Shown here one piece after another: positions 1-64,000 of a DNA stretch of 64,000 nucleotides. Origin of the DNA: Parvularculaceae bacterium (GTDB taxonomy: Bacteria > Pseudomonadota > Alphaproteobacteria > Caulobacterales > Parvularculaceae); assembly GCA_021776435.1 (NCBI GenBank), contig JAJFFW010000025.1, positions 1 through 64,000 on the forward strand. Reading direction: 5' to 3'. A model generated the notes under the pieces. It saw only the letters and a program-made list of their open reading frames with translations. It made no database searches and had not been told where the DNA came from. The stretch's first letter is position 1. Every line of letters starts with the position of its first letter. The translations under genes and the position numbers were made by a program.

Positions 1-1
1 C

Positions 2-199
2 CGCGAACATGACAATGGCGACGTCGCGGAGGCTTTGCCCGTCCTCGACGCCGCATTGAGCGCAGACGGCAGTCAGTTCGTCTTCACCAACTTCAATCCC
101 GGCGGCAGCCGCTTCGATCCGGATGTGGGCATTTTTGCTGACCGTGATGTCGACGACTCCGTGTGGGCCGTCCAGATTGGCTTCCGTTACGAATTCTAA
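2..199 (+). CDS. Outer-membrane beta-barrel protein, C-terminal fragment
   Basis: An open frame runs in from the left edge and stops at TAA 197-199, giving about 65 residues. The end reads WAVQIGFRYEF, with alternating polar and hydrophobic residues and a terminal Phe. That is the usual last-strand signature recognised by the BAM machinery, so the protein is probably an outer-membrane barrel (porin-like). The family cannot be named because the N-terminus lies outside the window. A rho-independent terminator follows 23 bases later, so this is the last gene of its transcript. Confidence 0.55.
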   Translation, partial: REHDNGDVAEALPVLDAALSADGSQFVFTNFNPGGSRFDPDVGIFADRDVDDSVWAVQIGFRYEF

Positions 200-221
200 T
201 CGTATCGCGAACGAACAAATT

Positions 222-251
222 AAAGGGCGGCCTTCGGGTCGTCCTTTTTTT
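222..251 (+). terminator. Rho-independent terminator after the barrel gene
   Basis: A GC-rich stem (223-232 pairing with 237-246, two G-T pairs) closed by a TTCG tetraloop is followed by seven T (245-251). Position and shape fit an intrinsic terminator for the upstream outer-membrane protein gene. Confidence 0.85.
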
Positions 252-391
252 GCGTCGTGATATCGCCTGTGAGGCGCGCCCAACGCTTAGAACACCTCAT
301 TGCGCCGAATACTTGGCGGGGCGTATAAGGTTGCCGCGCGGGCTAACCGCACCATTTCCCATCGAAGACGCCATGTGAGGCAGCATTCAAA

Positions 392-1459
392 ATGACCCGC
401 CGTCAACCGGCAGAATGGACCCGCCATCAAGCCGTCTGGATCGGCTGGCCGAGTGCCGCGGAATTATGGGGCGATGATCTGACGCCGGCGCGCGCTGAGG
501 TTGAAGCGCTGGTCCGGGCGATTATTGCGCCACAAGGATCACCAGCGGGACCCATAGAGACATTGAGTGGAGAAGCTGTAGAGCTTCTTGTGCGGGGCGC
601 TGAGGCGCGCGCTGCTGCGGAGGAGATGCGATCTCGTCTGGGCGCCACGGCGCCGGTTCGACTTCACGATGCCCCTATAGGTGATATCTGGCTGCGCGAT
701 ACCGGGCCGATATTTACGGTGAATGAGGGCGGCGCCCTTGGCGCCAGCGCGTTTCGTTTTAACGGTTGGGGGGGGAAATACCAATTACCGAATGACAATG
801 AGATTGCTGGCGTCGTCGCCGGATTGGCTTGTGTTGAGCTATCGCGTTTTGACGGGTTGGTGGCGGAAGGCGGTGCGCTGGAGGGTGACGGTGAGGGGAC
901 TTTCATCACGACGCGCCAATGCCTTCTCAACAAAAACCGTAACCCTGGCGCCACTGAAAAAGAAATCGAAGCGACGCTGCATGAGGCTGTCGGCGCTGAG
1001 AAAGTCATCTGGCTAGATGAGGGGCTTGTTGGTGATCACACCGACGGGCATGTCGATAACCTCGCACGGTTCATAGCGCCAGCAAAAGTTGTATGCATGC
1101 GCCCGACTGGCAATGACGATCCGAATAAGGAAGTTTTTGAGAGGGTGCAAAGAACGCTGGAAGCTGCGCGTGATGCAGCGGGCCGGGTGCTTGAGGTCAT
1201 CACTGTTCCATCACCCGGAAGGGTTGAACTGGATAATCAACCAGCCGCGGCGAGCCACATGAATTTCTATCTCTCCAACCAAGCATTGATAATGCCGTCA
1301 TACGTTTCTCGGACGGGCAATGATGAAGCGGCGGTCGAGGCGCTAACGACACTCAAGCGTCATGTGCAGCGCGCGTATTTTTTCTCGATTGACTCATCTC
1401 ATTTGCTCACTGGCGGTGGGTCATTTCATTGTATTACTCAACAACAACCGTCAGTATGA
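392..1459 (+). CDS. aguA: Agmatine deiminase
   Basis: A 355-residue enzyme of the agmatine deiminase / peptidyl-arginine deiminase-like (guanidino-group-modifying) superfamily. It hydrolyses agmatine to N-carbamoylputrescine and ammonia in putrescine synthesis. Visible family marks are the N-terminal WIGWP segment, RDTGPIF near residue 103, the catalytic GDHTDGHVDN block near residue 215, and the nucleophile Cys in GGGSFHCITQQ close to the C-terminus. Length is typical. The ATG at 392 has GAGG about 10 bases upstream. The usual partner, N-carbamoylputrescine amidohydrolase (aguB), is not adjacent; msrA faces this gene 9 bases past its stop. The assignment is firm at family level. Confidence 0.9.
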   Translation: MTRRQPAEWTRHQAVWIGWPSAAELWGDDLTPARAEVEALVRAIIAPQGSPAGPIETLSGEAVELLVRGAEARAAAEEMRSRLGATAPVRLHDAPIGDIWLRDTGPIFTVNEGGALGASAFRFNGWGGKYQLPNDNEIAGVVAGLACVELSRFDGLVAEGGALEGDGEGTFITTRQCLLNKNRNPGATEKEIEATLHEAVGAEKVIWLDEGLVGDHTDGHVDNLARFIAPAKVVCMRPTGNDDPNKEVFERVQRTLEAARDAAGRVLEVITVPSPGRVELDNQPAAASHMNFYLSNQALIMPSYVSRTGNDEAAVEALTTLKRHVQRAYFFSIDSSHLLTGGGSFHCITQQQPSV

Positions 1460-1468
1460 GAAAGAGAA

Positions 1469-2080
1469 TTATTTTTCCCAAATGCTCCGCACCCGCGCAT
1501 CTCTTCCGCATGATCGACGGTAATAGGCATACCGAAGCGGGTTTTTCTTGTAATAATCTTGATGATAATCCTCCGCCTCCCAGAATGTATTCAGGTCTAT
1601 TATGGGTGTGACGATGGACGTGTTCAGCGCTGTCGCGGCGTCTGCTTTTACCGCTTCTGCGATATTTCGTTCCGATTCGGATTTTACAAAAATTGCTGTC
1701 TCGTAGGACTCCCCTCGGTCACAAAATTGCCCTCCAGCATCGGTTGGGTCCACATGCCGGAAGAAATAATGAACGAGGTCCCGGTAACTCACGGTATCCG
1801 GATGATAACGCACCTCGATCACTTCAAGGTGACCTGTGCCGCCACGAGAAACCTCCTTATAGGTCGGATAATTCTTATACCCGCCCGCATAGCCGGATAC
1901 AGCCTCAGCGACGCCGTCAAGTTTCTCAAAGTCTGCTTCGATGCACCAAAAACATCCGCCGGCAAAAACCGCAGTCTCTAAGCCGTTGTTAATCGGCTCG
2001 CTCTCACTGGATGGCGTTTGCGCCCTTGCCGCAAAACCCAAAATTGTCAGGAAGCCAAAAATAAACAGTTTGAGTTTCAT
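1469..2080 (-). CDS. msrA: Peptide-methionine (S)-S-oxide reductase, exported
   Basis: A 203-residue MsrA, which repairs methionine-S-sulfoxide. The catalytic GGCFWC motif follows a hydrophobic leader ending in AARAQ, so the enzyme is probably periplasmic rather than cytoplasmic. I start at ATG 2080, preceded by AGGGA at good spacing. An in-frame ATG 51 bases further upstream would put a charged segment in front of the signal peptide and is less likely. The conserved EVIEVRYHP and HHF-like (YFFRHVDPTD) regions are present. It converges on aguA with a 9-base gap. No MsrB gene is adjacent. Confidence 0.9.
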   Translation of the reverse strand: MKLKLFIFGFLTILGFAARAQTPSSESEPINNGLETAVFAGGCFWCIEADFEKLDGVAEAVSGYAGGYKNYPTYKEVSRGGTGHLEVIEVRYHPDTVSYRDLVHYFFRHVDPTDAGGQFCDRGESYETAIFVKSESERNIAEAVKADAATALNTSIVTPIIDLNTFWEAEDYHQDYYKKNPLRYAYYRRSCGRDARVRSIWEK

Positions 2081-2397
2081 AAGATCCGTCCCTGAAGAAA
2101 TATGACGCTTAAATCGATTGTTGTCATTCATTATACATCAACGCCCTCGCCAGCGTGAAGGGGAAGGGGTTTCTTGACTCTGAGGTCGGTTTGTAATGAT
2201 TGCATCTCAAGAAAAAGGCGGTTTTCTTCAACGGCATTCCAGACGACAAACGGACAGCATTGCGGGATAAAAGGAAGCGCTGATGTCATCCAGGAATTTT
2301 TGCTGACAGCTCAAATCGAAGGTGCTGCGGGTCTTTCGAAGTGAGGCGTTGGCGGCGCCCTCAGCCGCGAAAAGAGAACGGAGAAGAATTGTAACCG
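2081..2397. other. Intergenic space between msrA and a broken peptidase gene
   Basis: About 317 bases between two divergent genes. I find no convincing small ORF, RNA or strong hairpin. It should hold the msrA promoter and the former promoter of the decayed oligopeptidase B gene. Confidence 0.4.
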
Positions 2398-3231
2398 ATG
2401 GAAAAGTATGACCCGTTTTCCCAAGCGCGTGCAATTGCGCCGCCGAATGTTCAAAAACGTCCGACAGAAATCACACAGCACGGAGTATCCCACTTTTGTT
2501 CGCTCGCTTCATGATGGCGGAGACGAGAAAACGCTCTTCGATGGTGATGTAGAGCGCGGTGATTCAAAATTCTTCAACATCGGTTCGGTTCATCACAGTC
2601 CCGACCATCGCCTGATTGCATATGCGGTGGATCGGCTCGGTTCTAAATATTTCTCGGCCCGAATTCGTGATATTCAGACGGGTAAAGAGTTCGTTGAAAC
2701 AATTGAAAGCGCTGATGGATCCGGTGTGGTGTGGGCTTCGGAATTTTTGGTGGGAGCGCCGGCGGATTATTGGTGGGGGCGGCGGTTAATTTGCGCCCGG
2801 AATTGTTTGCAAGCGTCCTTGCGGCTGTGCCATTCGTAGATCTAATGAACACGATCTCTGATGCGGACCTTCCTCTCACGCCGCCGGAATGGGATGAGTG
2901 GGGTAATCCGATCAACAGCGTTGAGGAATATGGCTGGATCAAGTCCTATTCGCCTTATGATAATATTCAACATGTGCAATATCCACCGATCATGGCGACA
3001 GGCGGGCTCACTGATTACCGCGTCACCTATTGGGAAATGTCGAAATGGACGGCGCGCCTTCGCGACGAAACAAAAGGTGGGCTGTTCGTTTTGCGGATGA
3101 ACATGGAGGCTGGACATGCAGGCGCGGCGGCGCGGTTTGAACGTCTTGATGAGCGAGCGCACCTTTATTCCTTTGCGCTGAAAGCTCTTGGCATTCAGGA
3201 CGCGCAGCCAATCTCTCACCATAGGGAATAG
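2398..3231 (+). pseudogene. ptrB: Oligopeptidase B (protease II) remnant with internal deletions
   Basis: Three pieces of one S9A serine-peptidase gene lie in order but not in one frame. From ATG 2398 the first frame gives APPNVQKRP...QHGVSH, which matches the start of oligopeptidase B, and then stops. The second piece (about 2490-2735, shifted frame) carries LHDGGDEKTLFDGD and HSPDHRLIAYAVD from the propeller domain. The third (about 2735-3231, back in the first frame) carries the catalytic-domain block GGSAGGLL, EWDEWGNP, SYSPYDN and AGHAG up to a normal stop. Intact members are about 690 residues; only about 275 codons remain, so large internal segments are gone. The GGSAGG nucleophile and the C-terminal His region survive, but the gene cannot make a working enzyme. 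It converges on rnr with a 6-base gap. Confidence 0.88.
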
Positions 3232-3237
3232 ATTGTT

Positions 3238-5607
3238 CTAACGACGACTGCGCGTCGCCTTTTTACCAGCGCCACCCTTTCTTGCGCCCTTTCTTTTTTT
3301 AGTGGTTGATTTGAACGGCTGGCGTTTCTTGGCGCCTGAAATTCCGGCTTTGTTTGCTGGTATGGCATCGCTGACCATCTCAAAACGAAGCCCGCCAGTG
3401 AGCGGTGTCGCTTCTGCGAGACGCACGGTTACGGCCTGGCCGAGACGGTAGACCCCGCCGGTTGTATCTCCGATGACGGCGTGAAGGCTTTCTTCAAATC
3501 GGAAGTATTCGAAACCCAGCGTGCGCATCGGTATGAATCCATCTGCCCCAGTTTCGTCAAGAGACACGAAAAGGCCGAACCGCGTTACGCCGCGTATGCG
3601 CCCCTCGAATTCCACACCGATACGACCCGATAGATAACTGGCAAGATAACGATCAGTGGATTCGCGTTCCGCGCCGATCGCCCGACGCTCATAATCGGAT
3701 ATTTGACTGGCCGTGTCTGTCAGAGAAAGGGCTTCTTTTTCGGTCTGGCCTCCTTCGCCAAGATTGCAGGCTTTGATCAGCGCTCTGTGTACGGTTAAAT
3801 CTGCGTATCGGCGGATGGGCGATGTGAAATGTGCGTAGCGCCCTAAATTCAGGCCGAAATGGCCAAGATTCTCGGTCGCATAGACGGCTTGACGTTGAGC
3901 CCGGAGAACAACTTCGGAAACCATCTCCTTTTCATCACGGGCTTCAGCAAGTTTCAGGATTTGATTGAAGTTGCCTGGCCTGATGGACCCGCCCTTCACA
4001 AGCGTATACCCAAGATCGTTGAGATAGTTTCTGACTGTGTCGAGTTTCTCAGTGTCGGGTGTGTCATGAACACGATAGATCCGAGGAATGCGCGCCTTCT
4101 CCAGGGTTTCGGTCGCGGCGACATTCGCGAGAATCATGAACTCCTCGACTAAGCGATGGGCGTCGAAGCGCTCACGAATTTCAATGCGTTTCACTTTGCC
4201 ATTCGCATCAAGGATGATTCGTCTTTCGGGCAGATCAAGATCGAGCGGCGCTCTTTTCTGACGCTCTTTAAGGCGGGCCTGATAAGCGGCATAGAGATGC
4301 CGCACCACGTCGCAGACGGGGGAGGGCGCTTGCGCGTCGTCAATGATGGCTTGAGTCTCTGTATATGAAAGTTTGGCCGCAGAGCGCATCAAGGCTCGCA
4401 CGAAACGGTGACCAAGTTTTCGACCTTCTGCGTCAAGGGTCAATTCAACAGCGATGCATGGGCGATCTTCGCCTTCACGCAGTGAACAGAGATTGTTCGA
4501 CAAGCGTTCCGGCAGCATGGGTACGACCCGGTCTGGAAGATAGATCGAATTACCGCGCTTTAACGCTTCGCGATCGAGTGCATTATCAGGACGCACAAAA
4601 TAGCTCACATCGGCGATGGCGACGATCACTTTAAATCCACCGGCATTGTCTGGATTGTCGTCGGGTGTTGCGAAAACGGCGTCATCATGATCGCGCGCGT
4701 CTTCTGGATCGATCGTGATGAGCGGCGTCTCACGAAGGTCCGTTCGATTGCCAAGGTTAGGCTGTTCGGCCTTCTCGGCCTCTGCCATCAGGGCGGCGGG
4801 AAATTCAACCGGGATGTCTCGGTTCGCTAAGGCGATCAGTGAAAAGACGTTCGGTGCATCTATGTGGCCCGCGATTTCGCGCACCCGAGCTTTGTTGGGC
4901 GCATTGCCCCGGATGGGTTTGGCTTCAATCCAGACCAGATCCCCATCCTTGGCGCCAGCTTCGTCGCCACGTTCGATGATGAAATTATTGCGTACTCTGC
5001 GTTCGACAGGCTCACCAACGCCGCCATATTTGTTTGATCTGTAGACGACAAGAAAACGGTGTGCTCCTTTTCCGATCGCTCTGATGATATCGGCGTCATA
5101 ACCGCTATCGCCAGCGGGCTTAAGGCGCGCCAGCAAACGGTCGCCGACGCCGGGTGGCGGTTTTTGCTTTGCCGCGATGCGCGCTGATAACCGGATATAA
5201 GGAGGCTCACCATCGCCCAGCCAACCGGCCGGCATACACACCAGATCTCCGTCCTCATCAATAGACATCACATCGATTGGAGCAACAGGAGGCAGTACGC
5301 CAGCCTGTGCAAAATGCTTAGGGCCCTTGCGGTCGATATGGCCTTCTTCTTCCATTTTTTTAAGTAAGCGCCGCAGGTCAGCGCGTGCATCTCCTTTAAC
5401 GTCGAATGCGCGGGCAATTTCTCGTCGCGCCGTATCTCCATCTCCAGTTTTGAGAAAATCGAGAATTTCCTGCCTACTTGGCAAGGCGGTGCGCGTCAGT
5501 TTCGATGCACCCGCTTTTTTTGATTTTGGCGCCTTTGCGCGATCTGACTTCGTCATGGCTGCGGCGTTTAATTCCTTATGATTTGCAGAGACAATAGGCA
5601 GATTCAT
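3238..5607 (-). CDS. rnr: Ribonuclease R
   Basis: A 789-residue 3'-5' exoribonuclease of the RNB family that degrades structured RNA. Domains in order: a winged-helix-like N-terminal region (residues about 45-110), cold-shock/OB domains (about 115-260), the RNB catalytic domain with the metal-binding aspartates in DPEDARDHDDAV (about 300), the FTSPIRRYADL motif near residue 610, a C-terminal S1 domain (about 660-750), and a Lys/Arg-rich tail. The start is uncertain: ATG 5607 has only a weak ribosome site, and ATG 5556 (MTKSDRAK) would give 772 residues and a more usual N-terminus. The gene converges on the oligopeptidase B remnant, and the M23 gene lies upstream on the same strand. Confidence 0.93.
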   Translation of the reverse strand: MNLPIVSANHKELNAAAMTKSDRAKAPKSKKAGASKLTRTALPSRQEILDFLKTGDGDTARREIARAFDVKGDARADLRRLLKKMEEEGHIDRKGPKHFAQAGVLPPVAPIDVMSIDEDGDLVCMPAGWLGDGEPPYIRLSARIAAKQKPPPGVGDRLLARLKPAGDSGYDADIIRAIGKGAHRFLVVYRSNKYGGVGEPVERRVRNNFIIERGDEAGAKDGDLVWIEAKPIRGNAPNKARVREIAGHIDAPNVFSLIALANRDIPVEFPAALMAEAEKAEQPNLGNRTDLRETPLITIDPEDARDHDDAVFATPDDNPDNAGGFKVIVAIADVSYFVRPDNALDREALKRGNSIYLPDRVVPMLPERLSNNLCSLREGEDRPCIAVELTLDAEGRKLGHRFVRALMRSAAKLSYTETQAIIDDAQAPSPVCDVVRHLYAAYQARLKERQKRAPLDLDLPERRIILDANGKVKRIEIRERFDAHRLVEEFMILANVAATETLEKARIPRIYRVHDTPDTEKLDTVRNYLNDLGYTLVKGGSIRPGNFNQILKLAEARDEKEMVSEVVLRAQRQAVYATENLGHFGLNLGRYAHFTSPIRRYADLTVHRALIKACNLGEGGQTEKEALSLTDTASQISDYERRAIGAERESTDRYLASYLSGRIGVEFEGRIRGVTRFGLFVSLDETGADGFIPMRTLGFEYFRFEESLHAVIGDTTGGVYRLGQAVTVRLAEATPLTGGLRFEMVSDAIPANKAGISGAKKRQPFKSTTKKRKGARKGGAGKKATRSRR

Positions 5608-5652
5608 AACAAAGGCCCACTGGACCTAATGCAGAATTATCAGTATAATAAC

Positions 5653-6243
5653 TCACTCGCCAACCAAGAGCGGATTCTTTGCTTTGCCGTTTACCCTGAT
5701 TTCGTAGTGCAGGTGCGTGGCGGTGGCGTTACCCGTGCGCCCGGTCCGCCCGATGACGTCGCCACGGCGGACACGCTTTCCGGGTTTTATTCCAGACGCA
5801 AAGCCTGACATATGCGCATATCGGGTTGAAACGCGTTTATTGTGTTGGATGATGACGATATTGCCGTAACCCCGTTGGGTCGTTGCGGTGACAACAACGC
5901 CATCGCCACCAGCGCGAATCGGCGTGGGCTTACCGGTATAGAGGTCGACGCCCTTGTGAATGCTGCTGGCGCCGCCTCGCCTTGGCCCGAAGCCCGATGA
6001 CACGCAGCCCTCGACCGGCGCGCGTAAAAGGGTCACATTGGCGATGTGCGCGACAGGCTTGTAATGAACCAATCTGCGCTGGTTATCAGTGGGTGGTGAA
6101 TTTGAAATTTTGAGTCCACTACATAATTTGAGCGCAGGCGCGGTCGAATCGCTTCTGTTATCAGTCGTATCCTGTCTGGTTGTCGTACAGGCGACAATCG
6201 TGAAAAATGTGAAAACTAGGAAGCATGTGTGATACTGGCGCAT
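5653..6243 (-). CDS. M23 family metallopeptidase, lipoprotein
   Basis: A 196-residue LytM/M23 endopeptidase, probably acting on peptidoglycan cross-links from a membrane anchor. The N-terminus is a short hydrophobic leader ending FTIVAC, a plausible lipobox with Cys19. The catalytic domain spans about 80-196, with the zinc ligands in HKGVDLY and HLHYEIR and the intermediate GYGNIVIIQH segment. The linker before it is short and there is no LysM domain. It lies 45 bases upstream of rnr on the same strand, so it may be cotranscribed with it. The zinc-ligand set is complete, so it is predicted to be active rather than an EnvC-like activator. Confidence 0.85.
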   Translation of the reverse strand: MRQYHTCFLVFTFFTIVACTTTRQDTTDNRSDSTAPALKLCSGLKISNSPPTDNQRRLVHYKPVAHIANVTLLRAPVEGCVSSGFGPRRGGASSIHKGVDLYTGKPTPIRAGGDGVVVTATTQRGYGNIVIIQHNKRVSTRYAHMSGFASGIKPGKRVRRGDVIGRTGRTGNATATHLHYEIRVNGKAKNPLLVGE

Positions 6244-6406
6244 GGGCGGTACAACTCAACAAAAAACCATGATGGGGCAGATTACCAGAACAAGCCATGA
6301 CGTAACGTTAACAAGAGTGAGCTGACGACTTGCTTTTCGTCAATCAGAGGTGGTTTTTTCCAAGGGACGATATAAGCTTCGAGAACAACTGTAAGTTGAG
6401 GTAGTT

Positions 6407-7471
6407 ATGAAGTTAATGGTTACTGGCGGGGCTGGATTCATAGGATCTGCTGTGATCCGTAGCGCCATGGATGACGGTATTGAGATCGTCAATTTTGATA
6501 AGCTGACTTACGCCGCCAATCTCGAAAACCTGAAGGGTTTTGAGGAAAGAGCGGGATATTCATTCTTTCAGGCGGATATCTGCGATGGCGAGGCTGTGCA
6601 CGACGCGCTAGAGCGTTATCGACCAGATGCAATCATGCATCTTGCCGCTGAAAGCCATGTTGATCGATCCATCGATGGGCCAGGCGCCTTTATCGAAACG
6701 AATATTGTTGGCACCTACACCCTGCTGAATGAAGCGCGACGCTATCATGATCGACTTACGGGCGCGCGGAAGGATCAATTTCGATTTCACCATGTCTCGA
6801 CCGACGAGGTGTATGGCGCCCTGGGCGCGGAAGGTCTGTTCACCGAAGAGACGCCCTATAAACCAAACTCACCGTACTCGGCATCGAAAGCATCGTCTGA
6901 TTTTCTTGTGCGCGCCTGGTGCGAAACCTTCGGTTTGCCCGTTGTCACCAGCAATTGCTCAAACAATTATGGACCGTACCAGTTTCCTGAAAAATTGATC
7001 CCTGTTGTTGTGCTTGCGGCACTTGAAGGTCGCACTATCCCTGTTTACGGAGCGGGCGAAAACATTCGCGACTGGCTCTATGTGGAAGATCACGCCGAGG
7101 CGTTGCTGCTGGTCCTCGAAAAGGGAAAATTGGGCGAGACCTATAATATCGGCGGTAATAATGAGCGCCGCAATATCGATCTCGTGCACACCATCTGCGG
7201 ATTGATGGATGATCTTTCGCCGAAGAATTCTTCCCATCAAGAGTTAATAGAGTTTGTATCTGATCGACCGGGCCATGATTTACGTTACGCCATCGATGCT
7301 ACAAAGATTGAGCGCGAACTCGATTGGACGCCACGTGTAAATGTCGAGGAAGGGCTTGGGCGGACGGTGCAGTGGTATCTCGATAATCAATGGTGGTGGA
7401 AAAATATCCGCGCGCGAGGTCATGGCGATGAACGTCTGGGCTTAAACAACAAAAACGGTGCGGCCTCGTGA
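6407..7471 (+). CDS. rfbB: dTDP-glucose 4,6-dehydratase
   Basis: A 354-residue extended short-chain dehydrogenase converting dTDP-glucose to dTDP-4-keto-6-deoxyglucose for rhamnose-type sugars. It shows the NAD-binding TGGAGFIGS at the N-terminus, HVSTDEVYG, the catalytic YSASKASSD, and the conserved [14 protein letters not shown] block typical of RmlB. The start is ATG 6407 with GAGG about 8 bases before. The gene overlaps the next by four bases (GTGA), so the two are translationally coupled. The rfbA and rfbC genes needed for dTDP-rhamnose are not in the window. Confidence 0.95.
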
Positions 7472-8346
7472 AACTGCTTGTCTTTGGTGAAAATGGGCAG
7501 GTCGCACGTGAAATCGCAAATGCCGCTAGCATCAAAGAAATCGATGCGAACTTCCTTTCGCGTGCGAAGGCAGATTTTAATGACCCCGCATGTGTTGCGG
7601 GCATAATTGCGGCGAGCGATGCAGATGTCATCGTCAATGCAGTCGCCTACACCGCCGTTGATAAAGCAGAACGTGATGTCGAGACAGCCTTTCGCGTGAA
7701 TGCGGAAACGCCTGGGATGATCGTAGCGGCTTGCGCCAAACGAGATCTGCCGTTGGTCCATATATCGACCGATTTTGTTTTTGATGGTGAAGCTAGGCAT
7801 CCCTATACGGAGAAATGCTCACCGAATCCTTTAAGCGTCTATGGGGCAAGCAAGCTGGCTGGCGAAAAAGCCGTGCTGGGTTCCAGTGCGCGGGTGATGA
7901 TTCTACGCACCTCCTGGGTGTTTTCTGCCCATGGGAATAATTTTGTACGCACCATGTTGCGTCTTGGCGCGATACGACCAGAGTTGAACGTGGTTGCTGA
8001 TCAAATCGGCGGCCCCACCTCTGCGCGGGCCATAGCGGGTGCGATCTTGATTACCGCCGCCCAGATGAAAGATGGTGCAAAAGGTGGGCTCTATCATTTT
8101 CAGAGTGCGCCACAGACCTCCTGGGCCGGTTTCGCTCGCGCAATTTTTGATGCGGCGGGTATGGAGACCATCGTGAATGATATTCCGGCGAGTGATTATC
8201 CGACGCCGGCAAAACGCCCTGCATATTCGGTTCTGGACTGCGCGAAGATTTATGCAGATTTCGGCATCAGCGTGCCGGATTGGCGCGAAGACCTGGCCGA
8301 TGTTGTGCAAGCGTTATCAACGGAAAGCGACATGCCGGATTCGTAA
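7468..8346 (+). CDS. rfbD: dTDP-4-dehydrorhamnose reductase
   Basis: A 292-residue RmlD family reductase making dTDP-L-rhamnose from the 4-keto intermediate. Motifs are GENGQVA for the cofactor, [18 protein letters not shown] with the catalytic Tyr and Lys, and RTSWVF. The start codon is GTG, overlapping the rfbB stop by four bases. Length is normal. It converges on the MscS gene across a 36-base gap without a visible terminator. Confidence 0.93.
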
Positions 8347-8382
8347 CGGCATAGGTTGGGCGGGCTCAAAAAACAACAGGTG

Positions 8383-9531
8383 TCACTGAGCAACTCGCTT
8401 TTCCGAAGGTGGCTCGAAGAGTTCCGGTCGTTCACTTTCGGGCAGTGTTTCGACATAAATTGACTGGCTTGGAAAAGCGAAGCCGGTTCCCGCGCTTTCG
8501 ACAATCTCCTTGATTTTATAAGCGAGCGTTTCCTTGATCGTCAGCCACTCGACCCAATCCGTCGTCTTGGTGAAGCAATAAAGACTGATGTCGATTGATG
8601 AGGCGGAGAACTGATCCACGCGAACGAATGTGGTGACTTCCGGCGGATGAGCATAGTCCTCATTGCCTAAGATATAGGCTTCTATCCCGTTGCGGATTTT
8701 GCCGAGCTGCTCAACCGTGGAGCGGTATTCGATGCCGATCACCCAATAGATCCGTCGATGGGTCATGCGGGAAAAGTTTGTGACCGGCTTGTCTGAAAGC
8801 TGAGCGTTGGGGACATGGACGGGCGCTTTGTCGAAACGGCGCACCTTGGTTGAGCGGAATCTCACCTGTTCGACTGTGCCCTCGACGACGCCATCAACCT
8901 TGATCCAATCACCGCTCGAAAAGCGTCGTTCCCCAATAATCAAGGCTCCGGCGATGAGGTTTTTGAATAGGTCTTGTGCGCCCAAGGCGACAGCGACGGA
9001 CAACAGGCTGAGGCTGGCAAGGAATGGCAGGACAGGCACACCCCAGATATCAAGCACAGCCGCTACGCCGATAAACGCAAAAATAATCTTCAAAATTCTG
9101 ATCAACCAGTCGATCAATGTATCGCCGAACATCTCTTCCAGACGTTTCAACAGACTGGCAAGGGGGCGCACGAGGCGATAAAACGCCCAAAAAAGTGTAG
9201 CGGTCAGGAGGGATTGTGTGAGCTTTTGCACAAAGAGGGCGGCGGCGCCCTCAAGACCGAGCGCGGTTCCGGCAAAGTAAACACCTGCCGCAATCGGCGC
9301 CAGCGCGAGCGGCTGTTCCAGCGCATCCACGAGCATGTCATCAAACTGGGTGTTGGTACGCTTAGCCAGTCGCCGCAGCGCGCCGACCAGAACATGCGCA
9401 ATGAATTTTCGCAGAAAATAGAAGATCACCAATACGCCGAGCGCGATCAATCCTTTGCCGATTGGCTGGCCGAGGAAGCCATTTTGCCAGACATTGATGA
9501 CTTGATCCCAAAACCCTTGCAGACTTTCCAT
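8383..9531 (-). CDS. Small-conductance mechanosensitive channel family protein
   Basis: A 382-residue MscS family membrane protein. There are about four or five hydrophobic segments in residues 20-195. The last is the pore-lining Ala/Gly-rich helix LSVAVALGAQDLFKNLIAGALII. The beta domain follows (GDWIKVDGVVEGTVEQVRFRSTKVRR) and then the C-terminal alpha/beta domain with HVPNAQLSD. The likely role is release of osmolytes under hypo-osmotic shock, although many medium-size homologues are untested. I use ATG 9531; the longer frame begins with TTG at 9537. It stands alone, converging on rfbD. Confidence 0.88.
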   Translation of the reverse strand: MESLQGFWDQVINVWQNGFLGQPIGKGLIALGVLVIFYFLRKFIAHVLVGALRRLAKRTNTQFDDMLVDALEQPLALAPIAAGVYFAGTALGLEGAAALFVQKLTQSLLTATLFWAFYRLVRPLASLLKRLEEMFGDTLIDWLIRILKIIFAFIGVAAVLDIWGVPVLPFLASLSLLSVAVALGAQDLFKNLIAGALIIGERRFSSGDWIKVDGVVEGTVEQVRFRSTKVRRFDKAPVHVPNAQLSDKPVTNFSRMTHRRIYWVIGIEYRSTVEQLGKIRNGIEAYILGNEDYAHPPEVTTFVRVDQFSASSIDISLYCFTKTTDWVEWLTIKETLAYKIKEIVESAGTGFAFPSQSIYVETLPESERPELFEPPSEKRVAQ

Positions 9532-9607
9532 GGCCAAACCGGCTCCCTATTCCCGCGCTCGTCATAGAGTGTTCGCAGGCGCGAGGGCAAGTCGATTGGT
9601 CTATTAA

Positions 9608-9823
9608 CGGTACATTGCTGAGGTTCTACCCAAGCTTCGCGCGTCGTTCGAAGCCCCGGCGGAGGTGGAGGCGGATGGCGTAACAGAGCAGCAACTCGAC
9701 GGGTTGTCGGCAGCCTTTCCCTGGCGAGCTGTCTCTAGCAACGCAAAAAATGCACTGCTTCATGATGCCGTTTCAATCGAAAACCGTTGCACAGCTTTCA
9801 GACGGCGCTTTGAAGAAACGAAC
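9608..9823 (+). other. Gap beside the MoxR gene with a coding-like but unassigned frame
   Basis: The 292 bases between the MscS and MoxR genes hold no recognisable gene. One plus-strand frame from about 9608 stays open with protein-like composition (RYIAEVLPKLRASFEAPAEVE and onward; possible GTG start at 9665) and runs into the antisense of the MoxR gene. It has no ribosome site I trust and matches nothing I recognise. It could be the relic of a gene or chance. The VWA/CoxE-type gene that usually follows this kind of MoxR gene is missing from exactly this place. Confidence 0.25.
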
Positions 9824-10687
9824 TCAGACGCCGTCGCGCCCCGCCAGAAACGCCAGCCGTTCAAACAAATGGATATCCTGTTCGTTTTTTAAGAGCGCGC
9901 CATGCAGAGGTGGGATGGCCTTTCGCGGATCATGCTCGCGCAGAACCTCATCGCTGACATCTTCTGACAGAAGTAATTTCAGCCAGTCGAGGAGTTCCGA
10001 CGTAGACGGCTTTTTTTTCAAACCCGGCACGTCGCGGACATTATAGAACGTTTTCAGCGCGTCTGAAATTAGTCGTTTTTTGATCCCTGGGAAGTGCACG
10101 TCAATGATTTCGGTCATCGTGTCCGGATCAGGAAATTTAATGTAGTGGAAAAAGCACCGCCGCAAAAAGGCGTCGGGCAATTCCTTTTCATTATTCGACG
10201 TGATGATGACGATGGGGCGCTGCCTGGCGCGCACGGTTTCGTTCGTCTCGTAGACGAAGAATTCCATGCGGTCGAGTTCCTGCAACAGGTCGTTGGGAAA
10301 CTCGATGTCGGCCTTGTCGATCTCGTCGATCAACAGGACCGGCCGTTCGGGCGCGGTGAAGGCGTCCCACAATTTGCCGCGCTTGATGTAGTTCCTGACG
10401 TCGCGGGCGCGCTCCTCGCCGAGCTGGCCGTCGCGCAGGCGGGCGACCGCGTCATATTCATAAAGCCCCTGATGGGCCTTGGTGGTCGACTTGATGTGCC
10501 ATTCGAGCAGCGGCGCGCCGAGCGCCGTGGCGACCTCCTGAGCGAGCACCGTCTTGCCGGTGCCGGGCTCGCCTTTGACGAGCAAGGGACGCTCAAGCGT
10601 AACGGCGGCGTTGACCGCGATTTTAAGGTCATCGGTGGCGATATAATCCTTGGTGCCGACAAATTTCACAGGGTGACCCTTCATCAT
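9824..10687 (-). CDS. MoxR family AAA+ ATPase
   Basis: A 287-residue MoxR-type ATPase. It shows Walker A GEPGTGKT (residue about 37-44), Walker B VLLIDEIDKAD, sensor 1 IITSNNEKELPDAFLRRC with the arginine finger region, and a C-terminal lid. These ATPases usually act as chaperones that insert metal or cofactor into enzymes together with a von Willebrand factor A protein encoded next door; no such gene is here. I start at ATG 10687 (MMKGHPVKF); the frame extends to a TTG at 10726. The central part is noticeably GC-richer than neighbouring genes. The substrate is unknown. Confidence 0.85.
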   Translation of the reverse strand: MMKGHPVKFVGTKDYIATDDLKIAVNAAVTLERPLLVKGEPGTGKTVLAQEVATALGAPLLEWHIKSTTKAHQGLYEYDAVARLRDGQLGEERARDVRNYIKRGKLWDAFTAPERPVLLIDEIDKADIEFPNDLLQELDRMEFFVYETNETVRARQRPIVIITSNNEKELPDAFLRRCFFHYIKFPDPDTMTEIIDVHFPGIKKRLISDALKTFYNVRDVPGLKKKPSTSELLDWLKLLLSEDVSDEVLREHDPRKAIPPLHGALLKNEQDIHLFERLAFLAGRDGV

Positions 10688-10850
10688 GTGCGCCGAGAAC
10701 TTACCGATGGAGTGCGGTCGCGGCAAGTGAACGACGCAGGATGTGGCGCCGACCTTTATCTGTTCAAATGAGCATTCGCACGGGGACTTTGATCTCTCCG
10801 AAGAAATCCGTCACAGTCCGCCAGATTTCGCCCTGATTATGAGGATTTGC

Positions 10851-13322
10851 ATGAAAAAGATCATCATCGCCGCCATTTCCATTTTGCTGTTTGCCTGCAG
10901 CTCGAAAGAGGACGCATACACAAAAGCAGTGGCGGGGCTCGAAAAACAGACGGGCTTTTTCGATCTTTTTGTCGATAAGAAAGGTGGGCGCGTATTGGCG
11001 CTGTTGCCAGCGCCGGACGAAGAGGGGGTATCGCTGCAATTTATCCACGCGGGCGGACTGACATCGGGGCTCGGCTCCAATCCGGTGGGTCTTGATCGCG
11101 GTTTATTCGATCAAGGGCGGATCATTGCATTTCGCAGCATCGGGGGCCGTTTGATCGCCGAACAGGAGAATTGGAACTACCGGGCAAGCGCCGAAAATGC
11201 GTTGGAAAAACGAGCCATCCGAGAGTCCTTCGCCAGATCATTCTTGTGGTCGTCGGAAATTTTAGCGAAGGGCCCGAACGGCGGCCTTCTGGTTGATTTA
11301 TCCGGCTTTTTAACCCGCGATGCGCTTGATGTGCGCGGCGCCTTGCGGGGCGCTAAGCAGGGCAGCTTTGCAATTGCACAAGACCGCAGTGTCCCCGATG
11401 TTTCCTCTGTGCTCGTCTTTCCAGATAACGTGGAGATCGACGCCTTTTTAACCCTCGAATCCGATGAGCCGGGCAGGGAAGTGATTGCAACCGCAGCCGA
11501 AGGGCGGTCCTTCACCTTGGCGCAACATCATTCATTCGTTCGCCTACCTGCGGCGGGGTTTCAATCACGTATCTTCGATCCGCGCACCGGCGGTATTGAA
11601 ATTCCATACTATGACTTTTCTGCGCCGCTCGACGCCCCTATTGTTAAGGCGTTTGCAAGGCGGTTCCGGTTGGAACGTACTGACCCGGAAGCTGCAAGTG
11701 GGCCTGTAAAAAAACCGATCGTGATTTATGTTGATCCGGGTGCGCCAGAAGACATTCGTGATGCGCTGGTTGAGGGCGCCTCCTGGTGGGCTGAGGCGTT
11801 CGAGAAGGCGGGCTTTGTAGACGCTTATCGCGTTGAGGTGCTGCCAGAAGACGTTCATCCATTTGATGTTCGCTACAATGTCGTCCAGTGGACGCATCGC
11901 CAGACCCGGGGCTGGTCTTATGGGGGTGGTGTTTACGATCCGCGCACCGGTGAAATGATCAAAGCGCATGTCATCTTGGGCAGCCAGCGCGTGCGCCAAG
12001 ACCGAATGATATTCGAAGGACTTGCGGGCGCTGAACGCTCGGGTTCCGGTGCGGATGATGACCCGGTGGTATTGGCGCTGGCGCGGATCCGCCAATTGGC
12101 CGCTCACGAAGTTGGACACACCCTCGGCTTCGGTCATAATTTCGCCGCCTCGTCCATAGGGCGCGCCTCCGTAATGGATTATCCCGCGCCTCATGTTCGT
12201 CCGACCGACCAAGGGGGTTTGGATTTCTCTGAATCCTATGCCATTGGCGCTGGTGAATGGGATAAGTTCGCGGTCAAATGGCTTTATACTGAAATACTGG
12301 CGGGTTCGGAAGAAAATGCGGCTCTGGATCAAATTGTCCGCGATGGATACGCAGCTGGAATGCGTTTTGTCGGAGACAATGACGCCCGTTCCATCGGAAC
12401 CGCGCATCCGAACGCAAGCCTGTGGGATAATGGTTCGGACCCGGTCATCGCACTTGAAGAAGCGTTGGCGGTCCGGCGCATAGCGCTGGCGGGATTTGGG
12501 CCGAGGGTATTGAAAGATCGCCGCCGCCTATCCGATCTGCGCCAGGTTATTGTGCCGATCTATCTCTATCATCGCTATCAGGTTGAGGCAGCGGCGAAAC
12601 TCGTCGGCGGCGTCAATTTCAATTATGGCCTGAAGGATGATGGTTTGGCGCCATCCGAGCCCGTTTCGGCTGAAGACCAGAGGCGCGCGCTTGGTGTTCT
12701 TTTGCAAACGCTCGACCCCGCCATGCTCGATTTACCTGATGGGCTTTTGAATCGTCTTTCTCCACGGTTTGGTGGGTTCGGGCCCCTATCGGGTGGCGGA
12801 GAGACGTTCAAAGGCGCTGCAGAGCCGCTTTTTGATGTGGTGGCGGCTGCGGATTCTGCCGGTAGCGGGACGTTCAATGCGCTGCTCCACCCAGCCCGCG
12901 TTAGCCGTCTTGTTGAGCAAAACCGACGCGATCCTGCAGCCCTTGGCTTGGACGAGATGCTGGATATGCTCGAAATCAAAATTTTTACTGAGCCTTCGAC
13001 GCGTAGACATCGCGCTATCGCACAAGTCTTACAGACGCGGTTTATCTCGACACTGATTGATTTGTCATTGAGTGAGGCCTCGTCACCAGCCGCACAAGCA
13101 TTGGCGGATGCCGAATTACGAAAGTTACGCGGGCGTCTTGCTCCTGCTTTGTTTGGTGGAGATGAGCTGGTGCGGGCGCATCGCGAATGGTTGCTTGCGC
13201 GTGTTGGCGCGCATTTGGATCGAGCGGCCAATCCGGTATCGCCTTCAATTTCAGCGCCGGAAACACCACCAGGAAGCCCGATCGGAGCTGGATTCATGGA
13301 GACTTGTTGGCATTGTGACTAG
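10851..13322 (+). CDS. Zinc-dependent metalloprotease lipoprotein (metzincin type)
   Basis: An 823-residue exported protein. It starts with a leader ending LLFACSS, a lipobox, so it is probably a lipoprotein facing the periplasm or surface. The long N-terminal region resembles the DUF5117/5118 segments found before metzincin domains in this family. The catalytic motif HEVGHTLGFGH (first His about residue 419) fits HExxHxxGxxH, and SVMDYP about 20 residues later is the Met-turn. The start ATG 10851 is preceded by GAGGA at good spacing; longer in-frame starts lack one. The stop TAG (13320-13322) lies inside the CTAG that begins the adjacent palindromic repeat. The substrate is unknown. Confidence 0.85.
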   Translation: MKKIIIAAISILLFACSSKEDAYTKAVAGLEKQTGFFDLFVDKKGGRVLALLPAPDEEGVSLQFIHAGGLTSGLGSNPVGLDRGLFDQGRIIAFRSIGGRLIAEQENWNYRASAENALEKRAIRESFARSFLWSSEILAKGPNGGLLVDLSGFLTRDALDVRGALRGAKQGSFAIAQDRSVPDVSSVLVFPDNVEIDAFLTLESDEPGREVIATAAEGRSFTLAQHHSFVRLPAAGFQSRIFDPRTGGIEIPYYDFSAPLDAPIVKAFARRFRLERTDPEAASGPVKKPIVIYVDPGAPEDIRDALVEGASWWAEAFEKAGFVDAYRVEVLPEDVHPFDVRYNVVQWTHRQTRGWSYGGGVYDPRTGEMIKAHVILGSQRVRQDRMIFEGLAGAERSGSGADDDPVVLALARIRQLAAHEVGHTLGFGHNFAASSIGRASVMDYPAPHVRPTDQGGLDFSESYAIGAGEWDKFAVKWLYTEILAGSEENAALDQIVRDGYAAGMRFVGDNDARSIGTAHPNASLWDNGSDPVIALEEALAVRRIALAGFGPRVLKDRRRLSDLRQVIVPIYLYHRYQVEAAAKLVGGVNFNYGLKDDGLAPSEPVSAEDQRRALGVLLQTLDPAMLDLPDGLLNRLSPRFGGFGPLSGGGETFKGAAEPLFDVVAAADSAGSGTFNALLHPARVSRLVEQNRRDPAALGLDEMLDMLEIKIFTEPSTRRHRAIAQVLQTRFISTLIDLSLSEASSPAAQALADAELRKLRGRLAPALFGGDELVRAHREWLLARVGAHLDRAANPVSPSISAPETPPGSPIGAGFMETCWHCD

Positions 13323-13394
13323 TGTCCCGAATCCGAAGTTCGTTACATTATGCAGCACGCTCAAGACGAACTTCGGATTCGATAAGGACACTAG
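13319..13394. repeat. Palindromic repeat, copy 1
   Basis: A 76-base near-palindrome bounded by CTAG on both sides: left arm CTAGTGTCC..GAATCCGAAG, right arm CTTCGGATTC....GGACACTAG, with an inner conserved segment TTCGTTACATTA. It overlaps the stop codon of the metalloprotease. Copy 2, 13 bases away, is the same element in inverted orientation. Confidence 0.85.
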
Positions 13395-13407
13395 CAAGTT
13401 TATGATT

Positions 13408-13484
13408 CTAGTGTGGTTTTGGATTTGAAATTCGTTGTGAGCAAGCTGCGAATTATGTAACGAACTTCAAATCCACCACACTAG
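13408..13484. repeat. Palindromic repeat, copy 2, inverted relative to copy 1
   Basis: A 77-base element with CTAG ends. Read on the minus strand it aligns along its whole length with copy 1 (shared GAAGTTCGTTACAT and GCAGC..GCTCA). The outer stem bases differ but still pair: GG/CC instead of CC/GG next to CTAGTGT, and TT/AA for CC/GG further in. The result is two linked hairpins between the metalloprotease and flhF. Confidence 0.85.
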
Positions 13485-13602
13485 CCTGGAGCGCAAAGCC
13501 AGAAACGATTCTGAACGCCTGATCTGGCATATTCTCTCGATACCGGCGCCGTCAGACGATGCGCGCCTTGTGCTCAGTGTCGGCAAACCAAACAGCGTGG
13601 CG

Positions 13603-14715
13603 TCAGCCCATCCGTCCGGGTCGACTGGCCAGGAGACGGCGCGCCAGGAAATCGGGACTTGCATCAAGAAGACCTTCAGAAATGAAAGGCGTTTCAGAAA
13701 GATGCGCCAGCGCCAACCCGCCTTCGAAAGCGGCGTTCAGCCCGGCGCCAACGCGTTTTGCGGAATCAAATTTTGTTAAAATGCAGCGCTTGGCGCCAAA
13801 CTGGCGAAAGGTGATCGCCCAATCCGCATATTCGTCGGCGTCTCCTGTCGCCGGCAATACCAGGACTGTCTCCGCGCTGGCCGCTTCCTGAAAACTCTTC
13901 AGCGCCGAAAAGTCTCCCGCGTCATAAGGGTTAACACCTGGCGTATCCAGAACGACAACCCCGTGAGGTCGTTTTGAGCGCATCATCTGAGTCACGTCGA
14001 GGGGGCTTTCAACAATAAAATAATCAGCCCCAAGGGATTCTCCATAAGAACGGATTTGATCTATCGCACCGGCGCGACCGACATCGGCTGTCAGCATGAA
14101 AGCAGCTTCGCCATGGTCAATCGCTGCAGCTGCGAGTTTTGCCGCCGAAGATGTTTTTCCAGCGCCGGTCGGCCCGACGAGCATGATGGGCGTTGCTGGT
14201 GAAAAATGGAGCGGCGCGAATATAAAGGTCTCGGCGAAAGCGGATTGGAGTCGCAAGAGATCGTCGTCGACACGGGCGCGCCGGGCGCCGTCAACGAGAG
14301 CTGTCAGCAAGGCGTCTCCGATACCGTGCGGGCGAAGGATTTCCGCCATGCCTTTGACCAGTGGGTCGCCTTCATCAATGCTGCTTGCACCGCGCCCACG
14401 CGTCAACTCGCCTCGCAGACGCGCCAATGCGTCTTCTGAAAACCGGCGTTCGATGGATTCATTCAAACGTGCGCCGGGGGCGGACCTGATGGCGTCCTCG
14501 TCAATCGCACTTCTTGCATCGGAGCCAAAACTGGGCGTCGCCACGGTATCTGGCTTTGCTTCAAGCTCTACCTTATGGGCGGTCCGGTCAGTTGCTGAAA
14601 CCTCTATATCGCCGCTCGGCAGTTCCCGCTCAGAGACAATCACTGCTTTTTCCCCCAAGGCGCGAAACGCCTTTTGTTTCGCGGCTTCACGTGTGGAGGC
14701 AATGAACTTCATCAT
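13603..14715 (-). CDS. flhF: Flagellar biosynthesis GTPase FlhF
   Basis: A 370-residue SRP-type GTPase that helps place flagella at the cell pole. The N-terminal basic segment MMKFIASTREAAKQKAFRALG is typical of FlhF. A variable middle follows, then the NG domain with GPTGAGKTSSAAKLA (about residue 180), the G3 region VVVLDTPG, and TKFDSAKRVG near residue 315. The ribosome site is weak. No flhA, fliA or fleN gene is adjacent; the nearest related gene is sciP, about 300 bases away on the same strand. The lone copy may be part of a dispersed flagellar gene set. Confidence 0.87.
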   Translation of the reverse strand: MMKFIASTREAAKQKAFRALGEKAVIVSERELPSGDIEVSATDRTAHKVELEAKPDTVATPSFGSDARSAIDEDAIRSAPGARLNESIERRFSEDALARLRGELTRGRGASSIDEGDPLVKGMAEILRPHGIGDALLTALVDGARRARVDDDLLRLQSAFAETFIFAPLHFSPATPIMLVGPTGAGKTSSAAKLAAAAIDHGEAAFMLTADVGRAGAIDQIRSYGESLGADYFIVESPLDVTQMMRSKRPHGVVVLDTPGVNPYDAGDFSALKSFQEAASAETVLVLPATGDADEYADWAITFRQFGAKRCILTKFDSAKRVGAGLNAAFEGGLALAHLSETPFISEGLLDASPDFLARRLLASRPGRMG

Positions 14716-14762
14716 GAAAGAGACTTTACTATTCGGGTCTGACTCAACTTTGGGGAGTTAGT

Positions 14763-14921
14763 ATGGGCGTGAAATTGAAAATGCGAAAGGACCAAGACAA
14801 GCAATCGACCCCACGCCACGACCGACCGACCGAAAATGCGGTTGCTACTGCGGATTATGAGGATGAATATCTATCATCACCTGGCCCGACACCATTTAAC
14901 ATGAGGAGCGCCGCTTGCTAG
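14763..14921 (+). CDS. Small hypothetical protein, 52 residues
   Basis: A short ORF from ATG 14763 to TAG 14919-14921, divergent from flhF. It is preceded by TTGGGGAG with five bases before the ATG, one of the better ribosome sites in the window. The product begins MGVKLKMRKDQDKQ, is polar and charged, and has an acidic middle (DYEDEYL) and no membrane segment. I do not recognise it. Its position between flhF and sciP suggests a motility or cell-cycle link, but that is inference. Confidence 0.5.
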   Translation: MGVKLKMRKDQDKQSTPRHDRPTENAVATADYEDEYLSSPGPTPFNMRSAAC

Positions 14922-14944
14922 CCCGTATTGAAAATCAATACCGG

Positions 14945-14974
14945 AAGAAAAAAGCCCGCGCATAGAGCGCGGGC
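14945..14974 (-). terminator. Rho-independent terminator after sciP
   Basis: On the minus strand, GCCCGCGC-TCTAT-GCGCGGGC (14954-14974) is followed by six T and a T-rich run (14945-14953). It lies 30 bases past the sciP stop. The same hairpin could weakly end the plus-strand small ORF from the other side. Confidence 0.85.
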
Positions 14975-15004
14975 CAGATCTCTTCAGGGGCAATGAAGAA
15001 GATC

Positions 15005-15298
15005 TCAACGGTATTGTTGAACGCGTGTCGCTCGCAGGCCGGGTAATCCAAATTGATCAATGGCCTTTTGCCAGCAGAGAAATTCCTCCACGGTCAATGT
15101 GTATCGGTCGCAGGCTTCTTCCAGAGTTAGAAGTCCACCGCGTACTGCGGCGACAACTTCACCCTTACGGCGGATAACCCATCTTTTGGTATTGGCTGGC
15201 GGCAAATCCGCAAGCGTGAGCGGTGTGCCGTCTGGCCCTATGACGAAGGGCTCTTTCCGGGGGGGGGGCGGCGCGATTTGTTTTGCGGCGACGGTCAT
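15005..15298 (-). CDS. sciP: CtrA inhibitor SciP (DUF1153)
   Basis: A 97-residue small helix-turn-helix protein. The core VIGPDGTPLTLADLPP, TKRWVIRRKGEVVAAVRGG, EEACDRYTLTVEEFL and the C-terminal TRVQQYR match the SciP family almost throughout. In Caulobacter SciP binds CtrA on DNA and blocks activation of CtrA-dependent cell-cycle and flagellar promoters. The N-terminus carries a Pro-rich stretch coded by a run of ten C (G on the plus strand, 15259-15268). An intrinsic terminator follows the gene. Its presence implies that the CtrA cell-cycle circuit operates in this organism. Confidence 0.93.
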   Translation of the reverse strand: MTVAAKQIAPPPPRKEPFVIGPDGTPLTLADLPPANTKRWVIRRKGEVVAAVRGGLLTLEEACDRYTLTVEEFLCWQKAIDQFGLPGLRATRVQQYR

Positions 15299-15806
15299 TA
15301 GCGCTCAATCCTTTACATACGCAACTGTGATGTAAGCGACACTAAAGCTATGATTTTAAAAAACGGCAAAAACTTAGGGTAAATGCTTCAGTATGCCATT
15401 GATTAAATATCAACAACTGAGGTCATTGAGCTGTGCCAATATGCAAAATGTCCCATGGCGGAACAAAATTCACTATAACTCATCACGAAAGTCTGTCCCA
15501 TAACATTTCTCAATATAAAATAAATGTGAGTCGAATTTCGAACTTAAAATATAATTATGGGTGAGCCACATAAATCCTTACCCGGATATTGATAATATCA
15601 TATCAATTGTCCGCGCTGGGACACGATGTCGCTGCCAGACATTAGCTTCTCCCCCGTATTTAAGCCGATATATAAAGTTTGTATCTCAAAAACCCTGTTC
15701 GATGGGGAATGTGCGTTTTTATGCGTTAACCTGGTTTTTGCTCGAACTGAGCTATGATCAGATCTCCAGAAGAATGTTTTTCGATAATCATGATGGCGAG
15801 CTATAA
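15299..15806. other. AT-rich intergenic region between sciP and the PilZ gene
   Basis: About 508 bases, clearly more AT-rich than the surrounding genes. I looked for paired TTAA half-sites (CtrA boxes) and saw only single ones. An 81-codon frame at 15561-15806 has no ribosome site or recognisable composition, so I do not call it. The region presumably holds divergent promoters for sciP and the PilZ gene. Confidence 0.4.
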
Positions 15807-16139
15807 ATGAAGAAGAAAATGCTTGCGAACCGGCTGAATGCGATCCGGGACACCCAAACGGTTGTCAGCATTATGCCTGGGCGAAAAGAGTCCTCCATCA
15901 ATGATCGATCAGAAGTTCGTGAGACTGTCTTTAAATTCGGGACAGTCATTTTTTCCTCAAACAGGTGCTTTGACTGTATAATTCTGGATATGCATAAGCA
16001 CGGCGCACGAATAAGGCTTCGTGGCGCGCCCGATTTGCCGCAATCTTTAGTCCTTTCTATTCCAGGCCTAGGTTTGAGATCTCAGGCAGAGGTCATTTGG
16101 CGGCGGGGAGAAGAAACCGGTTTGAGGCTTATCTCTTAA
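15807..16139 (+). CDS. PilZ domain protein
   Basis: A 110-residue protein made essentially of one PilZ domain. RSEVR (residues about 35-39) corresponds to the RxxxR motif. CIILDMHKHGARIRL corresponds to the D/NxSxxG strand, but with His in place of the Ser. The final strand is AEVIWRRGEETGLRL. PilZ domains often bind cyclic di-GMP; the altered second motif makes binding uncertain. The start could be ATG 15807 or the fourth-codon-downstream ATG 15819. It lies close to flhF and sciP, consistent with a motility or surface role. Confidence 0.72.
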   Translation: MKKKMLANRLNAIRDTQTVVSIMPGRKESSINDRSEVRETVFKFGTVIFSSNRCFDCIILDMHKHGARIRLRGAPDLPQSLVLSIPGLGLRSQAEVIWRRGEETGLRLIS

Positions 16140-16163
16140 TCAGGCCCGCCTGTGGAGATAGCC

Positions 16164-17393
16164 ATGGCCGTTGCCGCCCCTCTGGCTTTCAGGGGCTACG
16201 GACACTATGTTCCGCTCGTCATGAGCAAAACTCTCGATATTACGTCTGTTAGGGTCCCCAGGATCGATCTCGATGTGCCCGCCGGGTCCCGCGTCGTCGT
16301 CGCCATGTCCGGCGGGGTCGATTCGTCGGTGACTGCGGCGCTTTGCAAGCTCTCAGGGTATGATGTTGTTGGCGTTACTTTACAGCTTTATGACCACGGC
16401 GCCGCCATTCAGAAAAAAGGCGCGTGCTGCGCAGGTCAAGACATACATGATGCGCGCCGCGTAGCTGAACGTCTCGGCATTCCCCATTACGTTCTCGATT
16501 ATGAAGACCGCTTTTCGCAAGCTGTGATGGAGGACTTCGCGGACACCTATCTCGCGGGGGCGACGCCGATACCCTGCATACGGTGTAACGAGCGCGTAAA
16601 GTTTAAAGACTTGCTTTCTACTGCGCGCGATCTTGGCGGCGTTGCGATGGCGACCGGTCATTATATTCGCCGCACGATGAGTTCAAACGGGCCGGAACTG
16701 AGACGGGCCTACGATCCGGCGCGTGATCAGAGCTATTTCCTGTTTTCGACCAGTCGTGAACAGCTTGAATTTCTTCGGTTCCCACTCGGTGATTTACCCA
16801 AGGACGACGTGCGCGCCATCGCCGGTGAATTTGGTCTTTCCGTCGCTGATAAACCTGACAGTCAGGACATATGTTTTGTGCCTGAGGGCAAATATGCCTC
16901 TGTCGTCGAACGTTTACGACCGGGGGCCGCTGAGCCGGGTGATATCGTACATCTCGATGGTGAGGTGATGGGGCGCCATCCAGGTGTCATTCACTACACA
17001 GTCGGTCAACGTCGCGGATTGGGCGTTGCGACGGGCGAGCCATTATATGTTGTGGCGTTGAATGCTGACGCGCATACCGTGATCGTCGGTCCGCGTGAAG
17101 CCCTTTTGACGCGACGCATCCATTTAAAAGACGTCACCTGGATAGGCGATGGCGACGGAGTGGCGGCGGCAAAAACAAATATGCCGATCGCCGTAAAGGT
17201 TCGATCAACGCGTCCCCCAACGTTAGCGCACTTAAAATGGGATGAAATCGACGATCGAGGCGGTTGGACAGTCGAGCTGGATACACCGGAGGAAGGCGTT
17301 GCTCCGGGGCAGGCTTGTGTTTTTTATTCACCGGAATCCGGTCATGGCCGTGTGCTCGGCGGTGGATGGATTACTCACACCGATAGTGCGTAA
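16164..17393 (+). CDS. mnmA: tRNA-specific 2-thiouridylase MnmA
   Basis: A 409-residue enzyme that thiolates uridine 34 of the Lys, Glu and Gln tRNAs. It shows the PP-loop [10 protein letters not shown] (about residue 50), the catalytic Cys region [14 protein letters not shown], the second Cys in [11 protein letters not shown], and the conserved [11 protein letters not shown] block, all in order at normal spacing. I start at ATG 16164, which has GGAGA seven bases upstream; a GTG at 16152 is in frame. The N-terminal extension of about 50 residues before the PP-loop is longer than in E. coli. Confidence 0.95.
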
Positions 17394-17738
17394 TCCGAAC
17401 GGTTCTGCCATTGGGACTGTCAAATAGAGCCTCGAGCGATAAATTTGCATCATAGACGCCAACCATACTCCGCACATTCCCGCGCCAGCGGGAATCCAGA
17501 AAACAAAGAAGACATGGATCCCCGCTGGCGCGGGGATGTGCGGGAATAAATTCAATGAATCGGAATAAACGTCCGATGCTATGAGATCGGTCTCCATAGT
17601 TCTAGCAGGAATACCAATTGCCTGTAACCGGTCCTGCATCGTATAGCGCGCCATAGTCGTGCAGGCGGTGATAAAGAGAGAGCTTGAAAGTGCAATGATA
17701 ATAAAGCGGCGCCTCGTGATTCCCTCCTGTTCATCCAT
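17328..17738 (-). CDS. Damaged small lipoprotein ORF containing a palindromic repeat
   Basis: The first 60 or so codons look real: [28 protein letters not shown] is a leader with an Arg cluster and a lipobox (ITAC), followed by [19 protein letters not shown]. After that the frame runs straight through the inverted repeat at 17470-17543 (coding HIPAPAGIH...[10 protein letters not shown]) and then 66 bases into the antisense of mnmA. The natural C-terminus has probably been lost or replaced by repeat insertion. The function is unknown; the start has GGAG about 11 bases upstream. Confidence 0.4.
17470..17543. repeat. Inverted repeat, 29-base arms
   Basis: The left arm begins CCGCACATTCCCGCGCCAGC and the right arm is its complement with two mismatches, separated by about 16 bases. 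The GC-rich core (CCCGCGCCAGCGGG) resembles short dispersed intergenic palindromes common in proteobacteria. It lies inside the lipoprotein frame. Confidence 0.8.
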
Positions 17739-17942
17739 TGTCTACAGGCTCCAGTGGGCCTGGTAAGAACGTGTAAGCGACATGCCGTTCGTAAGATGGC
17801 GTCACAGACAATCCAATGAATGCGATGACATGCTATTCTTGGTAGATGCGGGAAGGCAAGGTGCAGGTTGTTGCGCGCCATGATCAGCTTGCAACTGGAA
17901 GCGATTTCGTTCAGTACCGGCGCTGAAATTTAGGAAGTATCG

Positions 17943-18311
17943 ATGGCTAAGAATAAATATGATTGTCTAAAGTGTTCGGCATATTGCTGTTCCTACACAC
18001 ATATTCCCGCGACGAAGACCGATATCAAACGGCTCGCCAAGTATATGAATGTCAGTGAGGAGGAGGCGCGCAAGAAATACACAAAAAAAGGTGACAAAGA
18101 AAATCCGCGCGTCCTGCGCCACACCTATGACGAACACTTTACTTCGAGCTGCATGTTCCTCGATAAAGAAACCCGCAATTGCACGATTTATGATGGACGG
18201 CCGAAAATCTGCCGTGAATTTCCTACTCAGACACGTTGTGGTTATTATGATTTCCTGATGTTCGAGCGTGAGGTCCAAGACGACCCCGAGTGGATCGCGA
18301 CAACCGATTGA
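17943..18311 (+). CDS. YkgJ family cysteine cluster protein
   Basis: A 122-residue protein of the YkgJ (putative zinc/iron-chelating) family. It begins with a Cys cluster CLKCSAYCC and has further Cys in SSCMFLD, NCTIYDGRPKICREFP and TRCGYYDF, the usual order for this family. A metal or Fe-S cluster is expected; the biochemical role is not established. AGGAAG lies six bases upstream of the ATG. The FAD oxidoreductase starts 7 bases past its stop, so the two are probably cotranscribed. Confidence 0.8.
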   Translation: MAKNKYDCLKCSAYCCSYTHIPATKTDIKRLAKYMNVSEEEARKKYTKKGDKENPRVLRHTYDEHFTSSCMFLDKETRNCTIYDGRPKICREFPTQTRCGYYDFLMFEREVQDDPEWIATTD

Positions 18312-18318
18312 CCCGATT

Positions 18319-19425
18319 ATGACCGAAGTCATCGACGTCGTTGTTATTGGCGCTGGCGTCGTCGGCCTTGCTGTGGCGCGCGCGATGGCTAAGGCGGGTC
18401 GAGATGTTATTGTCGTTGAACAACACCACACCTTCGGAACCGAGACCTCAGCGCGTAATTCCGAAGTGATTCACGCCGGTATATATTATCGGCCGGGCGG
18501 TCTCCGGGCGCGCTTGTGCGTTCGCGGAAAAGACCTCCTTTATGACTTCTGCCAGTCTCACAATATTGGCCATAAACGATGCGAAAAACTGATTGTCGCG
18601 AATGGCGACGATGAGGTTGCAGGCCTTTCAAAGATCAAGAGGAATGCACAAGAAAATGGTGTTTGTGATCTGCAGCGACTATCGGGCAGGGAGGCATCAG
18701 ATCTCGAGCCGGGGCTCCGTTGCGACGCTGCGCTGTTGTCTCCATCGACAGGTATCGTGGACAGTCACGGCTTGATGAGTGCGTTATTAGGTGATCTTGA
18801 AGATGCCGGCGGCGCGCTCGCGGTCAATGCGCCGGTGACCGGCGGGGAGATCCAGGAGCAGAGGGTTTCGCTTGATGTTGGCGGCGCCGAGAGATCGACA
18901 ATCAGCGCGCGTCTGGTTGTTAATTGTGCAGGCCTTTATGCGGAAAAAGTCGCGCGTTCCATTCACGGCGTGCCGTCAAAAACGATCCCGGCTTTGCGTT
19001 ATGCGAAAGGGCAGTATTTTACCAGCTCTGGCCGCGCGCCATTTTCCCGGCTGATCTATCCAATCCCAAGTCCAGACAGTCAGGGCGTCCATTATACCCA
19101 TGATCTGGGTGGACAGGCCAGACTCGGACCGGACATTCAGTGGGATGCAGCAATTGGCGATTATCATGTGGATGAGAGCCGCCGTAGTCTTTTCATTGCT
19201 GAGGCGAGGCGCTTTTGGCCGGATCTTGATCCCGACCGTTTGCAACCGGGATATGCGGGGATTCGGCCTAAAATCGCCGGGCCCGGCGAAGAAGGCGATT
19301 TTATGATCGTCGGGCCTGTCGATCATGGAACTCCAGGCTATATCGGTCTTTATGGGATTGAATCTCCTGGGCTGACCTCATCTCTCGCCATCGGTGAGCA
19401 TGTTGCGGCGCTTGCCCCGCAATGA
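18319..19425 (+). CDS. FAD-dependent oxidoreductase, L-2-hydroxyglutarate oxidase-like
   Basis: A 368-residue DAO-family flavoprotein. It shows the N-terminal VVVIGAGVVGLAVARAMA dinucleotide-binding motif, TSARNSEVIHAGIYY (the conserved substrate/FAD loop of the LhgO group), VVNCAGLYA, and the C-terminal PGYIGLYGIESPGLTSS. LhgO-like enzymes oxidise L-2-hydroxyglutarate to 2-oxoglutarate; that substrate is plausible but not proven. The start is ATG 18319; upstream in-frame codons overlap the YkgJ gene. It follows YkgJ by 7 bases. Confidence 0.82.
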   Translation: MTEVIDVVVIGAGVVGLAVARAMAKAGRDVIVVEQHHTFGTETSARNSEVIHAGIYYRPGGLRARLCVRGKDLLYDFCQSHNIGHKRCEKLIVANGDDEVAGLSKIKRNAQENGVCDLQRLSGREASDLEPGLRCDAALLSPSTGIVDSHGLMSALLGDLEDAGGALAVNAPVTGGEIQEQRVSLDVGGAERSTISARLVVNCAGLYAEKVARSIHGVPSKTIPALRYAKGQYFTSSGRAPFSRLIYPIPSPDSQGVHYTHDLGGQARLGPDIQWDAAIGDYHVDESRRSLFIAEARRFWPDLDPDRLQPGYAGIRPKIAGPGEEGDFMIVGPVDHGTPGYIGLYGIESPGLTSSLAIGEHVAALAPQ

Positions 19426-19486
19426 TCATTGTATCCAGTCCGTCTGCTCTCTATTCTTTCATCAGGGGTTGGGAAATGGGGTGTTT

Positions 19487-20578
19487 ATGACCAGCAGAAA
19501 TATATCACAGAACGCCGTCGATACGGCGCATCCGGACAGACGGCTTTCAGATCCTTCACCTCAGGGCGAAGAGGAGTTACGTTTTATACGGAACTTCCAC
19601 GATGTTTTTCTGAGCACTGGTCTAACAATATTTGCCGTCGGACTCGGTGTTGTTTCCATCCTTATCGTTAACAGCTTCGTTAATGTGGACAGTGTTAATG
19701 CATGGCGCTCTACAGCGCGTTTTTATGCTGCAGTTTCTTTCTTGGATGCCGCTATCATGTGGATGATGGCGGAGCTCTTTGCGCGTACGCGTCGGCTATT
19801 TTTGCCAGCGATCGTTATCTTATTAGCGTTCTCGGTTTTTTTCCTTAGCGGTGTTTTTGTTTCTTATGTCGTCTTGTTCAGTGAGCAGAGGTTTGACGGC
19901 GTTGCGAGCGCACTGAAGCAACTACACGCTTTGCCAGTGACATTGTCGGCATCTGGCGCGATCGCAGTACTGGCCTATTATTTGAGAATGAAGTTGCCCT
20001 TTGCTATGGGGCTTGGCGCCTTCGCGCTCGCGATGACTGGGGCGACGGCCTATGGGTATTACCAGCCAGAGGCTTTTGCTGAGAATTTCTATAGATTGCA
20101 ATTGGCGTCGGGGGTCTTTCTTTTCTTGCTGGGAGTTTTCTTTGACGCTCGAGACCCTCAAAGAAACACGCGACTTTCGGATAACGGATTCTGGCTACAT
20201 CTTTTTGCTGCGCCATTGATTTTTTCCTCTGTGACGGTGATGGCTTCGCGCGCCGGCGACGCGATCGCTGGCGATGCTGCTGCGGCCGCAACCACGCTCA
20301 TGATCGTCGGCGTTTTTGCCTTCATCTCGCTATTGATCAACCGTCGGGCGTTGCTGGTGTCAGGTCTGATTTCTGCTGCAGTCTCGATAGGGTTTCTGGT
20401 TTCGAGCGTGGGTCTCGACGGCGCATGGTCTGGGGCGTTGACCTTGCTGTTGCTTGGCGGAGCCATGGTCCTGCTTGGCGGTGGATGGCATGTTGTGCGG
20501 CGCGTTCTTGTGGCGCCGTTTCCTAAAAACGGGCCAATCGCACGGGTCATTCCGCCGGAAATTGGTCGTCAGGAATAG
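19487..20578 (+). CDS. Polytopic membrane protein of unknown function
   Basis: A 363-residue protein with about nine or ten hydrophobic segments after a polar N-terminus (to about residue 45), ending in a short basic/polar tail. No catalytic motif stands out and I do not recognise the family. The start is ATG 19487; longer starts overlap the FAD oxidoreductase. The gap of 61 bases suggests possible cotranscription with the FAD gene. The tRNA gene follows. Confidence 0.7.
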   Translation: MTSRNISQNAVDTAHPDRRLSDPSPQGEEELRFIRNFHDVFLSTGLTIFAVGLGVVSILIVNSFVNVDSVNAWRSTARFYAAVSFLDAAIMWMMAELFARTRRLFLPAIVILLAFSVFFLSGVFVSYVVLFSEQRFDGVASALKQLHALPVTLSASGAIAVLAYYLRMKLPFAMGLGAFALAMTGATAYGYYQPEAFAENFYRLQLASGVFLFLLGVFFDARDPQRNTRLSDNGFWLHLFAAPLIFSSVTVMASRAGDAIAGDAAAAATTLMIVGVFAFISLLINRRALLVSGLISAAVSIGFLVSSVGLDGAWSGALTLLLLGGAMVLLGGGWHVVRRVLVAPFPKNGPIARVIPPEIGRQE

Positions 20579-20684
20579 GCTGGTTTCCCGGTGATATTTC
20601 GCTTGATGCGGCATCTTGCGGGGCGCGCGGGCAGGGGGTATAGACCCTGCTCCGCGCTGGCGTGATTTAGGCTGGCGCTCCCTT

Positions 20685-20761
20685 GGCGGGGTAGCTCAGT
20701 TGGTGAGAGCGCAGGATTCATAACCCTGAGGTCGGCGGTTCAAATCTGCCCCCCGCTACCA
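20685..20761 (+). tRNA. tRNA with CAT anticodon, probably elongator tRNA-Met
   Basis: A 77-base cloverleaf with a 7-pair acceptor stem (GGCGGGG with CCCCGCT, one G-T pair), D arm GCTCAGTTGGTGAGAGC, anticodon loop TTCATAA, a T arm with GGTTCAAAT, and an encoded CCA. The anticodon stem has one A-C mismatch next to the loop. Absence of the initiator-type unpaired first base argues against tRNA-fMet. A CAT anticodon could also be tRNA-Ile2 with lysidine; overall similarity favours elongator Met. Confidence 0.9.
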
Positions 20762-20769
20762 TAACCCTC

Positions 20770-23040
20770 TCATTTCGGCGTCGCTTCAAGAGCTCGGATA
20801 TAGTCGACGACATTGTCCAGTTGCTCGTCTGACAGTGCGTTTTCCCAGGATGGCATGCCGACGCTTATACGTCCGTTCGCGACTGTCTGTTTGACGCCAT
20901 TCTTGCCGGTGAGCTGGACGTTGGAGTTATTGATAAGCCTTGGCCCTTCATTGCCGACACCGCCGTCACCGTGGCAGATCGCACAATTATTGGCGTAAAC
21001 CTCCTCACCCGCAAAAGAGGGCGCCAGCTTTGACGGGGTTTCTTTCGGTGTCACGGCGCTCCCTTCCAGGTCGAACTCAACCCGAGAGGCGAACACCGTA
21101 TCAATGCCATTGCGGCCGCCACCTCCACTGATGAAGGGGATGCCGTCACCGTCACTGTCGAGGTTACCGGCCCGGACAAGTTCGATGTCTTCACCGGTGA
21201 AGATATCTTCCGTCTGCATCAGGCCGCTGGTGTCGAGAGCTTGAACGAAGAACCGCTTGAACCGTTCGAGAAGTGCAACGTCTTCGTCGACGAGGATCAT
21301 TTCTCTGAGCGCACCCAGCATCGCGGCGACATCCTTGGGAGAGTAGGTGATATGGCTGTCGCCAGGCTCATTGCGGTAGACCCAGCCGGTGTCATCCCAG
21401 AAGTCCTCGTTCCAGGTCCTGCTGGTGCGGCGAGCGCCGTCCAGATAACGCCCGTCGGCGGTTGCGTCATAGGCGGCAAGAAGGGCTCTGATCGCAAAAG
21501 CTTGGCTCGTCGCATCGCGGCGACCGGCGGGAGTGCGGTTTTCGATATTGAAGTGTTGCGTATACGACCCATCTTCTGCTGCTATTTGCAGTAGTAAATC
21601 CGCCTGCTGACGGATCACGTTCATTGCTTTTTCACGGCGTTCAGTGTCCAGATCCATATACTTGGCGTATGAGTCGAGTGCGACCATTGCGAGGGAGAGA
21701 TCGTCGATATCAACATTCGCTTGGGCGCCGCTTCGTGGCGCCCATGTGGAAACGAGTGCGCCGTTCGACATATGTGTCTCCAGGATATTGTCGAACACCG
21801 TATTCGCCATGCCTTGAGCCAGCAGAGAATATTTTTGCTCCATAATGCTGCCATCGTTGGGGGTTTGGTACCCGAAAACCTGATTTGCATTGTCTCTGAC
21901 ACGGGGGTTGGCGAAGTTGAAAAACTCTGTCGTTGCCCATAACCAGGAAGCCTGGTCCCATAGGTGGCTCGTCGCATCCTTTACGGAAAAGTCCTGATGG
22001 CGGACGGGCAGGTCACCCATATAGACGAGCTCTGGGCGAATTTCATGGGGAAGGTAACGCACGCCGTCACTCGGCTTATAAGCGATTGGATTTATTCCCG
22101 TGAGCGATGGCTTGTCTTTGCCGAAAACAAATCTCCCCTTCATGTCTGAAGGGTCGGCAAAGAGCGATGACTTCGCAATCAGCATGGTCGAAACCGCCTG
22201 CAAGGTCAGCATGGATCCGCGAAATCCATCAGCGGCATTGTTACCGAGGAATACCTGTCCGGGAAAATCATCATCGGTGTGGTTACGGCGAAGGAAGAAT
22301 TTTGCCCACAACACCTTTTTCAACATGGTTTGTCCGACGCCGCCCATATCGATGGTTTTATCCATCGCGTCGTGAGACCACCATAAATGATCGAAGTCGT
22401 TGAGATAGGCCGCACGGCCAGTATCATCATCTTCGATGTTGATCTGGCGACCTAAACGCGGATCGGCAGAGCTGAATTCGAGCATGAGGGGAACGGCGCT
22501 GCCAAAGACCCGAGGAAGACCGGTGCGACTGAGATATGACCCCGCGACCTGCGTCAGCAGTATATCCTTGTTCGACATCGGAAGCTCACCGCGATTCCGG
22601 CCAAACTCGTTCAGTTTGGTCGCTGCATTCGCGCGTAGATCAACATACGGACCATGTATGATGCCAATTCCAGCTCGAGAATGGGCTGAAAGCGCCATCA
22701 AATTATATCGAGAATACCAGTAAGCTTCGACATTTGTTATGTATGACAGCTGTTTGTCATCTGCGATTGGTAGCGACGTCTCGCTTGCGCGGAGGAAAAA
22801 CTCCGTACCCGATAAGTATATTTCGTTTGCGAGATACATTCCTTCATTGGTGTTGAATCGCCTATCTGTCGCTGAACCTTTCAGACCGCTCTTCAATGAA
22901 GTAAGGTCGACTTGCTCATTGGCTTGAACAACTAAGACGGCCCGGCCGTCGGGCCAACGCCAGATGTCGGAAGCCATGGCGCCTCCCGCTAAGGCAACGC
23001 TTCCAGATAGTGCGGCTAGAAATTTTACGGTCGTTTTCAT
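20770..23040 (-). CDS. Exported helical-domain protein fused to a C-terminal cytochrome c
   Basis: A 756-residue protein with a signal peptide (cleavage likely after GGAMA). The large N-terminal part (about 25-640) is rich in Trp/Tyr and helical repeats, with a layout suggesting an alpha/alpha-toroid of the kind seen in sugar epimerases and six-hairpin glycosidases; I cannot name a family. A DSDGDG calcium-loop-like motif lies near residue 625. The C-terminus is a class I cytochrome c with CAICH (Cys686, Cys689, His690) and a probable Met729 ligand in VGMPSW. It starts 12 bases after the cytochrome-barrel gene with a GAGAGA ribosome site, so the two form an operon. The catalytic substrate is unknown. 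Confidence 0.7.
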   Translation of the reverse strand: MKTTVKFLAALSGSVALAGGAMASDIWRWPDGRAVLVVQANEQVDLTSLKSGLKGSATDRRFNTNEGMYLANEIYLSGTEFFLRASETSLPIADDKQLSYITNVEAYWYSRYNLMALSAHSRAGIGIIHGPYVDLRANAATKLNEFGRNRGELPMSNKDILLTQVAGSYLSRTGLPRVFGSAVPLMLEFSSADPRLGRQINIEDDDTGRAAYLNDFDHLWWSHDAMDKTIDMGGVGQTMLKKVLWAKFFLRRNHTDDDFPGQVFLGNNAADGFRGSMLTLQAVSTMLIAKSSLFADPSDMKGRFVFGKDKPSLTGINPIAYKPSDGVRYLPHEIRPELVYMGDLPVRHQDFSVKDATSHLWDQASWLWATTEFFNFANPRVRDNANQVFGYQTPNDGSIMEQKYSLLAQGMANTVFDNILETHMSNGALVSTWAPRSGAQANVDIDDLSLAMVALDSYAKYMDLDTERREKAMNVIRQQADLLLQIAAEDGSYTQHFNIENRTPAGRRDATSQAFAIRALLAAYDATADGRYLDGARRTSRTWNEDFWDDTGWVYRNEPGDSHITYSPKDVAAMLGALREMILVDEDVALLERFKRFFVQALDTSGLMQTEDIFTGEDIELVRAGNLDSDGDGIPFISGGGGRNGIDTVFASRVEFDLEGSAVTPKETPSKLAPSFAGEEVYANNCAICHGDGGVGNEGPRLINNSNVQLTGKNGVKQTVANGRISVGMPSWENALSDEQLDNVVDYIRALEATPK

Positions 23041-23052
23041 AGCTAATCTCTC

Positions 23053-24612
23053 TTACTGGAAAAAGCTTGTTGCAAATGTATTGGTGATCCCGAACCGAAT
23101 TACGTATTCAGGTGAAGGGCCCAGCCGGGGTTGGTCTACACGGTACAGTCCACTGAGCGTTGCCCGGAAGAGAGGGTTGGGGCTCCAGATAAAACTGCCG
23201 CCGACAAGTTGCGTTGTCCCCCCGGTGAAGGGGGGGCGCGGCATGGCGACAAAGCCGCCCATGCCATTGGGAACAGCGAAGAGGCCATCATAGGAGTCTT
23301 CTTGCTGATGCTTCGCGATATAGGAAAGGTCAATGGAAAGCTGATCGCCAACCACTGGCTTGACCACGGTCAAGAACGTTGTCCAGCGATCGCCTGGATC
23401 GACACCGTCGTCGGCGGGTCGGATTTCATACAAACCGCCCACATGAATAGCGCCGCGGCCGATGAATGTGCGGTCTTCCAATATTCTGGTGCCAAACAGA
23501 CCAAAGGCGCCGCCAACTGTTCCGATGCCGGGTTGGAGCGCAGACGGTAACCGTCCGTCATTGGAGAACCGCCTAAAGGTCCCATCTGCGCTGCCCATGA
23601 TCGGTGCGCCGGTTTCATCGAGTGCAGGCAGCGGTAAAAGTCCGTTTCCCATAGGCGTACTTACTGTCGTGCGCGAGTCAAAGCGCTCATGATTCGATCC
23701 TGTAGGAATGCTGAGGCTCGCGACGCCGGCGACGCCAAAGGGGAAATTCCCCTGGTCGATGAATTTCTTTTTGGCGAAAATGCTGATGTCGCCGAGCTTG
23801 AGGGTGTTTCCCTGGGGAAATACCGAAATGGGCGTCATGAAGGCGGGGTTGAGTTCCGCGTCTATGCTTGAATCGACCAATGGTATGTTGAGCCTCAATG
23901 TCACGTTGTTATCAAGACCGAGGAAAGCATCGAAGTCATAGAAGCGACGCTTAACATTGAGGTCGACAACACGGGCGCCAAATTGTGCCTGGCCGGCGAA
24001 GTCGTCTTCGTTGATTTCAGCAACATCCCTGAACGTTACGCCAATCCGAGCCGCCCCTGGCGGTAATACGAACGATGGCTGGGTGAACGCAGGTTGAAGC
24101 AACGGAGGAATGAATGTCTGGATTTGATCTTGAAGTGAATGGCGTTGCTCATCCGTATAGGATCGTTCCGTTCCGATATCGAGGTAAGCATTTTCAATGG
24201 ATTCAGGATTGAGATCCGGTGGGTTTGAGATCAGCCCATTTGTCACCTTAGCAACTGCAGGCGCCGCTTTTTCTCCAGACGATTGCTCCAGCAGGTAGAA
24301 AACCAAGTGTGCACGCTCTTCGTCGTTGAGGCCCATATTGGGCATCTGAGTGCCCGGCTTTACGGCTTCGGGGTCTTTCAACCATGTGAAGATCCACTCA
24401 GCGTTATAGCGATCCGCGACCGTATCGAGAGCAGGACCGAAATCGCCGCCTTCGCCGTTGATGGAGTGACAACTGCTGCACCCTTTTTCGTTGAAGAGTT
24501 CAGCGCCAGGCGCGTGTGATTGTGCGTGAGCGACGCCGGGCAGGAGTAGAACACCTGCGACGCCAGTTGTTAACGCCAGTTTTAAGAGAGAGTTATGAGT
24601 TTCAGACCGCAT
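23053..24612 (-). CDS. Cytochrome c fused to an outer-membrane beta-barrel
   Basis: A 519-residue protein. It has a signal peptide to about residue 30 (GVAHAQ), a monoheme class I cytochrome c at about 33-112 with CSSCH (Cys45, Cys48, His49) and a Met ligand in PGTQMP (Met90), and a Pro-rich linker. About 350 residues of beta-strand-like sequence follow, resembling the MetA-pathway phenol-transporter barrel family (LKLGDISIFAKKKF, LSIPTG). The C-terminus FATSFFQ is aromatic. A heme domain joined to an outer-membrane pore recalls Cyc2 iron oxidases in architecture, though the sequence is not obviously Cyc2. It is the first gene of a two-gene operon and divergent from pseudoazurin. Electron transfer across the outer membrane is inferred. 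Confidence 0.72.
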   Translation of the reverse strand: MRSETHNSLLKLALTTGVAGVLLLPGVAHAQSHAPGAELFNEKGCSSCHSINGEGGDFGPALDTVADRYNAEWIFTWLKDPEAVKPGTQMPNMGLNDEERAHLVFYLLEQSSGEKAAPAVAKVTNGLISNPPDLNPESIENAYLDIGTERSYTDEQRHSLQDQIQTFIPPLLQPAFTQPSFVLPPGAARIGVTFRDVAEINEDDFAGQAQFGARVVDLNVKRRFYDFDAFLGLDNNVTLRLNIPLVDSSIDAELNPAFMTPISVFPQGNTLKLGDISIFAKKKFIDQGNFPFGVAGVASLSIPTGSNHERFDSRTTVSTPMGNGLLPLPALDETGAPIMGSADGTFRRFSNDGRLPSALQPGIGTVGGAFGLFGTRILEDRTFIGRGAIHVGGLYEIRPADDGVDPGDRWTTFLTVVKPVVGDQLSIDLSYIAKHQQEDSYDGLFAVPNGMGGFVAMPRPPFTGGTTQLVGGSFIWSPNPLFRATLSGLYRVDQPRLGPSPEYVIRFGITNTFATSFFQ

Positions 24613-24662
24613 GGTGGACCCCGGTTTTTACTTTAGACGAAGCAATCAATAACGGCGCCGTA

Positions 24663-24700
24663 CGACGAATTATTTAAAGCCGATAGGCGCCAATTCGTCG
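24663..24700. promoter_or_regulatory. Inverted repeat CGACGAATT-N20-AATTCGTCG
   Basis: Perfect 9-base arms 20 bases apart, about 50 bases upstream of the cytochrome-barrel start codon. It could be an operator pair or a 5' leader hairpin. Confidence 0.5.
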
Positions 24701-24852
24701 CGCATCATGTGTCGAAACTGGCCACGAATTTGTCGCACCAATACGCCTGTTTGTTTAATATTTAGGTTAATGCTGGGGTCGGTGTCCGAACTCCATTATC
24801 GGTGCAAACGATTTGAAGCCAGAACACGGGTATGTGAATGATTGATGTGACG

Positions 24853-24883
24853 GTTTGACGCCTTTCTCTTGGATGCGTCAAAC
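24853..24883. promoter_or_regulatory. Inverted repeat GTTTGACGC-N13-GCGTCAAAC
   Basis: Perfect 9-base arms with a 13-base spacer, 84 bases upstream of the pseudoazurin ATG. Symmetry and position suggest a dimeric regulator site in the pseudoazurin promoter. Confidence 0.5.
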
Positions 24884-24966
24884 TGCGCACTTGCTGGAAA
24901 TTTAACCAGTGTTAAGTGGGCTCCACGAATTAAACCGAATGAATACATCCGAAATTGGAGACCGAT

Positions 24967-25416
24967 ATGCGTACGTTTGTTCTAAGTCTTTTGTTTAGTC
25001 TCTTCGCAACTAGTCTTTTTGCGGAAGAAATCGTCGTTGATATGTGGTCGCTTGATCCCGCCACGCAGGAAAAGAACAGTTTTAATTCTGGCGTCGTCAT
25101 GATCAATAAGGGCGATACAATCGTCTGGAAGGCGCAGCAGCCGGGCCATAATGTAGAATTATTGACAGGCGCCGTTCCTGAGGGTGTTGATAAATTCCGT
25201 TCAGGATTCGACAAAGAAATCAGATACACCTTCGACACACCCGGTGTATATGCTTATAAATGTCTGCCACATTATGGTCTTGGCATGCTGGGTTTGGTCG
25301 TTGTCGGAAACGACGTTTCCAATCTTGAAGCCGTGAAAGCTTTTAAATTTCAAGGAATGGCGTCGAAGCGTGCACAAGCGCTTTTAACGCATCTGGATGA
25401 AATGCTGGCAAAATAG
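24967..25416 (+). CDS. Pseudoazurin (type 1 copper protein)
   Basis: A 149-residue exported blue copper protein. A 19-residue signal peptide ends SLFAEE. Copper ligands are His61 (PGHN), Cys99 (YKCLPH), His102 and Met107 (GLGM). Subtracting about 21 residues for the leader gives positions 40, 78, 81 and 86, exactly the classical pseudoazurin set. Such proteins shuttle electrons in the periplasm, for example to nitrite reductase; no denitrification genes are here. The start is ATG 24967 with GGAG at good distance (a TTG at 24955 is in frame). Divergence from the cytochrome fusion operon suggests joint regulation. Confidence 0.92.
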   Translation: MRTFVLSLLFSLFATSLFAEEIVVDMWSLDPATQEKNSFNSGVVMINKGDTIVWKAQQPGHNVELLTGAVPEGVDKFRSGFDKEIRYTFDTPGVYAYKCLPHYGLGMLGLVVVGNDVSNLEAVKAFKFQGMASKRAQALLTHLDEMLAK

Positions 25417-25442
25417 CTGCTCTCAGAGTACGATTATCAAGA

Positions 25443-25481
25443 TTTTCTCTGCATGCAGGTAAGATGAGCATGCAGAGAAAA
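25443..25481 (+). terminator. Strong hairpin after pseudoazurin, likely terminator
   Basis: A perfect 14-base inverted repeat (TTTTCTCTGCATGC and its complement, 11-base loop) 27 bases after the stop. The outer stem is TTTT/AAAA, so either strand would give a hairpin ending in U. Function as a terminator is likely but there is no long T tract outside it. Confidence 0.6.
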
Positions 25482-25501
25482 ATACTTGAAGGATGGTCGT
25501 T

Positions 25502-25879
25502 ATGTCTTTGAAGCGTGCCGGTCTGAGTGGTTACGTAATCTTCTTGATCGCTTATTCATGATATAAATACAGCGTCGCGGCGCCAGTTGAGTTCTCCATT
25601 CCATATCTGCAACCAGTTGCGATCCTGGCGCTTATGACGGGGGTGGCGCCATTCGCTCTGACATATATCGCGGTACAGCTCTCAGGGTTGGTTGATGTGG
25701 CGGCGGGAGTGCTCGGCCTTGTCCTTGGACTGGCGTTCTGCGTAACCGGTTATGCTGGCTTTTTTGTTTTATTTATCGCTGGAAACGCGCCCGACGTGAC
25801 GCTCATAGATGTGGCGATGCGAGGCGTTGGCTGGGGACTTCTTCAAGGCGCACTGGCGGCAATTGTTGCCCGGAGCTGA
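25502..25879 (+). pseudogene. Small membrane protein gene interrupted by in-frame TGA
   Basis: From ATG 25502, with AAGGATGG just upstream, the frame reads MSLKRAGLSGYVIFLIAYS and hits TGA at 25559-25561. It then continues in the same frame with YKYSVAAPVEF and about 100 more codons of hydrophobic protein to the stop at 25877-25879. Without the TGA the product would be 125 residues with three or four membrane segments. A TGG-to-TGA change is the simplest explanation. The downstream part alone (from ATG 25634) has no ribosome site. I do not recognise the family. Confidence 0.6.
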
Positions 25880-25894
25880 TCGCGGTAGCTCAAA

Positions 25895-28800
25895 CTAAAA
25901 ATCTTTTTTCCAGTTCGCGGAGATGGTTTGATCGCCATCCTGTTTTATTTCTGTCTCAACGGCGATTGAATTGGTGATTTCATACTGAATACGCACAGAA
26001 CCGTTTTGACCTTGAGCGTCCTGAGTTGCTGAAACGAAGAGTTTGTCCGCAACATATTTGCCGACAGTAAGCGCCCCCCCGCCGCGTTCAGGGTCAATGT
26101 CGAAATTCAGCAGATCAAGTCGAAGGGCTTGACGAACAGACCCAGTCGCGCTTTTGCCGCCGAACGGGCCGACACCGCTGAGAGCTGCGAGAGCCTGGGC
26201 GGCCTGAAGGGATTCCAACGCAGTGAGTTCTTGAGCAGGTTTGCCAAATAACATGAACGCTAAGATGTCTTCGGTCGGCAGAACGGGGTTGGATTGCAGA
26301 GAAATTGTTGGTGAGGTTGTGCGGCCTGAAATCGCAATGATTGCGGTCATACCATCAACGGTTTGGTGTTCTGCTCTGAGCGTGATTAAGGGATCGTTGG
26401 CGACAAGGCGATCAAAAACGATTTTCCCAGAAACAAGATTGAAACGGCGCCCGGAAAAATCAAACCAGCCGCGCCTTAAATTCAACTCGCCGATAACAAC
26501 TGGGTCCTGCGCGTCACCTGTCAATTGCACATCTACGCGCCATTCACTTTCAATGCCGCGCCCACGAACGAAAACTCTGTCATCCGCTTGAATTTCAACG
26601 TCGAAGGTAAGCGGCGGTGTCGGTGCGTTGAATATCACACTCGGCTCGCCTTCATGAATGTTCACAACATCAATATCTACGAGCCCGGTATCTTTCGGTG
26701 AAATGATATCGGCGTTAAGCTCATTGACGATGATATCGCCGGTGGTTGTAATAGCGTCGAGGGGACCTTCGATCCTTATACTACCTGATGCTGTTGCGGA
26801 TGAGACAGGTCTGGCTGATACCCTCACGCGATCCAATGTAAGGTCCGCTTTAATCGTCGGTGTATCGTCAAGTGTTAATACGCCAGCGAGTTTGAGAGTG
26901 TCATCGCCAGACTGGTTCACGCCTCGTCCGCCGCCTGTAAAAATAATGTTTATTATGTCGGATTCTTTTGTGGTGTGCGCTTGTGCATGTAGACCAATGA
27001 GGTTTAGACCAGAACGCAATTCCGTATAGGCGCCATCGTCAATATTAATTTTTCCTGATATCTGAGGTTCGCTGATCGTCCCATCCAGTGCAAAACTGGC
27101 GTCGACGGCGCCCTCTAAACTCTGGAGGTCGGGTGGTAGATAGGTGGCGATCGTTGTCAGATCGCCCTTATAGCTGCCGACTCCATCGAGTTCGCCATCT
27201 ATCTGGACACCAAGCTTTTCCCCTTTTGTTAGAGTGGCGGGAAAAGTCATGTCGAAATGAACACCGCCCACAGAGTCAGCATTTTTCACATGAAAACGCT
27301 CCCCGTCCCAAGAGAAAGCGCCGTTAATTTCAACACTCCTGTCTTGTGTGAGGAGGGATTGCGCCAGGAATTCACCCCGCGCGGGGATTTCACGATCTGT
27401 ATCGAGATCGAAGTGGAATGAAAGCAAACCGGCGGCGCCAGGTATGGGCGCCCTGTTTACATCCGCCGTAGCGCGCCAGTGTGTATTTGATATCGCGCCG
27501 TTAAATACAATAACCCCGGATTCACCCCATTGCGCGTTCAGATTTTCGATACCGATTTCTTGATCAACAGTAATGTGTGCTGGCGCCGTCAGTTCGGCTT
27601 TTTGGTTATTTATATGAATTTCAAACGCGTTGAGATCGATCATTAACGGTCCACTCAGATCAGCGGCCGCGGCAATTGAGAGATCCTGGATCTGTGGCAT
27701 GTTCGGAAAGGAGAGTCCGTCAGAGCTCGCATTAATCATCAGGCCGGTCGCTGGGCCCTTTGCTGTGGCTTCCAACCTATCGATTGAAAAATCATTGACG
27801 ATCAGGTTTTCGGCGGTGATCGACAGATCGCTTGTGTCGCTGGCGCCCACGAGCGTGCCTTCAATCGAAAACACACCGGTGGCGGTTAAACCGGGCAGCG
27901 GGCGGGCATTTTCTGTACCTTCATATCGGAGATTCAGCGATACAGCCGTATTGGCAGGGTCGTAAGCGCCATCACCTGTGAGAGCAAAACCAGCCCCTGT
28001 AAACAGAAATTGCTGTACGCCGATGTGGCCCGTCTTCGTTGAGCGTAGTGTCAATTCAAACTGATTGTCGCCTTCGATGGCGTGTCCCGTAATTTCACCT
28101 GTGGGCAGGCTTGGAAGCCCGGCGAGCGCGACTTCAATCGTTGCAGCGGGAATAGGTTGACCGCTGATGCGCATGCCTGGCGCATCAATGTCAGCCGATA
28201 ACGTTAAGCGATTAAGCGGCCCTGAAAGGTCAATTTGAGCAAAGAGCGGGTTATCAATCAAAAGATCAGGGTTAAGCGCGGTGACAAAATCGGCATCGAC
28301 GGACGTCGCCCCCTTCATCTGGAACGCATCTTTAGCAATGTCATAAACGGCTTGGCCTTTAAATCCGGTCCCTTTGGCGATCTGCAGGTCAAGTGAATTG
28401 AGAGCAATTAAATTACTGCTATCGATATTGAGCAATCCCGTCAGGCTTGCGCCGCCTTGAAGTGCTCTGTGCGCCATGTCGTTTGGCTCCAGGCTTGCCT
28501 TGAGAGTCCCCGACAGATGATCCTGAAAATTTGTGCGAGCGTCGTTGATTGATGCGCTAGCCAACATCCCGGTGAGCGAAGCATCCATTGTATAATCACT
28601 GCGTACACGCTTTAAAATAGCCCTAAGTGCGACTTGCGGGCCCAGATATTTTTGAATTTCGGGGCGGTAATTTGAAGAAAAGCGTGTTGTGAACGATAGG
28701 GATATCATGTCTGGAAAACGGTTCTCACTCGTCCAGTCCACGTTACCATCGACCTCGCCCAGTTTGCTTGCAAAATGCGTGATCGTTAATCTCCCCCCCT

Positions 28801-29698
28801 CGGTCTTTGGCTCAATTCGAGCAATGAGAGTCACTTCTGGACCAAGTTCGGCTGTGAGATCCTTGAAATGTTCGCCGGGGAAGACTGAAGTTTCGATGTC
28901 GACAAACTTGACGTCTTTCAGGTTACTGGAAATGTTGGCCTCAAGGTGACCATAGCGACCAGCCTCTGTCGAAATTTCTACAAATCCGCTTGATAGCGGG
29001 CTGTCTGCTTGTGCGGAGAAATAAACCGATCCATCAGAATCAATGAGCTTTGCGATCAAGCCGTCCTTTGCAGAGGCGACAATGATGTCAGAATAGAGAT
29101 GATCGTTTTCCGGGCTTATTTCAACGGCGGCTTCAATCGAGTCTCTCCCATCCTTACTTTTTGCATTTAAAGCCGCACGCAGAGCGTGTCCGCCCATTGT
29201 GAGATTGCTCGTGCCGTCAACACGAAACGCGCTACCCATTATGGCGGCGTCAATCATAAAATTCGTAACCGTCAGATCTCTGATCTGAACATGCGGTAAA
29301 TCGTCAGGGAGTGTGAACGTTGAGGGAGCCGGCGTGTCTTCAACACTTTTTGGCGGCGATGCAAGGAGTGTGACGTCTTCAACACTCACCCGGTCAATAT
29401 CAATGCGTTTGGCAAACAGGAACACCGGATGCCAGTCTAGTTCAACGCGTCTTACCGTGAGCCAAGGTGCGCCGTTTTCTGAAAAAATCATATCTTTCAG
29501 AATCAGATGCTGGGGCAAGGCTCCTGATAAGGCGCCAATTTGCATCTCTCCGCCCAATTCGCCTTCCAGTGCGGATTCAATCTGGCCCTTAATCAGATTG
29601 CGACCGGTTGGCGTGTGAAAAAGCGTGACAGCACTCAATGCAACGAATGCGACAAACGCGCCTAATGAGATGAGTGATATAAGAGCACCGCGTCGCAT
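25895..29698 (-). CDS. tamB: Translocation and assembly module subunit TamB
   Basis: A 1267-residue AsmA-like envelope-spanning protein. It has one N-terminal membrane anchor (LISLISLGAFVAFVALSAVTLF), about 1000 residues of repetitive beta-rich sequence expected to form a long hydrophobic groove, and the C-terminal DUF490 domain (about 920-1267, including GELNLRRGWFDFSGRRFNL), ending in Phe. TamB works with TamA in outer-membrane protein insertion and, by more recent work on the family, phospholipid transport. Its ATG overlaps the tamA stop (TAATG). Length is normal. Confidence 0.93.
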   Translation of the reverse strand: MRRGALISLISLGAFVAFVALSAVTLFHTPTGRNLIKGQIESALEGELGGEMQIGALSGALPQHLILKDMIFSENGAPWLTVRRVELDWHPVFLFAKRIDIDRVSVEDVTLLASPPKSVEDTPAPSTFTLPDDLPHVQIRDLTVTNFMIDAAIMGSAFRVDGTSNLTMGGHALRAALNAKSKDGRDSIEAAVEISPENDHLYSDIIVASAKDGLIAKLIDSDGSVYFSAQADSPLSSGFVEISTEAGRYGHLEANISSNLKDVKFVDIETSVFPGEHFKDLTAELGPEVTLIARIEPKTEGGRLTITHFASKLGEVDGNVDWTSENRFPDMISLSFTTRFSSNYRPEIQKYLGPQVALRAILKRVRSDYTMDASLTGMLASASINDARTNFQDHLSGTLKASLEPNDMAHRALQGGASLTGLLNIDSSNLIALNSLDLQIAKGTGFKGQAVYDIAKDAFQMKGATSVDADFVTALNPDLLIDNPLFAQIDLSGPLNRLTLSADIDAPGMRISGQPIPAATIEVALAGLPSLPTGEITGHAIEGDNQFELTLRSTKTGHIGVQQFLFTGAGFALTGDGAYDPANTAVSLNLRYEGTENARPLPGLTATGVFSIEGTLVGASDTSDLSITAENLIVNDFSIDRLEATAKGPATGLMINASSDGLSFPNMPQIQDLSIAAAADLSGPLMIDLNAFEIHINNQKAELTAPAHITVDQEIGIENLNAQWGESGVIVFNGAISNTHWRATADVNRAPIPGAAGLLSFHFDLDTDREIPARGEFLAQSLLTQDRSVEINGAFSWDGERFHVKNADSVGGVHFDMTFPATLTKGEKLGVQIDGELDGVGSYKGDLTTIATYLPPDLQSLEGAVDASFALDGTISEPQISGKINIDDGAYTELRSGLNLIGLHAQAHTTKESDIINIIFTGGGRGVNQSGDDTLKLAGVLTLDDTPTIKADLTLDRVRVSARPVSSATASGSIRIEGPLDAITTTGDIIVNELNADIISPKDTGLVDIDVVNIHEGEPSVIFNAPTPPLTFDVEIQADDRVFVRGRGIESEWRVDVQLTGDAQDPVVIGELNLRRGWFDFSGRRFNLVSGKIVFDRLVANDPLITLRAEHQTVDGMTAIIAISGRTTSPTISLQSNPVLPTEDILAFMLFGKPAQELTALESLQAAQALAALSGVGPFGGKSATGSVRQALRLDLLNFDIDPERGGGALTVGKYVADKLFVSATQDAQGQNGSVRIQYEITNSIAVETEIKQDGDQTISANWKKDF

Positions 29699-31497
29699 TA
29701 AAATGCCTGCCCGAGAGAGATGAAGAATTGAAAATCTGAGTCAGTTATACGTTTGTCGAGCGGAAATGCGATATCCGCACGAAGTGGGCCTATCGGTGTA
29801 AAATATCGAACACCTCCACCAATACCGACGAAATAATCTCCTTCAAATTCTGGCGTTCTCTTTGAAGACACCGACGCTGCATCGATAAAACCCGCCAGTT
29901 GAATTTTCTTGTTCATGCGGACTCGCCCCTCAAAAGCGCCTTCGATCACTGAGCGGCCGCCGGTTGGATCATTATCTGCGCTGAGTGGTCCGGCTTCCTG
30001 AAACCCAAAACCCCGCACCGATCCTCCACCGCCTGCAAAATATCGTTTGTTCAGTGGAAGATCTGCAAGCGACGTATTAAAACTTGCTCCCAGTCGTGAC
30101 CGGAAGGCTGCTGTCAAACGCTTATCAGGCCCGAATGTAACGCGAGTGCGGACAAGAGCTTCAGCTTGCGTGAAGCTGTCAGTACCAGTGTAAGGCCTTA
30201 CAGTCAAAGAGGCGCGCACGCCTTTCGTCGGATCGAGAAGGCTGTCTTCATTGTTCCACAAAAGGGACAATGGCGTTGATACGAAATAGGTGCGTTCTTC
30301 ACGACCATCCTCGCGAATATTAGAGGTTTCGAGAGTCATCCCGGCTTGGGTTACAAGTTTGTCATCAATTAATTGTTTTTTGAGACCGCCGGACAAGGTC
30401 AGTGATCGGGCGTTAAAGGCTTCCGTGGTTTCGTTTAAGAACTTGAATTGCGTATATCCCGAGCCGTGAAAACGGGGCAGAGGTTTGTTAAAATTGAATG
30501 TTGCAGACTGTTCGATATTGGAACCTTCAAACTCGATACGCAGGCGTTCTTCTTTATGAAAAATATTTCGATTTTCAAAAAATATGCGTCCGCCAGGGCC
30601 TTCTGTGGTGGAGAAAGAAACACCTCCGCCGATCGTTTTATTCTTGCGTTCTGTAAGCGTGACCATGACGGGGGCCGTTCCCGTTTTATCCGGCGTGCCT
30701 GGGGCGACATCGATCGAAGTGAATAATCCAGTTGCGGCCAATCGATCACGATAGGCGACGAGTTTGGAGCGTTCGAAAATTTCGCCTTCCTTCCAGGCGA
30801 CGAGCTTTTCAAGGTGCTTGGGATTCGTGCGGGTTAATCCGGTATATATTGGGCCGCCGAAGCGCGCGTGCGGACCACTTTTGAAAACAAAATTCACTGT
30901 CGCGGTCCCCTGGTCCAGATCTGCGCGCGCCTGACGTGAGATAATTTCCGCCGCAGGATAAGCTCTCTCCCATAAGGCGTTTAAGAACGAACGTTGCAGG
31001 TCGCGTAAGGCTGCGCCCGAAGCATTGCCGTTCGGTATAATGTTAACCTGTTCAAGGCTTTGTGGGCGTGGATCAGCTACGGCGTCCTGCGGTGCGTCGG
31101 CGTAAAGAATATGATAATCGGTAATTTTGAACGCTGGGCCTGTCTCAATCGTGAAAGTAATCTGCCAGCCTTCGTGTTCGACCCTTTCTTCAAGGCGGAA
31201 TTTGGCGTTACCATTGTAATACCCGGCGGCTTTCATTGCCTCTTTAAAGGCGCCGACGTCGTTACTGGCGGCGCGTCTTAATGCGGCCGCCGTGGGCAGA
31301 TTGCGCGCCATGGTTTTTAACTCTGAGATCATTTCCAGTTTTTCGCGCAAAGGCTTTGGCGCACCTTCGATGGATACCGAATAGCCGGATGTCTGAGCGT
31401 GTGCGTTTGCGGTGAGGAGGCACACAAACTGACACAAAAGACCGATCCATATTCTGATACGCTGAACTCTCAACCCTTGCTCGCTCTCATTGCTCAC
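29698..31497 (-). CDS. tamA: Translocation and assembly module subunit TamA
   Basis: An Omp85-family outer-membrane protein of about 599 residues. It has a signal peptide (IWIGLLCQFVCLLTANAHAQ), POTRA-like repeats to about residue 250, and a 16-strand barrel with GGVSFSTTEGPG, RYFAGGGGSVRGFGFQ (the conserved barrel loop near residue 500) and a terminal strand ending GQAF. The start is uncertain: GTG 31497 has GGATGG upstream and places the leader at the N-terminus. ATG codons further out (to 31653) would run into the divergent sulfotransferase start. It is operonic with tamB by a one-base overlap. Confidence 0.9.
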   Translation of the reverse strand: MSNESEQGLRVQRIRIWIGLLCQFVCLLTANAHAQTSGYSVSIEGAPKPLREKLEMISELKTMARNLPTAAALRRAASNDVGAFKEAMKAAGYYNGNAKFRLEERVEHEGWQITFTIETGPAFKITDYHILYADAPQDAVADPRPQSLEQVNIIPNGNASGAALRDLQRSFLNALWERAYPAAEIISRQARADLDQGTATVNFVFKSGPHARFGGPIYTGLTRTNPKHLEKLVAWKEGEIFERSKLVAYRDRLAATGLFTSIDVAPGTPDKTGTAPVMVTLTERKNKTIGGGVSFSTTEGPGGRIFFENRNIFHKEERLRIEFEGSNIEQSATFNFNKPLPRFHGSGYTQFKFLNETTEAFNARSLTLSGGLKKQLIDDKLVTQAGMTLETSNIREDGREERTYFVSTPLSLLWNNEDSLLDPTKGVRASLTVRPYTGTDSFTQAEALVRTRVTFGPDKRLTAAFRSRLGASFNTSLADLPLNKRYFAGGGGSVRGFGFQEAGPLSADNDPTGGRSVIEGAFEGRVRMNKKIQLAGFIDAASVSSKRTPEFEGDYFVGIGGGVRYFTPIGPLRADIAFPLDKRITDSDFQFFISLGQAF

Positions 31498-31644
31498 GAC
31501 GGCGCCATCCGACCGCCCCAACGCATTAGCAGATTTTGTTAACCACAATCTGAATCGCCGCCACCGTGACGCATGAAGCTGGCAAAATCCGGCCGTCTGC
31601 GTTAAAGCGCATCTCATGAAATAAGCGGATTTTGAGGTAATGAA

Positions 31645-32796
31645 ATGGCTCACCCGTTGAGTGGCGCAAATTTGGGCACTTTGGCGAAGGTGGTCGGTCG
31701 ATCTGGACTGCCGTCAAAACCTCTGTCCGCTACAGCGATCGGGCTCGCCGCCCTCGCGCGTTGGCCGTTTTCGACGGCCGAACGCCTGGTCATGGAAAGT
31801 CGCCTGCCTGCCGCCGCAGACTTATCGGCCCCGGTCTTTATTTTGGGACATTGGCGGTCCGGCACCACACATCTTTATAATATCATGTGTAAAGGTGAGG
31901 CATGGGGCTTCGTGCCGCCGGTCGCCACTGGATTACCGTGGGATCTCTTTGGCCTGGCGAGAGTGTTCAATTCTGTTCTTGAGCGCGCTTTGCCGGAACA
32001 TCGCTATATCGACAATATTCCAGTGACTCCAGACAGTCCTCAAGAAGACGAGATTGCCGTCGCCAATATGTCGGACCTGTCCTTTTACCACGGAATTTAT
32101 TTTCCCCGCACTTTCGCTGACCATATCCGTCGCGGGTTGTTTTTCGACGGGTGTTCGGATGATGAGATCGACAAGTGGAAGGAACGGTTCACTTATCTTC
32201 TGCGCAAATTATATATGTATCAGGATGATAAACCGCTTTTGATCAAGAATCCCGTTTATACGGGGCGCGTCGCCCTTCTAAGGGAGATGTTTCCGCAGGC
32301 GAAGTTTATACATATTCATCGTAATCCGTATGAAGTATTCGCCTCCATGCGGAATTTCTATGCAAAGCTTCTCAATCAGTTTGCTTTGCAGAACTACGAG
32401 CATGTGGATATCGATGAAACGATTTTGTCTGTCTATGATCGTATGATGCATACGCTAGAGCGTGATATGGCTGGACTGCCCGAAGACGTTTATCTCGAAA
32501 TGCGCTATGATGAGCTTGATCACCGGCCTATGGAATCGGTGGAACGCATCTATTCAACGCTCGCATTGCCTGATTTCGATATGGCGCGGCCAAAGTTTGA
32601 AACCTATCTTGCATCTGTCGAAAGCTTTAAGAAGAATAAGTTTGCCTATTCTGATGAGGCTGCGGCAAAGGTTGAAAGCCGCTGGCGGTATTTTGTTGAT
32701 AAATGGGGCTATGAACGACCAGGGAACACTCAGGATACTTCGAATGAAGCCGGGGAAAGCGAAGGAATCGCGAATGACCGAGGCGCAAAAACCTAG
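31645..32796 (+). CDS. Sulfotransferase family protein
   Basis: A 383-residue PAPS-dependent sulfotransferase. The 5'-phosphosulfate loop is GHWRSGTTHL (about residue 69) and the 3'-phosphate region is KFIHIHRNPYEVFASM (about residue 218). The N-terminus is mildly hydrophobic but not a clear signal peptide. The gene overlaps the next by 23 bases, and that one overlaps hpnA by four, so the three are one transcript. The acceptor is unknown; the hopanoid neighbours make a lipid acceptor worth considering, as inference. Confidence 0.82.
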   Translation: MAHPLSGANLGTLAKVVGRSGLPSKPLSATAIGLAALARWPFSTAERLVMESRLPAAADLSAPVFILGHWRSGTTHLYNIMCKGEAWGFVPPVATGLPWDLFGLARVFNSVLERALPEHRYIDNIPVTPDSPQEDEIAVANMSDLSFYHGIYFPRTFADHIRRGLFFDGCSDDEIDKWKERFTYLLRKLYMYQDDKPLLIKNPVYTGRVALLREMFPQAKFIHIHRNPYEVFASMRNFYAKLLNQFALQNYEHVDIDETILSVYDRMMHTLERDMAGLPEDVYLEMRYDELDHRPMESVERIYSTLALPDFDMARPKFETYLASVESFKKNKFAYSDEAAAKVESRWRYFVDKWGYERPGNTQDTSNEAGESEGIANDRGAKT

Positions 32797-33865
32797 AGCA
32801 GTCACTCTCGGCCCGATACTTATCGCCTTGATGCTTTCCGGCTGCGCTCAGGAAGTGAGCGCACCCACCGCCTATTCACTTCAGCAATGTCGCAGGGTTG
32901 AGCTTCGGGATTCCGAAATCGGTGAAAGTGTTCGTGGTGCGGAAGATTTGGCGTTTGACGCAAAAAGCGGACAACTCTTTGTCTCTGCCTACGACCGCCG
33001 GGAAACCGAGAGAGCCGTCCAAAAGAATGCGCAGTCCATCCCTGAAGGTGGGGTTTATTCTATCGACCTTGCGGCGTTGCTTTCGGTTGGGTCAGAGCCA
33101 GTCAATGTCCGTTCCCTCATCCGTCGTGGCGACGTCGAAGGCGGTCTTCGCCCACACGGCTTGTTCTACGAAGGGCGGACGGGCGAGATTATTTTTATCA
33201 ATCGCGGCTATCGACGTATCAAAGGGCAATGGGGTATAAATCCACGCATGGAACGTATCGGCGCTAATGGGGGGGCGTTTCTTGGGGAGTCGGTCGAAGC
33301 GAATTGCGCTGCAAACGACGTTCTCTCGTTAAACGAAAATGTGCTGATGACGTTCGATCATGGCGCGTGTGATTGGCGCGCCGGACTTGAAGATGTTTTC
33401 TCCTTAAAAAGAAGCGGGGTTGCGGCAGTAGGTGTTGGGGCGATATTTGACCATGCGCTCTTTGCGAATGGAATCGTGCAAACATTAGGTGGCGATATCA
33501 TCGTTGCGGCGACGCGTGAAAAAGCGCTGTTAAAAATGGTTGAAGTGGAGGGTGATTTGACCCTCGTTGAACGCGTTTTGCTCCCTGGCGGGCCTGATAA
33601 TCTGACTCTATCGTTCGATGGCTCGGTTATTGCGGCTGTTCATCCCTCAATGTTGCGCATAGGCTTTCAACGGAAGTTCGGATTGGGCCGGGCGCCATCA
33701 CGCATTGTCAAGATTGATCCTGATCAAAATGATATTACCATTCTTTTCGATGATCTGCATGGAGAATACTTTTCCGCTGCAACCGTAGCAATAGAAACGC
33801 GTGAGGCCCTTATTCTCGGCTCTGTGATCGAAGACGGTCTTTTGGTCTGCGAGAAATCTGAATGA
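32774..33865 (+). CDS. Lipoprotein with beta-propeller (SMP-30/arylesterase-like)
   Basis: A 363-residue protein with a leader ending LMLSGCAQ, a good lipobox. The body has repeated strand patterns and GLRPHGLFYEGRTGEI, GPDNLTLSFDG and similar blade motifs, like paraoxonase/arylesterase and SMP-30 propellers. Start ATG 32774 has AAGGAA seven bases upstream and lies inside the sulfotransferase gene. The stop overlaps the hpnA start (ATGA). It is probably exported and membrane-anchored. The substrate is unknown; a lactonase or esterase activity is possible. Confidence 0.68.
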   Translation: MTEAQKPRAVTLGPILIALMLSGCAQEVSAPTAYSLQQCRRVELRDSEIGESVRGAEDLAFDAKSGQLFVSAYDRRETERAVQKNAQSIPEGGVYSIDLAALLSVGSEPVNVRSLIRRGDVEGGLRPHGLFYEGRTGEIIFINRGYRRIKGQWGINPRMERIGANGGAFLGESVEANCAANDVLSLNENVLMTFDHGACDWRAGLEDVFSLKRSGVAAVGVGAIFDHALFANGIVQTLGGDIIVAATREKALLKMVEVEGDLTLVERVLLPGGPDNLTLSFDGSVIAAVHPSMLRIGFQRKFGLGRAPSRIVKIDPDQNDITILFDDLHGEYFSAATVAIETREALILGSVIEDGLLVCEKSE

Positions 33866-34854
33866 GCGGGAAGACGCTTGTCACGGGCGGGGCAGGGTTT
33901 GTCGGCCGTCACCTCGTCGAAAGGCTGAGGGCTAAAGGCGAACACGTGCGCGTTTTTGACGTGGCGCCAAGGGGTGATGCAGACGATATACAAGGTTCTG
34001 TTACGGACGCCGACACCGTTGCGCGCGCCATGACAGACATTGAAACGGTGTTTCATCTCGCAGGAAATGCACAATTATGGGCGCGTGATAACGGCGCATT
34101 CGATGAGGTTAATCACCGGGGAACGCAGATTGTCGCTGAGGCCGCGCGCGTGGCCTCCGTGAAACGGTTTGTCTATTGTTCAAGTTTGACAACGCTTGTC
34201 GGCCAACGCACCCCGATAGGCCCGTCGATTGCCGATGAGAAAACACGACTTGAACCCAGCGATATGTTGGGACCTTATCCACGGTCGAAACTTCTGGGAG
34301 AGCAAGCGGTCGAGGTCGAAGCCGATTTAGGACTCAATATCGTTATCGCCATTCCGACCGAACCGTTGGGGCCGGGCGATGAAAGCTTCACCCCGCCCAC
34401 TCAAATGATTTTAGATTTTCTAAATGGTAAAACGCCCGCTTACATTGACTGTATGCTGAACTTTGTGCCGGTAGAAAATCTCGCGGACGGTCTCATCGCG
34501 GCTCGTGACCGTGGCCGGGCGCGGGGGCGATACCTGCTTGGTGGAGAGAACGTTCCCATGCGGTCCCTTCTGGAGCGACTGGAAAAAATGAGTGGGCGTT
34601 TGATGCCGAAAACATGTCTACCTTATGGGGTCGCACTCGCCGCAGGGGTTGTTGATACGGGTTGTCTCTCGCGGATCACCGGTAAACCTCCAAAGGCGCC
34701 GCTGACCGGGGTGCGTCTCGCCGGCCGGCAAGTAACATTTTCAAGCGATAAGGCGGCGCGCGAACTGGCATGGTGGGCTAACTCTGTTGATGAGGCGCTC
34801 GTCGCGACGCTGCGATGGTTTGAGGAAAAGGGGTATCTGCAACCGAAGGGCTAA
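33862..34854 (+). CDS. hpnA: Hopanoid-associated sugar epimerase HpnA
   Basis: A 330-residue extended SDR enzyme. It shows VTGGAGFVGRHLVERL at the N-terminus, VFHLAGNAQLW, YCSSLTTL and the catalytic YPRSK. Similarity plus the flanking hpnB-hpnH genes support the HpnA assignment, a family tied to hopanoid side-chain sugar chemistry whose exact reaction is not settled. It is translationally coupled to the propeller lipoprotein (ATGA) and converges on hpnB with a four-base overlap. Confidence 0.8.
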   Translation: MSGKTLVTGGAGFVGRHLVERLRAKGEHVRVFDVAPRGDADDIQGSVTDADTVARAMTDIETVFHLAGNAQLWARDNGAFDEVNHRGTQIVAEAARVASVKRFVYCSSLTTLVGQRTPIGPSIADEKTRLEPSDMLGPYPRSKLLGEQAVEVEADLGLNIVIAIPTEPLGPGDESFTPPTQMILDFLNGKTPAYIDCMLNFVPVENLADGLIAARDRGRARGRYLLGGENVPMRSLLERLEKMSGRLMPKTCLPYGVALAAGVVDTGCLSRITGKPPKAPLTGVRLAGRQVTFSSDKAARELAWWANSVDEALVATLRWFEEKGYLQPKG

Positions 34855-36005
34855 TAGCTGCGTCCTTTCCATTGGCCGCCTTTACCCCGCAAATGCCGGA
34901 ATGCCGAAGCCGCTGTCATCAATGTGTATAATAGCGCTGCGAAGGGCAAAAATATGGCTTTCCATTGCGCCTGTTCATAGAGCCGCATGGTCGGACGAAA
35001 AGTGAGCGTCATCAATGACCAGGTGATCAGTGCGCTTATCGCGGCGATGGCATGGCCGTGCCAGGGCCAACTCAAAAATGTTAGAGGGGCGGCGAGATAA
35101 ACCAGCGCCATCCCAAGCATGGTCCCGAAAAGCAACACCCAGGAATTGTTTAATTGCGCGAAGGCGGTGCGCGTGACCATGTGCCACACAGAGCCAATCC
35201 GGCTATTGTCCCGCAGGCTGATAACTTCGTCTTTCGCAAGGCCAATCCAGATCGCATGCCCAGGCGGGACGCCTTTCATCTGTGCAGCAAGCGCACAGTC
35301 GTCGATCAACCGGTCTTTGATGGCCTTTATCCCGCCTGTGGACACAAGGACGTCACGACGCACCAACATGCACCCGCCAGCCGCTGCGGCGAGATCATTG
35401 GAGGGATCATTGGCGCGCGGGAAGGGGTAAAGCATCTGGAAGAAATAGATGAAGGCGGGGATCAACAATCCACCCCAAAACCCTCGCGCATCGAGGCGCG
35501 CCATAAGAGAGGTGAGCACAAGGTCATTGGCTTCCGCTTTCGCGACCAGACGACGCAGAGTATCAGGCTGGTGAACGATATCTGCGTCCGTGAATAAAAC
35601 ATAACGGGCATGAGGGCGGTCGTTCGCGGCGCGGTTGAGGCCGGTATGGAGCGCCCAGAGTTTGCCGGTCCAGCCGGGTTCAAGTTTGGGTGCGTTCCCG
35701 AGAGAAAGTTTTCGCTCGCTGGTGTTGGCGGCTTCAGCAGCGAGCGCCGCCGTTCCATCCGTGGAATGGTCGTCGATAAGGATAACGGCAAACGCACCAG
35801 GATAGTCGCTTGCCAGATGGCTGAGAAGGACAGGTTGAATCGTCTCAGCCTCGTTCCGCGCCGGTATGATCGCAACCACCTCTGGCCAGATCTCGGGCTC
35901 GGGTGCTTCGTCAAGGTGTTCACTGGCCCGCCAAAACCCACTACGGGCGAATGTGAGGTAGACCCAGATGACGAGCGCCATGAAAGAGAGAGCAGTTGCA
36001 GCCAT
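34851..36005 (-). CDS. hpnB: Hopanoid-associated glycosyltransferase HpnB
   Basis: A GT2-family membrane glycosyltransferase of about 384 residues. It has an N-terminal membrane segment, AIIPARNEAETI, VILIDDHSTDGT, a DxD-like FTDADIVH, the RLIDDCALAAQ motif, and three or four C-terminal membrane helices. Sequence and context fit HpnB. The start is ATG 36005; a longer frame (to 36086) exists, but its extra N-terminus is not hydrophobic and crowds the hpnC promoter. It is transcribed away from hpnC and toward hpnA. Confidence 0.83.
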   Translation of the reverse strand: MAATALSFMALVIWVYLTFARSGFWRASEHLDEAPEPEIWPEVVAIIPARNEAETIQPVLLSHLASDYPGAFAVILIDDHSTDGTAALAAEAANTSERKLSLGNAPKLEPGWTGKLWALHTGLNRAANDRPHARYVLFTDADIVHQPDTLRRLVAKAEANDLVLTSLMARLDARGFWGGLLIPAFIYFFQMLYPFPRANDPSNDLAAAAGGCMLVRRDVLVSTGGIKAIKDRLIDDCALAAQMKGVPPGHAIWIGLAKDEVISLRDNSRIGSVWHMVTRTAFAQLNNSWVLLFGTMLGMALVYLAAPLTFLSWPWHGHAIAAISALITWSLMTLTFRPTMRLYEQAQWKAIFLPFAALLYTLMTAASAFRHLRGKGGQWKGRSY

Positions 36006-36171
36006 GACCGTTTGACTAAGCGCTTCCCCCCATGTTTGGAAAGGCCTGAAGAACAATTGGATCCATTTATCGGAATTGCACCCCAAAAGGGCTCAGGGGT
36101 ATTGGTTCCCGGTGTTTTCTTGTGGCAAGTCGATCTCCACTTTTCCGAAAAACGCTCTAAGGTGCGGTGCC

Positions 36172-37095
36172 ATGTCAGTAGCTGAAACCAAACATAAAGC
36201 AGACGGGACGGGGGCTTCAACGGGGTCGAGCCCGGAGACCCCATCAGGGAAGGGCGCGGGAGATGAGAATTTTCCGGTCGGCTCGTTTCTTTTGCCCAAA
36301 CACCTTCGCCCACATGTGGCGACCTATTACGATTTTGCGCGCGCGATCGACGATGTCGCTGACAATGGAGAGTTAAGCGCCGAAGAGAAAATTAAACGGC
36401 TCGAAGCCTTTGACGCTGTGCTCAAGGGCGAGGTCGGAAAAGATGAGGGCTTCGAAAAAGCCTCTGCGCTGCGCAAAAGTATGAGCGAAACGGGCGTCAC
36501 GACCAAGCATGGTTCAGACCTCGTCGCCGCCTTCGTCCAAGATGCTGTGAAGCTGCGTTATCAGACATGGGATGAGTTGCTAGGCTATTGCGAAAAATCT
36601 GCAAATCCGGTTGGGCGTTATCTTCTTGATCTGCATGGAGAGGAAAAATCTGCTTATAAATATTCAGACGCGCTTTGCACCGTTCTGCAGATTGTCAACC
36701 ATTTACAGGATTGCGGCGATGACAGGGACGAACTCGACCGCGTTTATTTAATTGGTGACTGGATGGATGAAGTCAGTGTCAAAGTTGAGGACATCGATAA
36801 ACCCGTACTTACGCCTGGTCTGCGTAATGTCGTCGATCGGATGCTTGACGGTTGTGAACAGTTGATGAGCGATGCACGCCTTTTGCCATCTTCCCTGAAG
36901 AGTCGCCACCTGGCTATGGAATCGGCGATCATTGTTAAGCTTGCGGCGCGATTGATAGTGCTCTTGCGCAAAGGGGATCCGTTGGCCACGCGTGTGGCGC
37001 TCACCAAGCTCGATTTTGCTGCAGCGGGCGCATTCGGCGCCGTCTGGGGTTTCTTCGCCGCCGGCCGAAACGCAAATCGCGGAGTGAAGCCGTGA
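36172..37095 (+). CDS. hpnC: Squalene synthase HpnC (hydroxysqualene synthase)
   Basis: A 307-residue trans-isoprenyl diphosphate synthase-like enzyme. Aspartate-rich motifs YDFARAIDDVADN (about residue 59) and QIVNHLQDCGDDRD (about 178) are present. In the HpnCDE route HpnC converts presqualene diphosphate to hydroxysqualene. I start at ATG 36172 (MSVAETK), with AAGG about 10 bases before; 96 bases of upstream frame look non-coding. Its stop overlaps the hpnD start by four bases. Confidence 0.9.
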   Translation: MSVAETKHKADGTGASTGSSPETPSGKGAGDENFPVGSFLLPKHLRPHVATYYDFARAIDDVADNGELSAEEKIKRLEAFDAVLKGEVGKDEGFEKASALRKSMSETGVTTKHGSDLVAAFVQDAVKLRYQTWDELLGYCEKSANPVGRYLLDLHGEEKSAYKYSDALCTVLQIVNHLQDCGDDRDELDRVYLIGDWMDEVSVKVEDIDKPVLTPGLRNVVDRMLDGCEQLMSDARLLPSSLKSRHLAMESAIIVKLAARLIVLLRKGDPLATRVALTKLDFAAAGAFGAVWGFFAAGRNANRGVKP

Positions 37096-37988
37096 GCAAG
37101 GAAGGCGCAAAAGATACGCCGCAAATTTCACTCGAAGAAGCGCACCGTCATGCAATCGAAACCGTAAAGAGGTCGGGCACGTCGTTCGCGTCTGGTATGC
37201 GTATTCTCTCGAAACCACGCCGAGCCGCGATGTACGGCATTTACGCGTTCTGCCGCGAAGTCGATGACATTGCCGATGACGATGCGCCGTTAGATGATAA
37301 ACACGCAAGGTTGACCGAGTGGCGTGTGGAAGTGGATCGGCTCTATGACGGTGCTCCGCAAACGCCAACGGGAGTCGCTCTGCTTGACCCTATTCATGAA
37401 TTTAGTCTTTCCAAGGACGAGTTTCTCTTGGTGATAGAAGGTATGGAGATGGATGCCGACGGCCCAATCGTCGCACCGAGTATGGAAAAACTACTCGCCT
37501 ATACGCGCCGGGCTGCGGGCGCGGTCGGCATGTTATCCATGCCGGTATTTGGCGCCCCGAAAACCGAAGCGGCAGATCGATTTGCACTTTCACTCGGGGA
37601 TGCTTTGCAGCTGACCAATATTTTACGCGATATTGCAGAAGACGCCGCCATTGGGCGGCTTTATCTCCCCCGCGACCTTCTTGAAAAGCACGGTGTTCCT
37701 CTCGATCCGGCTAAAATTATCGGCGCCACGGGGCTGCCAGGCGTATGTTGTGATCTTGCAGACATCGCACGGGAGAAATTCGCTGATGCGCGTGAAGCGT
37801 TACGGGAACTGGATTGGCGAACTGTGCGACCGGCGCTTTTGATGATGGGGGTTTACGAAGCTTATTTCAAAAGACTGGAACAACGGGGTTGGGACAATAT
37901 GGGCGTGCCGATTTCCATTTCAAAGTTTGAAAAATTGTTGATTTCGGTCCGTTACGCCCTTGCCCCACCGCTTGGCGTGGCCCGGTGA
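37092..37988 (+). CDS. hpnD: Presqualene diphosphate synthase HpnD
   Basis: A 298-residue enzyme joining two farnesyl diphosphates to presqualene diphosphate. Motifs are YAFCREVDDIADDDAP (about residue 51) and LQLTNILRDIAEDA (about 174). It starts with GTG overlapping the hpnC stop. A palindromic repeat of about 170 bases separates it from hpnE, which would otherwise be in the same tight operon. Confidence 0.92.
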   Translation: MSKEGAKDTPQISLEEAHRHAIETVKRSGTSFASGMRILSKPRRAAMYGIYAFCREVDDIADDDAPLDDKHARLTEWRVEVDRLYDGAPQTPTGVALLDPIHEFSLSKDEFLLVIEGMEMDADGPIVAPSMEKLLAYTRRAAGAVGMLSMPVFGAPKTEAADRFALSLGDALQLTNILRDIAEDAAIGRLYLPRDLLEKHGVPLDPAKIIGATGLPGVCCDLADIAREKFADAREALRELDWRTVRPALLMMGVYEAYFKRLEQRGWDNMGVPISISKFEKLLISVRYALAPPLGVAR

Positions 37989-38005
37989 CTCTATGCACGT
38001 CTTCC

Positions 38006-38177
38006 CGTGTCATCCCGGACGTTACATGCCTCAAAATTCCAAAGGAATTTGGCGAAGGCATGTTAGATCCGGGATCCAGAAGCGATACGCTTGGCGCCAA
38101 TCGTCCTTGGATCCCGGATAGCTCGAAAGCGCATCGAAATCGAAGATTTCGGCGCTTTCGGCTTCCGGGATGACACG
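38006..38177. repeat. Composite inverted repeat between hpnD and hpnE
   Basis: The outer ends CGTGTCATCCCGGA and TCCGGGATGACACG are complementary. Inside lie further nested pairs: ACATGCCT/AGGCATGT, GATCCGGGATCCA/TGGATCCCGGAT, and CGAAAGCGC/GCGCTTTCG around a CGAAATCGAAGATTTCG core. It is a dispersed palindromic element inserted within an otherwise compact operon. Confidence 0.82.
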
Positions 38178-38209
38178 GATGGTTTTTTGAAGGGTGGACT
38201 GCACGAGAG

Positions 38210-39499
38210 ATGTCGGAGTTGGGCGGAAAAGTTTTCATCATCGGTGCGGGCCTGTCCGGTCTCGCTGCCGCTGTGCGCCTCGCTGAGAAAGGCGCGCGCG
38301 TTACCCTTTATGAAGCCGCCGGTCGCGCCGGCGGACGGTGTCGATCATTTTATGACAAGGCTCTTGAGCGCGACATTGACAATGGAAATCACCTGATCAT
38401 GTCTGCGAACAAACATGCGCTTGGATTTCTTGAGCGTATTGGTTCTCATGATGCTCTTACCGGTCCGTCAGATGCGTCTTATCCCTTCGTGGACGTTCAA
38501 TCGGGTGCGCGCTGGAGGGTGCAGATCAATGACGGCTTGATCCCGTTCTGGGTTTTCGACAAACAGCGCCGAGTGCCGGGCAGCCACATTGTAGATTATT
38601 TAAAGGCGGTGAAAATCGCCTTGGCCAATGCCGACCAGACCGTCGCCGATGTGGTCGATACGGATAATATTCTCTACAAACAGTTCTGGGAGCCTTTGAC
38701 GCTCGCCGTTCTGAATACAACGCCAGAGATTGGTCAGGCAAAATTACTCTGGTCGGTCATACGGGAAACCTTTGCTCTTGGCGGCAAAGCCTGTCGACCA
38801 TTGGTGGCGAAAGAAGGGCTTGGTCCCGCCTTCATTGATCCGGCCGTTCAATATCTTGAAAGTGTGGGCGCTGAGGTGCGCTTTAACGCCCGACTGCGCG
38901 AAGTCTGGACAGAGAACAGGCATGTCAGCCGGTTAAGCTTTGCTGACGAGACGATTGAGATGGCGCCCGGTGACGAAGTAATTTTCGCCCTGCCGCCCTC
39001 GCGGTTAAAACAGCTATTGCCGGCGCTTGATCCGCCAGTCGATGATTCGAGCATTTTGAATGTGCATTACCGCATGGCGGGTGCGGTCCCCACAGATGCA
39101 TTGGGCGACGCGCCTTTCATCGGCATGCTTTCAAGCGACGCCCATTGGGCCTTTGTGCGCAGTGATATCGTCAGCCTGACGGTTTCGGCGTCACACGCCA
39201 TCGGCATGGATGATGTGCCAAACCAAGACGTGGTGAAAAATCTGTGGCGGGAAACACAGATCGCGCTCAATCTGGGTGATGCGCCGTTCGAGGCGGTGCG
39301 GGTGATCCGCGAAAAGCGCGCGACCTTTGACCAGTCGCCCGCCGGCGTCAAAAAACGCCTAAAACCGGAAACCGACATTGCTAATCTGACCCTTGCCGGT
39401 GATCACACCGACACTGGCGTGCCAGCGACGATTGAGGGGTCGATCAGGTCTGGCGACCGGGCGGCGGAGATTGTTTTTAAGCGTCAGGGTGCAAATTGA
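38210..39499 (+). CDS. hpnE: Hydroxysqualene dehydroxylase HpnE
   Basis: A 429-residue FAD-dependent amine-oxidase-like protein that reduces hydroxysqualene to squalene. It shows IIGAGLSGLAAAVRLAEKGARV, the RAGGRCRSFYD loop, DNGNHLIMSAN and the C-terminal LAGDHTDTGVPATIEGSIRSG. The start is ATG 38210. HpnG begins two bases after its TGA. It completes the HpnCDE route from farnesyl diphosphate to squalene. Confidence 0.92.
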   Translation: MSELGGKVFIIGAGLSGLAAAVRLAEKGARVTLYEAAGRAGGRCRSFYDKALERDIDNGNHLIMSANKHALGFLERIGSHDALTGPSDASYPFVDVQSGARWRVQINDGLIPFWVFDKQRRVPGSHIVDYLKAVKIALANADQTVADVVDTDNILYKQFWEPLTLAVLNTTPEIGQAKLLWSVIRETFALGGKACRPLVAKEGLGPAFIDPAVQYLESVGAEVRFNARLREVWTENRHVSRLSFADETIEMAPGDEVIFALPPSRLKQLLPALDPPVDDSSILNVHYRMAGAVPTDALGDAPFIGMLSSDAHWAFVRSDIVSLTVSASHAIGMDDVPNQDVVKNLWRETQIALNLGDAPFEAVRVIREKRATFDQSPAGVKKRLKPETDIANLTLAGDHTDTGVPATIEGSIRSGDRAAEIVFKRQGAN

Positions 39500-39501
39500 T
39501 C

Positions 39502-40200
39502 ATGCCTGATTCATTCCTTGGTATCGTCTGCGGTCTCAAATCCGAGGCTGATGTCGTACGCAAGGCCATGCCGGGCCCGCGTATCCGCATTGCTGTTTCC
39601 GGCGCTAATGCAGAACGCGCTGAAGCGCTCGCCCATCAAATGTGCGCAGAGGGCGCACGGGCGATTGTCAGCATCGGCGTCTCTGGCGGGCTGGCGCCAG
39701 GTTTGTCTCCCGGCGCATTATTGATTGGTGAAGAAGTCGTCACTGCTGGCGGTGATGTCTGGGCGTCCAATCTCGCTATTCTCCAAGCGTTTGAGGATGA
39801 CGCCCTGAGTTTGGGTGCGCGACGAGTGACGATTTTTGGAGCAGATGAAATCATCGCCTCCGCCGACGACAAAAAGAGACTTTATGAGACCTATGGCGCC
39901 GCGGCGGTGGATATGGAGAGCCACGGCGCGGCGCGCGCCGCCGGCCGCGCCGGCGTTCCCTTCGCCGCGATCCGGGCGATCGCCGATCCGGCCAGCCGGG
40001 CGTTGCCGCCGGCTGCGCTCAACGCCGTTGCGCCCGATGGGAGCACACGAACGCTTGCCGTACTCGGCGCCTGCGCGCGCGATCCCGGTCAATTTCCGCA
40101 GCTGTTACAGCTTGGCGCGGATAGTGGCGTGGCGCTGAAAACCTTACGCCGCAGCCTCGCAAGGCTCCTTGTCCACCTTCTTACCCTCGATCTTGGTTAG
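39502..40200 (+). CDS. hpnG: Adenosylhopane nucleosidase HpnG
   Basis: A 232-residue nucleoside-phosphorylase-like protein that removes adenine from adenosylhopane. It shows SIGVSGGLAPGLSPGALLI and VDMESHGAARAAGRAGVPFAAIRAIAD, the phosphorylase-type substrate loop. ATG 39502 is the likely start (TTG 39496 is in frame). The last 19 residues are read from DNA that also codes the end of hpnH on the other strand (57-base overlap). The stretch from about 39900 to 40080 is clearly GC-richer than the rest of the locus. Confidence 0.85.
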   Translation: MPDSFLGIVCGLKSEADVVRKAMPGPRIRIAVSGANAERAEALAHQMCAEGARAIVSIGVSGGLAPGLSPGALLIGEEVVTAGGDVWASNLAILQAFEDDALSLGARRVTIFGADEIIASADDKKRLYETYGAAAVDMESHGAARAAGRAGVPFAAIRAIADPASRALPPAALNAVAPDGSTRTLAVLGACARDPGQFPQLLQLGADSGVALKTLRRSLARLLVHLLTLDLG

Positions 40201-41295
40201 CTGTTCGTCGACCAGTTGTTCATGAATGTCTTCGGCCGGGCGCGCATTGCTCATATCGATTTCCGGCGCCATCGGGCCTTCGGTCTTGATCTTGAACATG
40301 TTCGACAACTTGAACATTTTGAACGGGTTTTTCACTGCGTCCATTGCCGCGGTCGGCTCGTAACCGCAATGCGCCATGCAGTTGCCGCACTTATCATATT
40401 TGCCGGTGCCGTATTTTTCCCATTCGGTCGTCTCCATCAGTTCTTTGAATGAAGAAACATATCCTTCGCCGAGCAAATAGCATGGCTTTTGCCATCCAAA
40501 GACATTGCGCGTTGGTGATCCCCAGGGCGTGCACTGATATTCCTGATTGCCGGCTAGAAAATCGAGAAACAGTGTCGAATGTGAGAGATTCCAGATACGG
40601 CCGCGTTCTTTCCCGATGCGGAAGATATCACGAAACAAGTCTTTGGTTTTTTCGCGTGACAGGAAATGATCTTTGTCTTCCGCCCGCTCATAAGCATAGC
40701 CTGGCGAGATAGAAATATTAACGCCGAGATCGGTTGCAAAATCGAGATAGTCCGCAACCTGTTTGGCGGTCATGTTGTCAAAGATCGTTGCATTGACGTT
40801 GACCTGAAAGCCTTTTGCCTGAGCGGCTTTGATCGCCTTGACGGCAATCTTGAATGTGCCCTTTTGATCAACGGCGTGGTCATGTTCTTCCTCAAGACCG
40901 TCGAGATGAACCGAGAAAAACAGGAATGGAGACGGTTTGAACAGGTCCAGCTTCTTCTCAAGCAAAAGGGCGTTTGTGCACAAGGAAACAAATTTCTTGC
41001 GCGCGACGATGCCTGCAACGATTTCGCCTATCTCTTTATGGATCAACGGTTCGCCGCCCGGGACTGCAACGACCGGCGCGCCGCATTCGTCAACGGCGTC
41101 AAAGCATTCCTGTACAGAAAGGCGCTTGTTTAAAATCGGAGCAGGGTAATCAATCTTCCCGCAACCAGGGCAGGCAAGGTTGCAACGAAACAAAGGTTCA
41201 AGAAACAAAACCAAGGGGTATTTTTTTCGCCCCATCAGTGTTTGTTTAAGAACATAAGCGCCGACTCTAGCTTGTTGATGAAGCGATACTGACAT
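40144..41295 (-). CDS. hpnH: Adenosylhopane synthase HpnH (radical SAM)
   Basis: A 383-residue radical SAM enzyme that joins adenosine to hopene. The iron-sulfur motif is CNLACPGC (about residue 38-45). GGEPLIH follows, and the C-terminal region has more Cys (CGNCMAHCGYEP), as usual for the SPASM-like HpnH tail. It follows ispH by 47 bases on the same strand, so ispH-hpnH is an operon, and it converges on hpnG with overlapping 3' ends. Confidence 0.93.
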   Translation of the reverse strand: MSVSLHQQARVGAYVLKQTLMGRKKYPLVLFLEPLFRCNLACPGCGKIDYPAPILNKRLSVQECFDAVDECGAPVVAVPGGEPLIHKEIGEIVAGIVARKKFVSLCTNALLLEKKLDLFKPSPFLFFSVHLDGLEEEHDHAVDQKGTFKIAVKAIKAAQAKGFQVNVNATIFDNMTAKQVADYLDFATDLGVNISISPGYAYERAEDKDHFLSREKTKDLFRDIFRIGKERGRIWNLSHSTLFLDFLAGNQEYQCTPWGSPTRNVFGWQKPCYLLGEGYVSSFKELMETTEWEKYGTGKYDKCGNCMAHCGYEPTAAMDAVKNPFKMFKLSNMFKIKTEGPMAPEIDMSNARPAEDIHEQLVDEQLTKIEGKKVDKEPCEAAA

Positions 41296-41342
41296 ACCTG
41301 ATTCTCCAGTTCACGCCGCGAAGGCGTTTAGTCTTATTTCAA

Positions 41343-42335
41343 TTAAGCGTTTTCCGTGGCCCATGCGTCCATTGCGTCTTTGGACCGGGGGACCTCGGCA
41401 AGCTCTTTGGGGAGCTTAAAATGAATATTCTCTTCAACGCCATCAAGCATCTCAACCGTTAAAGTGCGTAACTCTCGAATGCGTTTAATGGTTTCCTGCA
41501 CCAGAGTTTCCGGCGCCGAGGCGCCTGCAGTCACGCCGACCGTGGCAATGCCGTCCAGCCAGGAGGGCTCAAGCATTGTCGCGTCTTCTATTAAATAGCT
41601 CGGCACGCCGAAGTTTTCTCCGATTTCGCGAAGCCTGTTTGAATTAGAGCTGTTATGGGCGCCGACGACGAGCAGCAAATCGACCTTTTTTGATAATTCG
41701 ATAACGGCCGTTTGCCGGTTCTGCGTGGCGTAACAAATATCGCGCGTGTCTGGGCCGACAATATTGGGAAAGCGCGCTTTGAGGGCCGTAATAACGTCTT
41801 TGGTGTCGTTGACCGAGAGTGTTGTCTGCGTAACGAAGGCAACGCGTTCCGGATCGGCGACCTCGAGTGCTTGGACTTCATGGACTTCGCTCATGACGTG
41901 AACCGTGCCGGGGATCTGGCCGAGTGTGCCTTCAACTTCGGGGTGGCCAATATGGCCGATCAATACAATATCGAAGCCTCTTTGTGCGTAACGTCGACCT
42001 TCTTTATGAACTTTGGTTACGAGAGGGCATGTTGCATCGATGACATCAAGGGCGCGAAACCCTGCGCCGTCTTCGACTTTTCTTGCAACGCCGTGAGCCG
42101 AGAAAATGGTCACTGCGCCTTCGGGAATTTCATCGACTTCCTCAACAAAAATTGCGCCGCGCGCCTTAAGCGTATCAACAACACGTTTGTTGTGAACAAT
42201 CTCGTGGCGCACATAGACAGGAGCGCCGTATTTCTCCAGCGCGCGCTCGACGATGTCGATTGCACGTTCAACACCCGCACAAAAACCGCGTGGTTGCGCT
42301 AGAATTACTCTCAACTTGCCGTTCGGCTCGGCCAT
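41343..42335 (-). CDS. ispH: 4-hydroxy-3-methylbut-2-enyl diphosphate reductase
   Basis: A 330-residue 4Fe-4S enzyme of the MEP pathway giving IPP and DMAPP. The three cluster cysteines are in [19 protein letters not shown] and [19 protein letters not shown] is also present. I start at ATG 42335 ([10 protein letters not shown]) because the 16 upstream residues lack family similarity. Its link to hpnH couples precursor supply with hopanoid side-chain synthesis. Confidence 0.95.
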
Positions 42336-42614
42336 ACGCCCAAAACCCCATTTATAACTCTGCTCGATAGGACAGCCCCTCAAGCCCCAGAATACTCAGC
42401 CTATTTATTCCACGGGTATGAGCCTGCGGCAACCTGTCCATTCGCTTTGAGGGACAAGCCTATAGCCCATTCTCGCTGCAGTGCAACACACGCTTCTTCT
42501 ATAAATCAAAGCTCATGTCGCACCTGACCCTTGGCTGGGTACAGTACGTCGTGTAGCTTTTAGGCTCGATAATGAGCCGTCGGGACGGTTGGTTCGGGTC
42601 AATGGTGGGGCACC

Positions 42615-43361
42615 ATGTTCAAGTTATTTACCAACGGTCAGGCGGAATATTGGCCGCTTCAGAAAATCGTCGATGCTTTGCACCGACTCTATGGATCGTT
42701 AGAGCCCCTCGGCGCTGATGACGGGATCAACCTTTACGGGGTTCAAGATAACGGTGTGAATTTCGTGGTGGCGCTGGTGCAACCGGCGGGAACTGAAGGC
42801 AAAGTGGCCGAGATTGGATTTCTCGCCAGCTTTGTCGGCTTTTCAGTCGACCAGACTGCAGTGGAAACGCTGAACCGGAATCTTCACATTAGCGTTGCCG
42901 GTATGGATGACGGCGTCTTGATGTTGCTGGCGGGGGTGCAAGTGACCGGCTCTTATGATGACGGGAATTTTTCATTACTCCTGGAGGCCTGGCGGCGCGA
43001 TATTGCGATCGTCCTTTATACGCTGAGTGGAAACGCCTCTCTCTCGGAAGCATTTCCGGTCGCAAAACTCGATGCAGCACGGCGGTTCGCGTCGAATATA
43101 GCGCCTTCGATGGAGTCGGAAGAAAACAGGGAAGGCGAAATAGAGAAAAGCGCTTATGACCCGGCTGCCGGCGCCATTAAGGCTGGCGAATTGCTTTTTG
43201 CGTTTGTCGGCGGTGAGAGCGCCAAAGCGCTTTGTGATCTCTGTGGTGGCAGGGGTAAGCGCGGGCTGATCGCTAGAATGTGCGATAATTGTGGTGGATC
43301 GGGCTTCGTAAAAAAATCCTCCCGACCAAGCCCCCGACCAAGCCCCCGACCAAGCCCTTGA
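42615..43361 (+). CDS. YbjN-like protein with C-terminal DnaJ-type zinc finger
   Basis: A 248-residue protein. The N-terminal half (about 1-155) looks like a YbjN/sensory-transduction fold of the type III secretion chaperone-like group. The C-terminal part has CDLCGGRGKRG and CDNCGGSG, two CxxCxGxG motifs as in the DnaJ zinc-binding domain, and ends in SPRPSPRPSP coded by three perfect 12-base tandem repeats. The combination is unusual and I do not know its function. It lies between ispH and ispA but shows no sign of an isoprenoid role. Confidence 0.6.
   Translation: MFKLFTNGQAEYWPLQKIVDALHRLYGSLEPLGADDGINLYGVQDNGVNFVVALVQPAGTEGKVAEIGFLASFVGFSVDQTAVETLNRNLHISVAGMDDGVLMLLAGVQVTGSYDDGNFSLLLEAWRRDIAIVLYTLSGNASLSEAFPVAKLDAARRFASNIAPSMESEENREGEIEKSAYDPAAGAIKAGELLFAFVGGESAKALCDLCGGRGKRGLIARMCDNCGGSGFVKKSSRPSPRPSPRPSP
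43321..43356 (+). repeat. Three tandem copies of a 12-base unit
   Basis: The unit CCCGACCAAGCC is repeated three times without mismatch at the very end of the YbjN-like gene, encoding Arg-Pro-Ser-Pro steps. Copy number could vary by slippage. Confidence 0.9.
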
Positions 43362-43430
43362 ACATTAAACATTGAGAGAAATTGCCGGGCGGTTTAAGGA
43401 CCAGCCCCAGCTATGTTACGGAGTCGCCTG

Positions 43431-44318
43431 ATGACTGCTTTCGCCAGCAAGATCAAAGAAACCGCCTTACTGGTGGAAGATGCGCTGAATGCCTTTCTAT
43501 CGCAGACTGACGGACCGCTCGGGCGTGTGGTTAATGCGATGCGCCATAGTGCGCTTGACGGTGGAAAACGTCTTCGCCCTTTTCTGGTGATCGCCGTAGC
43601 AGACATGTTTGAGGCGCCGCGTGTGCGTTCGGTGCGGGCGGGGTGTGCGGTTGAAATGATCCATTGCTACAGTTTGATTCATGATGACTTGCCGGCGATG
43701 GATGACAGCGATCTCCGTCGTGGGCGTCCATCTGTTCACAAAGAATTTGACGAAGCGACGGCGATCCTCGCTGGGGATGCGTTGTTAACTCAAGCGTTCG
43801 AAATTCTTGCCGAATCGGAAACCCATCCAAGCGCAGAGGTGAGGGTGGCCCTGGCGCTCGAACTGGCGCGAGCGTCGGGCAAAGCCGGAATGGTCGGCGG
43901 CCAGATGATCGATATTTATGCCGAGCAAAAAAACTTTGACCTGGATGGCATCAGACAACTTCAGGAACTCAAAACTGGCGCTTTGATCCGTGTTTCAACG
44001 TTGATGGGCGGTATTATCGCCGAGGCCAGTGAGGCCGAAATTGCGGCGCTCACAGCCTACGCAGAAGATTTGGGGCTCGCCTTCCAGATCGTTGATGACC
44101 TGCTTGATGCGTTTGGGGACGTGGAAGCGTTAGGCAAGCCGGTAGGACAGGATGCCGATATGGATAAGGCGACCTTCGTCAAACTATTGGGCGCTGAGGG
44201 TGCGCGCGATCAGGCGAAAGAACTGGTCGAAAGCGCACAAGCACGCCTCGATGGTTTCGGTCAACGTGCTGAAGCCTTGAAAGGCGCAGCCACATTTGTG
44301 TTTGAACGGAAAAATTGA
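43431..44318 (+). CDS. ispA: Farnesyl diphosphate synthase (polyprenyl synthetase)
   Basis: A 295-residue short-chain trans-prenyltransferase. The first Asp-rich motif is HDDLPAMDD (about residue 83), the second is QIVDDLLDAFGD (about 220), and GGKRLRPFL lies near the N-terminus. The small residue pattern before the first motif fits a farnesyl product. I prefer ATG 43431, with CGGAG seven bases upstream, over ATG 43413. It provides the substrate for HpnD. The usual dxs neighbour is absent. Confidence 0.9.
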   Translation: MTAFASKIKETALLVEDALNAFLSQTDGPLGRVVNAMRHSALDGGKRLRPFLVIAVADMFEAPRVRSVRAGCAVEMIHCYSLIHDDLPAMDDSDLRRGRPSVHKEFDEATAILAGDALLTQAFEILAESETHPSAEVRVALALELARASGKAGMVGGQMIDIYAEQKNFDLDGIRQLQELKTGALIRVSTLMGGIIAEASEAEIAALTAYAEDLGLAFQIVDDLLDAFGDVEALGKPVGQDADMDKATFVKLLGAEGARDQAKELVESAQARLDGFGQRAEALKGAATFVFERKN

Positions 44319-44480
44319 AGCCGGTCTTGTTTACGGGGGAGATGGTCCGAGTGACCAAAGAAGGTTGGCTCCGGGGGGATTGCTGCCTGATTTGAAAAAT
44401 CAACAATCGCCGAAATCCGGCTCAAGCCGTGACCGATAAAACACGCTTGCTTCTCAAACGAGCAGGCCCATCTTGTGTCC

Positions 44481-46388
44481 ATGAGTCATGAACGCGGACA
44501 CGGTTCTTCAACCGAACAGACTGCAACCCCTGACCAATCGGCGGGACGGGGGTTCTTGCTCGCAGTAGGACGGATGCTCGCTGTGCTGGCGCGGTCGGAC
44601 CTGAAGCGCTGGCGTTTTCGTATGGGCGCAGCGCTCATTCTTACAGTCGTGTCGAAAGGCTTCGCGGTCTCTGCTCCGGTCTTCATGGGGCAGGGCATAA
44701 ACCGGTTGAGCGGGCCAGCGGGTACCGCACAAGTCGAAATTTTGGGAACGGCTGGCGCTGCATTTGCGGGATTTTTTATCCTGTTTGCGCTCGCTCGGTT
44801 TTTGTCGAATGCGCTGCCTTATCTGCGGGATTCGTTTTTTGCTCGGGTCAGCCAGGATGCTAATCGTATCGTCGCGGTTGAGGCGTTTCATCACGCACAG
44901 TCGCAATCGCTGCAGTTTCACCTGACACGACAGGCAGGCGCCCTCAATCGTGTAATCGAACGCGGGGCCGGCGCCATGGAGTTCCTGCTCCGTTTTCTCG
45001 CCTTCAATATCGGCCCGACTCTAATCGAGCTTGTGCTCGCTGCAGTGGTTCTCGCGACCTTATACGGCGTTGGTTTTTCATTGATCGCGCTCGCAACCAT
45101 CGCGGCTTTTGCTGTTTTTACGATCCTCATTACGGAATGGCGTAACAAACAACGCCGGGCCATGAACGAAGCGGATACCGCCTATCGCGCACTGGCGATG
45201 GACACGTTCACGAATTTCGAAACGGTCAAGGCATTCGCTGCGGAGGCGCGTGAAGCCAACCGTTACGATCACGCCGTCAAGCATTACAGTGATCATTATG
45301 TGCGGACAATGCGTTCGCTCAGCGTACTCAATATCGGTCAGGAGTTTTTCATGACCGGCGGATTGTTGGCGATTGCTTTGCTTGCTGGCTTTGGCGCGAG
45401 AAGCGGCGCCATGCAAGCGGGCGATGTTGCGACTGTAGTTTTGATGCTTGTTAATATCTACCGGCCACTGAATATCCTGGGTTTCGCCTGGCGCGAGATT
45501 AAACAAAGCGCAGTCGATATTGAGAAACTATATGCGCTTCTCGACACTCGCCCCGATGTTGAAGATGCTCCTAATGCACGAGACTATGAACCAGTGAACG
45601 GAACAATCCGGTTCGAAAATGTCTCGTTTACCCATAAAGGCCGTGTGAGTGGCCTTGATGATGTGAGCTTTGAAGCGCCTGGCGGCGCATTTATTGGCAT
45701 TGTAGGACCGAGTGGGGCGGGCAAGTCGACGTTGTTGAAATTGCTCTTCAGGTTTTATGACACAGATGCAGGACGTATATTGATCGATGGTCAAGACTTG
45801 CGAGACCTGTCACAGGCTTCGCTGCGCAGCCATCTTGGGTTGGTGCCGCAAGATGTCGCCTTATTTAACGACACGCTTCGCATGAATATTGGATACGCGA
45901 AACCCGAAGCGAGTGACGAAGAAATTTTAGAAGCGGCGCGGCGCGCCCAACTGGGTGACTTTATCGACGCGCTGCCGCACGGTCTTGATACTCTTGTCGG
46001 AGAACGCGGGCTCAAGTTATCGGGCGGCGAGCGCCAACGCGCCGGCGTAGCCCGCGCGATCCTGACAGATCCTCCCATTCTTATCCTTGATGAGGCGACG
46101 TCTTCCCTCGATTCCATGACCGAGGAGGAGGTGCAAGCAGCCCTCAAAGAAGCGGCGCGCGGGCGCACCACGATCGCGGTGGCGCATCGACTGTCTACGG
46201 TCGCGACGGCCGACCTCATTCTCGTTTTTGACAAAGGAAGGATTACCGAATGCGGTCGTAGTGAGGACCTGATTTCACAAAACGGTCTTTATGCAGCGCT
46301 TTGGCGCCGACAAACAGGCGATGTCGACAGCTTGGATATAGATGACCTGGCGCCAACCGAAGAGAAAACGACATCTTCCGTGGAATGA
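44481..46388 (+). CDS. ABC exporter of the Atm1/HMT type
   Basis: A 635-residue half-transporter with fused membrane and ATPase domains. It has six membrane helices in about 45-345, Walker A GPSGAGKST (about 417), Q-loop LVPQDV, signature LSGGERQRAGVARAI, Walker B ILILDEATSSLDS and the H-loop AVAHRLS. The Atm1-like group exports glutathione persulfide or metal-glutathione complexes; the overall match is good, though the exact substrate is inferred. ATG 44481 is chosen; GTG 44475 is also possible. It converges on the histidine kinase with a 13-base gap. Confidence 0.85.
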   Translation: MSHERGHGSSTEQTATPDQSAGRGFLLAVGRMLAVLARSDLKRWRFRMGAALILTVVSKGFAVSAPVFMGQGINRLSGPAGTAQVEILGTAGAAFAGFFILFALARFLSNALPYLRDSFFARVSQDANRIVAVEAFHHAQSQSLQFHLTRQAGALNRVIERGAGAMEFLLRFLAFNIGPTLIELVLAAVVLATLYGVGFSLIALATIAAFAVFTILITEWRNKQRRAMNEADTAYRALAMDTFTNFETVKAFAAEAREANRYDHAVKHYSDHYVRTMRSLSVLNIGQEFFMTGGLLAIALLAGFGARSGAMQAGDVATVVLMLVNIYRPLNILGFAWREIKQSAVDIEKLYALLDTRPDVEDAPNARDYEPVNGTIRFENVSFTHKGRVSGLDDVSFEAPGGAFIGIVGPSGAGKSTLLKLLFRFYDTDAGRILIDGQDLRDLSQASLRSHLGLVPQDVALFNDTLRMNIGYAKPEASDEEILEAARRAQLGDFIDALPHGLDTLVGERGLKLSGGERQRAGVARAILTDPPILILDEATSSLDSMTEEEVQAALKEAARGRTTIAVAHRLSTVATADLILVFDKGRITECGRSEDLISQNGLYAALWRRQTGDVDSLDIDDLAPTEEKTTSSVE

Positions 46389-46401
46389 AAAAGAGCGAGG
46401 G

Positions 46402-49400
46402 TCAGGTGTTTGCAGCCTTCACGGGCAACTGGCTTGTCCACTTTGTCAGCATTTTCTCCAGCATATTTTGTTTTACCGGTTTGGGTAGATAATCATCCAT
46501 CCCTGCATCAAGGCATCGTTGGCGATCTTCACGCATAGCATGCGCAGTGACGCCGATAATAGGGACGTACGTGCTGCAATTTGTTTGGTGTTTACGAAGA
46601 AATTGACTTGCTTCGATTCCATCCATCTCAGGCATCGAGATGTCCATGAGCACGATGTCAGGGGTTTGTGCGGCGTATTTATCGAGAGCTTCACGGCCAT
46701 TGGCTGCGATTGTAACATTGCATTCGAGCTTATCGAGCATCGCCTGGATAACCATCTGGTTCACCGTGTTGTCCTCAGCGACCAGAACCTTGAGTGGGGA
46801 GCCGTCGACAGTGAACGCACATCTTTTTTCCTTTAGTTCTTTGTTGTCTCCTGATTCAACCGATGAAAGCTTTTCATGTACATCGATCAGCTTACGGATA
46901 GAGTTTTCTTTTAATGACAACAAGATAGAGTCGAGGAGCATGGAAGATCGAGCCGGTTTCACTAAATAAGCATCGAATAGGGCGCTCGCAGTTTCGTCCC
47001 GATTGCCTTTGCGCCCTGCTGACGTCAAGAGAATGAGCGGTGTAGCGGCAATATTTTTCTCGGCTTTGATGCGTTTGGCTAATTGCACGCCATCCATCAA
47101 TGGCATTTGATAGTCGAGAATTGCGATCGTGTATGGCGAACCGTTGTTGGCGCGTTTTTTAAGCATGCCAAGGCCTTCGGATGCGCTCTCAGCTGCGTCT
47201 GCGTCGAGTCCCCAGGCGGCGGTTTGTTCCAATAAAATTTGGCGATTGACTTGATTGTCGTCAACGATGAGTGCGCGCATGTTTTTGAAAATGTTTGGTG
47301 GGGGCGCCGTTAAACCAGAAGCCGTTTCATCGATGGCAAGTGAAATGTTTATACTGAAACAGGATCCCTCACCAATTTCACTTTCAACTTTTATCGAGCC
47401 GCCCATTGCTTCAATAATACGCTTGCTGATCGATAATCCCAGACCGGCGCCATCATGACGCCGTGCGGATGAGCCATCGACCTGTTCAAATTTTTCAAAT
47501 ATTGAATGGAGATTTTCTTTTGGAATGCCGCAACCTGAATCACGGACCGAGATCTCGATGTCGGCGATTTCACCGCGACGACGACCGTTCACATCAATGA
47601 CTAGGTTACCATTTTCAGTAAATTTAATAGCATTACCAACGAGGTTGGTGATTATTTGGCGCAACCTTCCAACATCGCCAATAAACATTTCACCGAGATC
47701 TGGTTGATACCGAACCATCATCTCGAGACCTTTTTCCTGAACCCGAAGAGATAACAGCGATGCAACATCTTCAACAGCGGAACGCAGATCAAATGGTTCA
47801 GAGACAATTTTTAGTTTCCCAGCCTCAAGGCGTGAGAAATCCAGAATATCGTTGATGATCTTCAGGAGATTATCGCCAGAACTCACGATGACCTGCGCCA
47901 TGTCCTTTTGCTTATTGCTCAATTCAGTATCGAGAAGAAGGGACGCCATTCCAACCACACCATTCATGGGGGTGCGGATTTCGTGGCTCATATTTGCAAG
48001 GAATTCAGATTTTGCGCGGTTGGCTGTTTCGGCGGTTTCTTTTGAGGCGCGAAGATCTTCAGAAAGGCGCTTGAGTTGATCCTCTCGTTCGATCGATTCG
48101 GTTATTTCGGTATATGTGGAGACAATGCCGCCGCCCGGTCTCGGGCGCATATTTTCTTGGATAATCCGGCCATTTGTTTGGCGTCTTATCACTCGCAATT
48201 GCTTGCCGGCGTTTATCGTCGCCATTGTACGGTCAATGATTTCATCGGTAGTGACATCGCCATAAACGCCAGCTTTGACCCCGATTTCAATCGCCGGGCG
48301 AATGCTCTTTCCTATCTTCCAGAAGCTTTCGTCCAGTCCGGAAATTTTCCATGCTTTCTCGTTTCGAGAGACGATCGTGAGATCGGAGTCCACCACCAGA
48401 AGACCTTCAGCCATGCACTCGAAAACTTCGTTCAGGAGGACGGTCCGCCGTTCCAGGTCTACTGTACGCTGGCGCACGGTCTCCTCCAGCGCCGCATTGG
48501 TCTCCTCCAGAAGTTTATGAGCGCGAACAGCCTCTTCGCGAGCTTCGACTTCAGCGGTGACTTCACAGCATGTACCACGGTAGCCCTTGAAGTTCCCACT
48601 TTCATCAAATGTCGGTTTTCCACTTCGGCTGACCCAAATCGTGCGTCCGCTATCGTTTTTGATACTTGTGAAAAGATTTCTAAAGAGGCGGTGATTGTCC
48701 AGGTCATCTTTAAATTTTACCAACTCCTCTTCGCTTTTCGTCGTGCTGGACTGCGCCATATGCCGGCCGATGGCAGGCGTGGTGTCAACCCCTGTAATTT
48801 CAAAAGCGCGCTTGGAAATAAATGTATAGCAGAGATTTTCATCAGTCTCCCAAGACCAGTCGCTGGTGCATTCCGCTAAATCCTTATACCGTTGTTCACT
48901 TTTGGCGAGAGCGTGTTTGCTCTCTTCTTCTCGGGTTCTGTCTGATGTCCAGCCACGGAACCCAAGGAATTTTTTCTCCTCACTAAAGATAGGCGCGAAT
49001 GTGGTGATACCGTGACCGATTTCTCCGTTTGGCTTTTTGAATGAGTGTTTGATAGCGCGAACGGGTAATTTGTTCTTGAGCGCTTCAAGAATGATCTGCT
49101 TAGCATCCTCGGAATTCGGGCCAAAGGCTTTCGCCAGCAATACGGGTAAATGCAAACCGATGAAAAGCTCTGGGTTGAGTCCGAAAAGCTTTTTCATGTT
49201 TGGCGAAACGAAAGTTAAGTGAACGTTTTCATCAGTTTCAAAAGCCCAATCTGAAGCCATTTCCATGAACGAACGCAGCGTTTTCTCGCTTGTTTTTTTT
49301 GCGTGTTCTCGAGCAATCCCCTCGGCCGTGAGACTGGCGACGAAATTTGAAAACCGTTCAGCGAAGGCTACTGTCAAGACAGCAATAATGAGCATTAATC

Positions 49401-49926
49401 CCGCGAAAAAAAATGAAGTAAGGTGACCATCAAAGAGAAGCAGAATATTCACGGGGACAGACGTTGAGGCAATTATCGCTGTGGCAATTCGCGGCATAAC
49501 GCCGGTGGCGATCGCTCCCGCAACACCTAACATGCAGACCCAGACAGCGAGGAGGAACTTACCCTCGATTCCTGCGGTGTTAAAAAAAATGACGCTGCAC
49601 AGCGTCGCATAGAGCCCTAACCCAACGCCTACCAGGAATGTCTTTTTGATGTGCGCTTTGACCTGCCGGTCGCTAAAAGCGCTAACATTCATCATCAACC
49701 AATGCGGCAGTCGTACAGCGGGTAATATTATCAGTGGTGCGAAAACAAACACCGACGCAGATTGCGTCGTAATGTAGAAATAGGTAACAACGAGAACGGT
49801 CCCTACGATAACTGAGACATACAGCTTTGGCACGTGAGCCCGAACTTCGTTTAATTGCTGACGCGCTATGGCGTTCGCAGTTTCATCGTCCTGGAGGTCA
49901 ATATTTTTATTGAGGACTGCGGTCAT
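46402..49926 (-). CDS. Membrane hybrid sensor histidine kinase with two receiver domains
   Basis: A 1174-residue protein. About six membrane helices lie in residues 33-215, followed by three PAS-like domains (about 225-345, 355-480, 515-635) and a coiled linker. HisKA with the phosphorylated His in ANMSHEIRTPMNG (about 665) follows, then HATPase (NLVGNAIKFTENG, DSGCGIP, GAGLGLSISKRI), a receiver with ILDYQMPLMDG (about 905-1025), and a second receiver with VLMDISMPEMDG (about 1045-1165). There is no Hpt domain, so phosphorelay must go to a separate Hpt protein. No response regulator is adjacent. The membrane part may sense an envelope signal. Confidence 0.88.
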   Translation of the reverse strand: MTAVLNKNIDLQDDETANAIARQQLNEVRAHVPKLYVSVIVGTVLVVTYFYITTQSASVFVFAPLIILPAVRLPHWLMMNVSAFSDRQVKAHIKKTFLVGVGLGLYATLCSVIFFNTAGIEGKFLLAVWVCMLGVAGAIATGVMPRIATAIIASTSVPVNILLLFDGHLTSFFFAGLMLIIAVLTVAFAERFSNFVASLTAEGIAREHAKKTSEKTLRSFMEMASDWAFETDENVHLTFVSPNMKKLFGLNPELFIGLHLPVLLAKAFGPNSEDAKQIILEALKNKLPVRAIKHSFKKPNGEIGHGITTFAPIFSEEKKFLGFRGWTSDRTREEESKHALAKSEQRYKDLAECTSDWSWETDENLCYTFISKRAFEITGVDTTPAIGRHMAQSSTTKSEEELVKFKDDLDNHRLFRNLFTSIKNDSGRTIWVSRSGKPTFDESGNFKGYRGTCCEVTAEVEAREEAVRAHKLLEETNAALEETVRQRTVDLERRTVLLNEVFECMAEGLLVVDSDLTIVSRNEKAWKISGLDESFWKIGKSIRPAIEIGVKAGVYGDVTTDEIIDRTMATINAGKQLRVIRRQTNGRIIQENMRPRPGGGIVSTYTEITESIEREDQLKRLSEDLRASKETAETANRAKSEFLANMSHEIRTPMNGVVGMASLLLDTELSNKQKDMAQVIVSSGDNLLKIINDILDFSRLEAGKLKIVSEPFDLRSAVEDVASLLSLRVQEKGLEMMVRYQPDLGEMFIGDVGRLRQIITNLVGNAIKFTENGNLVIDVNGRRRGEIADIEISVRDSGCGIPKENLHSIFEKFEQVDGSSARRHDGAGLGLSISKRIIEAMGGSIKVESEIGEGSCFSINISLAIDETASGLTAPPPNIFKNMRALIVDDNQVNRQILLEQTAAWGLDADAAESASEGLGMLKKRANNGSPYTIAILDYQMPLMDGVQLAKRIKAEKNIAATPLILLTSAGRKGNRDETASALFDAYLVKPARSSMLLDSILLSLKENSIRKLIDVHEKLSSVESGDNKELKEKRCAFTVDGSPLKVLVAEDNTVNQMVIQAMLDKLECNVTIAANGREALDKYAAQTPDIVLMDISMPEMDGIEASQFLRKHQTNCSTYVPIIGVTAHAMREDRQRCLDAGMDDYLPKPVKQNMLEKMLTKWTSQLPVKAANT

Positions 49927-50120
49927 TAAATTCTCGACGGATTAATCACTAAGTAACCAAATCCTAAACGGCGCTGGTTAATTGCGGGTTGACGTTCTGC
50001 CAACACCGCGATTTATCTTCCTGACTGACTGGCTTGAACCCCGTCGAGGCCCCCTCAATGTTTCAAGCGAAATCACTGCAGATATCGAATTCGATTGATT
50101 ATGTCTGAAGGTGAAAGGCT

Positions 50121-51209
50121 TCAACGCACCACGATCAGGCGCTCTGCCGCGCGGGTGACGGCGGTGTAGAGCCAGCGCGCGCGGTGTTCGCGAAAGGCGT
50201 AGCTCTCATCGAATAAAACCACATTGTCCCATTGCGAGCCTTGCGCCTTATGCACGGTGAGGGCGTAGCCATAGTCGAATTCATCTGAGTTCCGGCGCTG
50301 GGCGTAGGGCACGGTTTCCGGGCCGTCAGTGAAAAAAGCACGCGGGATCGAGACATTGACGGTGCGCCCGCCTTCTTCCGGCGCGACCACGTAGCGCAGC
50401 TTGCCGCCGCGCGGCGCCTTGCGCAGCGTCACCGACCATATGCCGCCGTTCAGCAGGCCTTTTTTGGAATTATTGCGCAGGCAGACGAGTTTTTCACCCG
50501 CCTCGGGCTCGGTGTCGCGATGACCCTTTAGCTCGCGGATGCGTTCATTATAACGCCGTCTTGTGCGGTTTGTGCCAACCAGAACCTGATCGGCGGCCAT
50601 GGTTTCTTCCGTTGTCAGGTCGCCTTTGCTGATCACCCGGCAGCGTTCGTCGTCGTCATCATACTCGCCGCCTTCACGGATCGCCATCGACAGCCGGATG
50701 ATGGGATTGTCCGCCGCCTGACGGTGAATTTCCGTGAGCATGAAGTCCGGGTCACCTTCGGTGAAGAACCCACCGCCTTTTATAGGCGGCAATTGCGCCG
50801 GGTCGCCCAGCACCAGCACCGGCTTGCCGAAGGAGAGAAGGTCGCGGCCGAGTTCGTCGTCGACCATCGAGCATTCGTCGATGATGATCAGATCGGCCTT
50901 TGAGGCAGGGGCGTCGCGGCGAATGGTGAAGACCAGCTCGCCTTCTTCATCGGCTTCATTGGCGGGGCGATAGATCAGGCTATGAATGGTGGTGGCGTCA
51001 GCACAGCCCTTCGAGCGCATCACATAGGCGGCTTTTCCTGTGAAAGCGGCAAACGCGACATCGCTGCCGGCGTTTTCAGCGATGTGGCGCGCCAACGTCG
51101 TTTTGCCGGCGCCCGCATATCCGAACAGTTTAAAGACCGGCGTATCGCCTTTCTTCAGCCAACGGTCGACAGCGAGAAGCGCATCGTCTTGTTGAGGGGA
51201 CCATTGCAT
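50121..51209 (-). CDS. RecD/Dda-like ATP-dependent DNA helicase
   Basis: A 362-residue superfamily 1 helicase. It shows Walker A GYAGAGKTTLARH (about residue 29), motif Ia FAAFTGKAAYVM, Walker B IIIDECSMVDD, motif III LVLGDPAQLPPI, and the C-terminal YGYALTVHKAQGSQWDNV and WLYTAVTRA motifs. It is short, lacking the N-terminal domain of RecD2, and resembles phage-type Dda and small alphaproteobacterial homologues. A role in replication or repair is likely. The gene is GC-richer than neighbours. It starts with ATG 51209. Confidence 0.82.
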   Translation of the reverse strand: MQWSPQQDDALLAVDRWLKKGDTPVFKLFGYAGAGKTTLARHIAENAGSDVAFAAFTGKAAYVMRSKGCADATTIHSLIYRPANEADEEGELVFTIRRDAPASKADLIIIDECSMVDDELGRDLLSFGKPVLVLGDPAQLPPIKGGGFFTEGDPDFMLTEIHRQAADNPIIRLSMAIREGGEYDDDDERCRVISKGDLTTEETMAADQVLVGTNRTRRRYNERIRELKGHRDTEPEAGEKLVCLRNNSKKGLLNGGIWSVTLRKAPRGGKLRYVVAPEEGGRTVNVSIPRAFFTDGPETVPYAQRRNSDEFDYGYALTVHKAQGSQWDNVVLFDESYAFREHRARWLYTAVTRAAERLIVVR

Positions 51210-51238
51210 CAGGCGTTGATCTCCGCCGCATGGTTCCG

Positions 51239-51377
51239 CCTCATCCTGAGGGATTTTTCTTTTTCGAAGAAAATGAAAAATCGTCGCGAAGGATGGGCCG
51301 CGAGTCCTATATCAGCTGCCCATCCTTCGTGACGCGCACTGCATTCTGAAACATGCAGTGCGCCCCTCAGGATGAGG
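51239..51377. repeat. Composite inverted repeat between the helicase and exonuclease III genes
   Basis: The outer arms CCTCATCCTGAGGG and CCCTCAGGATGAGG are exact complements. Inside are GCGAAGGATGGGC/GCCCATCCTTCG and GCACTGCAT/ATGCAGTGC pairs. It belongs to a dispersed palindrome type with CATCCTGAGG ends that is widespread in alphaproteobacteria. Confidence 0.82.
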
Positions 51378-51399
51378 ACGGAGTTTGATGCTGCTTGAA

Positions 51400-52182
51400 T
51401 CACCCTAGCTCCACCCAAACCGGGATGTGGTCAGACGGTTTTTCCTTACCGCGCTCGGCGCGGTCGACGCCAGCGTCTTTCAGGCGGTCGGCGGCCTGGG
51501 GTGACAACAAAAGATGATCAATACGGATGCCGTGGTCTTTTTGCCAGGACCCGCGTTGATAATCCCAGAATGTGAACCGTACGCCGACAGGGTCGATCTG
51601 GCGGAGAGCGTCGAGCAGACCAAGATTGACAATTTCACGAAACGCTGAATGGGTTTCCGGTCGGTATAAGGCGTCACCCACCCAAGCCGCCGGGTCATAA
51701 GCGTCTTCAGCCTGCGGAATGACGTTATAATCCCCGGTCAGCAAAAAGGCTTCTTCCTGGCTGAGCAGTTTTTCTGTGTGGCGCTTGAGGCGTTTCATCC
51801 ATTCCAGTTTGTAGTCATATTTTGGTCCCGGCGCCGGGTTGCCGTTTGGCAGGTAGAGCCCACCCACCCGGACAGGCTCAGCGGTGTTCGGCATGACAAG
51901 CGCTTCTATATAGCGCGCCTGTTCATCGCTGCTATCACCAGGCAGTCCGCATATAATATCATCCAACGGGTGTTTTGATAAGAGCGCGACGCCGTTATAG
52001 GTTTTCTGTCCGTGTACGGCGACATTATAACCGCGATCCTCGAATTCTAGCGCCGGGAATTTTTCGTCGACGCATTTAATTTCCTGCAGGCAGGCCACAT
52101 CTGGTTTTGCGGCATCGAACCACTCAAGAATACGCGGAAGGTGTGCGTTGATGGAATTAACGTTCCAGGTTGCAATTTTCAT
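51400..52182 (-). CDS. xthA: Exodeoxyribonuclease III
   Basis: A 260-residue endonuclease/exonuclease/phosphatase-fold AP endonuclease acting in base-excision repair. It begins MKIATWNVNSINAHLPR and shows CLQEIKC with the metal-binding Glu, LTGDYNVIPQAEDAYDP and RIDHLLLSPQA, with the catalytic Asp-His near the end (SDHIPVWVEL). ATG 52182 gives the canonical N-terminus; the frame extends to GTG 52191. It is the last gene before the repeat and helicase. Confidence 0.93.
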   Translation of the reverse strand: MKIATWNVNSINAHLPRILEWFDAAKPDVACLQEIKCVDEKFPALEFEDRGYNVAVHGQKTYNGVALLSKHPLDDIICGLPGDSSDEQARYIEALVMPNTAEPVRVGGLYLPNGNPAPGPKYDYKLEWMKRLKRHTEKLLSQEEAFLLTGDYNVIPQAEDAYDPAAWVGDALYRPETHSAFREIVNLGLLDALRQIDPVGVRFTFWDYQRGSWQKDHGIRIDHLLLSPQAADRLKDAGVDRAERGKEKPSDHIPVWVELG

Positions 52183-52220
52183 TGGGTTCACTTGAAGCGA
52201 ATAAAATAAGAATGCGAGCG

Positions 52221-52709
52221 CTAACTCTGCGCCGTTTGGTTTTCAACAATTTTCTTGGTTCGCTCCAAGGCCTTGCGCATATGGCCCGACCACAAACCCT
52301 TCACGATCAGCCAAACTATGGGCTGCGCCAGTTTTGATTTTGGCGTAAACGTATATGACCAATCAATATATGTGCGGTTGGGGGCGACTTGTGTGAAGTG
52401 CCATTCGCCGCGCGCCTTGCTAACGAGCTTGCCGAAGCCGCCCGTGAACTGGTTCACCTGATAGGCGAAATGACGGTTTTTGGCGAAATCGATCAGCTCT
52501 TCATAAACGCTGGAGCCATCGGTCATATGCAGCCGCCGCCCGTCGCCGATCGCGTTCCAAGATCCTTTCTGGTCGCTGACGCTCAAGACGCCTGGCAAGA
52601 GGGCTCCGCGCTTGATGATCAAGGGCGCTTCCAGTGAGGTCGCGATCTCGAACGTTTTGGCAAAATTAGCCTCTATGGTCATGGTTACGACGGTAGAGAT
52701 CGCGCTCAT
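52221..52709 (-). CDS. SRPBCC family lipid-binding-fold protein
   Basis: A 162-residue protein with the START/SRPBCC pattern. It begins with a strand (STVVTMTIEANFAKTFEIA) and a hydrophobic helix, then has several central strands (GRRLHMTDG, RHFAYQVNQF, GEWHFTQVAPNRTYIDWSYTF) and a long amphipathic C-terminal helix (GLWSGHMRKALERTKKIVE). The ligand is unknown. Its start overlaps the nitroreductase stop by four bases, so both are made from one message. Confidence 0.7.
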   Translation of the reverse strand: MSAISTVVTMTIEANFAKTFEIATSLEAPLIIKRGALLPGVLSVSDQKGSWNAIGDGRRLHMTDGSSVYEELIDFAKNRHFAYQVNQFTGGFGKLVSKARGEWHFTQVAPNRTYIDWSYTFTPKSKLAQPIVWLIVKGLWSGHMRKALERTKKIVENQTAQS

Positions 52710-53383
52710 TCCTTAAATCCTTTAAAGATTGCGAACTCATCGACGTCCGCACGGTCGGAACGCGTAGCGTTTACCGGCGCGTCCAGGTTGGCGTAACCGA
52801 GCGCCATGCCGCAGTAAAGCTGTTCGTCTTCACAAAGCCCAAGAAAACCCGATACGGTCTTCGCTCGCGTCTGCCAGGCCTCCTGCATGCAAGTGGCCAG
52901 ACCGCGCTCTTGCACAATGAGAGCAATGGTCTGCATGAACATGCCGAGATGGGCCCACTGACCTTTGTCGAACCGGCGGTCGAGAGTAAAAAAGAGCCCG
53001 ACCGGTGCGCCGAAAAAGTCGAAATTCCGCATAAGATGCGCAAGCCGCGCCGGCTTGTCGTCACGCGGTATGCCGAGGCGTTGATACATCGCCTCGCCAA
53101 CTTCGAAGCGCCGGGTGCGATAGGGCTCCCAAAGCTTTTCCGGGTAAATCGCGAACTCCGATTCCTTGGCGAAAGGGTTTTCGGCGATGGCTCGTTTGAC
53201 CCGCGCGACCAGGTCGTCACGCGCCGCGCCGGCAAGCGCATAAACCTTCCACGGCTGAAGATTACCGCCCGACGGCGCGCGGGCGGCGACCTCCAGAATC
53301 TCGCGCACGGTTTTTTCCGCGACCGGCTTGTCGAGAAACGCGCGCGTCGAGATGCGGGAGGCGATGGCGTCGGTGACGTTCAT
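52706..53383 (-). CDS. Nitroreductase family protein
   Basis: A 225-residue FMN-dependent oxidoreductase. It shows RISTRAF (phosphate binding), APSGGNLQPWKV (substrate/FMN loop), a central helix region GMFMQTIALIVQERGLATCMQEAW, and the GMALGYANLDAPVNATRSDRA end typical of this family. Activity on nitro compounds or quinones using NAD(P)H is likely; the true substrate is not known. The following SRPBCC gene is coupled by a four-base overlap. The DNA is GC-rich compared with the rest of the window. Confidence 0.85.
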   Translation of the reverse strand: MNVTDAIASRISTRAFLDKPVAEKTVREILEVAARAPSGGNLQPWKVYALAGAARDDLVARVKRAIAENPFAKESEFAIYPEKLWEPYRTRRFEVGEAMYQRLGIPRDDKPARLAHLMRNFDFFGAPVGLFFTLDRRFDKGQWAHLGMFMQTIALIVQERGLATCMQEAWQTRAKTVSGFLGLCEDEQLYCGMALGYANLDAPVNATRSDRADVDEFAIFKGFKE

Positions 53384-53412
53384 TTGATTCTTTTCAAGCC
53401 TGTGCCGCTGTC

Positions 53413-53456
53413 GCCTCTCCCCCTCACCCTAACCCTCTCCCCGACGGGGAGAGGGA
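53413..53456. repeat. Palindromic repeat at the 3' end of the DUF559 gene
   Basis: CCTCTCCCCCTCACCCTAA is followed by the exact hairpin CCCTCTCCCC-GAC-GGGGAGAGGG (53433-53455). It codes for the last residues (HSLSPSGRGLG) of the DUF559 protein. A related element lies on the other side of that gene. Confidence 0.85.
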
Positions 53457-53816
53457 ATGGTCAGCGCTATCGGCTAGCGGCGGTTCTTGTACCTTATGCC
53501 AGATTGATTGGAGAACGGTGTCAATGTCTTCGAAGACCTCATGGTTCCAGAAGCGAACGATACGATACCCGCTTTCTTGAAGATATTTTGTCCGTTTTGC
53601 GTCATGCCTCACAGCGTTTTCTTCAGCGTGTTGGCCGCCGTCAAGTTCGACAATCAGCGCCGCTTCCGCGCAATAAAAGTCAAGGATATATCTTCCTTTG
53701 GGGACTTGCCGTTTGAACTTCCACCCATCAAGCTGGCGGTTGCGCAGCCGGGACCAGAGTTTTCTTTCAGCTTCCGTCTGTTCACGGCGCAATTGCTTCG
53801 CGCGCTCAACGCTCAT
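53424..53816 (-). CDS. DUF559 endonuclease-fold protein
   Basis: A 130-residue protein of the DUF559 group, related to very short patch repair-type endonucleases. It starts MSVERAKQLRREQTEAERKLWSRLRNRQ and carries FKRQVPKGRYILDFYC, ALIVELDGGQH (the catalytic-type D-ExK region) and the ending GYRIVRFWNHEVFEDIDTVLQSIW. I use ATG 53816; another start 33 bases upstream is possible. The natural C-terminus appears replaced by residues coded in the repeat at 53413-53456. Members are often mobile and of unknown function. Confidence 0.75.
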   Translation of the reverse strand: MSVERAKQLRREQTEAERKLWSRLRNRQLDGWKFKRQVPKGRYILDFYCAEAALIVELDGGQHAEENAVRHDAKRTKYLQESGYRIVRFWNHEVFEDIDTVLQSIWHKVQEPPLADSADHSLSPSGRGLG

Positions 53817-53830
53817 TGTGCGCTCCCTTA

Positions 53831-53913
53831 CCTCTCCCAATCGGGCCAATTACCTCTCCCCTTCGGGGAGAGGTCGGACTTTGCTTGCAAAGTCCGGGTG
53901 AGAGGGGAGAGGC
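53831..53913. repeat. Palindromic repeat upstream of the DUF559 gene
   Basis: It holds the hairpin CCTCTCCCC-TTC-GGGGAGAGG (53853-53873), then GGACTTTGC-TT-GCAAAGTCC, then GGGTGAGAGGGGAGAGG, the inverted form of the repeat at 53413-53456. The two elements bracket the DUF559 gene. Confidence 0.82.
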
Positions 53914-53922
53914 GGATGATTG

Positions 53923-54396
53923 TCATCGGTCTAAAGACAAGCCCTGCGAAACAATGTTCGGATCGTCAATTCGAAGCATTTGGTTGTGTTTCCGTTCCCA
54001 CTGTCTTGCTGCTGCCTGTGCATAGGCTTGGCCACGTATCAATTCTCGCCAAAGGTATGAAATGTTCTGATCGCGGTGAGCCGTAGTCGACATCGTTACT
54101 CGTCTGCTCAAATCCATCGACTTATTATGTGGGGAACGGCCCATATAAATCCACAGGGCTTTTGCCGCTTTCTCAAATTGGTCTTTATCGATTTTATTGA
54201 ATTCAGGTAGTTGAAAAATATCAGTGTTATAATGGGCAAGAATGTAATTACGATGATCGATGCACAAAGCGAGAATGGTAGCGATTTCTTTGTCTGAAAG
54301 ACGTGAGAGTTTCTTGGTGAGGCCAGTTGTGAAACGCTCATTGCTTTTTGCAATTTGACTCGGGGTCAGTCCGAGCAGCCATTTCCAAAAACTCAC
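53923..54396 (-). CDS. Hypothetical protein coupled to erpA
   Basis: A 157-residue protein without recognisable family. It begins VSFWKWLLGLTPSQIAKSNERF (GTG start at 54396, overlapping the erpA TGA by four bases), is mostly helical and charged, and has no signal peptide or clear membrane segment. Segments of note are KEIATILALCIDHRNYILAH and FEKAAKALWIYMG. The DNA is visibly more AT-rich than erpA, suggesting later acquisition next to it. The palindromic repeat at 53831-53913 lies just past its end. Confidence 0.55.
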   Translation of the reverse strand: MSFWKWLLGLTPSQIAKSNERFTTGLTKKLSRLSDKEIATILALCIDHRNYILAHYNTDIFQLPEFNKIDKDQFEKAAKALWIYMGRSPHNKSMDLSRRVTMSTTAHRDQNISYLWRELIRGQAYAQAAARQWERKHNQMLRIDDPNIVSQGLSLDR

Positions 54397-54734
54397 AACG
54401 AAAAGCTCGTCCCGCACCCGCAAGAAGCCGTGGCGTTCGGATTGTGGATCTTGAATGCCGCTCCGATCAGCTCGTCGGAAAAATCGATCTCGGAGCCCTC
54501 CATGTGTTCGAGCGAGACCGGGTCAACCAGCACCTCATAGCCGCCCGCCGCGAGGGCGAGGTCGCCGTCCTGGCGCTCGGTCACAATGTCGAACTGGTAT
54601 TGAAAGCCCGAACAGCCGCCGCCCATGACCGAGACGCGCAACATCGCGCCGGTGGGCTCTTTGCTGAGGATCGCGGCGATCTTTTTTGCGGCGCGGGCGG
54701 ATACGGTGACTTGGTTTTGTTCGGCAACGGCCAT
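54393..54734 (-). CDS. erpA: Iron-sulfur cluster insertion protein ErpA
   Basis: A 113-residue A-type Fe-S carrier delivering clusters to apo-proteins (IspH is one known client in other bacteria). The three ligand cysteines are in GGGCSGFQY and the C-terminal ASCGCGTSF. ATG 54734 has GGAG upstream; a GTG at 54752 extends the frame. ErpA next to dgt (divergent here) is a common alphaproteobacterial arrangement. The strongly GC-biased codons contrast with the downstream unknown gene. Confidence 0.92.
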   Translation of the reverse strand: MAVAEQNQVTVSARAAKKIAAILSKEPTGAMLRVSVMGGGCSGFQYQFDIVTERQDGDLALAAGGYEVLVDPVSLEHMEGSEIDFSDELIGAAFKIHNPNATASCGCGTSFSL

Positions 54735-54870
54735 TTTTGCTAATAACTCCACTTCAGCGCCAATATAGGGGCTTTCGATCGCGATTGGGAGGGGCTTCGT
54801 TTACAGTGTCATTTCAGGGCGCGTCGCGCATAAGGGGGCGGCGAGCAGAATATTTCAAATAGGGTTCCAA

Positions 54871-55212
54871 ATGCCTGTAACCATTCCGAGCCGAAAACTG
54901 AAATCCGCTGAAGAAATGCAGGCGGCGATTGCAGAGATTGTTGACACACACAGGCTCCATGCCGCGCAAAGACAATATGATACGAAAGTGTGCATTCTTG
55001 CGGTCGCCAAGGCCGGCGATGTGGTCAACACCATCCCCGTGGAGGGGGACCCAGGGTCATACGGTCAGGCGGTTCTGGAGGCGCTGGGCGGGGCGTGGGA
55101 GAATTACTTTGATCATGACGGCGAATATACGTCGGGCCAATCGTCGATCGGCGCCGTCAGGATGGATGTCAGTATTCTTCTCGACAATCAAAAGTCTAAT
55201 GAGAGCGATTGA
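54871..55212 (+). CDS. Hypothetical protein, 113 residues
   Basis: A small soluble protein with alternating helix and strand character, divergent from erpA. Its sequence includes RQYDTKVCILAVAKAGDVVNTI and GQAVLEALGGAWENYFDHDGEY. No signal peptide or membrane segment is seen. The ribosome site is weak (TAGGG about 9 bases before the ATG). I do not recognise it. Codon composition matches the neighbourhood, so I think it is a real gene. Confidence 0.5.
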   Translation: MPVTIPSRKLKSAEEMQAAIAEIVDTHRLHAAQRQYDTKVCILAVAKAGDVVNTIPVEGDPGSYGQAVLEALGGAWENYFDHDGEYTSGQSSIGAVRMDVSILLDNQKSNESD

Positions 55213-55576
55213 AAAACGGGTCGATTCCGTATGAATGGCGTGTTGGTCGGCTGTAACGCCCCACGATCATCTCCATGACCGTAAATTCATTCTTGAATTC
55301 AGTCGGTTGAAGATAGTTATCCACGGGTATTCGAATGGAAGTATTATCGCGCTGAAGGCAATTTTGCCTTCGCGCATGGTGAGAATCTGCGATGACGTTG
55401 CGCTTGGCGCTTCAGTAAAGCCGTTTGATGGTCTAGGCGAAGACAAATAGCGGCGACATTTTGGTTAAATCGTTGAAAAGAATGAATGAAAATATCAATC
55501 GAAAGGGCCGATCATTGGTAAAAGCGGCGTGCAAATGGCCGTTCCGGACGGAAAATGCAATTTGGAGGTGGGTGCG
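55213..55576. other. Intergenic region before dgt
   Basis: About 364 bases without a convincing gene. It has a single DnaA-box-like TTATCCACG at 55317-55325, too isolated to suggest an origin, and no strong hairpin. It ends with the good ribosome site TTGGAGG of dgt. Confidence 0.4.
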
Positions 55577-56788
55577 ATGACGCCGCTCTGCTTTCCAGCT
55601 CCGCTCGCACCTTACGCTTGTTATACGGAAAAAACGCGTGGTCGCTTGCACCGGGAGGATGAGCCGGCGACTCGAACGCCGTTTCAGCGCGACCGAGACC
55701 GTGTTGTCCATTCGATCGCGTTTCGGCGCCTGATGCATAAGACACAAGTTTTTATCACCCATGAGGGCGATCATTACCGCACGCGGCTCACGCATTCGCT
55801 GGAAGTGGCGCAGATTTCGCGCTCGCTGGCGCGTATTCTCAAGCTCGATGAAGACCTCGCTGAGTGCGTTGCGCTTTCTCATGATCTCGGCCATCCGCCG
55901 TTCGGGCACACCGGAGAAGATGCTTTAAAAGAGTGCATGGCTGCTTTTGACGGTTTTGATCACAACGCTCAGACTCTCCGGCTGCTGACCAAGTTAGAGC
56001 GCCGTCATGCGGACTTTCACGGTCTCAACCTGACATGGGAAAGTCTTGAGGGCGTCGTCAAACACAATGGCCCGCTGGTCGGGGGGGCTGCTGACAAAAA
56101 GCATGGGGACCTCCCCGCTGCGATTGTTGAATATGCAGCCACTCATGACCTTTGGCTGGATACATTTGCGTCGCTGGAGGCGCAGATCGCAGCGCTTGCT
56201 GATGATATCGCCTATAATAATCATGATATGGATGATGGGCTGCGGGCAGGGCTGTTTTCTTTTGAGGATGCGGCCTCCCTTCCGCTGATGGGTGATGCGT
56301 TGAAAACGGTCCGGGACAAATACCCCAACGCCGAAAAGAATATTCTCATCGCTGAAGCTGTCTCGGTCCTCATAGGCGTCATGGTTGATGACGTCGTTGC
56401 TGAGACACGGCGCCGGGTGGAAGCGCTGGCTCCCGAGAGCGCCGACGATATTCGGCGGGCGGATCGCGCCACGGCCGGTTTTTCGGAGACATTACAAAAG
56501 CAACTGGATGCGTTGAGCGCTTTTTTACATCAGAATATGTATCGCCATGAGAAGGTTAATCGTGAGCGCAATCAGGCTAGGCTAATCGTGCGCGCCTTGT
56601 TTGAGATATTTTTTGAACGACCAGAAAGTCTTCCCTCTGAATGGCGCGCGCGCTACGAAGGGGCGACTCTTCAGAATATGACAGGCGCGCGGCTCGCTCG
56701 TGTCGTTTGTGATTATATCGCAGGTATGACGGATCGTTACGCAATGGGTGAATATGAACGACTATCGGGAAAACCAGCCCTTCCTTAG
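55577..56788 (+). CDS. dgt: Deoxyguanosinetriphosphate triphosphohydrolase-like protein
   Basis: A 403-residue HD-domain dNTPase that removes tripolyphosphate from dNTPs. The metal motif is complete: TRLTHSLEVAQ, SHDLGHPPFGHTGE and LADDIAYNNHD, in order over residues about 65-200. ATG 55577 is chosen because GGAGG lies nine bases before; the longer frame from 55529 is unsupported. Length is that of the type 2 dGTPase-like subfamily. It is the first gene of the block leading to surE. Confidence 0.9.
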   Translation: MTPLCFPAPLAPYACYTEKTRGRLHREDEPATRTPFQRDRDRVVHSIAFRRLMHKTQVFITHEGDHYRTRLTHSLEVAQISRSLARILKLDEDLAECVALSHDLGHPPFGHTGEDALKECMAAFDGFDHNAQTLRLLTKLERRHADFHGLNLTWESLEGVVKHNGPLVGGAADKKHGDLPAAIVEYAATHDLWLDTFASLEAQIAALADDIAYNNHDMDDGLRAGLFSFEDAASLPLMGDALKTVRDKYPNAEKNILIAEAVSVLIGVMVDDVVAETRRRVEALAPESADDIRRADRATAGFSETLQKQLDALSAFLHQNMYRHEKVNRERNQARLIVRALFEIFFERPESLPSEWRARYEGATLQNMTGARLARVVCDYIAGMTDRYAMGEYERLSGKPALP

Positions 56789-56919
56789 CGTTCTCTTATT
56801 GTGTTCTGCGATGTTAAACTTGCACGAGGAAAGCGATTCGAGCACCCCGGGCGGGGACGAGATGCAAACGGCGGTGGAAGCGTAAGGCCCCTGCTTTCGC
56901 CGCGAAGGAGTAGACGGGA

Positions 56920-57756
56920 ATGAGCACCGCAAGCGACGGCTACGAAGACGAATATGAGGAATATGAGGAGTTTGACGATGAGGACGATCGCGGCCTCTCT
57001 GGGCTCGTCGTATTGTTGATGGGCGTCGTGATGTTTGCGGCGTTCGCCTCAGTTGTCTTCATTGCCTATCAACAGGGCATTAAAACAGGTCGAAATGGTC
57101 CCGATGGCTCCATTCCCTATGTGGCTGCAGAGCCCGAGCCTATCAAAATCGCCAATCAAACGGATGGCGTGACCCCCACTGAGTCGATTGAAGTTTATGA
57201 TCGATTAGAAGGAGACGGCGGAGAACCTGTCGAAATTCTTGTCGCAGGACCGGAAGAACCTGTGAGTCGTGATGTCGATGACGCCATCAGCGAGCTTGCT
57301 TCGGCCACGCAGACCCCGGACGACGAAGCCGGTCAGAGCGATGACGTCATTGAAGATCAACTCGCCAATCTGGCGGCAGCAGACGCCGCTTTTTTTGATC
57401 AGGGCCCGCCAGTCGAGGAGACCCCGGCGCCAACCGTTATCGAACCGACACCAGTGAGCGTAGAGCCCGAACCGGCGCCTGTCGCCGCGCAGCCAGACGC
57501 AATTTCGGGAAGCCATGTGGTTCAGGTCGGGGCGTTTCGCTCGCAAGAGGAGGCAGACCAGTTTTGGGGAGGACTCGCAAGGCGATTGGGGGATTACACC
57601 GCTGCCAAAGCGTCCCATGTTGAACGCGCGGATCTAGGCGATCGCGGAGTTTTTTACCGCTTGCGAATTGGACCGTTTGGATCGTCCGATGAGGCGAAGA
57701 CCTATTGTCAGGGTCTCAAGGAGCGCAAGCAAGACTGCCTCGCCAAGGCGAAATAA
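56920..57756 (+). CDS. SPOR domain-containing protein
   Basis: A 278-residue bitopic inner-membrane protein. It has a very acidic N-terminus (EDEYEEYEEFDDEDD), one membrane helix (about 27-50), a long Pro/Glu-rich periplasmic linker, and a C-terminal SPOR domain (about 200-278: HVVQVGAFRSQEEADQFWGG and VFYRLRIGPFGSSDEA) that binds glycan strands lacking stem peptides at the division site. A role in cell division is likely. In related genomes argS usually lies just upstream; here dgt is next. NagZ follows 13 bases after its stop. Confidence 0.88.
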   Translation: MSTASDGYEDEYEEYEEFDDEDDRGLSGLVVLLMGVVMFAAFASVVFIAYQQGIKTGRNGPDGSIPYVAAEPEPIKIANQTDGVTPTESIEVYDRLEGDGGEPVEILVAGPEEPVSRDVDDAISELASATQTPDDEAGQSDDVIEDQLANLAAADAAFFDQGPPVEETPAPTVIEPTPVSVEPEPAPVAAQPDAISGSHVVQVGAFRSQEEADQFWGGLARRLGDYTAAKASHVERADLGDRGVFYRLRIGPFGSSDEAKTYCQGLKERKQDCLAKAK

Positions 57757-57769
57757 CCAGGACCCAGAT

Positions 57770-58783
57770 ATGCCGAGTGCGGCGATTTACGATTGCGAGG
57801 GACCGTGCTTATCGGCCCGTGAGCGCGCCTTTTTTCGCGATGCTGACCCTTGGGGATTCATTCTCTTTGCGCGTCATTGCGAGAGCCCGAACGCCATCCG
57901 GTCGCTTTGCGCGGAATTACGGGAAGCGGTGGGGCGTGAAGACGCCCCCATCCTGATCGATCAGGAAGGGGGTCGCGTCGCGCGTCTAAAGGCGCCGCAC
58001 TGGCGTGAACATTCACCGATGTCGGTTTTCGGAGAGCTATGGCGTCTTGATCCTGGTAAAGCCCGTTCCGCCATTCGCCTCAATGCATATCTGCTCGGAC
58101 GGATGGTTTCTGACCTCGGGATTAATGTGGATTGCGTACCGGTCCTTGATGTTCCTCAACTCGACGCCCATGATATTATCGGAGACAGGGCGCTCGCGAC
58201 TCATCCCGACGAGATCGCCGCATTGGGACGTGCGGTCTTGGATGGATTAATGGCGGGTGGAGCTTTGCCGGTCATTAAACATATCCCCGGCCACGGTCGT
58301 GCTCTTTGCGATAGCCATGAATCCCTTCCGCGCGTCATAGCCAGTAAAGGGGATTTGCGGGCCATTGATTTTGCGCCGTTCCGTTCGCTGAATGATGCGC
58401 CGATGGCGATGACGGCGCATGTGATCTATGAGGCCTACGACCCGGAACGACCCGCAACGACCTCGCCAACCGTGATCGCAGATGTCATTCGGGGCGAGAT
58501 CGGTTTTGACGGGTTGTTGATGAGCGATGATCTCAAAATGAAGGCGCTTTCAGGTTCGATCAACCGGCGCGTCGAGGATACAATAAGCGCTGGGTGTGAT
58601 GTGGCTTTATGTTGCAATTTCGATTTTGATGAGAAAGTTGAGGCGGCGAGGGCGGCGCCAATGTTGGCAGGCGCCGCAGGCGCCCGCGCCGACAGGGCCT
58701 TGTCAGGTCGCGCTCGTGAGACATATGAGATCGAAGCTGCTTACGAGGAGTTAGAGGCCTTATTGAAACCGGTGCTTGTCTGA
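57770..58783 (+). CDS. nagZ: Beta-N-acetylhexosaminidase NagZ
   Basis: A 337-residue GH3 enzyme that removes GlcNAc from muropeptides in peptidoglycan recycling. It shows IDQEGGRVARLK, NVDCVPVLDV, VIKHIPGHGRALCDSHE with the catalytic His/Asp, and MSDDLKMKA with the nucleophile Asp. The start is ATG 57770 (AGGA eight bases before); the frame further upstream overlaps the SPOR gene. It is cytoplasmic: no leader is seen. Confidence 0.93.
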   Translation: MPSAAIYDCEGPCLSARERAFFRDADPWGFILFARHCESPNAIRSLCAELREAVGREDAPILIDQEGGRVARLKAPHWREHSPMSVFGELWRLDPGKARSAIRLNAYLLGRMVSDLGINVDCVPVLDVPQLDAHDIIGDRALATHPDEIAALGRAVLDGLMAGGALPVIKHIPGHGRALCDSHESLPRVIASKGDLRAIDFAPFRSLNDAPMAMTAHVIYEAYDPERPATTSPTVIADVIRGEIGFDGLLMSDDLKMKALSGSINRRVEDTISAGCDVALCCNFDFDEKVEAARAAPMLAGAAGARADRALSGRARETYEIEAAYEELEALLKPVLV

Positions 58784-58831
58784 AGAGGGAAACCTTTAGG
58801 CAGGTCCCAGAATCGCAACTAAAGTGACCAA

Positions 58832-59701
58832 ATGACTGATAGTGAAATGATACCGACGCTCCAGGTGAGCGCAGATGACGGGCTGGAGGGCGATGACCCT
58901 TTTGACGCGCCTGTGCGCACCGCCGTGATTGATGAAGAGTTGAATTCGCTCATCATTAATCTTGACGGTTATGAGGGCCCACTTGATGTCCTGCTTGAAC
59001 TGGCCCGTAAGCAAAAGGTTGATCTTCGCAAGATTTCGATGCTGGACCTGGTCGAGCAATATCTCGCCTTCGTAGAAGCGGCGAAGTCGAAAAACCTTGA
59101 ACTTGCCGCCGATTATCTCGTGATGGCGGCTTGGCTCGCTTATTTAAAATCGCTGTTATTACTGCCGATGTCTGACGATGAGGGGGACGAACCGAGCGCG
59201 GATGAAATGGCGACGCGACTTGCGTTCCAGCTGCAGCGCCTTGAAGCGATGCGCAACGCCGCCGAAACGCTCATGAATTTACCGCGCCTTGGCATCAATG
59301 TGTTTGCCCGTGGTGCGCCTGAAGGCGTGCGTGTCGTCCGGACGCCCGATTGGCAGGCGACTCTTTTTGATCTGCTACGCGCCTATACGCACCAGCGCGT
59401 TGCAGCAGTCGAACGCACTTATAAGGTTTACCCGCCAAAAGTCTTTTCCATCGAAGAGGCCCGAATGCGGTTTGAACGGATGTTGGGGTCGATCCCCGAA
59501 TGGGTGGAAATGCGCAGTTTGACACCGGTAAAGACAATTGATGCGCCCGAAGAGTCGGTCATAGCCAGCGCTTTAAATGCCGTGCTTGAACTCGCCAGGG
59601 GGGGGCAGATGGATATCCGTCAACTGGGGATTTTTGAGCCAATCTATGTGCGCAGTCTGCCGGAGCAAACAAATTTGGAACGTGAAAGGACACGAAAATG
59701 A
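58832..59701 (+). CDS. scpA: Segregation and condensation protein A
   Basis: A 289-residue kleisin that bridges SMC heads with ScpB in chromosome condensation. The N-terminal domain has INLDGYEGPLDVLLELARKQKVDLRKIS and YLVMAAWLAYLKSLLLLP. The C-terminal winged-helix region near FEPIYV is shorter and the middle is acidic. The start codon ATG 58832 has a weak ribosome site. The stop overlaps the scpB start by four bases. A short run of G at about 59598 lies in the coding sequence. Confidence 0.92.
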   Translation: MTDSEMIPTLQVSADDGLEGDDPFDAPVRTAVIDEELNSLIINLDGYEGPLDVLLELARKQKVDLRKISMLDLVEQYLAFVEAAKSKNLELAADYLVMAAWLAYLKSLLLLPMSDDEGDEPSADEMATRLAFQLQRLEAMRNAAETLMNLPRLGINVFARGAPEGVRVVRTPDWQATLFDLLRAYTHQRVAAVERTYKVYPPKVFSIEEARMRFERMLGSIPEWVEMRSLTPVKTIDAPEESVIASALNAVLELARGGQMDIRQLGIFEPIYVRSLPEQTNLERERTRK

Positions 59702-60588
59702 TCGATCTTGACGTGGATTCAGGTCGAAATTTCGAAGGTCTGGATCCCAGGGAGACACAAGAAGCCCTTGCTGAGGAGCTCTCTGGTGTCGGTGAAGATG
59801 AGGAGAGACGTGGTTTGGCGGAGCACCAAGACGAAATCGGAGAAGGTCAAAAGTGTGATGCGTCGGCAGTCGGGGCTGATTCTGGGTCTGAAGCCGAAGG
59901 GGCTGAACAAGACGACGCGGTCCTGGCGCCTGATTCCGATACGATTACGCGCATGGTCGAAGCGTTGCTGTTCGCCACCACCGAACCTCTTGATGAGGCC
60001 AGTATCGCGGACCGTCTTCCGGCGGGAGCAGATGTCGTCGCGGCTCTCGCCGCTATTCAGGAGCAATATGCGAATCGCGGAATAAACCTTTGCAAAATAA
60101 GTAAAAAATGGCGTTTTGTTACAGCGCAAGATGTCGCTTACGTATTGGAAAAAGAAAAAGTTCAACCGCGCCGACTTTCTCGCGCCGCTCTCGAGACCCT
60201 GGCGATCATCGCCTATCATCAGCCGTGCACACGTGCGGATATCGAAGAAGTGCGAGGCGTTTCTGTGGCGAAGGGGTCTCTTGATCAGTTGCTTGAGATT
60301 GGATGGGTTGGGCTTCGCGGCCGCCGGCGTGATGCGCCGGGGCGACCAGTTTTGTTCGGCACCACGCAGGGCTTTCTTGAACATTTTGGATTGGAATCTG
60401 TTCAAGATCTTCCTGGGGTCTCCGACCTTAAAGCGGCTGGCCTGCTCGACGCTCGTTTGCCACCCGGCTTTTCCGTACCATCGCCCGTTGACGGTGACGA
60501 TGATGAGATGGATGACAACATGGAAGACGACGTTGAATTTGCTCAGGATTTTATTGAAGAACAGGATATAGTGGCTGACGACGAATAA
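59698..60588 (+). CDS. scpB: Segregation and condensation protein B
   Basis: A 296-residue ScpB with two winged-helix domains. After an unusually long acidic N-terminus (about 85 residues) come MVEALLFATTEPLDEASIADRL, KISKKWRFVTAQDVAYVL, LSRAALETLAIIAYHQPCTRADIEEVRGV and GRPVLFGTTQGFLEHFGL. A second acidic tail (DDDEMDDNMEDDVEF) follows. The core is normal, but the acidic extensions at both ends are longer than usual. It is coupled to scpA by ATGA. Confidence 0.92.
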   Translation: MIDLDVDSGRNFEGLDPRETQEALAEELSGVGEDEERRGLAEHQDEIGEGQKCDASAVGADSGSEAEGAEQDDAVLAPDSDTITRMVEALLFATTEPLDEASIADRLPAGADVVAALAAIQEQYANRGINLCKISKKWRFVTAQDVAYVLEKEKVQPRRLSRAALETLAIIAYHQPCTRADIEEVRGVSVAKGSLDQLLEIGWVGLRGRRRDAPGRPVLFGTTQGFLEHFGLESVQDLPGVSDLKAAGLLDARLPPGFSVPSPVDGDDDEMDDNMEDDVEFAQDFIEEQDIVADDE

Positions 60589-60669
60589 TCAAATCGGGTT
60601 GATGGCGTTTGCGTCGCGATGCCTGCGGCGTTAGACAATACACATCATCGTCGAACATTGAGGCGCACC

Positions 60670-60945
60670 ATGGCCATTGGATGGCAGCAAATACTGATTA
60701 TACTCATACTTGCCCTTCTTCTCTTCGGGGGGGCGGGTCGGATTTCGTCCATCATGGGCGATTTTGCCAAGGGAATTAAAGCGTTCCGCAAAGGTCTTCA
60801 GGACGATAGTAAGAAGTTGGATGATCGGGCGGATCAAGCAATGGACGTCACGCCAAAGGCGGATTCGAACACTGAAAAGGTAGAAAATTCAGACAAGGTT
60901 GCAGAACCCTCTAAAGCTTCTGAATCCGATAAGATCGTAGAATAA
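60670..60945 (+). CDS. tatA: Sec-independent translocase subunit TatA
   Basis: A 91-residue protein. It has a short membrane helix [20 protein letters not shown] followed by the [22 protein letters not shown] amphipathic helix (GRI in place of the usual GRKL is acceptable for TatA) and a charged tail. It forms the pore ring for twin-arginine export. ATG 60670 has GAGG seven bases upstream; the longer frame from 60619 would bury the helix. Confidence 0.9.
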
Positions 60946-61049
60946 AGGCGAACGACTAAGGATTTTGTCGCCGCGCGGGACGGTACGCCTCGCGATGTAT
61001 CATTCCTTCATCGCCTTTCTTCGTTCGCAATATATGAGATGACCGCCTG

Positions 61050-61451
61050 ATGAACCTGCTTCCACAATTTGGGTTTTTCGAACTGGCGGTAGTCGCCGCT
61101 GTCGCTCTCATCGTTGTCGGGCCGAAAGATTTACCCCGTCTGATGCGCACCGTCGGACAGATGGTGAGTAAAGCGCGCCGAATGGCTGGTGAATTTATGA
61201 CCGCCTTTGATCAAATGACGCGTGAAACCGAAATGGAAGAGATGCGCAGCGAAATCGATGCATTGAAAAATGACAATGTGTTTGCTGAAGCGAAGAGAGA
61301 CCTTAAAGATTCGCTTAATCCCGTTAAAGATTCGCTTAATCCCATCGATGACGCCATCCGTGATGAGGCGATGGAAGTTAAAGACGCACTGTCGGCGCCT
61401 GTATCTCGCGGCGATGGTGGTGCGGCCAATGATGAGCCCTCAAAATCATGA
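61050..61451 (+). CDS. tatB: Sec-independent translocase subunit TatB
   Basis: A 133-residue TatB: an N-terminal helix QFGFFELAVVAAVALIVVGP, the amphipathic segment KDLPRLMRTVGQMVSKARRMAGEF and a long charged helical tail. It binds TatC and signal peptides. A 21-base tandem duplication (61305-61346) doubles the heptad KDSLNP-V/I. Its stop overlaps the tatC start. Confidence 0.9.
   Translation: MNLLPQFGFFELAVVAAVALIVVGPKDLPRLMRTVGQMVSKARRMAGEFMTAFDQMTRETEMEEMRSEIDALKNDNVFAEAKRDLKDSLNPVKDSLNPIDDAIRDEAMEVKDALSAPVSRGDGGAANDEPSKS
61305..61346 (+). repeat. 21-base tandem duplication in tatB
   Basis: Two units starting AAAGATTCGCTTAATCCC lie head to tail, differing only in the last three bases. 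They encode KDSLNPV and KDSLNPI in frame. Confidence 0.9.
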
Positions 61452-62308
61452 CACAGGCTGACGATGATCTCGGCGCCACGGATGAGGGCGCCGTTGAAGA
61501 TGATGAGTTGCAAAAGTCATCAGCGCCGCTGCTCGATCACCTTGTCGAATTACGCCGACGCCTGGTGATTTCAGTCGCCGCGATTTTTGTTGGTTTTGTG
61601 ATCTGTTTCGCGTTTTCAATTCATATCTATGAGTTCCTGGTGGTTCCCTTCAAACAGGCGGTCGGGACCGTTTCGAGCGAACCAACGCTTTATTTCGCGC
61701 CTCTGGAGTTTTTCTTCACACGGGTCAGGCTTGCGGTGTTTGGTGGTGTGGCGCTGGCTTTTCCATTTGTCGCTTATGAATTGTATAAATTTGTCGCGCC
61801 GGGGCTCTACCGTCGTGAGAAGAGTGCGGCATTGCCATTCCTTCTCGCGATGCCGGTGCTTTTCACACTTGGCGCAGCGCTCGTGTATTTCGTGATGATG
61901 CCATTCGTCATGCTTTTTGCTGTGGGCATGGAACAAAATGCCGCTGAAGGCGCCGGCGTTTCTATAGAGCTGTTGACGAGAGTCGGTGATTATTTGTCTC
62001 TGATCACAACGTTGATCATGGCGTTTGGCTTTGCGTTTCAACTGCCGGTGCTTTTGACCTTGCTGGCGCGCGCCGGCCTCGTCACGTCCGCCTTCCTGGC
62101 CCGCAACCGAAAGATTGCAATTGTCGTAATTTTCGTCGCCGCTGCCTTTTTAACCCCGCCAGATCCGTTCAGCCAGATCGTGCTTGGCATTTCAATCATC
62201 GCATTGTTCGAAATTTCCGTCCTGTCGGTGCGATTTGCCGAAAGAAAAAAGCGTGGCAAAACCAATGATGATACCAAAGAAGAGACTGAGGATGGGGCGG
62301 TTGCTTGA
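61448..62308 (+). CDS. tatC: Sec-independent translocase subunit TatC
   Basis: A 286-residue six-helix inner-membrane receptor for twin-arginine signal peptides. It shows LLDHLVELRRRLVISVAAIFVGF, YFAPLEFFFTRVRLAVFGGVALAFPFVAYELYKFVAPGLYRREK and FAFQLPVLLTLLARAGLV, all family landmarks. The acidic N- and C-terminal tails are slightly long. It overlaps tatB by four bases, completing tatABC. Confidence 0.95.
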   Translation: MTQADDDLGATDEGAVEDDELQKSSAPLLDHLVELRRRLVISVAAIFVGFVICFAFSIHIYEFLVVPFKQAVGTVSSEPTLYFAPLEFFFTRVRLAVFGGVALAFPFVAYELYKFVAPGLYRREKSAALPFLLAMPVLFTLGAALVYFVMMPFVMLFAVGMEQNAAEGAGVSIELLTRVGDYLSLITTLIMAFGFAFQLPVLLTLLARAGLVTSAFLARNRKIAIVVIFVAAAFLTPPDPFSQIVLGISIIALFEISVLSVRFAERKKRGKTNDDTKEETEDGAVA

Positions 62309-62383
62309 TGTCGGCGTGGATCAAATACCAGTTGCGCAAAACGATATGGACCGGCTGACATGAACCGCTTATAGCTCGCGCCC

Positions 62384-63670
62384 ATGTTTGATCTAAAAAA
62401 TATCCGTGAAAACCCTGAATCGTTTGACGTTGGCATGAAGCGGCGCGGACTCGCGCCTCAGGCCGAAGCAATTCTCGCCCTCGATGAGGATGCGCGCCGT
62501 CTGACCCTCGAAATGAATGACCTTCAAGCCATTCGAAACACCGCGTCGAAAGCGATCGGCGCGGCGAAGGCCAAAGGCGATGAAGATGAATTCAAACGGC
62601 TGATGGCTGAGGTTGAATCGGTTAAGGCCAAGCTTCCGGCGCTTGAAGGGGCGCAAAAGGAAAAAGCGGAAACCCTGCGCGATCTTTTATCCGGTCTGCC
62701 GAATATTCCGGCTGCGGATGTTCCTGACGGCGCCGATGAAAGCGCCAATATCGAGATCCGCCGCTGGGCCGAACCAAAATCCATAGACGGCGCCAAAGAG
62801 CATTTCGACATTGGCGAAGCCCTCGGTCAGATGGACTTTGAAACGGCGGCTGCGATGTCAGGCGCGCGCTTCGTGTTGATGAAAGGCGGGCTGGCGCGAT
62901 TGGAGAGGGCGCTCGCCTGTTTCATGCTTGACCTGCACACCGGCGAATTCGGTTACGAAGAAATCAATCCGCCGCTGCTTGTTCGCGACGAGGCGCTCTA
63001 CGGCACCGGTCAATTACCGAAGTTCAAGGAGGATCTTTTTGGCATAAATACGAGCGAGCAATTTTGGCTCATTCCCACCGCCGAGGTTCCTCTCACCAAT
63101 ATTGTGCGTGAGAAAATTCTCGCCGAAGAAGACTTACCCCTGCGCTATACCGCCTGGACGCCGTGTTTCCGCTCGGAGGCCGGCTCGGCCGGCAAGGATA
63201 CGCGCGGTATGATCCGTATGCACCAATTTTCTAAAGTTGAGCTGGTTTCGATCGTTACGCCTGAGTATTCGGAAGAAGAACATGAGCGTATGACCTCTTG
63301 CGCGGAAGAAGTTCTGAAGCGCCTTGAACTTCCCTTCCGCACCATGGTGCTGTCGAGCGGCGATATGGGTTTTTCGGCGCACAAGACCTATGATATCGAA
63401 GTCTGGTTACCCGGGCAGGGGCGCTATCGGGAAATTTCATCGATCTCGAACTGCGGTGACTTCCAGGCGCGCCGGATGATGACGCGGTGCCGAAAAAAGG
63501 GCGAGAAGGCGACGCGCTACCCCCACACGCTGAACGGCTCCGGTCTCGCGGTCGGGCGGACGCTGATCGCGGTTCTCGAGAACTATCAGCAGCCGGATGG
63601 GTCCGTTGTTGTTCCTGAAGTGTTGAAACCCTATATGGGCGGTCTGGAAAATATTGAGAAGGTGAACTGA
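62384..63670 (+). CDS. serS: Seryl-tRNA synthetase
   Basis: A 428-residue class II synthetase. It has an N-terminal coiled-coil arm (about 30-105), motif 1 around [21 protein letters not shown], motif 2 [21 protein letters not shown] and motif 3 [19 protein letters not shown]. Length is normal. It follows tatC by 75 bases. The DNA near its 3' end is GC-richer. Confidence 0.96.
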
Positions 63671-63807
63671 TGGCGAAACCTTCGTCACGCCTCAACCGTC
63701 TCGCGTAGAAGGCGTCTCGCGATGATGCTGCAATGATTGAATAGATAGAATTCTCGTCCCCGGGAGCCGCGAAACGCTCTCATTCAGGATGGGTGAAGGT
63801 GGTAACA

Positions 63808-64000
63808 ATGCGTATTCTCTGTTCGAACGATGATGGTGTGCACGCGACCGGATTAGCGGTGCTCGAACGTATTGCAAAAACCCTCTCAGACGATGTCTGG
63901 GTGGTGGCGCCCGAAAGTGAACAATCCGGGGCGGCCCGCGCATTGAGTCTTTCCCAACCGATCCGCATCCGGCAATACGATGAACGTCATTTCGCCGTGT
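63808..64000 (+). CDS. surE: 5'/3'-nucleotidase SurE, N-terminal part
   Basis: The frame from ATG 63808 (AAGG at good spacing) reads [16 protein letters not shown] and then [21 protein letters not shown], the metal-binding NDDG and the conserved SG loop of SurE phosphatases. It runs off the right edge after about 64 codons. The position after serS is the standard alphaproteobacterial order. Confidence 0.92.

Follow-up and report, generated by a model that had tools for sequence, protein, structure and literature searches.

Among described proteins, Cyc2 is one of the closest in plan to the protein reported here. Both carry a signal peptide, a single N-terminal CXXCH and a fused C-terminal outer-membrane barrel in a chain of over 365 aa (PMC8406198), and in both the heme is expected at the periplasmic mouth. 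A sequence-only reading of the window (the whole 64,000-nt stretch of DNA that was analyzed) had named Cyc2-type iron oxidases as the only widely known proteins of this plan; this was incomplete, since Cyc572 of Leptospirillum is also described as a cytochrome-porin fusion (PMC10654088). The published barrel similarity of Cyc572 is to PorB-type porins, and its comparison with the window protein is by description only.

The suspicion in that reading that the barrel is not that of Cyc2 was borne out. A motif unique to Cyc2 just upstream of CXXCH, AXPXFAR[Q/K][T/Y] (PMC8406198), is absent from the window protein, where SHAPGAELFNEKG precedes CSSCH. Also absent is the Cyc2 PXL four residues past CXXCH; the nearest equivalent is PAL (residues 60-62), ten after H49. 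Cyc2 pairs a short cytochrome with a 16-stranded OprP-like (phosphate-porin-like) barrel, whereas the window protein has a full class I domain and a predicted 12-stranded fold of the FapF/COG4313 type; the gene neighbors differ as well. Cyc2 identity was rejected because motif, PXL spacing and barrel type all fail, leaving a likeness in architecture only.

Other pores offer partial likenesses. Channels of the COG4313/PF13557 type (Pput2725, 4RL8) share the predicted 12-stranded fold, and where they carry their plug, ahead of strand 1, the window protein has a conserved segment; but it falls below the Pfam cutoff, carries a heme domain and has redox gene neighbors. FapF (5O65, 5O67) is the best fold match and has a periplasmic N-terminal domain joined to its plug; the position of its coiled coil would be taken by cytochrome c in the window protein. 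Unlike FapF, barrels of the window family have no N-terminal coiled coil and no adjacent FapD, C39 peptidase or amyloid subunits. MtrAB/MtoAB/PioAB, Uet and PCC also combine a barrel with c-type cytochromes at the outer membrane, but the barrel here is smaller and there is no decaheme or larger wire. Hemes per protein number one in the window and at most three in a paralogous cluster of the same genome, against about ten or more in porin-multiheme complexes. Identity with such a complex was rejected because no cytochrome of that size adjoins the barrel, and the Uet system because it requires an undecaheme cytochrome. The window protein is filed as a cytochrome-barrel fusion, apart from Cyc2, Fap and the porin-multiheme complexes.

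The fused protein and its barrel

Features of the fused gene are as follows.

23053..24612, minus strand: 519-aa fused protein with signal peptide, cytochrome c, linker, putative plug segment and predicted outer-membrane barrel (open reading frame, Pfam)
24523..24612, minus strand: signal peptide, residues 1-30; cleavage between GVAHA and QS, placed by eye from the sequence
24286..24513, minus strand: class I monoheme cytochrome c domain, residues 34-109 (PF00034, Cytochrom_C, E=6.3e-12; NorC-like match, 2.2e-7)
24466..24480, minus strand: CSSCH heme-attachment motif, residues 45-49, single copy (sequence)
24346..24348, minus strand: candidate distal heme ligand, Met90 region of PGTQMPNMG (residues 86-94), aligned with NorC
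24214..24285, minus strand: linker, residues 110-133 (about), from alignment to relatives
24055..24213, minus strand: conserved pre-barrel segment, residues 134-186 (QIQTFIPPLLQPAFTQPSFVLPPGA), from conservation in the alignment
23074..24054, minus strand: outer-membrane beta-barrel, residues 187-513 (about), predicted 12-stranded fold (relatives' alignment, a relative's model)

The gene begins with an ATG at 24612 and its stop ends at 23053. The sequence-only reading had placed this locus exactly, but it missed the strand, and also the partner gene for the toroid, the blue copper protein and the paralogous cluster discussed below. Its central claims, that one protein joins a cytochrome c to an outer-membrane barrel and that the former is a class I monoheme domain with CSSCH and PGTQMP (residues 86-91), hold and are supported by the Pfam match and by Foldseek E-values down to 2.4e-13 for a relative's model. 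The fused protein has the CXXCH and downstream Met ligand within the Pfam domain that characterize class I cytochromes c; judged from the alignment of QMPNMGLNDEE with NorC, a Met in the region of PGTQMPNMG is the probable distal ligand. The closest matches of this cytochrome domain are to domains of the two diheme cytochromes in the paralogous cluster (E=4e-9 and 3e-8).

Residues 110-133 are taken as the fusion junction because the mature barrels of relatives start about there. The C-terminal part after the linker (about 385 aa) lacks a separate signal peptide and could therefore be exported solely within the fusion. GC and GC3 are similar in the cytochrome part (0.544 and 0.569) and the barrel part (0.545 and 0.587), and thus give no hint of a chimera. 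The fusion is known from one genome only, an assembly of 142 contigs, which leaves room for a cytochrome gene wrongly joined to a barrel gene during assembly. Such an artefact is barely credible given a single unbroken reading frame of uniform composition, a junction that falls precisely where relatives' mature barrels begin, and a barrel part that would be stranded without the fused signal peptide.

The barrel is 39-44% identical to three exported heme-free relatives (39% to one in a Saprospiraceae genome, 42-44% to a paralog in its own genome), all three of which end in phenylalanine. A C-terminal phenylalanine is typical of outer-membrane barrels. Against PF13557 (Phenol_MetA_deg) the window barrel scores 14.9 bits and the paralog 19.1, with a cutoff of 22, so the phenol-transporter type proposed in the sequence-only reading is not reached by sequence score. 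That proposal was nevertheless right in fold, because the AF2 model of the Saprospiraceae barrel matches FapF (Foldseek E=2.4e-13) and also Pput2725, a COG4313 channel (E=3.4e-11), each 12-stranded. The family is predicted to share this 12-stranded COG4313/FapF-type fold, an assignment made for the window barrel on a 39%-identical relative whose model is of moderate confidence (pLDDT 54.8 overall and roughly 60-83 across most strands, with 13 strands assigned in a meander). A model of the whole fused protein, built from three sequences, had a pLDDT of 32.7 and was left out of the fold search. The amphipathic-strand count of the window barrel was reached by 43 of 500 shuffles and is only suggestive; that of the Saprospiraceae barrel is stronger (11 of 500).

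Where a plug would precede strand 1, the family has a strongly conserved segment, QIQTFIPPLLQPAFTQ..FVLPPGA, which has a pLDDT below 50 over most of its length in the Saprospiraceae model. It also conserves PTG, a motif noted in FapF. In FapF and COG4313 channels the lumen is plugged by the segment that precedes strand 1 (PMC4493636, PMC5557850), and, by likeness to these channels, residues 134-186 may form a pore plug.

A barrel and toroid module

The genes around the fused gene, and a related cluster elsewhere in the genome, are listed here.

20770..23040, minus strand: second gene, 756 aa, with signal peptide, toroid-like domain and C-terminal cytochrome c, 12 nt downstream of the fused gene
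20788..21012, minus strand: C-terminal cytochrome c of the toroid protein (CAICH, residues 686-690; PF13442 E=5.5e-14)
24955..25416, plus strand: pseudoazurin-like blue copper protein, divergent from the fused gene (PF00127 E=7.5e-15; TIGR02375 102 bits, cutoff 109.85)
Contig C78, L037 5398-15840: paralogous electron-transfer cluster in the same genome

The pseudoazurin-like gene likely starts at the ATG at 24967. Genes flanking the module (an FAD oxidoreductase and TamB/TamA-like genes) appear unrelated; the TamB- and TamA-like pair lies directly past the cupredoxin gene (25895-31653), apparently by coincidence.

The cluster on contig C78 encodes a diheme cytochrome c, a 926-aa toroid protein with cytochrome c (36% identical overall to the window toroid protein), a heme-free barrel of 504 aa, a triheme cytochrome that includes an EB_dh domain, a second diheme cytochrome and a membrane protein resembling CydA; upstream on the opposite strand are Usp/PCP_red, a radical SAM protein and a flavoprotein of the Amino_oxidase family. 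The whole resembles an undescribed respiratory branch. About 8-10 kb from it on the same contig (L115 5461-11425), a Fap-like functional amyloid set was recognized by eye, comprising a barrel-like protein whose N-terminal region resembles a coiled coil, a protein similar to C39 peptidases and two or three N/Q-repeat proteins.

Two strict peptide patterns drawn from the barrel, run against about 85,000 species genomes, found two relatives, in the Saprospiraceae MAG OFTM40 and the KSB1 MAG OFTM153. Under those patterns the carriers are the window genome (two copies) and these two MAGs only; since the scan relied on two patterns, the true number may be higher. The two MAG loci have the same order: a cupredoxin/CarboxypepD_reg protein comes first and is followed by a heme-free barrel (429 and 434 aa, respectively, ending in ...TF) and a heme-free toroid (662 and 674 aa). 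The Saprospiraceae locus additionally has a separate cytochrome c, which is the closest match of the cytochrome fused to the window toroid (E=1e-10). In each of the four loci the barrel gene adjoins the toroid gene and c-type cytochromes and/or cupredoxins lie alongside, and the barrel is heme-free in every copy other than the window's, where cytochrome c domains are fused to barrel and toroid alike. We describe here as new a rare module made of a barrel and an (alpha/alpha)-toroid protein, to which a cupredoxin and separately encoded c-type cytochromes are usually added.

The full-length fused protein had no match in the scan of about 85,000 genomes and matched only cytochromes on plasmids; full-length searches within order and phylum were flooded by ordinary cytochromes c. 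Searches with the barrel or the toroid gave no further barrels among 61 other members of the family and 288 other genomes of the class, nor did searches of other genomes from the phylum of the KSB1 MAG (81), from the order of the Saprospiraceae MAG (198) and from the family of the latter (119). One clear distant toroid emerged from these family, class, phylum and order genomes.

The window toroid domain has no Pfam or NCBIfam match above cutoff. Its assignment as (alpha/alpha)-toroid-like comes from a weak C5-epim_C match and profile similarity to cellobiose 2-epimerases, and the family alignment holds many invariant polar residues. These features suit the main rival to an electron-transfer role, in which the barrel would take up a hydrophobic or aromatic compound or an oligosaccharide and the toroid would be a periplasmic enzyme or binding protein whose electrons the cytochromes just accept, the whole forming a kind of periplasmic dehydrogenase system. 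The barrel fold suits it too: COG4313 channels are thought to take up hydrophobic molecules and conduct ions poorly (PMC4493636). We consider organic uptake unlikely, given that the toroid matches are below cutoff, that no dehydrogenase cofactor domain is recognized and no catabolic genes adjoin, and that toroid relatives keep redox company of their own. One distant toroid, in an alphaproteobacterial genome (the window's class), has a multiheme cytochrome next to it, together with an FTR1 iron permease; another, on a plasmid of the Gram-positive Anoxybacillus amylolyticus, adjoins a propeller/CCP-MauG/cytochrome c protein and by eye has a signal peptide with a lipobox-like LASAC. Distant toroids of Aeromonas have no adjacent cytochrome and were counted against the electron-transfer reading. 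The toroid protein belongs to an uncharacterized envelope family that reaches into Gram-positive bacteria; members lie at L110 9923-11923, L109 8872-10932 and L108 7780-9804, from Aeromonas (one on plasmid pMCR5) and the Anoxybacillus plasmid.

A proposed electron-transfer role and its rivals

An electron-transfer role for the fused gene is supported indirectly, by its redox neighbors and by the paralogous cluster. Because the window copy fuses cytochromes that elsewhere are separate genes, it can be argued that barrel, toroid and cytochrome act together. Domain order, export signal, the barrel fold of the family, gene pairing at four loci and the separateness of heme units elsewhere all come from sequence or computation; we infer insertion in the outer membrane, the position of the heme, the direction of electrons and the donor. 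Our main reading, with a probability of roughly 0.4, is a plugged 12-stranded outer-membrane channel with a periplasmic N-terminal class I cytochrome c, working with the co-transcribed toroid protein and the nearby cupredoxin. The module is most likely an envelope electron-transfer module, Cyc2-like in its presumed working and of independent origin.

A folded cytochrome is too large for a 12-stranded pore, and the outer membrane is too thick for direct tunneling to a heme on its periplasmic side. Direct conduction across the membrane is therefore unlikely. Instead, a small reduced donor would enter the pore and be oxidized at a heme held against the periplasmic mouth, and the electron would leave the fused heme for that of the toroid protein or for the cupredoxin, and from there enter the respiratory chain. 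The size of the pore also bears on a FapF-like channel that would secrete the toroid or a fibre as polypeptide, with the cytochrome as a periplasmic handle. The closest solved structures are those of the amyloid exporter FapF, but a folded heme protein would not fit through, no C39 peptidase or amyloid-repeat genes adjoin any barrel of the family, and a separate Fap-like set apparently exists elsewhere in the window genome (by eye); we find such secretion very improbable.

Electrons might also run outward: from quinol they would pass through the CydA-like protein and the cytochromes encoded at the paralogous locus and end on an acceptor outside the cell. The quinol-oxidase-like subunit and the many cytochromes of that cluster would fit, but the window locus has no quinol-linked membrane protein, only monoheme proteins and a pseudoazurin-like cupredoxin, which makes this direction distinctly unlikely.

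For the inward route of the main reading, the favored guess for the donor is dissolved Fe(II) or Mn(II). The KSB1 MAG comes from Oslofjord subsea tunnel biofilms, a site of iron- and manganese-oxidizing biofilms (PMC10732223), and the same origin is inferred for the Saprospiraceae MAG because it has the OFTM label series too. Resting on this habitat and one FTR1 neighbor, the iron/manganese link is a lead, and its biofilm part amounts to two MAGs from one site with many coexisting metabolisms. The FTR1 permease that follows one distant toroid relative could also suggest that the module oxidizes incoming periplasmic Fe(II) for capture or safety, not respiration; this is quite improbable, as the linkage occurs in one distant genome only and no iron permease or EfeO/B-like gene stands beside the four barrel loci. 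No Cyc2-type motif was found in the window genome (one spacing tested), which counts for the main reading. No RuBisCO large subunit was found there either, which counts against it: CBB autotrophy, common in metal-oxidizing lithotrophs, is not supported.

Possibly the fused protein represents a novel type of pore for gathering electrons. In its fullest form the idea is an independently evolved, Cyc2-like electron-uptake pore in a single polypeptide, built on a COG4313/FapF barrel, belonging to an undescribed barrel-toroid-cupredoxin-cytochrome module that is spread over three phyla and serves, in iron/manganese biofilms, to oxidize metals or some other donor from outside; the heme might also gate the plug. 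Taken as a whole, we regard this as tentative and rather doubtful. If real, it would mean that evolution has fused a heme to an outer-membrane pore on more than one occasion, starting from unrelated barrels. It would also provide a marker of metal or surface oxidation invisible to surveys based on Cyc2 and Mto, and a natural case of a pore plug linked directly to a redox center.

Farther along the window, at 33862-44318, hopanoid and isoprenoid biosynthesis genes were recognized by eye (hpnA, hpnB-like, hpnC, hpnD, hpnE, hpnG-like, hpnH, ispH and a prenyl synthase), an ordinary set.
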